A DNA stretch of 32,053 nucleotides, taken from positions 1 to 32,053 of the forward strand of contig JAPDIY010000004.1 in the NCBI GenBank assembly GCA_029259335.1, given 5' to 3'. The position numbers and the translations under genes were made by a program. Positions within the stretch are counted from its first letter, which is position 1. The number at the start of each line of letters is the position of its first letter. Shown one piece after another: positions 1 through 32,053 of this stretch. This DNA comes from Archaeoglobi archaeon. Its GTDB lineage: Archaea; Halobacteriota; Archaeoglobi; Archaeoglobales; Archaeoglobaceae. The notes below the pieces were generated by a model, which worked only from the letters and a program-made list of their open reading frames with translations, did no database searches and had not been told where the DNA came from.

Positions 1-250
1 CGATAATTCTTGTGTCGTTGTCTATTGGCTTTGGTTCCATTCCGAAGCGTTTTCTCAGGTTTACTATGGTAGTGATCTGCCCACGAAGGTTTATCACTCC
101 CTCTATGAACTCAGGAGCATTGGGGATTGCTGTTATCTCCTCTGCTCTGATTATCTCTTTAACCTGAGAAGTTTCAACTCCGTATCTCTCGTTGCCGAGG
201 TTGAAGATTACTACCTGCAGCGTTGAGCGGGCTGAATCCATACCCTTCAT
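1..250 (-). CDS. cheW: CheW chemotaxis coupling protein, partial (C-terminus lies beyond window start)
   Basis: Minus-strand translation MKGMDSARSTLQVVIFNLGNERYGVETSQVKEIIRAEEITAIPNAPEFIEGVINLRGQITTIVNLRKRFGMEPKPIDNDTRII is nearly identical to the CheW at 3878-4354. Confidence 0.93.
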   Translation of the reverse strand, partial: MKGMDSARSTLQVVIFNLGNERYGVETSQVKEIIRAEEITAIPNAPEFIEGVINLRGQITTIVNLRKRFGMEPKPIDNDTRII

Positions 251-261
251 ACTCCCTACGG

Positions 262-1650
262 TTATATCCTGAAATTATCGTCAATTATCCTAATTGTCCG
301 CTCAGCAGAGCTTGCAGTCTGCTCGACACTCGCGGTAATCTGCTGAACCGCTGCCGTCTGCTCCTCTATCGCAGCGGAAGTCTCTTCTGCTGACGCTGCC
401 GATTCTTCGGCTGTCGAAGCGACTTCATCAACATTCCTTGCAATCTGTTCAACCCTCTTTAATCCCTCATCAGCCTGCCTGACGATTTCGTCCAGTTTTT
501 CTCCAACTTCTCTGATCATCCTCCCGATTTCAGTGTTCCTCTGCAAGGCTGACAGCACTTCCTTTGAACCCACTTCAGACTGCTCGTAAGCACGCTGCGT
601 AGCATCAGTTACCTTCTGAGTTTCAGAAAGAACCGTCATCACAATCTCGTTTATCTCCTCGGTACTCTTCCTGCTCTCTTCAGCAAGCTTTCTAACTTCA
701 TCTGCAACGACAGCAAAACCTCTTCCGTGCTCTCCTGCTCTCGCAGCCTCAATGGCTGCGTTTAATGCGAGGAGGTTTGTCTGATCTGCTATGGACTTGA
801 TTTTTTCCGAAACCTTGTCTATATTCTTAACTGCCGCATCAAGCTCCTTCACGATCTCAGCTACACCATTCACTTCCTTCACAATCTCCTCTATATTCTG
901 TTGTGCTCTCCTGCCCTCCTCCTCCGCAAGTTGCGCATTTTCAACGGCTTTCCTTGCGAATTCTGCAGAAGTTTTAGCCTCATCGGTAAGTTTTCTGATG
1001 TTTTCTACCACGTTCTTCGCTTCTGCTGCGGTCTCGTTTGCAATGCGGGAAAGATTCGCTGCTCCCTGAGCCATTTGCTGCGACGCTGCACTTATCTGCT
1101 CCATACCAGCGTTTATCTGGCTCACCGCTTCCTTAATCTCCTTCATCCCAGTCGTGTTTTCCTCTCCAATACGCTTCATTTCGACAACAAATCCTTGCAT
1201 ACTTTCTCCGAGTTCATCAAGTGCCCTGGAAAATGCCGCAAATTCGCCTTCCATTCTTACATCCGCTCCCACCCTCCTCGTCAAGTCCCCTGCAGCATAG
1301 CTCTTTACAATCTCTATACCCTCCCTTATCGGCACAACAATTGCATCTATCAACCTATTTACATTCTCCACAAGCTTTGCGTAGTCCCCATAAGCCGCAA
1401 CGCTCGCTTTAACATTCAGATTGCCCTTCGCAGCCTCGTCGGCAACTCTGAGGATTTCTGCAAACAGCGCCCTCATATCGTCGACAAAGGAGTTGAACTC
1501 CTCGAACATCGCTGCAACGTCTCCGCTGTACTTCTCCACCGGAAGTTTTACGCTGAAATCTCCCCTTTTCAGCCTCGATATTGCGCTGGCGAACTCCTTA
1601 AGTACTTCACCACTCATACCGAATTCCGAACTCCCAACCACACTGCTCAT
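262..1650 (-). CDS. Soluble methyl-accepting chemotaxis protein with HAMP-like repeats
   Basis: Conserved signalling hairpin [41 protein letters not shown]-terminus has repeated HAMP-like segments ([32 protein letters not shown]) and no evident TM segment. Confidence 0.95.
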
Positions 1651-1870
1651 AAGAAGAAGTGTAAAACAACAAGTATAAAATTTTCGTGTAACAATATAAT
1701 TTCAGTAAAAAATTTCAGTGTAAAAGTGACGAAATGTAATTTCAGGGTTACAATTTTGCATGTTCTACAGCGTATCTCACTTTAGTATTCTCCATTCGAT
1801 TTCATATTTTATGAAAAAAACTTATCTTGTAAGACGACTAATATTCATCCCCAAGCTGGAGGTGCGAGAA

Positions 1871-2155
1871 GTGCTTGATGTCGAGTTGCATGATAACAGA
1901 TACAGAAGAAGAACGGAGATCCTGAAGATACTGGCAAGAAGTGGTGTCGGTGACATACTCTCCAGCCTTGAAGCCAGCCCTCGTAAATTCTCCCAACTGA
2001 TGTTTGAGACGAAGCTGAACCCGGGAATGCTCAGCAGACACTTAAAAACACTGACAGAGCACTCCATTATAGAGAAAAACTCCGATATCTACGAGCTGAC
2101 TGAAAAAGGCCGCATACTTTTCGAGATTCTTAAAAAAATAAATAAAATATTTTAA
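1871..2155 (+). CDS. Small winged-helix (HTH) transcriptional regulator; start uncertain (1811 ATG or 1871 GTG)
   Basis: RRTEILKILARSGVGDILSSL...FSQLMFETKLNPGMLSRHLKTLTEHSIIEKNSDIYELTEKGRILFEIL resembles archaeal wHTH. GGAGGTG at 1858-1864 is well spaced for GTG 1871. Paralogous to 5676-5978. Confidence 0.8.
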   Translation: MLDVELHDNRYRRRTEILKILARSGVGDILSSLEASPRKFSQLMFETKLNPGMLSRHLKTLTEHSIIEKNSDIYELTEKGRILFEILKKINKIF

Positions 2156-2195
2156 TTTATTTTTACAATATCTACCTATACAATTCACAAAGGAG

Positions 2196-2209
2196 TTTCA
2201 TTTTTGAAA
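2196..2209. promoter_or_regulatory. TTTCA-TTTT-TGAAA palindrome upstream of CheW-PAS fusion gene; candidate operator
   Basis: Read directly. A TATA-like AAATTATACT follows at 2241-2250. Confidence 0.55.
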
Positions 2210-2293
2210 TTTTCGAATAGTATTGTATCTCCAAGCAAAAAAATTATACTGTCTGAATCCTACAGTATACACCTCCAGAGAAGGGCGCGGAGT

Positions 2294-3856
2294 GTGAATA
2301 CCGTGACCGAAGTATTGATCTTCAATCTTAACGGCACAAAATGTGGGATTGAGGTACCTCAAATTAAAGAAATTATCAGGACTGAAAGAATAACGGTGAT
2401 TCCTAACACCCCGGATTTCATTGAAGGTGTAATCAATCTTAGAGGCCAAATAATCACAATAATCAATCTCAGGAAACGCCTTGGAATGGAGGCGAAAGGC
2501 ACTGACAGCAGTACATATACTGTAATTCTGGAGGGAAAATGGGGGACTGTGGGTTTGATCGTTGATGACGTTAGCGAAGTAGCGGAGATACCAGCAGAGG
2601 ATGTAACCGCTATACCAAGCATAGAACGTGAAAAGTTCTTCAAAGGTGTCGGGAAACTTCCTGATGAATCGCTGGTTCTCCTCATAGATCCAGAAAAAAT
2701 TTTGCATACCTGCTCACTTGATGCTTCCACAATTCTTAACCTACTGCATGATCCGATAATAATTCACGACGGTAAAAAAATTCTATTCGCCAATCAGAAA
2801 GCATTGGATTATTTCAGATCAGAAGAAGTAAGCGACATCATCGAACTCATTCATCCTGACTACCGACATTCGGCAAGAAACCGGATTGAAAGAGCGTTGA
2901 GGGGTGAGAATGTTGAGCCAGCTGAAGAGCTATTTGTCATGCCGGAAGGAAAGAAAATCTGGTTTGAGGTCAGTCACAACCCGATTCCCGGAGAGAACAT
3001 CATTATTACGAGTGTCTTTAGAGATGTCACCGACAAAAAACTGGTAGAACAAAAAAATACAGTCGATGTGATCGGAGTTGTGAATAGAAACGGAGCATTT
3101 GTATACGCTAATCCACAGATAACTGAGAGTCTCGGGGTTAGTCCAGTTGGAAAATTTCTTTCCGATGTACTTCCCTCAGATACTTCCAAACACGCGCTGC
3201 AGTCTATAAGAAATGCTATAAATGGAAACAAAATCGTTGTTTCCCAAGATGGTAACGAAGGGCGCTTTATCAAATACTACATTCCGCTTAACTCTGCAGA
3301 CGAAAAACATTGTCTAATTCTGTCTCAGGAGAAAACAGATTTCGTAAAACAGAGAATGCTACTCAGAAAGGCAATAGAATTAAATGAGATGATGGCAAAA
3401 GCAAAAAACCGAGAAGAACTGGTAAGAAAAACGGAAGAAATTCTTGCAAACTATAAGACGAGAATTTCCGATCATCCTGAAGACTTAAGTTTCGCCATAA
3501 ACCACAATGGCAGGAGATACGGTCACTTAAACGTAAAATCGGATCTGGATGATGACGAGAAGTATATGTTCAGGATACTTGTAAAAAACCTAGGGTTTGC
3601 GTTAAAATCTATTGAATATAAGGAAGAAAAGGAAAAACTGCTTGAAAAACTCTCGGAGAATATAGAAGTCATAGCATATCTCGTCGACAGGATAAGAAAC
3701 CCGCTTGCAGCAATAATGGGCTATGCTGAGTTCATCGAGAATAAAGAGTTGAAGCAAAAAATAGTTAGTCAGGTTGAGAGAGTTGTCGATATTATTTCCA
3801 AGCTTGATGTTGCTTGGATAAACTCAGAGGAGGTTTTGGAAAAAATTACAAATTAG
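2294..3856 (+). CDS. CheW - PAS - PAS - GAF-like - DHp-like (His replaced by Asp) fusion protein, no HATPase domain
   Basis: N-terminus TEVLIFNLNGTKCGIEVPQIKEIIRTERITVIPNTPDFIEGVINLRGQIITIINLRKRLGM is CheW; two PAS-like segments follow; C-terminus AYLVDRIRNPLAAIMGYAEFIENKEL...; ends at ITN* without N/G boxes. The listed ORF begins at TTG 2204; GTG 2294 or 2303 is more likely. Confidence 0.85.
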   Translation: MNTVTEVLIFNLNGTKCGIEVPQIKEIIRTERITVIPNTPDFIEGVINLRGQIITIINLRKRLGMEAKGTDSSTYTVILEGKWGTVGLIVDDVSEVAEIPAEDVTAIPSIEREKFFKGVGKLPDESLVLLIDPEKILHTCSLDASTILNLLHDPIIIHDGKKILFANQKALDYFRSEEVSDIIELIHPDYRHSARNRIERALRGENVEPAEELFVMPEGKKIWFEVSHNPIPGENIIITSVFRDVTDKKLVEQKNTVDVIGVVNRNGAFVYANPQITESLGVSPVGKFLSDVLPSDTSKHALQSIRNAINGNKIVVSQDGNEGRFIKYYIPLNSADEKHCLILSQEKTDFVKQRMLLRKAIELNEMMAKAKNREELVRKTEEILANYKTRISDHPEDLSFAINHNGRRYGHLNVKSDLDDDEKYMFRILVKNLGFALKSIEYKEEKEKLLEKLSENIEVIAYLVDRIRNPLAAIMGYAEFIENKELKQKIVSQVERVVDIISKLDVAWINSEEVLEKITN

Positions 3857-3877
3857 CGAAATCTGCAAATGATTGGG

Positions 3878-4354
3878 TCACGAAACTGCTGGCAACTCTT
3901 CCTCGCTCAGCACCTTCTCCAGGTCAATCAAAATCAGCAGGCCATCTGGCAGTTTTCCCACGCCTTTAAGGAACTTTGATTCTGTTCTTGAGGTTATTAT
4001 ACTCGGAAGCTCATCGATGTTTTCCTTCGAGAGGTACTTCACCTCCGTTACGGTGTCAACCATCATCCCTATGGTGTTTCCTTCGTTCTCAAACACGATA
4101 ATTCTCGTGTCGTTGTCTATTGGCTTTGGTTCCATTCCGAATCGCTTTCTCAGGTTTATTATTGTTGTAATTTGCCCACGGAGGTTTATCACTCCCTCTA
4201 TGAACTCAGGAGCATTGGGGATTGCTGTTATCTCCTCTGCTCTGATTATCTCTTTGACCTGAGAAGTTTCAACTCCGTATCTCTCGTTGCCGAGGTTGAA
4301 GATTACAACCTGTATCGTGGAGTTCTGAGAGTCCATCTGGAACATTAGCATCAC
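3878..4354 (-). CDS. cheW: CheW chemotaxis coupling protein
   Basis: STIQVVIFNLGNERYGVETSQVKEIIRAEEITAIPNAPEFIEGVINLRGQITTIINLRKRFG, canonical CheW. Confidence 0.96.
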   Translation of the reverse strand: MMLMFQMDSQNSTIQVVIFNLGNERYGVETSQVKEIIRAEEITAIPNAPEFIEGVINLRGQITTIINLRKRFGMEPKPIDNDTRIIVFENEGNTIGMMVDTVTEVKYLSKENIDELPSIITSRTESKFLKGVGKLPDGLLILIDLEKVLSEEELPAVS

Positions 4355-4362
4355 CTAAAAAA

Positions 4363-5478
4363 TTAAGTGAGGTTTCTGAATCTCTTCATCAGAGCTTCCA
4401 TGTTCTCCTGCGCCAGCTGCAGCAGCCTCTCAGAGCCGTTTGCTATCTGCTGGACTGCTGCTGTCTGCTCCTCTATTGCCGCAGATGATTCCTCACTTGC
4501 GGCAGCAGACTCTTCAGCAGTCGAGGCGACTTCCTCAATGTTCTTCACGAGAACCTCAAGTTTCTCGACACCTCTCTGAGACTCCGCAGCAACCTCACTG
4601 AGCATTTTGTCTATTTCATCCACCATCTTCCCGATCTCTTCCGCCATTTTCAGTGCCTCGTTAATCCTCTCTCCACCCTCATTGGACTCAGTCTTCGCTT
4701 TTCTCACAGCCTCTATAACTCTGTGAGTTGCTTCTGTGACGCTGGCAACTATCTGGGCAATTTCCTCCGTGCTCTTTCTGCTTTCTTCAGCAAGCTTTCT
4801 AACTTCATCTGCAACGACAGCAAAACCTCTTCCGTGCTCTCCTGCTCTCGCAGCCTCAATGGCTGCGTTTAATGCGAGGAGGTTCGTCTGATCAGCTATG
4901 GACTTGATTCTCTCAGTTACCTTTCCAATGTTCTTGACCGTTTCATTCAACTCCTCTACAATCTGCCCTGCAACATCAATCTCGTTCATCAGCTCCTGAA
5001 GTTTGTTAATCGCCACCTCTCCACTCTCTCTCGACCTATTCGCATACTCCATTGCATTGTTTGCGTACTTGCTGGACTCAGCTATATCTTGGTTCAGCTT
5101 CTCAAACAGATCCATTGTCTCCTTGATCAGAGCATGAGAGTTATTTGCCAGTCTCGACAGATTTTCAGCTCCAGTTGCTATTTGCTGAGATGCTGAGCTT
5201 ATCTGCTGCATTCCAGCATTTAGCTGACTTATTGCCTCCATATTTTCCTTAGCCATCTCCTCAGTTTCTTTCATAGCCTCTGCTACCTCACCGAAAAGTG
5301 TGCCGAGTTCCTCTGCAAGAGTGTTTATAAGCTCGAAAATTCTGCCATACTCGGCATCCTCGACTCTCTCAAGTCTAACACTCCAGTTCCCAGACAAAAG
5401 TTCCTTAAGTGCGTACTCCACCTGCTGCAGATACTGACTCTGCATCCTGTGCTCAACTTCAACAACTTCTGAACTCAT
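4363..5478 (-). CDS. Soluble methyl-accepting chemotaxis protein (short HAMP-like N-terminus)
   Basis: [41 protein letters not shown]-like, then conserved MCP hairpin [40 protein letters not shown]; no TM. Confidence 0.95.
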
Positions 5479-5538
5479 GTAGCTCCACCCCCCCCGACTT
5501 TTTGAACAAGATTTCGATTGTAGATTACTTTCTTGAAA

Positions 5539-5557
5539 CTAATATATAATATATTCC
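5539..5557 (-). promoter_or_regulatory. Candidate TATA box for the mcp at 4363-5478
   Basis: AT-rich ATATATTATATATT on the minus strand between the palindrome at 5568-5587 and the mcp start. Confidence 0.5.
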
Positions 5558-5567
5558 TTCATAAAAG

Positions 5568-5587
5568 AAATTTCATTTTTGAAATTT
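5568..5587. promoter_or_regulatory. 20-bp perfect palindrome AAATTTCA-TTTT-TGAAATTT upstream of mcp; candidate operator
   Basis: Read directly; 8-bp perfect arms. 5571-5588 is identical over 18 nt to 2196-2213. Confidence 0.6.
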
Positions 5588-5675
5588 TTAACAAGTAAAT
5601 ATTATAAAGCGAAAAACCATCGAATAAGTATCCAAGACAGATCAAATGTAAGAAAGGTTGGAAGAAACCAGCCAA

Positions 5676-5978
5676 TCAAAGCGCATTCACGACTTCCAGT
5701 AAAATACGGAGTACCTGCTCACCTTTTGAAGTTAAAATGTACTTCCCCCCATTTTTGCTGACTATGCTGTGGGTTATAAGAACTTTTAGCAGTTTATTCA
5801 GAACGCTCGGACTCAGCTTAGATCCAAACATTATTTCCGTAAATCCTGCAGGATTTCTACTTAAAACTACCAGAATTTTAAGCGACCCGGGATGTGTTAC
5901 GGCTTTATAAGCTTCCAGCTTCCCGTCAATGTCCTCTATACTGAACATAACTTTCCTAGTAAGTCGATTAAGGTACAT
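5676..5978 (-). CDS. Small winged-helix transcriptional regulator (paralogue of 1871-2155); start may be 5948
   Basis: FTEIMFGSKLSPSVLNKLLKVLITHSIVSKNGGKYILTSKGEQVLRIL aligns with FSQLMFETKLNPGMLSRHLKTLTEHSIIEKNSDIYELTEKGRILFEIL. Confidence 0.8.
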   Translation of the reverse strand: MYLNRLTRKVMFSIEDIDGKLEAYKAVTHPGSLKILVVLSRNPAGFTEIMFGSKLSPSVLNKLLKVLITHSIVSKNGGKYILTSKGEQVLRILLEVVNAL

Positions 5979-6020
5979 ATTAATCTTACGGTTCGATAAT
6001 ACTCATCGTAATACATTTTG

Positions 6021-6034
6021 TTTCAAAAATGTAA
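6021..6034. promoter_or_regulatory. TTTCA-AAAA-TGtAA variant of the palindrome, between divergent wHTH and vapB genes
   Basis: 13/14 match to the reverse complement (TTTCAAAAATGAAA) of the sites at 2196 and 5571. Confidence 0.45.
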
Positions 6035-6086
6035 TTCAAAACAAAAAGACCAAACATTTATTAAAATTGGAGAAAATAAGTTAAAT

Positions 6087-6275
6087 ATGGAAAAAGAGAG
6101 GAAGGATGTAATAGTCTCTTTTAGGATTCCCGAATATCTTAAGTCGGAAATGGAGAAGATAGATATTAACTGGAGCGAGTTCCTTCGGGAGAAAGTGGAG
6201 GAGAAAATAAAGCTCGAAAGAATGAAAAACGTATGGTCGGAAATAGAAGCTATAAGAGACCTGATTCAGCGGTGA
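6087..6275 (+). CDS. vapB: VapB-type antitoxin (ribbon-helix-helix-like), start ATG 6087
   Basis: MEKERKDVIVSFRIPEYLKSEMEKIDINWSEFLREKVEEKIKLERMKNVWSEIEAIRDLIQR; overlaps the PIN gene by TGATG. Confidence 0.85.
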   Translation: MEKERKDVIVSFRIPEYLKSEMEKIDINWSEFLREKVEEKIKLERMKNVWSEIEAIRDLIQR

Positions 6276-6697
6276 TGGGTGTGATAGCCGATGCGTCGGT
6301 TGTCTACGAATTACTTTTCGGTAAGCAAAACGGTGAATACCAAAAGCTCAAAGAGATGATCACTGATGGAAAAATAACGCTGAGAATTCCCGATACAGTC
6401 AGATACGAAATTTTCGAGACTATTATAAAGAAGAGGGTCGAGCCGAAATACCTTCAACGATTACTTTCTCTTATCACCCAATTCTTGGAATGTGTAACTG
6501 TTGAGATGAATGTCGACCAGCTTTCAAAAGCTGCTGAGCTGTGTAAAAAGCTGGAAGTAAACCTGTCGTCTGCAGCGTGCCTGATCCTCGCAACCACATT
6601 CGGTGAGTTATACGTTACAGCCGATACCTCAGTCGCGGATAAGCTAAAAAAGAATGGATATCCTGTCCTCCACATTAAGGAGCTCTTCTCTATTTAG
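6275..6697 (+). CDS. vapC: VapC-type PIN-domain ribonuclease toxin
   Basis: MGVIADASVVYELLFG...RYEIFETI...YVTADTSVADKL keeps PIN acidic residues; start codon overlaps the vapB stop. Confidence 0.9.
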   Translation: MGVIADASVVYELLFGKQNGEYQKLKEMITDGKITLRIPDTVRYEIFETIIKKRVEPKYLQRLLSLITQFLECVTVEMNVDQLSKAAELCKKLEVNLSSAACLILATTFGELYVTADTSVADKLKKNGYPVLHIKELFSI

Positions 6698-7496
6698 TTT
6701 TCTGGTAAATTTTTTCTCTCAGGTTTATGCACTCAAATTTACCCTTAAATCCGGCCGGAAGCGTTTCGCTTTTACCTATTATCAAATACCCCCCATCAAC
6801 AAGAGCATTGTAAAAGTCATTAACAACCTTTGTTTTCTGCTGTTCGCTAAAATATATCATGACGTTCCTGCAGAAAACACAGTCCAGATATCTCGAAACC
6901 GGTTCCTCTGTCGTTAGATCGTGCTTTTTGAATCTAACATACTTCTTCAAAAACTTCTTCACCCTGTATCCGTCATCTTCCTTCTCGAAATACTTGTTGA
7001 TGAGCATCTTATTCAGATTCTTAAGCTGAGTAGGTCTGTAGAATCCCTCTTTCGCCATTTCGAGGCAGGCATCGTCGATATCGGTAGCGTAGATGGATAC
7101 AAGCCATCCCTCACCCAAGGCTTCGAGGGCGCATATGGCTATACTGTACGGCTCTTCACCACACGAGCATCCGGCACTCCAGAAACGAACGATATTGCTC
7201 CTGACCTTCTCCTTCCTTTTTGCTATATCTGGCAACACTACCTTCATAAAGAACTCGAACGGCGTTCTATCTCTCATGAACTCCGTAACGTTTATAGTAA
7301 TTGTGTTAATCAACTTGTGAATTTCCTCATTTCCGTTGTTTTTCAGCAGTCTCAAGTACTCTCCGTAATCGCTTATTCCAAGCATTTTCATCCTAAGCTC
7401 AATCCGCCTTCTTAGATAACTCTCCCTGTACTGCCGAAGGTTTATTCCAGACTCTCTGCTAACGTAATCTACAAGAGTTTTAAACGCTAAATCCAC
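6690..7496 (-). CDS. cheR: CheR protein-glutamate methyltransferase
   Basis: RFWSAGCSCGEEPYSIAICALEALGE..., VFCRNVMIYFSEQQKTKVV, GGYLIIGKSETLP are CheR signatures. Confidence 0.97.
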   Translation of the reverse strand: MDLAFKTLVDYVSRESGINLRQYRESYLRRRIELRMKMLGISDYGEYLRLLKNNGNEEIHKLINTITINVTEFMRDRTPFEFFMKVVLPDIAKRKEKVRSNIVRFWSAGCSCGEEPYSIAICALEALGEGWLVSIYATDIDDACLEMAKEGFYRPTQLKNLNKMLINKYFEKEDDGYRVKKFLKKYVRFKKHDLTTEEPVSRYLDCVFCRNVMIYFSEQQKTKVVNDFYNALVDGGYLIIGKSETLPAGFKGKFECINLREKIYQKTK

Positions 7497-7963
7497 AATT
7501 CACCACCCTTGCTGTACTTTACAAGCATTCTTCCATCGTTTGTGAAGAAATAAACAGTTCTCCCCTGATTTCCACCTATGTCTTCCGACACGAGCCTTAT
7601 CCCGTAGTCCTTCAATACTAACTTTACAGCCTCTGCATTCCTGTCCCCTATTTTTAACATATCCATCGTCATGTGCTTGAATATCTGCGCCCCTCCAGCC
7701 ATCTTTGCAATAACCCTCTTTCTGTCACTCCCGAGTCTTTCCATTGCCTCCATCATCATCTCCACAGCATGATCGGCGTATTTGGCACTCCTCTTCGTGC
7801 CGTTATTGGATTGCGGAAGCATGACATGGGCTAAGCCGCCAACTTTGATTACTGGATCGTAGAGAGCGATGCCTATGCACGAGCCAAGGCCAATTGTTTT
7901 CAGAACTGCACCCTTCGCTACTCTGAACTCGCCGACACCCACCAGTATCTCGTTGCTCATCAT
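7487..7963 (-). CDS. cheD: CheD receptor deamidase
   Basis: LKTIGLGSCIGIALYDPVIKVGGLAHVMLP with catalytic Cys/His; KMAGGAQIF. Confidence 0.97.
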   Translation of the reverse strand: MMSNEILVGVGEFRVAKGAVLKTIGLGSCIGIALYDPVIKVGGLAHVMLPQSNNGTKRSAKYADHAVEMMMEAMERLGSDRKRVIAKMAGGAQIFKHMTMDMLKIGDRNAEAVKLVLKDYGIRLVSEDIGGNQGRTVYFFTNDGRMLVKYSKGGELWI

Positions 7964-8568
7964 TCCACCATTCCGAGCAGCTGGAAGATGTAGTTCACAA
8001 ACCTCTCATTCGGAACCAGCATCACGAGGATTTCTATCTCATCTTCACTCTCTTCAAGTTTCGTCTCGAATACAACTACGTAATCACTTTTATCCGCCAG
8101 CTGAGAGACTATGGCATCTATAACAGCTATCGCAAAATCTCTCCCGAAGCTCGGTGGGGTTGGGATTAGGGTTACTCCAAGCATTTCTGCTGTAGCATCG
8201 CAGAATGCCGAAGACAGAATGTTTCCTATCTCCATCAGTGTCGAATCCGCCATCTCCTCATCACTGCTGTCTCCAAGAAGGATTTCTACCAATTTCTGCG
8301 ACGATTCTTCCGGGAACGTTATGTACAGGAATCCTGCCTGTCCGTTTTCGATGTCATCTAGCCCTGTCACAACTCCAGCAACCATCTTCTCCGCATCGAT
8401 AACTTTGTGCAACTCCTGAATTCTGACTACCATTGCATTCGGCACGCTCATCTCGATCGTCCTGCCGAGCATCTGGGAAAGAGACGTTGCTGCCTTGCCA
8501 ACTCCAATATTCCCCAACTCCTTAAGCGCATCAAGTTCCACCTCGCCCAGCTCCTCAATACTACGCAA
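7960..8568 (-). CDS. cheC: CheC CheY-P phosphatase; probable TTG start at 8568
   Basis: ELGNIGVGKAATSLSQMLG and MEIGNILSSAFCDATAEMLG carry both E-N active-site motifs; GGAGGTGA precedes the TTG. The listed ORF extends to 8628. Confidence 0.95.
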   Translation of the reverse strand: MRSIEELGEVELDALKELGNIGVGKAATSLSQMLGRTIEMSVPNAMVVRIQELHKVIDAEKMVAGVVTGLDDIENGQAGFLYITFPEESSQKLVEILLGDSSDEEMADSTLMEIGNILSSAFCDATAEMLGVTLIPTPPSFGRDFAIAVIDAIVSQLADKSDYVVVFETKLEESEDEIEILVMLVPNERFVNYIFQLLGMVE

Positions 8569-10528
8569 GTCTATCACCTCCCAACAAACTCGATATATCC
8601 AAAATTGGCACGACCCTACCATCACCAAGAATTGTTACCCCGCTAAACCCTCTTATTTTAGCCAAATATCCCGTTAAGGGCTTAATAACAATTTCCTGCT
8701 GTTCGGCAATTGTATCCGCTATTAGGGCATACCTCTCCCCCTCCCTCTCCACAATTATCCCAACTTCCCTCTCCGGCTTACCATCCACAACGTTGAATAG
8801 ATCTCTCAGCTTGAAGGCAGGAACAAGCTTTCCACGGACAATCAAAAATGGATTACCATGGATTACTTTCCAGTTGTCCTCCGTGACATAGAGAGCTTCA
8901 ATAACGCTCGATATCGGTATCGCATACGTCTCATGACCGACCTTTACGAGCAGCGATTTTATTATCGCCACAGTAGGCGGAAGATGTATCCTTATCTTCG
9001 TTCCTTCACCCTTTTTGGAGCTGATTCTCACACTTCCTCCAAGCTTTTCAACAGTTGTCTTAACAACATCCATTCCCACTCCTCTCCCAGAGATCTCAGT
9101 CGCTTTATCTTTCGTCGAGAAACCGGGAGCGAAAATCAACATCTTCAGCTCATCCTCGCTCATCGACTCTGCCTCAGCCGGAGTGATTATTCCTTTCTCT
9201 ACGGCCTTCTGCTTGATTTTCTCAACATCTAACCCTCTTCCATCGTCCTCAAGCTCTATTATGATGTTGTTCTTCTCCCTCCATGCAGCCAGTCTTATCC
9301 TGCCAACTTCACTCTTTCCAGCAGCTTTTCTCTCCTCAGGAGATTCGATGCCGTGATCAACAGCATTTCTGACAAGGTGTATGAGTGGATCACTTATCTC
9401 ATCGAGAACGGTTCTATCAAGCTCAGTATCAAGACCCTCCATCACAAACTCAACTTTCTTTCCAAGCTTTCTTGCCAGATCCCTGACCATTCGTGGGAAT
9501 TTGTTGAACACCCTCTCGACTTTCACCATCCTTATCTGCATTATCTCGTCCTGAAGACTCGTGATTGACTTATCCATTATTGAAACTGCTTCTTTCAATT
9601 CAGGGATGTCGTATTCGGTTGCAATCTGCAAAAGTCTTCCCTTACTTATAACGAGTTCACCGACAAGATTCATTATCGTATCAAGCTGAGCTATGTTAAC
9701 TCTAATGCTCTCAAATTTCCTGTCTTTTTTCTTGAGTAGTTTGCCCCTTCCCTCTTCCTTTACCTCTTTAGCCTTATCCCACTCTGTTTCCCCCTCTCTG
9801 ACCTCTCCAGCCTCAATTTCGCCTTTTACCTCAGTCTTCTGCTCCTCAAGTAGAGAAACTTCAAATCTGTCAACTTCAGCAATCTTACTCATCACATCCT
9901 CTATCTTGCTAACATCAGGAGCTTTGATGAAAACGGTAAAATGACCGTCAAAATCTTCTTTTTCCATGTCATTTTCGTCAGGTATAACAGCCAAAATCTC
10001 AGATACCTCGCTTAGATTTTCGACAACAAGAGCTGCTCTTACACTTTTCATTATGCAATCTTCGCTCAGATAAACATCAACCCTTATGTTTGCATTTCCA
10101 AAACTCTCCTTACTCAAATCTACTTCCCTAACCTGTTCCTTATCTTTTTTCTCCTGCATGAACTCGCTCAGATCTGAGATGATGTCGGAAACGTTTATAT
10201 CATCACTGTCCTCCTCCTCTATCTTGTTTATCATTTCCTCTATGGCATCCACAGCTTTCAGCATCACATCCACGATCTCACTGGTGATCTCAATTTCCCC
10301 ATCCCTAACTTTACCCATTGCACTCTCAAGCTTGTGACAGAGCTCCTCAAGGTTCTTGTACCCCATAAAACCGGCCATACCCTTGATTGTATGCGCTACC
10401 CTGAATATCTCGTTTATAGCATTGAGATCGCCATTCTCAAGCTTGATGAAATTCTGATTCATCAGATCAAGATACTCTCTTGCTTCCTGAATGAACTCCT
10501 GCTTGTACTCTTCCATATCACCCTCCAT
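8561..10528 (-). CDS. cheA: CheA histidine kinase
   Basis: P1 Hpt FRVAHTIKGMAGFMG; P4 LVRNAVDHGIE, DDGRGLD, GRGVGMDVV; C-terminal CheW-like P5. Confidence 0.98.
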   Translation of the reverse strand: MEGDMEEYKQEFIQEAREYLDLMNQNFIKLENGDLNAINEIFRVAHTIKGMAGFMGYKNLEELCHKLESAMGKVRDGEIEITSEIVDVMLKAVDAIEEMINKIEEEDSDDINVSDIISDLSEFMQEKKDKEQVREVDLSKESFGNANIRVDVYLSEDCIMKSVRAALVVENLSEVSEILAVIPDENDMEKEDFDGHFTVFIKAPDVSKIEDVMSKIAEVDRFEVSLLEEQKTEVKGEIEAGEVREGETEWDKAKEVKEEGRGKLLKKKDRKFESIRVNIAQLDTIMNLVGELVISKGRLLQIATEYDIPELKEAVSIMDKSITSLQDEIMQIRMVKVERVFNKFPRMVRDLARKLGKKVEFVMEGLDTELDRTVLDEISDPLIHLVRNAVDHGIESPEERKAAGKSEVGRIRLAAWREKNNIIIELEDDGRGLDVEKIKQKAVEKGIITPAEAESMSEDELKMLIFAPGFSTKDKATEISGRGVGMDVVKTTVEKLGGSVRISSKKGEGTKIRIHLPPTVAIIKSLLVKVGHETYAIPISSVIEALYVTEDNWKVIHGNPFLIVRGKLVPAFKLRDLFNVVDGKPEREVGIIVEREGERYALIADTIAEQQEIVIKPLTGYLAKIRGFSGVTILGDGRVVPILDISSLLGGDRLA

Positions 10529-11567
10529 TCAACTTCACCTCCAGAAAACGAACTATTTCCTCGGCAATCTCAAAAACCGGCTTGACTGACACTATACCTC
10601 CAAGCTCGATCGCCGCCTTTGGCATACCAAAAACAACGCACGTGTCTTCGCTACTTGCTATTGTTAGTCCTCCCCTGTCTTTTATCATTTTCATCCCGTA
10701 AGCTCCGTCTTCACCCATTCCCGTCAGTATAACCCCCACAACGTTTTCGCCATACGCTTGAACAACCGAATCTGCTGTTACGTCAACTGAGGGTTTCACA
10801 GCGTTAACAGGTTCTCCATCCACAATTTTTATTCGAACAACATTGGTAGCTCTTCTAACCTTCATGTGATAACCGCCGGGTGCGATGTAAACAACACCGT
10901 CCTTAACTTTCTCATTGTTTTCAGCTTCTTTAACTTTAACTTCGGAGATGTTATCAAGCCTCTCGGCAAGTTGTTGGGTAAAGCCCGGAGGCATATGCTG
11001 AACCACAAAGATTGGTGCAGGGATGTCCGCAGGCAGTCTTGGAATTATCATCTCAAGCGCTGATGGACCGCCGGTTGAGGAACCTATCAACACACAAACA
11101 TCTCTGGTTTTCTTCCCCCAACTACCTCTGACGACTTCTCCCTTAATTTTCTTGAGGTTTTGGAGTCGCAATATGTTAAGAGAAGTCGTTGCAGCCATTC
11201 TTACCTTCTCCACAATCTCTTGTTCTATAGAAGATAAGTCCACAAGAGCGCCACCGGGTTTTGTAATAAAGTCAACTGCACCAAGTTTCAAGGCTTCTAG
11301 GGTTTCCTTGGCCCCCTCCTTCGTCAAAGAACTCAACATCACAACAGGAGTTGGTTGTTTCTCCATTATCAGCTTCAATGCTGTAAGCCCGTCCATCACT
11401 GGCATCTTTATGTCTAAGGTGACCACATCGGGTTTCAGTTTGAGAGTTTTTTCTACTGCCTCCTTTCCATTCTTTGCCGTGTCAATTACCTCTATTCCCG
11501 CCTTACTCAGTATGTCGCTTACGGCCATTCTTACCAGCGCTGAATCGTCAACTACAAGCACCCTCAT
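10518..11567 (-). CDS. cheB: CheB methylesterase/deamidase response regulator
   Basis: Receiver domain DVVTLDIKMPVMDG; esterase GSSTGGPSALE, VQHMPPGFT, GMGEDGAYGM. Confidence 0.98.
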   Translation of the reverse strand: MRVLVVDDSALVRMAVSDILSKAGIEVIDTAKNGKEAVEKTLKLKPDVVTLDIKMPVMDGLTALKLIMEKQPTPVVMLSSLTKEGAKETLEALKLGAVDFITKPGGALVDLSSIEQEIVEKVRMAATTSLNILRLQNLKKIKGEVVRGSWGKKTRDVCVLIGSSTGGPSALEMIIPRLPADIPAPIFVVQHMPPGFTQQLAERLDNISEVKVKEAENNEKVKDGVVYIAPGGYHMKVRRATNVVRIKIVDGEPVNAVKPSVDVTADSVVQAYGENVVGVILTGMGEDGAYGMKMIKDRGGLTIASSEDTCVVFGMPKAAIELGGIVSVKPVFEIAEEIVRFLEVKLNGG

Positions 11568-11573
11568 GGTTCT

Positions 11574-11939
11574 CTAACTCATTCCAGCAACCTTCTTCAG
11601 TTCCTCAATGACCTTCGGTGCTTGGAATGGTTTCACTATGTATCCCTTGGCCCCCAGCTTGATTGCCGTCTTCACCATCTGTTCCTGCCCAACAGCCGTA
11701 CACATCACCACTTTTGCTTGTGGATCCATCTTCTTTATCTCCTTCAACGCCTCTATTCCGTTCATCTCCGGCATAACGATATCCATTGTAACCACATCCG
11801 GCTTCAACTGTTTGTAAAGCTCCACTGCCTGCTTTCCGTTTTCCGCTTCCCCTACTATATCAAAACCTCCCGAAAACAAGATATTTCTCAAAAGCTTCCT
11901 CATAAAGGCCGTATCATCCACAATCAAAACTTTCGGCAT
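11574..11939 (-). CDS. cheY: CheY response regulator
   Basis: MPKVLIVDDTAFMRKLL...DVVTMDIVMPEMNGIEAL...KGYIVKPF stand-alone receiver. Confidence 0.97.
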   Translation of the reverse strand: MPKVLIVDDTAFMRKLLRNILFSGGFDIVGEAENGKQAVELYKQLKPDVVTMDIVMPEMNGIEALKEIKKMDPQAKVVMCTAVGQEQMVKTAIKLGAKGYIVKPFQAPKVIEELKKVAGMS

Positions 11940-11945
11940 GGCCTA

Positions 11946-12755
11946 TCACCTCACCGCAGCTTTTTTCATAATATCATTAACAAGAGCCACACCCCTCGGT
12001 GTGAGCTCAATTTCCTTCCTTATCTTCACAACTCTCGCCAAACCCATATCAACCAGCTTATCGTAGAGTTTGTTCAGCTCCTCTGTGGATATACCGAGAA
12101 TTGACTCGACACCAACCGAATCAACTCCCGTGTAAACCATGGTCAGTATCTGCTCTTCAACCTCCGAAAGCTTGTCTTTCGGCTTGTACGTGTCTATAAT
12201 GTTCTGGATGTAGTTCTGAAGCATTTCAAGAGTTGTCTCGGGACACAGAACGAAGCTTGTAATAACCTCCCCGTTTTCAACATGAGTTATAACAAGTACA
12301 ACTCTCTGCTTCTTGCCCACAGTTCTGAGATCCTTTTCCACTGAGCCCAAGCTATCTACGGAGATACGGATTTGCTTGGAAGACGACAGGAACCACAAGG
12401 CTTCATCAGTTATGCACAGATACCCTTTGTCCCACTTGCTGTCTTTAACGACCACACCACCACGAGTGGCGGGTGAAAGGAAGTATACCGCAAACCTATC
12501 CGATTTCAGATTGAACGCCAGATACCTGAAAATCTGATCCTGAGTCTTTCCAAAGCTGATGTAATAGTTCTTGTTGTCCTTTTTTATTCTGATAGCATTT
12601 TTACCTTCATACTGCACTTTCTCGAGATCCTGTATGTCCTTAAAGGGAATCCTTACTCCAGCGAAGGATAGCGAAGTTTTATCTACAACCGCTTCACCTT
12701 TCTTCCATCCACCATCAAAGTACTCCACTGGAAATCTCAGTACTTTCTCACTCAT
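11946..12755 (-). CDS. cheF: CheF-like archaeal taxis protein linking Che to the archaellum (DUF439 family)
   Basis: MSEKVLRFPVEYFDGGWKKGEAVVDKTSLSF... with C-terminal winged-helix-like segment; position next to cheY. Confidence 0.85.
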   Translation of the reverse strand: MSEKVLRFPVEYFDGGWKKGEAVVDKTSLSFAGVRIPFKDIQDLEKVQYEGKNAIRIKKDNKNYYISFGKTQDQIFRYLAFNLKSDRFAVYFLSPATRGGVVVKDSKWDKGYLCITDEALWFLSSSKQIRISVDSLGSVEKDLRTVGKKQRVVLVITHVENGEVITSFVLCPETTLEMLQNYIQNIIDTYKPKDKLSEVEEQILTMVYTGVDSVGVESILGISTEELNKLYDKLVDMGLARVVKIRKEIELTPRGVALVNDIMKKAAVR

Positions 12756-12767
12756 AGCCTACCTCTG

Positions 12768-13256
12768 CTACTTTAATCTCTCCACCTCATCCTCACTCAA
12801 CACCTTATTCAGGTCAATCATAATCAGCAGTCCGTCCGGTAGCTTTCCGACACCCTTGAGGAACTTCGCTTCTTCTCTCGCCGTTATTATATTCGGCAAA
12901 GCCTCGATGTCAGATACTGAAAGGTACTTCACCTCATTGACAGTGTCAACCATCATGCCTATTACTGCATTCTCAAACTCAACGACGATGATCCTCGTAT
13001 TGTTGTCAATTGGCTTTGGTTCCATTCCGAACCGCTTTCTCAGGTTTATTATGGTGGTGATCTGCCCGCGGAGGTTTATCACTCCCTCAACAAAATCTGG
13101 AGCGTTTGGGATCCTCGTTATCTGCGTCGGTCTTATTATCTCCCTCACCTGAGATATGTCCACACCATACCTCTCATCCCCAAGGTTGAACACTATCACC
13201 TGTACAGTTTCATCACCCTTCAGCGTCTGAACACTTCCCGACTGCATTGAGATCAC
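12768..13256 (-). CDS. cheW: CheW chemotaxis coupling protein
   Basis: VQVIVFNLGDERYGVDISQVREIIRPTQITRIPNAPDFVEGVINLRGQITTIINLRKRFGMEPKP. Confidence 0.97.
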   Translation of the reverse strand: MISMQSGSVQTLKGDETVQVIVFNLGDERYGVDISQVREIIRPTQITRIPNAPDFVEGVINLRGQITTIINLRKRFGMEPKPIDNNTRIIVVEFENAVIGMMVDTVNEVKYLSVSDIEALPNIITAREEAKFLKGVGKLPDGLLIMIDLNKVLSEDEVERLK

Positions 13257-13268
13257 CTCCCAAAAAAA

Positions 13269-16612
<3,344 letters not shown>

Positions 16613-16675
16613 CACTCTAAAAAAATTATTGTCCTGAAGAAAAGTCTTTTATCCTAAAAACCAAAAACAGCCAGT

Positions 16676-16834
16676 ATGAAATCGATAGATGCCAGCTTCG
16701 CAGCCATTGCGGTATTTTCAGCGGTAATGCTGACCTACAGATGGCTGTCGCTGTACGGGAAAACAGATTACGTGATAAACTTTTATGCCGGCATGCTTGT
16801 TGCCGCCATAGCTTTGCTTATCTTACGAAGATAG
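16676..16834 (+). CDS. Putative 52-aa small membrane protein (two hydrophobic segments)
   Basis: ATG..TAG reading MKSIDASFAAIAVFSAVMLTYRWLSLYGKTDYVINFYAGMLVAAIALLILRR; absent from the supplied ORF track (apparently a 60-aa cutoff); T/A-rich CTTTTATCC about 25 bp upstream. Confidence 0.5.
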   Translation: MKSIDASFAAIAVFSAVMLTYRWLSLYGKTDYVINFYAGMLVAAIALLILRR

Positions 16835-17491
16835 GCACTCGTATATCTTCTTGGACTCGATTTCAGCATCCGATAGCTGATCGAGAACCTCTTTAATTTT
16901 CCTTGCGCTCGTCTTTATCATCTCAAACCCCTTTCTCGTATCGATTTCATCTGCAATCTCTAAAACACCGGTAATAACCGACAGAGGATTTCTGAGTCGA
17001 TCCGATAGAAATTGAAACTGTTCGAGGTTTTCTTTGAGTCTCAATAGCACTAATTCTCGCTCAATCCACATTTCGAGATTTCTAATCGCCCTCGAAAGAA
17101 CAAGTACCATATCTTTCAAGATCTGAATGATTTCTTCATCAGCCTCCTTCAGGAAGATGTACACCGAAGATCCTTCTGTGATGGGTAGAGTGAGAAGATA
17201 CTTGTGTTTCACACCTTTACAACCGCAAGCTTTCGCATTTACTATACTGAAAACTTTTGGATGATATTTTAAATAATTGCAGCCCATTACGTCTTCATCC
17301 ATGCGATAGTGTTCACCCGTTTTATCAGACACCACAACGGCTGTGCAGCTTTCGTTTTCAAATACTTGGTCACAGAAAAAATTTATCATCTTCTCTCGTT
17401 TGTCGAACATCCACACATTGCTCGAAAACGTAAACGCTGTAAAAAGTAAATCGTTCATTCGCTTTAAACTTTCGAGGTCACTGTACATCAT
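16823..17491 (-). CDS. GAF-like - DHp-like (His replaced by Asp) protein, no kinase domain
   Basis: ENLEQFQFLSDRLRNPLSVITGVLEIADEIDTRKGFEMIKTSARKIKEVLDQLSDAEIESKKIYECLSS*; start overlaps the stop of the upstream gene (17488/17491). Confidence 0.75.
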   Translation of the reverse strand: MMYSDLESLKRMNDLLFTAFTFSSNVWMFDKREKMINFFCDQVFENESCTAVVVSDKTGEHYRMDEDVMGCNYLKYHPKVFSIVNAKACGCKGVKHKYLLTLPITEGSSVYIFLKEADEEIIQILKDMVLVLSRAIRNLEMWIERELVLLRLKENLEQFQFLSDRLRNPLSVITGVLEIADEIDTRKGFEMIKTSARKIKEVLDQLSDAEIESKKIYECLSS

Positions 17492-18156
17492 CTCACTTCC
17501 GCCAGAGCCTTCAGTCGCTGAAGCATCTCCTGAAGCTCTTTTTCAAGCTCTTCTGCTGAGAACTTCTGTCCCTTGAGGTCTCTGAGCAAATCTATTTCTT
17601 CCTCCTCCTTTACTTCAACCTCTTTTGCTATACTCGAAATCAAATCGTCCTCCTCGTCAAAGTCCACTTCTTCCACATCCTCTTCCTCATCCTCCTCTTC
17701 ACCGCTGTCATCCGGTACAAGCTTTATCTCATTCTCCAAGTCATCAACGTCCACATCAAGGTCGGAATTTAGCTCTGGAAGTTCAGGAACGTCGGGGAGC
17801 TTCATTTCCTCGCTTTCAGTTTCTGGAGCTGCAGGAGTTAGAGTGTTTGCGGTCTCCATCTCCTCAAGCAGATTGTCGTCAACCTGAACGGTTTTGACAG
17901 CATCGTCCAGCGGAACAATCTTTTCCTCTACTCTGTTCTCCCCTACATCCTCTTTCTTGCTCACTCCTGTAGATACAACTTCTTCAAGTTTCTCATCCAC
18001 TTCCTTTAACTTCTCCTCCACCTCCTTTCTCCTCAAAAAACTGAGTTTCGGAAATTTCAGTCCATGGCTCTTCCCAATCTTGTCGTGGAGATAGGGAAGA
18101 GCCAGAACGATTGCAGCAAAAACAACACCAACCAGCATTTCTATCATTTTTACCAC
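17488..18156 (-). CDS. N-terminally membrane-anchored, highly acidic protein at end of archaellum operon; function unknown
   Basis: MIEMLVGVVFAAIVLALPYLH (TM), basic patch, coiled-coil-like RRKEVEEKLKEVDEKLEEVV, long D/E-rich region, C-terminal helix SAEELEKELQEMLQRLKAL. Confidence 0.75.
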   Translation of the reverse strand: MVKMIEMLVGVVFAAIVLALPYLHDKIGKSHGLKFPKLSFLRRKEVEEKLKEVDEKLEEVVSTGVSKKEDVGENRVEEKIVPLDDAVKTVQVDDNLLEEMETANTLTPAAPETESEEMKLPDVPELPELNSDLDVDVDDLENEIKLVPDDSGEEEDEEEDVEEVDFDEEDDLISSIAKEVEVKEEEEIDLLRDLKGQKFSAEELEKELQEMLQRLKALAEVR

Positions 18157-18160
18157 CTCC

Positions 18161-19795
18161 CTAAGTTTCTACAAACGACGGAAGAGAGAACGCCCACTTT
18201 ACAAGTGGCGGAACGATGAGCATTAGGATTCCCGAGATTAACAGAAATATCGCACCGTAATACAAGTAAAGGTACCTGCCACCTCCCTTAACGATGTTCG
18301 CCGATAGGGTATTGGCAATTGTCAGTGAGATAATTATCCACAATGCGTACTGGTTGAGTAAGTCAACGGGTATTCCCGAGAAAATTCCGATGTTCAGTCC
18401 CTGCAGCCCACCGGGAACCTTGCTGAACACCTCTCCAGTGCTAACTCCTCCAAGTTGTGTGGCAAATAGATTTGAGATGTACTCTGAGAATATAGCAAGT
18501 ATCTGAGTTATGAACAGTATAAGGGCAACCATGGCCATATGCAGCGGAATAATTAGATTCACGAATCCAGAAGAGATTAAGTCTCTCTTAAGTCTCAACA
18601 GAACCATTTCGAGGTTCGATGAGGAGACTATCTCACCGACAACATCAGCATCACCTCCCAGATCAGTGGCATCAACAAATATTGCCGTCAGCTTGCTGAT
18701 CAAATAGCTACCGCTCTCCCCAGTGAATTTCTCCCATGACAACCTTGCGTCAAGACCCATGGCAAGTCTTCTATAAAGCTGTAAAACAAGGTCTTTTAGC
18801 TCTCCAAGGTTTTTCTGATCAATTCTGCTCAGTGCTTCAGCTACGGAAACTCCTGCTCCGGCTTTTATAGCACCGAGACTCCTTATAAATGTTGTAAATG
18901 CTTCATCCCTCTTGCTAATCTTAGTGTCATCTATCCTGCCAAGAATGCCAAGCGGGAGCATCAGCGCTCCTGCAAGAACGAATCCTATTCCCCTGAAGTC
19001 TACACCATTCTGTATGTATATATCAAGTAAGCTGGGTATGAAAGATAGTAAAACCAAGGATGCGATTGCTGGAGGAAGTAAAAGCGGTGTAAGTCGGGAT
19101 ATTATCCTCTGTTCCTTGGATTTTATTTTCCCATCATGGACTTTTTTATCCTTCGGTACGGCTTTGAATAGCATGAATACACCAAACAAGCAGATCACGA
19201 AATTCCCGAATGCTGAGCTGATTAGTGTGGAGCTAGGATCGCCAACACTGTAGATAACCACAGACAACAGTACTACTACAGAAATAAGAGAGGCTGAGAC
19301 GAGCAGAGACGTATAAGCATCACTCCATTTCCTCAAACTTTCGAGGTTCCTCTCATACTCATCCTTTCTGACAGTCTTGAAGGTCTTCCATTCCCTTTCC
19401 AGAAATTCGCTATCGGGTTCTCCAGCAGCAATTGCGTTTGCCAACCTGTTGAAAAGTTTTTTCAGTCTTTCATGTTTTATCTTCTCTGCTATCAGCTCGC
19501 AAGCGGTTGCATAATCGTAATGCCATTTTTGGGTCAGATCCTTTACTTTTCTGAAATACTTGCTCGGAGCGTATTCCTCTTTTTCCGACACCATCTCGAA
19601 GATCTTGTCTCTACTCAGGTTTGCAGTGGAGAGAGAAGCCATGTAGGTCAGCATGAATAGCAGGTCATTGTCCATTAGAAGCTCTTTACCTGAACTCCTG
19701 ATAATGTCCAGAATGTGGCCTAAAGCTGGCAATTTTCCAAATGTAATCTTTGGTATTTTCGTCGTCTTGAACTCCATCTCTACACCACCAATCAA
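18161..19795 (-). CDS. arlJ: ArlJ (FlaJ) archaellum platform membrane protein
   Basis: T2SSF-like integral membrane protein directly downstream of arlI; multiple TM segments. Confidence 0.93.
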   Translation of the reverse strand: MIGGVEMEFKTTKIPKITFGKLPALGHILDIIRSSGKELLMDNDLLFMLTYMASLSTANLSRDKIFEMVSEKEEYAPSKYFRKVKDLTQKWHYDYATACELIAEKIKHERLKKLFNRLANAIAAGEPDSEFLEREWKTFKTVRKDEYERNLESLRKWSDAYTSLLVSASLISVVVLLSVVIYSVGDPSSTLISSAFGNFVICLFGVFMLFKAVPKDKKVHDGKIKSKEQRIISRLTPLLLPPAIASLVLLSFIPSLLDIYIQNGVDFRGIGFVLAGALMLPLGILGRIDDTKISKRDEAFTTFIRSLGAIKAGAGVSVAEALSRIDQKNLGELKDLVLQLYRRLAMGLDARLSWEKFTGESGSYLISKLTAIFVDATDLGGDADVVGEIVSSSNLEMVLLRLKRDLISSGFVNLIIPLHMAMVALILFITQILAIFSEYISNLFATQLGGVSTGEVFSKVPGGLQGLNIGIFSGIPVDLLNQYALWIIISLTIANTLSANIVKGGGRYLYLYYGAIFLLISGILMLIVPPLVKWAFSLPSFVET

Positions 19796-21666
19796 ACCTT
19801 TATATTAAGCAATCCGCTCTTGTAGATCTTGGCAATCGATCTGAAGAATTCATAGAAGTCCGTAACTCCCTGTTCGTGAAGCTTCTTCAAGATCTTCGCC
19901 CTCTTCTCAACTTCCTCGTAAATCAGCTTCTTCTTGTTTGGTGGGATTCCGAGTCTGGTCGCAATTTTCTGCTCAAGTATGTACGAGCTACCGTATCCCG
20001 TGAACACGTGAGTGTCTGTAACCGGATCCCACTGAAAAACCTCGATAAAGGACACTCCACCTTTTTGCGGGTTGTATCCAACTATTTCACTCACACTCAG
20101 AACTCTTCTGACGAGTTTTCCGTCTGGTCTTCTAACTGCGCTCTGAATAACAACGAAGTTCAGATTGTCAATAAAGGTCTTGGGAACACTTATTGGCTCA
20201 GTTGTCAACCTCTGAATGAGCTTCTCAACCGTTGCTGCGTGGAAAGTTGACATGACTGGGTGACCTGTCTGCATAGCCTGGAACGCGATGTTACCCTCAA
20301 CACCTCTGATCTCACCAACCAATATGTAGTTGGGTCTCTGCCTTAATGCAGCTTTAAGCAAATCGAACATTGTAACATCGCTCCCGCCACCCTCTCCAAG
20401 TGTCCCCCCTCTTGTACTACCTCTCGTCACCTCCCTTGTCCAGTTCTTGTGCGGAACCTGGAGTTCGGGTGTATCCTCAATGGACACGATCTTAGCCTCA
20501 GGTCGAATGAAGGCGGTAATGGCATTTAGCAAAGTCGTCTTACCACTTGCAGTTTCACCACAGATGAAACCGCTCATGCCTTCGCTGATCAGCAACCATA
20601 GATAGCCTGCGATCATGTAATCGAGAGAGCCGAATTCGATGAGTTGGAGGACGCTGAAAGGTGTTTCGTTGAACTTTCTGATCGTAAAGTTGCTCCCATT
20701 CTTGCTTATATCGTTACCAAAAACGATGTTAATTCTGCTGCCATCCGGGAGAGTTGCATCAACAATCGGATCTTTGTACGTTACGGGCTTTCCTATCCTC
20801 TCAGCCAGCCTTATTATAAACTTGTTCAGAGTCTCCTCATCCCTGAACTCAATAACACTCTTCAGTCCTTTGAAAATCTTGTGTTCGATGAATATCGGCC
20901 CGAGACCGCTACACGATATATCTTCAATGTACTTGTCCCTGATGTACGGCTCAAGAACGCCGAGACCAACCTTATCCCTTATCAGAGCATATTCTAAAGC
21001 CTTGTACTGCTCTGCCGTAACCTTAAGCTTATCTCTGAACCCATTCTTTCCGTTTTTGCTAAAAAACAGTCCGAGTTTAATCTTAGGCAGTAACTTCGCC
21101 TCTCCTTTTGTATCCTCAACAAATGATTCCTCCTCTCCATCAACAATTTCACAGACTTCTTTAAGGGCTTCTTTGAGAATCTTTTTCTTCTCTTCGTCAT
21201 CTTCAGGGTCGAAATCTATGTCCGTGATGTAGTCAACAAGCCTGATTTCAACTTCTTTTAGCAGTTCATCAACACCTGTAAGTAGAGTGGGCTCAACAGG
21301 AATATAAAAATTCCTGACATCATTTTTGTCTGGATAGACATGGATGTATATCTGCTCATCTGCGGGATATATCAGATTCGGCCTATCCAAATCTCCATGT
21401 TTTTTCCTATCCAGCTTTGGAACGAATTTGGGTATCCCAATCTTATCGAGGGGGAGAATATGGAGGTACTCCAGTAAGTGGAGGTTCTTCTCAACTTCCT
21501 TCTTCATCCTGTCCGGTAGTAATTTGTATATCCCGCAGTTGGCGAGGTTCGTATGATCGTGATCTTCCTCAAGTACCCTAGGCTTGAACGGGAAGTTAGC
21601 AACCACTCCCTGTTTCAATCCTCTTGGCTTGTAACTGAAATCTATTTTGCTGGTCTCGGTCACCAT
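19792..21666 (-). CDS. arlI: ArlI (FlaI) archaellum motor/assembly ATPase
   Basis: Walker A CGETASGKTTLLNAI, Walker B-type LRQRPNYILVGEIRG, HPVMSTFHAAT; overlaps arlJ by ATGA-type coupling. Confidence 0.97.
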   Translation of the reverse strand: MVTETSKIDFSYKPRGLKQGVVANFPFKPRVLEEDHDHTNLANCGIYKLLPDRMKKEVEKNLHLLEYLHILPLDKIGIPKFVPKLDRKKHGDLDRPNLIYPADEQIYIHVYPDKNDVRNFYIPVEPTLLTGVDELLKEVEIRLVDYITDIDFDPEDDEEKKKILKEALKEVCEIVDGEEESFVEDTKGEAKLLPKIKLGLFFSKNGKNGFRDKLKVTAEQYKALEYALIRDKVGLGVLEPYIRDKYIEDISCSGLGPIFIEHKIFKGLKSVIEFRDEETLNKFIIRLAERIGKPVTYKDPIVDATLPDGSRINIVFGNDISKNGSNFTIRKFNETPFSVLQLIEFGSLDYMIAGYLWLLISEGMSGFICGETASGKTTLLNAITAFIRPEAKIVSIEDTPELQVPHKNWTREVTRGSTRGGTLGEGGGSDVTMFDLLKAALRQRPNYILVGEIRGVEGNIAFQAMQTGHPVMSTFHAATVEKLIQRLTTEPISVPKTFIDNLNFVVIQSAVRRPDGKLVRRVLSVSEIVGYNPQKGGVSFIEVFQWDPVTDTHVFTGYGSSYILEQKIATRLGIPPNKKKLIYEEVEKRAKILKKLHEQGVTDFYEFFRSIAKIYKSGLLNIKV

Positions 21667-21743
21667 ATTCTCCCCCTCCCTTGATGATTATTACAATTGT
21701 TATTACTATAGACTACTATGCAACTCTCATTTGATATACTTTT

Positions 21744-22478
21744 CTACGCCCTTGCCTCCGAAATCGGAATTATCTTCAGTCCAAATCCAGGATGGACTTC
21801 AAAGCTGACTATATTTCCTGTAGTCTTCTTTGCACCTCTTATTTTCGAAACTTCAAGCACGCTGACATACCTATCACCAACCTGCTCCTTCCTGAGGAAT
21901 AGATGACAGTCACAAGCAGATCGAATTCTGACTAGGGTGTCCTCTTTGAACGCATGCTGATGTAAGGTTATGAGAATCGTTTTGCCTGCATCACACAAGT
22001 TCTTCAGCCTCGTCAAGAATTCGAGGACGTCATCCTCTGTGGAATAAGTTGTGAACATCGTCAGCGAGTCAATTATTGCAATGTTTTCCCTAATTGTCTT
22101 TATGTGGTTTGCAACGAGGTTAAGAATGCTCCTCATCTGATCCGTGCTCCAGTCAATTCCTTCAAGATGTACTGGAAATATCCTCAGATAACCCCACGCA
22201 TAGAAATCAGACACATCGAGACTCAGAGACTCCATCTGCCTCAACAGACTTTTTATCGTGTTCTCTGTAGTGTAGTATGCAATGTTGTGCCCGCTCATCA
22301 GCCCACCATAAACGAACTGCTGACACAGCACGCTCTTCCCCGTATCATTCTCACCTTCTATGAGTGTCAGCGATCCAAGAGGTATTCCACCACCCAGCCT
22401 CTTATCTATCTCACCGTTTCCGCTTGAAAGGATATTTCTCCTCTTTTCTTCCTCAAGATCCGCCAAACTCTCAACCAT
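21744..22478 (-). CDS. arlH: ArlH (FlaH) KaiC-like archaellum protein
   Basis: LTLIEGENDTGKSVLCQQFVYG Walker A; NIAIIDSLTMFT Walker B-like. Confidence 0.96.
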   Translation of the reverse strand: MVESLADLEEEKRRNILSSGNGEIDKRLGGGIPLGSLTLIEGENDTGKSVLCQQFVYGGLMSGHNIAYYTTENTIKSLLRQMESLSLDVSDFYAWGYLRIFPVHLEGIDWSTDQMRSILNLVANHIKTIRENIAIIDSLTMFTTYSTEDDVLEFLTRLKNLCDAGKTILITLHQHAFKEDTLVRIRSACDCHLFLRKEQVGDRYVSVLEVSKIRGAKKTTGNIVSFEVHPGFGLKIIPISEARA

Positions 22479-22490
22479 CTAAACCACCTC

Positions 22491-22985
22491 CTACGGAATT
22501 CTGAAATCGTAACTATCGCAAACCGCATTAGGAGTGCAGAGGAGCAGAACGTAGCTCCCATTTGCGAGCGGCTGCGTTAGGGGCGAATCCAGTTTTGCAA
22601 GTTCGTGTGGGTCGAAAATGCCGGGGTTTATCAGTTCGTTAACGATTGTATAGCTCGTCGAGTTCAGGTAAAACGCTACCATGTCTCCGCTGTCAGTTTT
22701 GCCATACAGAATCGTATCGAACTCTGTGAAGTCGGGATATCTTTCAGCACCCGTATTCTTGAAATACGCTGTTATCGTGTTTGTAGAGTTGTCATACGTA
22801 ACGTTGATAATTGTTACATCGCTCCGCAGCTTTTTCACAGCCATCTGCACAGCTTCTTTATAGCTCTCAATTGAATACTCTGCTATCATAGTACTGCCAG
22901 CAAGGAAAGTATAAGCGACTGCCACGATGATTGCTGTGACCATTATCGCCGCCACCACTGTATCGAAGCCCATGAACATCACCAC
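22491..22985 (-). CDS. arlG: ArlG (FlaG) archaellum stator protein
   Basis: N-terminal TM helix GFDTVVAAIMVTAIIVAVAYTFLAGS, archaellin-like fold, position between arlF and arlH. Confidence 0.9.
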   Translation of the reverse strand: MVMFMGFDTVVAAIMVTAIIVAVAYTFLAGSTMIAEYSIESYKEAVQMAVKKLRSDVTIINVTYDNSTNTITAYFKNTGAERYPDFTEFDTILYGKTDSGDMVAFYLNSTSYTIVNELINPGIFDPHELAKLDSPLTQPLANGSYVLLLCTPNAVCDSYDFRIP

Positions 22986-23467
22986 GAGAAGTAATCACTT
23001 GCCTTTACACCGTTATACAGCACAAACGTCAGCAAATACTCGTCCTGTGGCATCTGAGTGGCCTCAATGTTCTCTACAGCAAACTTCAGCGTTTCCCCTT
23101 TCTCCCAGTAGTTGTCCCCGTCACCGTTCTCTATGGTAAACGTTACTTCAGGGTCCGAAGGTGTGAAATGCAGATACGCCGAATTTGATGTGAAGAATAT
23201 GTCGCTCATCCTTATTAGATCAGTGTCCAGCCGCGTACTTCCTGTATTCTTTACCCAGAAGTAGACGTTGACTGTAGTCGCATCGTAAGTGACTTTGATG
23301 AAGATTATTTCCATATCGGTCTCAACTTTTTCGTTTAGGTTTCCAGAAACCGAAGAGTAAGAGTGAGCGAGATCTTTAACTGTGGGCAAAATAACCATAA
23401 TAGCCGCAGAGACGGCTACTATTGTGGCTATCATCAATATTGATGTTGATATCACCTCCCTTGCCAT
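22979..23467 (-). CDS. arlF: ArlF (FlaF) archaellum stator protein
   Basis: N-terminal TM ISTSILMIATIVAVSAAIMVILPTVKDLAHSYSS; overlaps arlG. Confidence 0.9.
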   Translation of the reverse strand: MAREVISTSILMIATIVAVSAAIMVILPTVKDLAHSYSSVSGNLNEKVETDMEIIFIKVTYDATTVNVYFWVKNTGSTRLDTDLIRMSDIFFTSNSAYLHFTPSDPEVTFTIENGDGDNYWEKGETLKFAVENIEATQMPQDEYLLTFVLYNGVKASDYFSW

Positions 23468-23499
23468 TGTTATACCTCAACGCAGCCGCTCTCACAGCC

Positions 23500-24285
23500 T
23501 CACAGCCTCTTTTCGAGTATCAAGTTCAGCAGCTTGGAATCCATGCTCGTGTCCTGTGGGTTCATGAGCTTGTGCAGTCTGTAGAGTTCGAGCAGCATGT
23601 CCTCAAAGCCATCGTTCAGTGCTATCAGCTCTGCCAGCTTTGCGACAAAATCCTTGGCTTCCTCAGTTATGTATCCCGCAGCCTCAAACACTTCCAGCAT
23701 TATCTTCAGTGAGTCAATGCTGTATTTCTCAAGCATACCCTTAACCCACTCCATTAGATTGAACAGCGTAACAATGTCGTATTTAGTGAACATTTCTGGT
23801 TTCTGCCACCTCTCTTCGACTCCGGGCTTGGGTTCTGCCCTCTCCTTTCTTTCTATCTCATAAACCCCAACCTGAGGCTGCAAGCTATCACCCTCTTCTT
23901 TCGGCATCACCTCCCCAATACTTTCTTCACATCTGGCAACCTCATCTTCGGGAACATCCTCCAAACTTTCTTCCTCTTCCTTCTCCTCACCCTCTCCCTC
24001 TTCCTCCAAACTTTTCTCAGGCTCGGGGATCGCAGCAGGAATAACCTGTATCTGCGGCTGGGGTTGTTGCATCGTTGACAGTGCTCCTTCAGCAAGATTT
24101 TGCAAATTCTGGAACGGATTTTCGAGGTTGTTAAGCGTCTCCCTCAGATCCAACAGCAATCTCTTTACAGATCCTTTCAAAACGTCAAGTTCTTTCTCCA
24201 GCTTGTCGATTCTGCTCTCCGGGGTGTCAGCTTCAGCGCTCGCAAGAATCTCATCAATCGCTGCCTGATCAACAGTGTCCTGCAT
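23500..24285 (-). CDS. arlCDE: ArlC/D/E fusion protein of the archaellum (switch complex)
   Basis: N-terminal coiled coil IDKLEKELDVLKGSVKRLLLDLRETLNNLENPFQ (ArlC-like), Glu-rich linker, C-terminal ArlD/E domain TKYDIVTLFNLMEWVKGMLEKYSIDSLKIMLEVFEAAGYITEEAKDFV. Confidence 0.85.
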   Translation of the reverse strand: MQDTVDQAAIDEILASAEADTPESRIDKLEKELDVLKGSVKRLLLDLRETLNNLENPFQNLQNLAEGALSTMQQPQPQIQVIPAAIPEPEKSLEEEGEGEEKEEEESLEDVPEDEVARCEESIGEVMPKEEGDSLQPQVGVYEIERKERAEPKPGVEERWQKPEMFTKYDIVTLFNLMEWVKGMLEKYSIDSLKIMLEVFEAAGYITEEAKDFVAKLAELIALNDGFEDMLLELYRLHKLMNPQDTSMDSKLLNLILEKRL

Positions 24286-24323
24286 TCTATCACCTTTAAA
24301 AAATTTAAAAAATTGTTAAAAAT

Positions 24324-24941
24324 TTACTTGAGCAATACCATCACATCGTCGATGCTTGGCGGAGCCTTGAGCTCGATCGGGTAGCTTGCACCGACTGGTG
24401 GCTTGACCTCAATTATGAAGTCATCGTTGGGATCGATGCTGAATCCGGCATCTTTCAGATAGACTGTGACCTCAGCTTTCTCAAACTCTTCGAGATAGTT
24501 GTCCGGATTGCTACCCTGCAGACTATAAACCCAGTTGACGTAGTACTCAGTGGCCTTATTAAGACCTGTAGTATTCTTCTCATACGTTAGTTCCTTGTAA
24601 GATCCATCTGCCGGAACAAGCACTGTAATTATTGTCTTGTTCAGGTCAATTGGCTGTCCACCAGCGGCAAGCTGGAGCGTAAAGGTAACATTCTCGATCT
24701 GGTTCGAGCTTGTATCTCCAGTAGCAACAATGCTGCCAACAAGCTCCATGCTGCTCGTCGCCTGCTTGACACCAGTGTGCACAGTCTCCTGACCCTTCTG
24801 GGTGGCGAAGAAACCGGCGCCGAGCAGCACGTAGCTGAACACTGCCGCAACTGTAACGAACGATATCAGCACGATCGCAGCTTCAAGGCCTGTGAAACCT
24901 TTCATATCCTTACCAAATCTTGGCCACTTCATGGGCATCAC
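24324..24941 (-). CDS. arlB: Archaellin (second copy)
   Basis: Class III signal peptide KDMKG|FTGLEAAIVLISFVTVAAVFSYVLLGAGFFATQK. Confidence 0.95.
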   Translation of the reverse strand: MMPMKWPRFGKDMKGFTGLEAAIVLISFVTVAAVFSYVLLGAGFFATQKGQETVHTGVKQATSSMELVGSIVATGDTSSNQIENVTFTLQLAAGGQPIDLNKTIITVLVPADGSYKELTYEKNTTGLNKATEYYVNWVYSLQGSNPDNYLEEFEKAEVTVYLKDAGFSIDPNDDFIIEVKPPVGASYPIELKAPPSIDDVMVLLK

Positions 24942-24942
24942 C

Positions 24943-25560
24943 TCAGACGTATGTCAGATTCGTAAAGCTTGGCGGCAGCGTCTTGGTTATTGCTAGTGGA
25001 GCACCGATTGGTGGTCTAACTTCAATTGTTATGACATCGTTCGGACTCATGTTGCCTATACCCGACCACGCTGAATTTGTCACGTCGATAACGATTTTGT
25101 ACTTCTCGTTTGGCTCAACCACATTGTCTCCATCCCCAATCGTGTTCACATACCACCACGGGCAGTTAGTTCCAGGTGTACAGGACGTATTGTAGAACAG
25201 CTGCTTGTATCCTTCATCTGTAGTTATTGCTATCGACGTCTTGTTGAGGTCCACTGGAGAGCCGCCGGCAGTCTGCGTCACGTAGAAGTACACCATACCT
25301 ACCTGGCCGTTTGAACCCGTTGAACCACCTGCGGCAGTACTACAATTCAAATAGATGTACTGCCCATCCAGCGTCAGGCTGCTCGAAGCCTGCTTTACAC
25401 CAGTATCAACGACTTTCTTTGACTTCTGTGTGGTGTAGAAACCTGCTCCGAGCATGACGTAGCTGAAAACCGCTGCGACCACTACGAACGCTATCAACAC
25501 TATCGCCGCTTCAAGCCCTGTAAATCCCTTCTCATTTTTCAAAATTTTCCCTCTCCTCAT
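24943..25560 (-). CDS. arlB: Archaellin (first copy, promoter-proximal)
   Basis: Class III signal peptide KNEKG|FTGLEAAIVLIAFVVVAAVFSYVMLGAGFYTTQK. Confidence 0.95.
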   Translation of the reverse strand: MRRGKILKNEKGFTGLEAAIVLIAFVVVAAVFSYVMLGAGFYTTQKSKKVVDTGVKQASSSLTLDGQYIYLNCSTAAGGSTGSNGQVGMVYFYVTQTAGGSPVDLNKTSIAITTDEGYKQLFYNTSCTPGTNCPWWYVNTIGDGDNVVEPNEKYKIVIDVTNSAWSGIGNMSPNDVITIEVRPPIGAPLAITKTLPPSFTNLTYV

Positions 25561-25603
25561 CCCATCACCTCTCGCGTATCCTCAAAAAACCTGATAAATA
25601 GAC

Positions 25604-25613
25604 AATATATAAA
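25604..25613 (-). promoter_or_regulatory. TATA box (TTTATATATT) of archaellin/arl operon
   Basis: Minus-strand TTTATATATT about 45-55 bp upstream of the archaellin ATG at 25560. Confidence 0.65.
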
Positions 25614-25626
25614 CATTTTCCTATAT

Positions 25627-25673
25627 GTTGAAATTTCTTTTTTCTAAGTTGAAATTTCCTTTATGTAATTTCA
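25627..25673. promoter_or_regulatory. GTTGAAATTTC direct repeats (25627-25637, 25648-25658) plus inverted AATTTCA (25667-25673) upstream of archaellin TATA box
   Basis: Read directly; exact 11-bp repeats offset by 21 bp. Confidence 0.55.
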
Positions 25674-25689
25674 AAAAAGCAATAAAGCT

Positions 25690-26286
<597 letters not shown>

Positions 26287-26314
26287 TCAAAGTCCTTCGT
26301 AGATTTTAAGAAAG

Positions 26315-26890
26315 TTACCAATTCAGAAGGAAGTAAAGCAGGTAGAGCAGAACTAGAACGCCAGCAACTCTCTTTACAGTCGTAAAATTGGACACAACGA
26401 TCCTCTCACCCAGTTTAAAAACAAAAGAGATAGCCAAGGCCATGCCGAGTCCGTAGAAGAGCATGATGTACGGATTCTCAGAGATCAATGTCTGTGATAT
26501 TGCTATGCCCGCGAATGGAACTATGCACGGCAGCCAGATAAATGCCAGAAGGAATCCGAAGACAAAGGAGGGAACCGTTGAGAGGTCTCTTGAAAACTTA
26601 GACGTAAGGACAGAGAGAACAGAGGACAAACGAAGTTCGAGCTTTTCAGACAGCAATGAAAGGGCGAAGATTAGCATGAAAGAGTAGGCAACAACTTTTA
26701 CAGCCGAAATGGAAACTAATGAGACGACAAATCCTGCGACGAACATGCTGACTGTTAAACCCAGAACTATAAGCGCAGCATTCAGAGCTTTACCACGTGA
26801 ACCTGCAAATATGAGTGGTATGACGGGAAGTATGCATGGAGAAAATACGGAGATGATACCGAGGGCAAAGGCCATCAGGATTTCGAGCAT
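26315..26890 (-). CDS. ccdA: CcdA/DsbD-like transmembrane thiol transporter; start likely ATG 26890
   Basis: SVFSPCILPVIPLIFAG and WLPCIVPFAGIAI paired Pro-Cys TM motifs; multiple TM segments. Confidence 0.88.
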   Translation of the reverse strand: MLEILMAFALGIISVFSPCILPVIPLIFAGSRGKALNAALIVLGLTVSMFVAGFVVSLVSISAVKVVAYSFMLIFALSLLSEKLELRLSSVLSVLTSKFSRDLSTVPSFVFGFLLAFIWLPCIVPFAGIAISQTLISENPYIMLFYGLGMALAISFVFKLGERIVVSNFTTVKRVAGVLVLLYLLYFLLNW

Positions 26891-26921
26891 AAAAATTTGA
26901 AAAAAGAAACAAATTTGAAAT

Positions 26922-27278
26922 TTACCTTCTGTAAACTTCCCCAATATCGAGTTCTATTTTCTCACTTATCAGATCTACTACCTCACCAATAACCGCAAGC
27001 AACCTGTTGTATGACTCTATGAACCTGACAACACTCTCTCTCGCATTCAACTTTGACTGTAACTCGGTCAGCTCACTAAGCAAATCCTGATCGTACTCGC
27101 CAGAAAGCTGCTTCGTCACAAAATCCTGCTGCTTCTGCTGAAACTCCACAAGCAACTCCTGAGCAACATCGTCCTCCTTAAGCAGCTTCTCCATTTCAAC
27201 AAACTCCTTATACTCTCCAAGCCCTCTAATACTTTCCGCTAGCTCAATGGCTTTAGATTTTATTCCTTCATCCAACAT
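26922..27278 (-). CDS. YlbF/YmcA-family (DUF964-like) helical protein
   Basis: KAIELAESIRGLGEYKEFVEMEKLLKEDDVAQELLVEFQQKQQDFVTKQLSGEYDQDLLSELTELQSKLNARESVVRFIESYNRLLAVIGEVVDLISEKI. Confidence 0.75.
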   Translation of the reverse strand: MLDEGIKSKAIELAESIRGLGEYKEFVEMEKLLKEDDVAQELLVEFQQKQQDFVTKQLSGEYDQDLLSELTELQSKLNARESVVRFIESYNRLLAVIGEVVDLISEKIELDIGEVYRR

Positions 27279-27490
27279 TCAAACCACCTTTTTTAATTTC
27301 AAACACTCTTTTACACAATATATTAATTTTTCCCTCTTCTGAAAAATAATTCAGGGTCGTTTTCCAAAAACTTAGAAGTTTTTAAAGTGTTTCTAAAGCA
27401 AATTAAACTTTTGAAAAGCTTTAAAATTGCTTTAAAACTTCGAGGTGCAAAAGTTTCCTTATATTTTTCGGAGTTCAAGGTTTGTCGGTG

Positions 27491-28309
27491 ATGGAGATGT
27501 TCGGAAAAAGGTTGGTGGCTGTGCTGGCACTGCTGGCGTTGGTGATGCCAGCAGTGATGGCTGCGGGGAATGAGAGTGTATATGGAGAGAAAATGAGAGA
27601 AACTGCAGGGGTGCTGAAAAAGGTGAGAGAGTGGCAGAGGTTTGGATTAGTACTAAACAATGATACCTTAGATGAGGCAAGGAATCTTGGGGTTGCGATG
27701 GTTGACTTTGCCGTGGCATCCCTGGAGAGCATAAAGGACAGACTTGAGGACAGCAATCTGAGCATGAAGGACGAAATAATTGATGAGATAAACGAGCACA
27801 TTACCGACCTGCTCAACGCAAAAGAGGACATCGAAGATGCCGAGACTGTTGAGGAGTTGAGAGAAGCGATGAAGGAAGCAAGGGAGACGTGGATCAATGC
27901 AAAGGTTTCACTGCAGAAGAGTCTGATTATTGCAGTCCTCGACAGACTTGAGACATTCGTGGAGAACGGGGAGAGGCTTGAAGATTTCGTGACCGAGAAG
28001 ATTGCAGAGTTCGAGGAGGAAGGAAGGGATACGACGATGCTTGAAAACTGGCTTGAAAAGTTCAGAGAAGATCGAGAGAACGCCTTGGACAGAATAAGCG
28101 AGGCAAAAGAGAAGGTGATGGAAATTGAAACGCCGCATCAGGGATTCGAGGCCATGAAGGATGTAAGAGAGGCTGTTAAGAACGCTGTAGAGTATACTAA
28201 GGAGTGTGTCAAGGACCTGAGAGAAATAATAAGACTCATTAACCAGTATGGCGATGAGGGAGATTCAGAGGAGTTACTGGAGGTCGTCGGAGAGGTTGTT
28301 GAAGAATAA
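27491..28309 (+). CDS. Secreted, largely alpha-helical protein of unknown function
   Basis: Signal peptide MEMFGKRLVAVLALLALVMPAVMAAG; remainder rich in charged heptad-like helices. The listed ORF begins at TTG 27482; ATG 27491 is preferred. Confidence 0.75.
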   Translation: MEMFGKRLVAVLALLALVMPAVMAAGNESVYGEKMRETAGVLKKVREWQRFGLVLNNDTLDEARNLGVAMVDFAVASLESIKDRLEDSNLSMKDEIIDEINEHITDLLNAKEDIEDAETVEELREAMKEARETWINAKVSLQKSLIIAVLDRLETFVENGERLEDFVTEKIAEFEEEGRDTTMLENWLEKFREDRENALDRISEAKEKVMEIETPHQGFEAMKDVREAVKNAVEYTKECVKDLREIIRLINQYGDEGDSEELLEVVGEVVEE

Positions 28310-28310
28310 A

Positions 28311-29315
28311 TTATCTTTTCTTTCTTTTTTTCTTCTGCTCTTCATCAGCGTCCTCTATACCCCTCTCCGTCACCTTGAATATCGCCTCTCCTTCTGGCAG
28401 ATGGGGTGAGTCGATAAGCCTTGCGATTCTCAGGTCTCCCTGACTTTTCTTGAGATAAACCCTGAATGTTGCGGTATGGGCCACAATATGCCCACCAACG
28501 GGCTTTGTCGGATCGCCAAAAAGAACGTCAGGTCTTGCCATAACTTGATTTGTCACGACGATGGCTGCATTGTAAAGCTCTCCGAACTTCATTAGATCGT
28601 GCAGATGTCTGTTCAACTTCTGCTGCCTGTCCGCCAAAGTCCCTCTGCCGACATACTCGGCCCTGAAGTGGGACATCAGCGAGTCAACGATGATCAGCCT
28701 TACAGGCTTACCCTCCTTCTTGAGTTTCTCGGCAAGCTCCTTGGCATTATCAACCAGCAGCATCTGATGGTTCGAGTTATAAGCTTGAGCGACATATATG
28801 TTCTTCAAAACCTCATTACCATCAAGCCCCTTAGCTTCCGCCATCTGGATAATCCTCTCAGGCCTGAAGGTGTTCTCCGTGTCAATAATGATTGCTGAGC
28901 CGTTCAACCCACCCTCTTCCTCAGGAAGCTGTACATTGACGGCGAGCTGATGGCAGATCTGCGTTTTCCCGCTTCCAAACTCACCGAAGAACTCCGTTAT
29001 TGCCTGAGTCTCAACCCCTCCACCGAGCAACTCATTGAGGTCTTTACTCCCGGTTGTTATCTTCTTTACAGTCTTCCTCCTCTCGAACACCTTGTCTCCA
29101 CTTTCGAAGCCACCAATATTGGCAAGCTTCCTCGCAGCCTGAATAATCTTAACCGCATTTCCCTCTGAGACACCCGCGACACTTGCCAGTTCCGACGGAG
29201 ATGCTACAGCAACTGCCTCGATTGTGGAGAAACCTGCTTCTCTCAACTTCCTTGCAGTTTCCTGCCCTACACCGGGGATATCTTCAAGTTCTATAATTTT
29301 CGATTCCTTACTCAT
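28311..29315 (-). CDS. radA: RadA recombinase; start ATG 29315
   Basis: Hh[21 protein letters not shown]-type N-terminus; Walker [50 protein letters not shown]. Confidence 0.97.
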
Positions 29316-29371
29316 TACTTTCCCTAACCCACAATCCATTAAATTTTTTTGGTGGTCGCAAAAAGTCCATC

Positions 29372-29935
29372 GTGTCATCTCACGATGAAGGGCATGTTGA
29401 GAGGGTTGTAAAGCTGGCCAGATTTATTGCCGAAAGGGAAGGGGCGAATTTGGATGTGGTTCTCACAGCAGCAAAGCTCCATGACATCGCTAGAGACTGC
29501 GATAACCACGCTGTTGAATCAGCTAAGAGGGCAAGGGAAATTCTGAAAAAGAGGGGAGAAAGCAAGGAATTCATCGAAGCTGTCGCTCATGCAATCGAAT
29601 CCCACTCCTTCTCATCTGATATAGGGCCAAAGACACTTGAAGCTAAGGTGCTCAGCGATGCTGACAAACTGGATGCTATGGGGGCGATTGGTGTGGCGAG
29701 GGCGTTTATCTACAGCGGGGAAAGGGGAAGAGGAATTGAGGCGACGCTGAAACATTTTGAAGAAAAACTGCTGAAGCTAAAAGACTTGCTTCACACGGAA
29801 ACCGCCAGAAGGATTGCAGAAAAAAGACATGAGTTTCTAAAACTTTTTTATGAACAAATAAAAAGAGAGTTACATCAGTTTGAATCCAAACAGGACGCTG
29901 AATCCGATATAAGCAATGACGAGCATTATAAGTGA
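29372..29935 (+). CDS. HD-domain phosphohydrolase
   Basis: [42 protein letters not shown]...HAIESHSF...[12 protein letters not shown] carries HD metal ligands. GTG start. Confidence 0.88.
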
Positions 29936-31849
29936 ATGTTTCGCCCCCGAACTCAAGCTGCCCTCACCCATAACTCCCGCAACCATCCCTGCAAATAACC
30001 CCTGAAATACTGCTGCATGCATGAAGACGTTTCTGTAAAGTTCCACATCAACACCCTGAAGCATTGAAAAGCTCTGTCCCGTAGCCTGAACCTTTGCAGC
30101 GCTCTCTGCGAGCGTTGAAAGGAAAGTGGACGATATTATGTAAACGATTCCGATGAAAACGAAGAAGGCTATGTAAACTATAACAACATACATGAACATG
30201 TTGGTCAGCCTTTCCCTTCTCAAAAGCTCAGCGCTCGTAGCATCCTTTGCGGAGATCATCAGAACCTCCGTAACATTTCCAGTTGATTTCAGAGCTTCAT
30301 TTAGCAATGTCATCGTTCTCGAAATTTCGAAAATCTTCAGCCTGTTTGCAAATCTGACCAGTGCATCCGTTAAACTTACTCCCCAATCCAGATCCGCCTT
30401 GATTTTACTGATTTCCTTCCTCAGCGGGCTCGTGTCTGTTTTTGCGATCATTGATATCGCTCTGTAAATGGGCATCCCACTCTCGTTTGCAGACGCAAGT
30501 TTGCTTAGGAAGATTGGGGTTAAACGCATGTAGGTCTTTATCCCTCTCCTGCTCCACTCGTAGAAAAAGGCAAATAGAGCAAGAATGACTATGAGGGCAA
30601 TGAAGATGTAGTCATCAATGCTGAAGAACCATTTCCTCAGATCCATTCCGGGTATATACGGATTGGATATGATTCCGTAGGCTACCATTGCTATTGCAAC
30701 TGGGATTGAGAAGGCGAAGGTGTAGTAGGGATTATCCCTTATAAGTCTAAATGGATTTCTGAGCTTCTTTCTCAACTTGTATCTCCCTACCTTCTTCTTT
30801 ATGTACTTCAACTCCTTCTCATCAAGCTCTCCAGATCTCCTCACGTACACATACCTCTCTCTCAGTTCAGGAGGTTCTCCCTCCTCACCTGGGGTTAGCA
30901 GCTTTATTATCATGGCAAACATGAAAGAGCCAATCGGAATTACTAAGTAGATTATTGCAAAGATCGCTATATCATTTGTCTGCCCCATAACCGACATGAC
31001 AGTCTGAATTATAATCAGAAACAGCGGACCTGCAACGAAGGCGGTGATGTAAGTTTCGGCCATCAGACCGAGGAATTCGAGAAAGCTTTTCTGATCCTGC
31101 CTCGCCCTCTCGAAGTAGAACTCTGCCCTCTCTTCAAAATACCTCGTGATGTCTCCTCCACTGTCTATTATGGTTATAAGGCCATGCAAGAACTCCTTGA
31201 AGTTCTCGGATGGGGAGTTATCAACAGCCTCTGCCAGAGCAGTCCTCAAGTCCTTTCCAAGCCCCTCAACCTCCCAGAGTATTCTTGACGCCTCTTTTGA
31301 CACCTCTCCGTATACCTCATAGTTGTCGGCAAGGGATTTTAGAATTTGAACCAGACTCATTCCACCCTTGCTCAGAGAATACATGAAGGTTATAGCGTGG
31401 GGCAGCACTCTGTCTATCTTGCTCTTTCTATCACTTATGACCGTAGAGGGGTAGATCGTGAATATCAGGTTGCCGATGTAGTAAAGCAGCAGGGTTATGC
31501 CTATCGCGAGAATTCCAGCATAGACGAAGGGGCGGTAAAACATCCAGTAGGTGGCGATGGGCTCTGGAAGCCTGATTGCAAAGAGGGGGGGAATACCGAC
31601 AAATTTAACGAGTATGAAAGCGGCAATCAATCCAAGAATTGCCCCAATAATACCAAAGAGCAGAGAGAACATTCTTGCGGTTGCGATGTACATTTCAGGG
31701 GGCATCGAAATCATGGCCTTTTTGAGAGATCTCTCAAGCTCGAAGTACTTCGTCTCCTTCTTCTTGATTTCCTCTCCAAACAACTTATATCCGAGATATG
31801 TCAAAGAGTTTGCCTCCTTAAACATACTACCCCTCCGAGATCGCCTCAA
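29870..31849 (-). CDS. Type IV filament platform protein with two T2SSF domains (TadC/GspF/ArlJ-like)
   Basis: 659-aa polytopic protein with tandem T2SSF-like units (LPHAITFMYSLSKGGMSLVQILKSL..., LTPIFLSKLASANESGMPIYRAISMI...); follows an ATPase C-terminus. Confidence 0.88.
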   Translation of the reverse strand: MRRSRRGSMFKEANSLTYLGYKLFGEEIKKKETKYFELERSLKKAMISMPPEMYIATARMFSLLFGIIGAILGLIAAFILVKFVGIPPLFAIRLPEPIATYWMFYRPFVYAGILAIGITLLLYYIGNLIFTIYPSTVISDRKSKIDRVLPHAITFMYSLSKGGMSLVQILKSLADNYEVYGEVSKEASRILWEVEGLGKDLRTALAEAVDNSPSENFKEFLHGLITIIDSGGDITRYFEERAEFYFERARQDQKSFLEFLGLMAETYITAFVAGPLFLIIIQTVMSVMGQTNDIAIFAIIYLVIPIGSFMFAMIIKLLTPGEEGEPPELRERYVYVRRSGELDEKELKYIKKKVGRYKLRKKLRNPFRLIRDNPYYTFAFSIPVAIAMVAYGIISNPYIPGMDLRKWFFSIDDYIFIALIVILALFAFFYEWSRRGIKTYMRLTPIFLSKLASANESGMPIYRAISMIAKTDTSPLRKEISKIKADLDWGVSLTDALVRFANRLKIFEISRTMTLLNEALKSTGNVTEVLMISAKDATSAELLRRERLTNMFMYVVIVYIAFFVFIGIVYIISSTFLSTLAESAAKVQATGQSFSMLQGVDVELYRNVFMHAAVFQGLFAGMVAGVMGEGSLSSGAKHSLIMLVIAYIGFSVLFGFKLM

Positions 31850-32053
31850 GAACCTTATCCGGCTTGGTCTGATAGGTATGAATTATGTTGCTCACCCTCC
31901 TGAAGTCTCGAATGTTGTGATTGAGCATAAACTCCAGCACCCTCCTCCTCCTATCCAGTTCTTCATTCAGCTCTCGCACACTCCAGCCCCTCTGCCTCCT
32001 TATCTCTTCCAAAGCTTTTGATGTGCCAACCATCGTATGCTCATCCTTAACGC
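31827..32053 (-). CDS. C-terminal fragment of a type II/IV secretion ATPase (GspE/TadA/PilT-like), truncated by window end
   Basis: Frame stays open to the window edge (...VKDEHTMVGTSKALEEIRRQRGWSVRELNEELDRRRRVLEFMLNHNIRDFRRVSNIIHTYQTKPDKVLEAISEG*); overlaps the start of the T2SSF gene. Confidence 0.7.
   Translation of the reverse strand, partial: VKDEHTMVGTSKALEEIRRQRGWSVRELNEELDRRRRVLEFMLNHNIRDFRRVSNIIHTYQTKPDKVLEAISEG

Follow-up and report, generated by a model that had tools for sequence, protein, structure and literature searches.

The gene at positions 2294–3856 of the window (the whole stretch analysed, 32,053 nucleotides from an Archaeoglobi archaeon) encodes a CheW domain fused to two PAS domains, a GAF-like segment and a C-terminal DHp domain with Asp in place of the phospho-accepting His. 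Kinase-less Asp-type DHp domains are the usual output module in a large family of archaeal proteins; the rare part of this protein is the fusion to CheW. Our leading proposal, put forward tentatively, is that the fusion acts as a receiver phosphatase that is regulated by its PAS domains and docks on the chemoreceptor array.

Gene and domain architecture

The coding sequence starts with GTG at 2294 and stops with TAG, the last base of which is 3856, so the coordinates of the preliminary description are correct. TTG at 2204 was considered as an alternative upstream start and was not favoured, since a stop codon stands in the orthologous frame directly before the CheW domain. The features of the gene are as follows.

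2294..3856, +, CDS, 520 aa, CheW-PAS-PAS-GAF-like-DHp(Asp), without HATPase (open frame, Pfam, orthologue, AlphaFold2)
2309..2707, +, CheW domain, residues 6–138 (Pfam PF01584, E 8.6e-35, above cut-off)
2750..3034, +, PAS domain 1, residues 153–247 (PF13426, PAS_9, E 3.2e-10, above cut-off)
3056..3337, +, PAS domain 2, residues 255–348 (PF08448, PAS_4, E 1.3e-7, above cut-off)
3338..3619, +, shortened GAF-like module and start of the signalling helix, residues 349–442
3620..3847, +, DHp (HisKA-like) two-helix hairpin, residues 443–518 (PF00512, model)
3686..3688, +, codon GAC, Asp465, phospho-His position (aligns with EnvZ H243)
3698..3700, +, codon AAC, Asn469, HisKA phosphatase position, +4 (aligns with EnvZ T247)

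The order CheW, PAS, PAS proposed earlier was thus recovered with all three Pfam models. With a CheW domain over the cut-off, the protein is a probable CheW-domain coupling protein. This domain matched PDB CheW chains with E-values as low as 7e-20, and its E26 and R50 align with E38 and R62 of E. coli CheW, both residues being conserved. In the full-length AlphaFold2 model the CheW part had a pLDDT <50, with few CheW rows in the alignment; the assignment stands on sequence evidence, and no structural claim is made for it. Structural matches of PAS 1 were PAS/LOV domains (Z 13–14), and the top match of PAS 2 was 3fc7 (Z 15.2). Residues 349–442, modelled as strands followed by a long helix, gave no Pfam GAF match in the fusion protein itself; GAF or GAF_2 models matched the C-terminal halves of 14–15 of 26 relatives, and the earlier label "GAF-like" is fair for this shortened module. 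Pfam detected no HATPase, CheZ, CheC, CheX or CheR-like SAM-binding domain in the protein.

The Pfam HisKA match covered residues 458–511 (E 5.5e-10, above cut-off). AlphaFold2 predicted a helix at 420–478, a short turn and a helix at 484–519, with pLDDT around 90 or above; the tail modelled alone had a mean pLDDT of 91.5. The C-terminus is thus predicted to be a DHp-like antiparallel two-helix hairpin, as the preliminary description had supposed. In Foldseek searches with the tail, the DHp domains of ERS1, EnvZ and CpxA were among the top matches, none of them significant; generic helical hairpins dominated (Foldseek/VIA), and the fold search does not discriminate.

An alignment of the H-box with EnvZ, made with a profile of relatives, placed Asp465 at His243, Arg466 at Asp244 (+1) and Asn469 at T247 (+4). 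Of the features of a HisKA sensor histidine kinase, the phospho-accepting His and HATPase_c are both absent, which bears out the earlier reading on these two points. What the preliminary description observed is correct in all its principal points. Judged by the alignment, the Asp-type DHp lacks both kinase residues (the His and the acid at +1) and retains a putative phosphatase amide at +4.

Conservation and integrity of the fusion

A second genome, Archaeoglobus sp. GB_MAG2_100, encodes an orthologue with 66% identity. It has 431 residues and keeps CheW, PAS 1, the GAF-like piece and the Asp-type DHp; PAS 2 is missing as an alignment gap. Both loci share one gene order (MCP, winged-helix gene, fusion, convergent cheW, MCP), and the orthologue stops at almost the same point ahead of that cheW. 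Dozens of paralogues share this end point. Across the domains of the fusion pair, pN was 0.12–0.21 and pS 0.55–0.78, giving a dN/dS of about 0.1 with dS near saturation; every domain of the fusion is under strong purifying selection. Conservation within the pair is highest in the DHp (77% identity vs. 60% for CheW).

The CheW-PAS-DHp fusion was found in only two of the 55 Archaeoglobaceae genomes, with no third among them, and no further fusion appeared among the top-scoring CheW matches listed for 196 genomes of the phylum. This rarity could fit a decayed or chimeric gene, that is, a truncated kinase or an assembly artefact, and the preliminary description had named loss of a downstream HATPase by frameshift or assembly error as one of two findings that would refute its reading. 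The syntenic orthologue, which comes from a separately assembled genome, the shared end point, the paralogues and the purifying selection exclude frameshift, truncation and assembly error, and together with the family-wide architecture they make a decayed or chimeric gene exceedingly improbable.

Asp-type DHp domains in archaea

We examined 101 Pfam HisKA matches in Archaeoglobaceae with their surroundings; the Pfam model itself prefers His. Sixty-three of the 101 were of the Asp-type, with a stop 57–78 residues after the start of the HisKA match. The other 38 were of the His-type with a longer tail, which was at least 188 residues in 37 of the 38 and carried ATPase motifs in most. The association of Asp-type with short and His-type with long tails gave a Fisher p of about 1e-28, a value to be read with the fact that many loci are related and the counts are not independent. 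Eighty loci collected with the pattern L[VAL]DxIRNPL were left out of this count, since the pattern presets Asp. In the domain tree the Asp-type and His-type sequences formed two separate clades (support 0.91 and 0.97). The short-tailed HisKA proteins that were checked in genome G005, which we take to be A. fulgidus DSM 4304, carry Asp.

Within the Archaeoglobaceae Asp group, position 0 was D (63/63), +1 was variable (R/K/H/E/Q/A), +3 was R (63/63), +4 was N in 62 of 63 and T in one, and +5 was P (62/63). The H-box of the His-type DHp of the same genomes is RHDxxN. In three further loci Lys stands for Arg at +3, with D and N kept; two of these also have Ala for Pro at +5. Twenty methanogen-like matches from other families of the phylum had Asp at position 0 in all cases (20/20, mildly biased by selection with an Asp-containing profile), His at +1 in 18 of 20, and Q (12), N (7) or L (1) at +4. 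Asp thus occupies the His position in 83 of 83 relatives (63 Archaeoglobaceae and 20 methanogen), and further Asp-type relatives were found in DHVE2, Methanofastidiosa, Methanosarcina and Heimdallarchaeota. A loss of His peculiar to the fusion protein is rejected; the Asp is family-wide.

The invariance of this Asp might suggest that Asp465 is itself phosphorylated as a receiver-like relay step. The acidic pocket, Lys and Thr/Ser typical of receivers are absent around Asp465, which lies mid-helix in the model and is followed by a variable +1 position, and we regard such a relay as highly improbable. The spacing of Asp at 0 and N/Q at +4 resembles, by analogy, the DxxxQ motif of CheZ and NarX (PMC3510030).

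Gene neighbourhood

Stand-alone receivers outside che clusters numbered 32 in eight complete or near-complete genomes, and 8 of them have an Asp-type gene as a neighbour, against about 1–1.5% expected by chance (p 3e-10 to 2e-6, depending on assumptions and on the collapsing of related genomes; the receiver neighbours were assigned by hand from tables). An operon of genome G005 (L117:2-2560) contains an Asp-type DHp gene, a stand-alone receiver and a complete His-type kinase, each confirmed by Pfam, and at some other loci a receiver is fused to the Asp-type protein. The receiver gene at L070:1685-2119 (G000:C61), which is convergent with an Asp-type gene, carries an internal insertion (VEGVEVDLPTPVMDG region).

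Adjacency and fusion to receivers also fit an Asp-type DHp that binds receivers or kinases non-catalytically, as a receiver sink, a scaffold or a heterodimerising pseudokinase; the pseudokinase ChrS, which heterodimerises with HrrS, is a precedent. Heterodimers are made less likely by the separate clade and different H-box (RHDxxN) of the His-type DHp, and mere binding does not obviously demand the amide at +4. On balance a non-catalytic binder appears improbable.

Around the fusion, the window contains the following chemotaxis-related genes.

1760..2155, +, winged-helix regulator (PF14947), upstream of the fusion, same place in the orthologous locus
3878..4354, −, stand-alone cheW of an MCP-cheW pair, convergent with the fusion
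7960..8628, −, CheC, conventional CheY-P phosphatase of the same cluster (PF04509)
8561..10528, −, CheA, assumed to be the docking partner
11574..11939, −, CheY, stand-alone receiver, assumed to be the target (PF00072, E 3.4e-34)
16823..17491, −, another Asp-type DHp protein in this cluster, without CheW (HisKA 1.6e-6; motif LSDRLRNPL)

The gene at 16823–17491 lies in an archaellum/chemotaxis cluster, near a T2SSF-domain gene and a large PAS-MCP gene. Similar CheW-less Asp-type proteins were found near che genes in G004, G005 (942 kb), G007, G008 and G029. Several other genes of the window were noted. The winged-helix gene at 1760–2155 has a related regulator (PF14947) at 5676–5978 on the minus strand, and the two stand beside two soluble MCP-cheW pairs. 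A cheW at 8–223 (minus strand) is cut by the contig edge; its visible part is 63% identical to the CheW domain of the fusion. A small ORF among the chemotaxis genes at 6233–6697 (plus strand) is PIN-domain-like, and similar ORFs occur near cheR in G004 and G006.

CheW-CheC fusions occur in two further genomes of the phylum (L302:1121-2437 in G047, 439 aa; L318:861-1994 in G084, about 377 aa). These proteins likewise combine CheW with a phosphatase module; CheC replaces PAS-DHp, and no sensor domain intervenes. A multi-PAS protein of G175 (L320:2-1921) ends in CheW, the reverse domain order, and is without DHp.

Proposed function

As the preliminary description had it, CheW would place the fusion in the CheA-receptor array; with E26 and R50 conserved, this location is probable. 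In the mechanism we favour, the N-terminal CheW domain would attach a cytosolic PAS sensor to the chemoreceptor-CheA array, and a dimeric kinase-less DHp would be presented to CheY or another receiver. The amide at +4, one helical turn after the Asp (DxxxN), would act in receiver dephosphorylation. The result would be signal-controlled CheY-P dephosphorylation at the array, like that by CheZ in E. coli. Array docking, receiver binding, phosphatase activity and a PAS ligand are what we infer here. A receiver is favoured as the target because of the conservation of Asp at 0 and N/Q at +4, the receivers encoded next to Asp-type genes, and the CheW-CheC fusions and chemotaxis setting.

Studies of HisKA domains bear on the role of +4. 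The kinase reaction of these domains uses the acid at +1, the phosphatase reaction the residue at +4 (PMC3510030). In CrdS the Asn at +4 alone is needed exclusively for phosphatase activity; the H371A mutant retains most of this activity, still cutting the half-life of the phosphorylated receiver from 53.5 to 2.6 min; E372A behaves as the wild type (PMC3510030). DrBphP is by nature a phosphatase, activated by light and lacking kinase activity; its activity is kept with Q at +4 and lost with E536N at that position. The CrdS mutants and DrBphP are like the fusion in having a HisKA-type DHp in which residue +4 is decisive for phosphatase activity; unlike the fusion, they have their own His (or a mutated His) and a HATPase domain. 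The phosphatase of DrBphP requires ATP, and this need, together with the loss in E536N, means that a DHp without an ATPase domain may be a weak phosphatase.

Other points also weigh against a receiver phosphatase. The cluster already contains CheC, position +4 is Leu in one Asp-type sequence and Thr in another, an Asp near the acidic pocket of the receiver could hinder docking, and a location next to receiver genes is equally compatible with binding and with dephosphorylation.

The next-ranked explanation is a coupling sensor resembling CheWS, in which the PAS signal alters CheA through CheW and the DHp merely dimerises or transmits without catalysis. CheW-fused sensors are known, CheWS of Treponema denticola has been characterised, and CheW-PAS architectures have been listed (PMC10653840). 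As in CheWS, an N-terminal CheW domain would bring an extra sensor module into the array; the sensor of CheWS is CheR-like SAM, and PAS-PAS-DHp is absent from it. The conserved CheW interface residues and the G175 protein, a PAS-PAS-CheW protein without DHp, are consistent with such a sensor. It leaves unexplained the invariant Asp at 0 and N/Q at +4 in CheW-less relatives, as well as the receiver neighbours, and conservation in the fusion is highest in the DHp, not in CheW. We consider it rather unlikely. An MCP-bypassing sensor or a CheA modulator, as suggested in the preliminary description, is possible; the evidence points rather to a receiver (CheY-P).

Relation to known protein classes

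The preliminary description knew of no standard named architecture matching the protein. We likewise did not find the exact fusion described in the literature; its kinase-less tail, on the other hand, falls in a class defined in 2018. As far as the sections describing this class go, Galperin et al. (2018) reported "HisKA, no HATPase" proteins in Archaeoglobi and Methanomicrobia, seven of them in A. fulgidus, and raised phosphatase activity as an intriguing possibility (PMC5847659). N-terminal PAS/GAF domains, a C-terminal HisKA-like domain and the absence of HATPase are common to that class and the fusion. The same sections state the His as conserved, whereas the fusion and 83 of 83 relatives have Asp there, and they do not mention a CheW fusion (PMC5847659). 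By its sequence features, we assign the fusion to an Asp-type variant of the "HisKA, no HATPase" architecture. The His at +1 of methanogen sequences may be the source of the "conserved His" reading.

The motifs of CheZ and CheC/CheX (DxxxQ and ExxN, an acid plus an amide) are analogous to DxxxN/Q of the Asp-type domains, and E. coli keeps its CheZ at the array; CheZ, CheC and CheX belong to other families and have no sequence match to the fusion.

Implications

A wider reading, plausible in our view and somewhat short of an even chance, is that many archaeal "histidine kinases" are sensor-controlled DxxxN/Q receiver phosphatases, with a split between writers (His-type) and erasers (Asp-type), and that one eraser is wired to the array by CheW in two Archaeoglobus species. 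The CheW fusion and the CheW-CheC fusions suggest repeated tethering of a receiver eraser to the archaeal array, for which E. coli CheZ represents another route. If right, this reading would correct the description of the conserved residue of the archaeal class, would help account for the abundance of stand-alone receivers in archaea, and would assign a function, with a catalytic motif that can be tested, to a large archaeal group often misannotated as kinases.

Follow-up and report, generated by a model that had tools for sequence, protein, structure and literature searches.

All five archaellum and chemotaxis operons of the analyzed window, a 32,053-nt stretch of contig JAPDIY010000004.1 from an Archaeoglobus-like archaeon, are preceded by an array of short AATT-centered boxes, and the array, its phasing, position, conservation and gene set are established with high confidence. 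It probably acts as an upstream activating array through which the archaellum and chemotaxis operons of Archaeoglobaceae are co-regulated, putatively by a winged-helix (wHTH) protein carrying the FSQLMF...LNPxxLDRHLK signature.

Phased AATT-centered boxes precede the motility operons

The taxis cluster of the window genome (1.75 Mb, labeled G000) was resolved into five operons from protein families and gene order (Table 1), with GTG at about 2303 as the likely start codon of the CheW-PAS operon. The array unit is an 8-bp, quasi-palindromic box with the consensus GNAATTWC. The proximal box begins about 25 bp upstream of the TATA element and stops about 10 bp before the BRE, and the boxes follow one another upstream at 14-bp steps, with two boxes at mcp2 and three each at PAS-MCP and CheW-PAS. 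At mcp1 the step is 13–14 bp, while the arlB boxes stand at 0, −21, and −35, that is, at spacings of 21 and 14 bp. The CheW-PAS array is kept in the related genome G002.

Table 1. Operons, promoter arrays, and candidate regulator genes of the window
Feature	Position	Strand	Details
mcp1 operon	from 1650 downward	-	
mcp1 promoter	1667..1716	-	boxes 1709-1716, 1696-1703, 13 bp apart; TATA about 1671-1678
Possible degenerate site upstream of wHTH1	1798..1826	+	seen by eye against G002, G006
wHTH1, HTH_45 winged-helix, FSQLMF-type candidate regulator	1871..2155	+	start codon uncertain
CheW-PAS promoter	2192..2253	+	boxes 2192-2199, 2206-2213, weak 2220-2227, 14-bp steps; TATA 2244-2251
CheW-PAS operon	about 2303 to 3856	+	
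mcp2-cheW operon	5478 down to 3878	-	
mcp2 promoter	5542..5588	-	boxes AAAATTTC (5581-5588), GAAATTTC (5567-5574), 14 bp apart; TATA 5542-5549
wHTH2, divergent HTH_45 winged-helix protein	5676..5978	-	syntenic with mcp2 in several genomes
Weak candidate site, wHTH2/vapB intergenic region	6020..6066	+	in register with vapB TATA (6057-6066)
PAS-MCP, cheW, cheF, cheY, cheB, cheA, cheC, cheD, cheR operon	6690..16535	-	cheA, cheB, cheR assigned by position and order
PAS-MCP/che promoter	16555..16615	-	boxes 16608-16615, 16594-16601, 16580-16587, 14-bp steps; TATA about 16555-16562
Archaellum operon: arlB1, arlB2 ... ArlF/G-like, ArlH, ArlI, ArlJ-like	16823..25560	-	from families and gene order
arlB1 promoter	25602..25672	-	boxes 25665-25672, 25651-25658, 25630-25637, steps 14 and 21 bp; TATA about 25606-25613

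Two other features of the cluster were observed. A VapBC-type toxin–antitoxin pair (6087-6697, plus strand) lies between wHTH2 and cheR, unusual within a chemotaxis cluster, and its synteny is kept in at least six relatives (G002, G003, G004, G006, G007, and G028). Eight consecutive C (G when read on the mcp2 strand) at about 5488-5495 fall in the ribosome-binding region of mcp2, and the length of this run varies among species.

The palindrome marks the junction of adjacent boxes

The initial annotation had described the element as a TTTCA-N4-TGAAA palindrome acting as a motility operator. Its coordinates and identities all proved correct: positions 2196-2213 match 5571-5588 at all 18 nt, 5568-5587 forms a perfect palindrome (8+4+8), and against the complementary 14-mer 6021-6034 matches at 13 and 16598-16611 at 12 of 14 positions. 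Its list of sites was incomplete, the related arlB and mcp1 promoter sites having been overlooked. Each of the sites at 2196, 5571, and 16598 is a junction between adjacent boxes, 5568-5587 being that of the two mcp2 boxes. Since GAAATTTC reads as a palindrome in its own right, TTTCA-N4-TGAAA arises automatically wherever two boxes stand 14 bp apart. In orthologous promoters the palindrome arms erode (e.g., mcp2 of G003 and G006), and the AATT-centered boxes and their spacing stay. The palindrome is a poor description of the conserved element, although the sites themselves are real and non-random; the idea of a motility operator was largely right, but its unit had been misread.

Counts of the palindrome gave a mixed picture. 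In the window, exact TTTCAN4TGAAA occurred twice against 0.13 expected; with up to one mismatch it occurred six times against 2.9, a number reached in 8 of 100 shuffles, and with up to two mismatches 33 times against 32.8, i.e., with no enrichment. The genome-wide scan that had been proposed found the exact form enriched in G000, with 14 copies versus one of the reversed control pattern, but eight of these lay in long ORFs, two belonged to copies of a repeated element and two were at other non-motility places, so that motility promoters held just two, both in the window. With the loose form at chance frequency as well, the strict palindrome was dropped as a regulon marker. As a separate observation, the 14-mer TTTCATTTTTGAAA also occurs in two inverted copies of the repeated element (L010, and L012 at 1501-1514), unrelated to motility.

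The site at 6021, counted earlier as a member of the family, is partly conserved, being partly kept in G002, G003, G004, and G007 and gone in G006, but the conservation is weak, and the whole-genome array model R1 (see below) gave no match there. Nor did R1 match the possible site upstream of wHTH1.

Conservation and out-of-sample recovery of the array

Upstream regions of orthologous genes were compared across related genomes, among which G005 was taken to be A. fulgidus, G028 A. profundus, and G017 Ferroglobus. In an alignment of 17 sequences from four promoters, a gap was needed in one sequence only, and the proximal box was invariant at its G, AA, and TT. The array is conserved across Archaeoglobaceae. 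The phylogenetic footprinting suggested by the initial annotation bore out a conserved element in related Archaeoglobales, whose units are evenly phased AATT boxes lying about 25 bp from TATA, and the expected common cis element of taxis promoters was found just upstream of BRE/TATA.

For each promoter family in turn, a position weight matrix (PWM) limited to the box region was trained on the remaining three families and scored over 863,000 positions in 432 kb. The held-out window sites of mcp2, PAS-MCP, and arlB were located with p-values of 8e-6, 3e-5, and 9e-5, respectively, while mcp1 was weak (p = 8e-3). A simple rule (a box, 13–15 bp, G[AGT]AATT, and TATA 24–26 bp on) held at five places in the 432 kb, namely, three promoters of the window and, on both strands, that of a wHTH paralogue that had no part in making the rule, compared with zero to two on a Markov background and one on reversed sequence. 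Because the promoters had already been inspected when the rule was framed, this result counts as supportive only.

A sequence-only model, R1, was built from the 17 aligned sequences and first run on 12 whole genomes. At E ≤ 0.01 its matches were essentially motility promoters and two recurrent uncharacterized families only. In G000 these were PAS-MCP (3.8e-10), mcp2 (1.2e-8), mcp1 (2.3e-6), a gene on contig C24 (4.5e-6), arlB (5.2e-6), and CheW-PAS (0.0042), the last of which was absent from training. Further promoters outside the training set were also recovered: the archaellin (arlB) promoters of G008, G028, G021, and G029, cheY and mcp of G022, and PAS-MCP of G021 and G025. The reversed model R2 gave two matches at E ≤ 0.01 in the same 12 genomes, the best at 0.003, and its best in G000 was 0.18. 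R1 matches at E 0.01–0.1, for example at a hemL-like gene, a phosphate permease, an MFS transporter, and a tandem repeat of GGAAATT, were put down to chance, and the one in G013 (E = 0.0054) is doubtful.

Candidate winged-helix regulators

The products of the two window wHTH genes had been put forward for binding tests. Both products scored above the curated cut-off of 25.5 bits of the HTH_45 profile (PF14947; 44.0 bits for wHTH1 and 42.8 for wHTH2) and below that of 60 bits of the Sso10a family profile (NF053610; 40 and 39.6 bits). A fold model of the candidate regulator (pLDDT 82) matched wHTH folds, some of them ArsR-like, and the site is compatible with a dimeric wHTH factor, as had been proposed. 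wHTH1 shares a near-identical recognition region, FSQLMFxTKLNPxxLDRHLKxL, with C6 (G000:C6) and gene A (G000:C34), while wHTH2 is a more distant relative of this subfamily. The window proteins are plausible candidates, though not the only ones. It is unlikely that wHTH2 is the sole factor, since A. fulgidus has the arlB array and no close wHTH2 relative near its che genes.

Gene A has orthologues in all seven well-sampled members of the genus. In A. fulgidus the orthologue of C6 lies at 2148108-2148395 and that of gene A at 1622978-1623256. The promoters of C6 and gene A bear the array in the same register, suggesting autoregulation. Gene A forms with gene B a divergent HTH_45 pair beside a topoisomerase gene (G000:C34; L165, about 1657-2312), a position kept across the genus and in G034. 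In the complete genome of A. profundus (G028), where the arlB array is conserved, there is a single FSQLMF-type member, which adjoins mcp1.

The co-occurrence of regulator and array was assessed in 30 genomes, taking a match to alignment A3 at E < 1e-20 as a strong A3-type wHTH and R1 at E ≤ 0.01 as presence of the array. A strong A3-type protein was found in 19 genomes, 17 of which had the array (G011 and G030 being the exceptions), whereas none of the 11 genomes without it did, though nine of these have ArlH. Fisher's exact test gave p = 1.4e-6, or 6.7e-6 without the doubtful G013 and 0.002 when collapsed by genus, for a sample in which the genomes are not independent and several training genomes are among the positives. 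The wHTH genes often lie within the chemotaxis cluster, and the array also goes along with MCP genes, so the co-occurrence does not single out the wHTH from the system. On these sequence comparisons, the best candidate is the subfamily of small HTH_45/Sso10a-like wHTH proteins found together with the array, with about an even chance of being the factor, and several wHTH paralogues could share or compete for the boxes.

Additional genes linked to the array

Two further families carry the array. One is a protein of about 195 aa with an invariant W-x-LW-x-DA-x-VER motif (in G000 at G000:C24:20888-21472; L149, L167), which has no Pfam or NCBIfam match. Twelve gene copies were found in ten genomes, and just upstream of them R1 matched at E ≤ 0.02 in 10 of the 12 and at E = 0.11 in one, the remaining one being recognized by PWM only. 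The copy in G026, a genome without ArlH, is frameshifted. The structure model of this family is of low confidence (pLDDT 58), and its best fold match, PH0250 (2ekd; TM 0.41), is no more than a hint. The other is represented in G002, G004, G005, and G034 (L152, L153, L154, L158) by a secreted Ig-like protein, about 570 aa long, whose promoter is array-like; it is possibly a surface protein co-regulated with motility. If these assignments are true, the two families would be new motility-linked components.

A. profundus (G028; L156) carries complete arl and che genes with conserved arrays, despite its reported non-motility (PMC3035285). The array offers a handle on why this species has motility genes and yet is reported to be non-motile.

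Proposed mechanism and alternative explanations

The boxes lie at a fixed distance just upstream of the BRE, as known archaeal activator sites do, which by analogy argues for an upstream activating array that would help to recruit TFB; activation rather than repression is accordingly the likely mode. Dimers of the HTH_45/Sso10a-like FSQLMF...LNPxxLDRHLK protein would bind neighboring boxes, an arrangement and stoichiometry that we infer, and the box-bound dimers would contact TFB at the BRE edge and aid its recruitment; some FSQLMF-type proteins may also control their own genes. The 14-bp spacing, which is not a whole number of helical turns, is a point against this mechanism. It is possible, if rather tentative, that a set of HTH_45 paralogues, some of them encoded within the chemotaxis cluster and controlling their own genes through these boxes, acts as master regulator of archaellum and chemotaxis in Archaeoglobaceae by reading the 14-bp-phased AATT boxes and also commands the 195-aa and secreted Ig-like families.

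Chance palindromes in AT-rich intergenic DNA are a scarcely credible origin of the array. Although the loose palindrome occurs at chance frequency in the window, and exact copies sit in coding DNA and in a repeat element, orthologue conservation, fixed register, out-of-sample recovery and the reversed control refute chance for the array; for the 6021 site it is possibly still true. That the signal is a general Archaeoglobus core-promoter feature, such as an extended BRE, rather than a regulon signal is highly improbable and largely refuted: the model does consist partly of BRE/TATA, and BRE plus TATA alone also scores well, but the box-only PWM still locates held-out sites, and whole genomes yield a handful of matches, nearly all at motility genes.

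The sign of control and the identity of the binding protein bear on the other two alternatives. That the array serves as an operator to repress motility genes, or to control them with either sign, is quite unlikely, the arl and che boxes lying upstream of the BRE, in the archaeal activator position, and not over or downstream of TATA. It would nevertheless fit the extra AATTAC boxes between TATA and start codon at C6 of G000 and A. fulgidus, a repressor-like position, as well as the frequent repressor role of small wHTH and ArsR-like folds and the arrays borne by the reportedly non-motile A. profundus (PMC3035285). Binding by an EarA orthologue or another activator outside the HTH_45 subfamily, with the AATT boxes as the Archaeoglobaceae EarA site, is rather unlikely as well. 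The boxes share the BRE-relative place and tandem repetition of EarA sites, EarA is described as widespread in Euryarchaeota, and the distal arlB box of the window, AATTACATA, contains TACATA; however, most boxes read AATTTC, not TACATA, the array is also found at che/mcp operons, and its occurrence goes with that of the HTH_45 subfamily, several of whose members bear the array in their own promoters. If the FSQLMF family is itself EarA, this alternative merges with the activating array proposed here.

Comparison with known motility regulators

EarA sites in Thermococcales lie 9 nt upstream of the BRE in up to three repeats (PMC10665913), and in M. maripaludis four consensus EarA sites stand immediately upstream of the BRE, a weak one at which EarA is believed to assist TFB (PMC5512572). 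A wide distribution of EarA in Euryarchaeota has been described (PMC5512572, PMC10665913). Similar to the EarA promoters of M. maripaludis, P. furiosus, and other Thermococcales, the array combines tandem short boxes upstream of the BRE with a wHTH regulator, here a candidate, and an archaellin operon (PMC10665913, PMC5512572, PMC13286277), and repeated sites precede the BRE of the first archaellin gene, with arlB boxes at 0, −21, and −35 and TATA 25 bp on, a layout shared by many genomes. The consensus differs: in place of TACATA or A(C/G)(C/G)TACA(T/C), the array has an invariant G-N-AATT core with 14-bp phasing, and TACATA is confined to the distal arlB box of some genomes. The EarA motif was reported to be confined to the first archaellin promoter when compared with other arl genes of Thermococcales, a comparison that did not extend to che genes, and shared control of chemotaxis genes with the archaellum was posed as an open question (PMC10665913). 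In contrast, the array also stands at mcp, PAS-MCP/che, CheW-PAS, and two further families. In its working the array may resemble an EarA-type promoter; membership is not claimed.

CsmR of Haloferax volcanii is likewise a small winged-helix protein that regulates archaellum and taxis genes, but it is reported mainly from Halobacteria and as unrelated to EarA; it was compared by description only (PMC13286277). The candidate regulators resemble Sso10a/HTH_45 proteins in fold and profile; Sso10a, however, is described as a chromatin protein, the candidates fall under its NCBIfam cut-off (40 of 60 bits), and specific regulation is proposed here. In the open-access literature searched, no description of motility regulation or of such a motif in Archaeoglobus was found.

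Known motility control in Euryarchaeota is mainly that by EarA at the archaellum operon and by CsmR in haloarchaea. An upstream activator array at archaeal motility promoters is known, and what is new relative to EarA is the wider gene set and the new candidate regulator family. An array common to the operons for archaellum and chemotaxis provides a family of hyperthermophiles with a defined regulon that can be tested and has named candidate factors.

Follow-up and report, generated by a model that had tools for sequence, protein, structure and literature searches.

The closest described relatives of the protein reported here are the nonenzymatic "HisKA, no HATPase" proteins of Archaeoglobi and Methanomicrobia, for which phosphatase activity was suggested and the histidine was described as conserved (Galperin et al. 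2018; PMC5847659). In HisKA proteins, kinase but not phosphatase activity depends on the acidic residue at position +1 from the histidine, and phosphatase but not kinase activity on the threonine or asparagine at +4 (Willett and Kirby 2012; PMC3510030). The bifunctional kinases CrdS, HK853, and EnvZ have a Pfam HisKA-type DHp domain with asparagine at +4 (PMC3510030). In CheZ and in HisKA_3 kinases such as NarX, the acid and amide of a DxxxQ motif place the water that attacks the phospho-aspartate of the receiver (PMC3510030, PMC5231405). For switch-off at the archaeal motor, only a CheC could be suggested (Schlesner et al.; PMC2666748); CheC and FliY are CheY-P phosphatases, and FliY works at the motor (discussed for archaea in PMC2666748).

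We analyzed a window of 32,053 nt (the whole stretch of archaeal DNA presented above) that holds both a che cluster and an archaellum (arl) operon, and focused on one gene on the arl side, hereafter the target (Table 1). Its ORF is a real CDS, intact from ATG to stop, with an SD-like GGAAGTGAG ahead of the ATG and a product ending in FLSDRLRNPLSVITGVLEIADEI...ESKKIYECLSS. The overlap of its start with the stop of the upstream gene is kept across orthologous loci and is therefore not due to chance. A small convergent ORF (16676–16834, + strand) encoding a 52-aa hydrophobic protein (MKSIDASFAAIAVFSAVMLTYRWL...) overlaps the end of the target gene. A search of the target sequence against solved structures found nothing, and a literature search under the A. 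fulgidus-style names AF1046–AF1048 returned unrelated papers only.

Table 1. Window features discussed in the text
Feature	Position	Strand	Basis or conservation
CheW-PAS-PAS-pseudo-DHp fusion, the window's other D-type protein (D codon 3686–3688)	2204–3856	+	Pfam
CheY, proposed receiver partner	11574–11939	−	Response_reg, 117 bits; putative partnership
Target CDS, GAF + D-type pseudo-DHp, 222 aa	16823–17491	−	Pfam, synteny, AlphaFold
Pseudo-DHp helical hairpin (helices 119–178 and 185–221)	16829–17137	−	Pfam HisKA, AlphaFold
Codon of N168 (+4), HisKA phosphatase-activity position	16988–16990	−	Invariant in 9/9 orthologs and 47/47 D-type; function from PMC3510030
Codon of D164, replacing the phospho-accepting His	17000–17002	−	Invariant in 9/9 orthologs and 47/47 D-type HisKA matches
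GAF-fold sensor part (residues about 32–116; cysteines C71, C88, C90)	17144–17398	−	AlphaFold, Foldseek
ATGA stop/start overlap (4 nt) of target and preceding arl-side gene	17488–17491	−	Seen in 7/8 orthologous loci, 1 nt in the remaining locus
Partner gene, membrane-anchored acidic coiled-coil protein	17488–18156	−	Present wherever a sampled Archaeoglobaceae genome has a close ArlJ
Archaellum genes arlJ, arlI, arlH, arlF, arlG, arlCDE-like, arlB2, arlB1	18161–25560	−	ArlJ by profile, others by homology and order

The C-terminal part of the target (residues 157–208) matches Pfam HisKA with 28.5 bits against a curated cut-off of 26.9, and the HisKA alignment places D164 at the phospho-acceptor position. 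The AlphaFold monomer (mean pLDDT 90.6) consists of an alpha/beta domain followed by the two-helix hairpin expected of HisKA, with pLDDT mostly above 90 in the hairpin. The chain stops 59 aa past D164, and Pfam found no HATPase_c in it; with nothing beyond the second helix, the target lacks an ATPase domain. A histidine kinase needs a phospho-accepting histidine, and here that residue is aspartate. The first-pass annotation had thus been right about a genuine ORF overlapping the preceding gene by 4 nt (now backed by translation and the HisKA match) and about a kinase-less DHp with D for H; its description of the N-terminal part as GAF-like holds for the fold, with GAF domains as the top Foldseek matches to the model (E from 4e-4 to 1e-2), but not for Pfam, in which no GAF model matched at E up to 10.

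D164 and N168 lie at helix angles of 0 and 40 degrees, with the hydrophobic moment at 211; the D-type aspartate and the asparagine at +4, one turn apart, sit on helix 1 opposite its hydrophobic face. This location and their invariance point to a role in catalysis or in contact with a partner. In the GAF part, three clustered cysteines (residues 71–90, window 17222–17281, − strand) follow a CxC or CxxC pattern that is found in most orthologs, is missing in G034, and takes the form CxxC...H in many paralogs; the domain is possibly a metal or redox sensor.

Earlier counts of the aspartate were partly circular, as the seed had been chosen by motif, and we therefore took a census of all Pfam HisKA matches in seven related genomes (n = 82), sorted by the residue at the histidine position. 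The Pfam model is His-based, so the census is not biased toward the aspartate (D-type) form. The division was clean: the 47 D-type matches all lacked an ATPase domain and ended within 90 aa, whereas 34 of the 35 H-type matches had one and the last was frameshifted (Fisher p = 3e-22 for the D/H split). That exception, in the window's own genome (G000:C6:8383-8956), carries a frameshift between HisKA and HATPase_c with the ATPase domain in the next frame, and is a pseudogene or an assembly error. An acid stood at +1 in 3/47 D-type against 35/35 H-type matches, and asparagine at +4 in 47/47 against 34/35; the motifs read D-x-[IL]-[RK]-N-P and RHD-[IVLM]-x-N, respectively. Judged by their sequences, the two classes differ exactly at the residues known to matter. 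Histidine occupied +1 in 12/47 D-type matches, which may explain the "conserved His" of the earlier description. The census pattern recurred in a larger, partly motif-selected collection (135 distinct D-type domains of Archaeoglobi and Methanomicrobiales) obtained by a genome-wide pattern scan with an 11-row alignment; about half of these had histidine at +1.

D-type genes are numerous, with nine or ten in each of two fully counted Archaeoglobus-type genomes. With 47 of the 82 HisKA matches being D-type, the first-pass suggestion of a DRxRNPL form common across Archaeoglobi is supported. An apparent combination of a D-type DHp with an ATPase domain in one protein was dropped. Six methanogen D-type proteins extend about 220 aa past the motif, of which three, when scanned, carried RyR and not HATPase_c, with the remaining three similar in sequence; these proteins, from Methanoregula/Methanomicrobiales relatives (L231, L238, L225, L251, L241, L285), have PAS and a D-type DHp ahead of that region. 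Elsewhere, in G005 (L048), a D-type gene without a CheW domain (2212–3501, − strand) lies beside cheR, divergent from a gene (3502–4353, + strand) for a PAS/GAF-like protein that ends in a more degenerate DHp-like helix (NELREQL).

The target could also be half of a split kinase, with a separate ATPase-domain protein phosphorylating D164 or a nearby residue, as in the precedent of CheA3/CheA4 of Rhodobacter sphaeroides (PMC3591291). The HATPase_c matches in G000 and G005 were RHDxxN-type or other His-bearing kinases, CheA, GyrB-like proteins, and a type II topoisomerase subunit; the absence of any stand-alone HATPase_c protein from these two genomes, together with the loss of the histidine and the low share of D-type domains with a +1 histidine, makes a split kinase hardly credible.

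Compared with the described systems, the target has the layout of the Galperin class, in which N-terminal PAS/GAF sensors precede a C-terminal HisKA without an ATPase domain in the same lineages, and it belongs to that class. It differs in that PMC5847659 describes a conserved histidine, whereas every D-type match in our census has aspartate; neither the archaellum-operon place nor the DxxxN reading was found in the passages of that paper that were consulted. Like CrdS, HK853, and EnvZ, the target has a Pfam HisKA domain with asparagine at +4, but it has no histidine, no +1 acid, and no ATPase domain. The resemblance to the DxxxQ of CheZ and NarX lies in an acid and an amide four residues apart on an exposed helix of a four-helix bundle that acts on a receiver (PMC3510030), both the bundle and the action on a receiver being predicted for the target. 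The target has N for Q, belongs to a different family, and has a predicted phosphatase activity only. Since the HisKA mechanism needs only the T/N (Willett and Kirby 2012), the likeness to CheZ is one of motif spacing and not of homology.

We then asked how firmly the target is tied to the archaellum genes. Archaeoglobaceae are heat-loving archaea. The window's ArlJ matched its profile with 771 bits (cut-off 570). Full-length target orthologs were found in eight other Archaeoglobaceae genomes from three genera (37%–63% identity), all with an intact reading frame and all in the order arlJ, acidic membrane protein, target (with one extra gene after arlJ in G004). In G034 this order is retained with arl on contig C22 and the che genes elsewhere, on C2, so the target is linked to the archaellum genes and not merely to a merged che–arl cluster. 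The tie to the archaellum operon is conserved, and the proposed coupling to arl genes thereby extends to eight more genomes. A decayed copy in G003 (L053 7960–8546) has frameshifts, lacks the DHp part, and adjoins a largely deleted receptor gene; this assembly is incomplete and the decay may be an artifact.

Four genomes (G021, G025, G028, G030) have a close ArlJ and the acidic membrane protein without the target gene, and the target is therefore not essential. In G021, the acidic protein is followed by a true histidine kinase (HisKA plus HATPase_c) and then by a stand-alone receiver (L100 7630–9399 and 9418–9771), which suggests that two-component parts were recruited to that position. In G028, the position is taken by an unrelated 205-aa protein with no Pfam match (L099 9594–10211, − strand), and a gene for a DUF4352 protein separates arlJ from that of the acidic protein. 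The acidic protein itself has an N-terminal hydrophobic helix, a coiled coil, and a conserved C-terminal LDLLRDLKGQKF motif, and in G030 its gene is placed between arlH and arlI. It looks like an uncharacterized archaellum-operon protein of Archaeoglobi, possibly a component analogous to ArlX. Its AlphaFold model was poor (pLDDT 62, pTM 0.19), and no fold claim is based on it.

The first-pass annotation had paired the target with the window's other D-type protein, the CheW fusion, proposing that their C-termini heterodimerize and so bridge the receptor array and the motor. Both proteins do have a D-type DHp and both genes lie within one che/arl region, and the shared end point that had been noted is real (59 aa past the aspartate in the target, 56 aa in the fusion). 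However, the family tree, of which we use only the deep split as the alignment has few columns, falls into two deep clades (branch 100/97) with the two proteins on opposite sides. The fusion is only the sixth best paralog of the target within its own genome, and CheW was found in 1/88 family members scanned, whereas the target is conserved without a CheW fusion. Most D-type genes are unlinked to che/arl, and the one beside cheR in G005 has no CheW. Opposite clades and a rare fusion imply that the target and the CheW fusion do not make up a matched pair, and we consider the heterodimer bridge very improbable. Homologs that were common as unlinked orphans had been named in advance as refuting the link. 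This describes the family, since the D-type module is not special to che/arl and most homologs are orphans, but not the target's orthologous group, in which the arl link is conserved.

A different partner is suggested by gene neighborhoods. We counted 13 cases of a receiver gene no more than 500 nt away from a D-type DHp region (0.5 expected), 10 of them with both on the same strand; these pairs are not independent, as some receiver-linked members are mutual orthologs. Overlaps of about 20 nt between receiver and D-type sensor genes occur in several cases, and in two family members the receiver is fused. The partner prediction is strongest for the operon pairs at L105, L108, and L137. Two neighboring receivers that we tested were CheY-like, with haloarchaeal CheY as the best NCBIfam match, below its cut-off. 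Among the Archaeoglobaceae genomes searched for receivers, every one with D-type genes had at least one. Every receiver-linked member that was found falls in the sister clade (D-x-I-R-N-P) and none in the target's own clade (D-R-L-R-N-P), and the target's partner can accordingly only be proposed.

This clade difference is also what would be expected if the pseudo-DHp merely dimerizes or transmits, with the GAF domain signaling through direct contact with an arl protein (ArlCDE, ArlH, or the acidic membrane protein) and no receiver involved. DHp domains are dimerization domains, and the target gene is tightly coupled with that of the acidic protein, which occurs wherever the target does. Pure dimerization leaves unexplained why +1 is free when the exposed polar D and N(+4) rank with the most invariant positions, and we regard this alternative as rather unlikely. 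In another arrangement, the target could use its DHp helices to form heterodimers with true histidine kinases and silence them, much as RetS silences GacS. Kinase-less D-type proteins and RHDxxN kinases are present together in all seven genomes, and one operon (L108) encodes a D-type sensor, a receiver, and a kinase in succession. The two DHp types are nevertheless distinct in sequence, and the only kinase near the target gene is CheA, which has a different dimer domain; silencing of this kind seems improbable.

Our best reading, possible but tentative, is that the target is a homodimeric, GAF-gated DHp sensor, made with the motor, that docks a receiver and probably dephosphorylates CheY-P. 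For the D-type DHp as such, we favor a role in receiver docking, probably with phosphatase activity. The protein would be a cytoplasmic sensor produced together with the archaellum motor, in which the GAF domain would control the four-helix bundle of a putative homodimer. The bundle would neither accept nor transfer phosphate and would still dock a phosphorylated receiver, whose phospho-aspartate would probably be hydrolyzed by D164 and N168 (D-x-x-x-N), which are exposed on the helix at a distance of one turn. We take CheY-P as the likely substrate from the target's place in the motor operon; the result would be a sensor-gated off-switch acting near the motor. The charge of an aspartate at the histidine site could repel a phosphorylated receiver, counting against a phosphatase. 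CheC and FliY, which share the job proposed for the target (removal of CheY-P), have a fold unrelated to DHp and a different motif; CheC is encoded separately within the window's che cluster, which counts against our reading. A broader version, in which the DHp of an entire archaeal sensor family became a receiver phosphatase devoted to that task and gated by the sensor (His to Asp, the resulting DxxxN being convergent with CheZ), with a member encoded in the archaellum operon acting on CheY-P at the motor, appears doubtful to us.

The class as such was already described; what appears to be new is the strictness of the aspartate, its reading as part of a DxxxN motif, the way the ATPase domain cleanly separates the two types, and a location in the archaellum operon that is conserved. 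The Asp/His split turns the loose annotation "HisKA, no HATPase" into a defined family, and a conserved motor-operon sensor with a DHp of phosphatase type and not of kinase type is a testable candidate for CheY-P switch-off at the archaeal motor.
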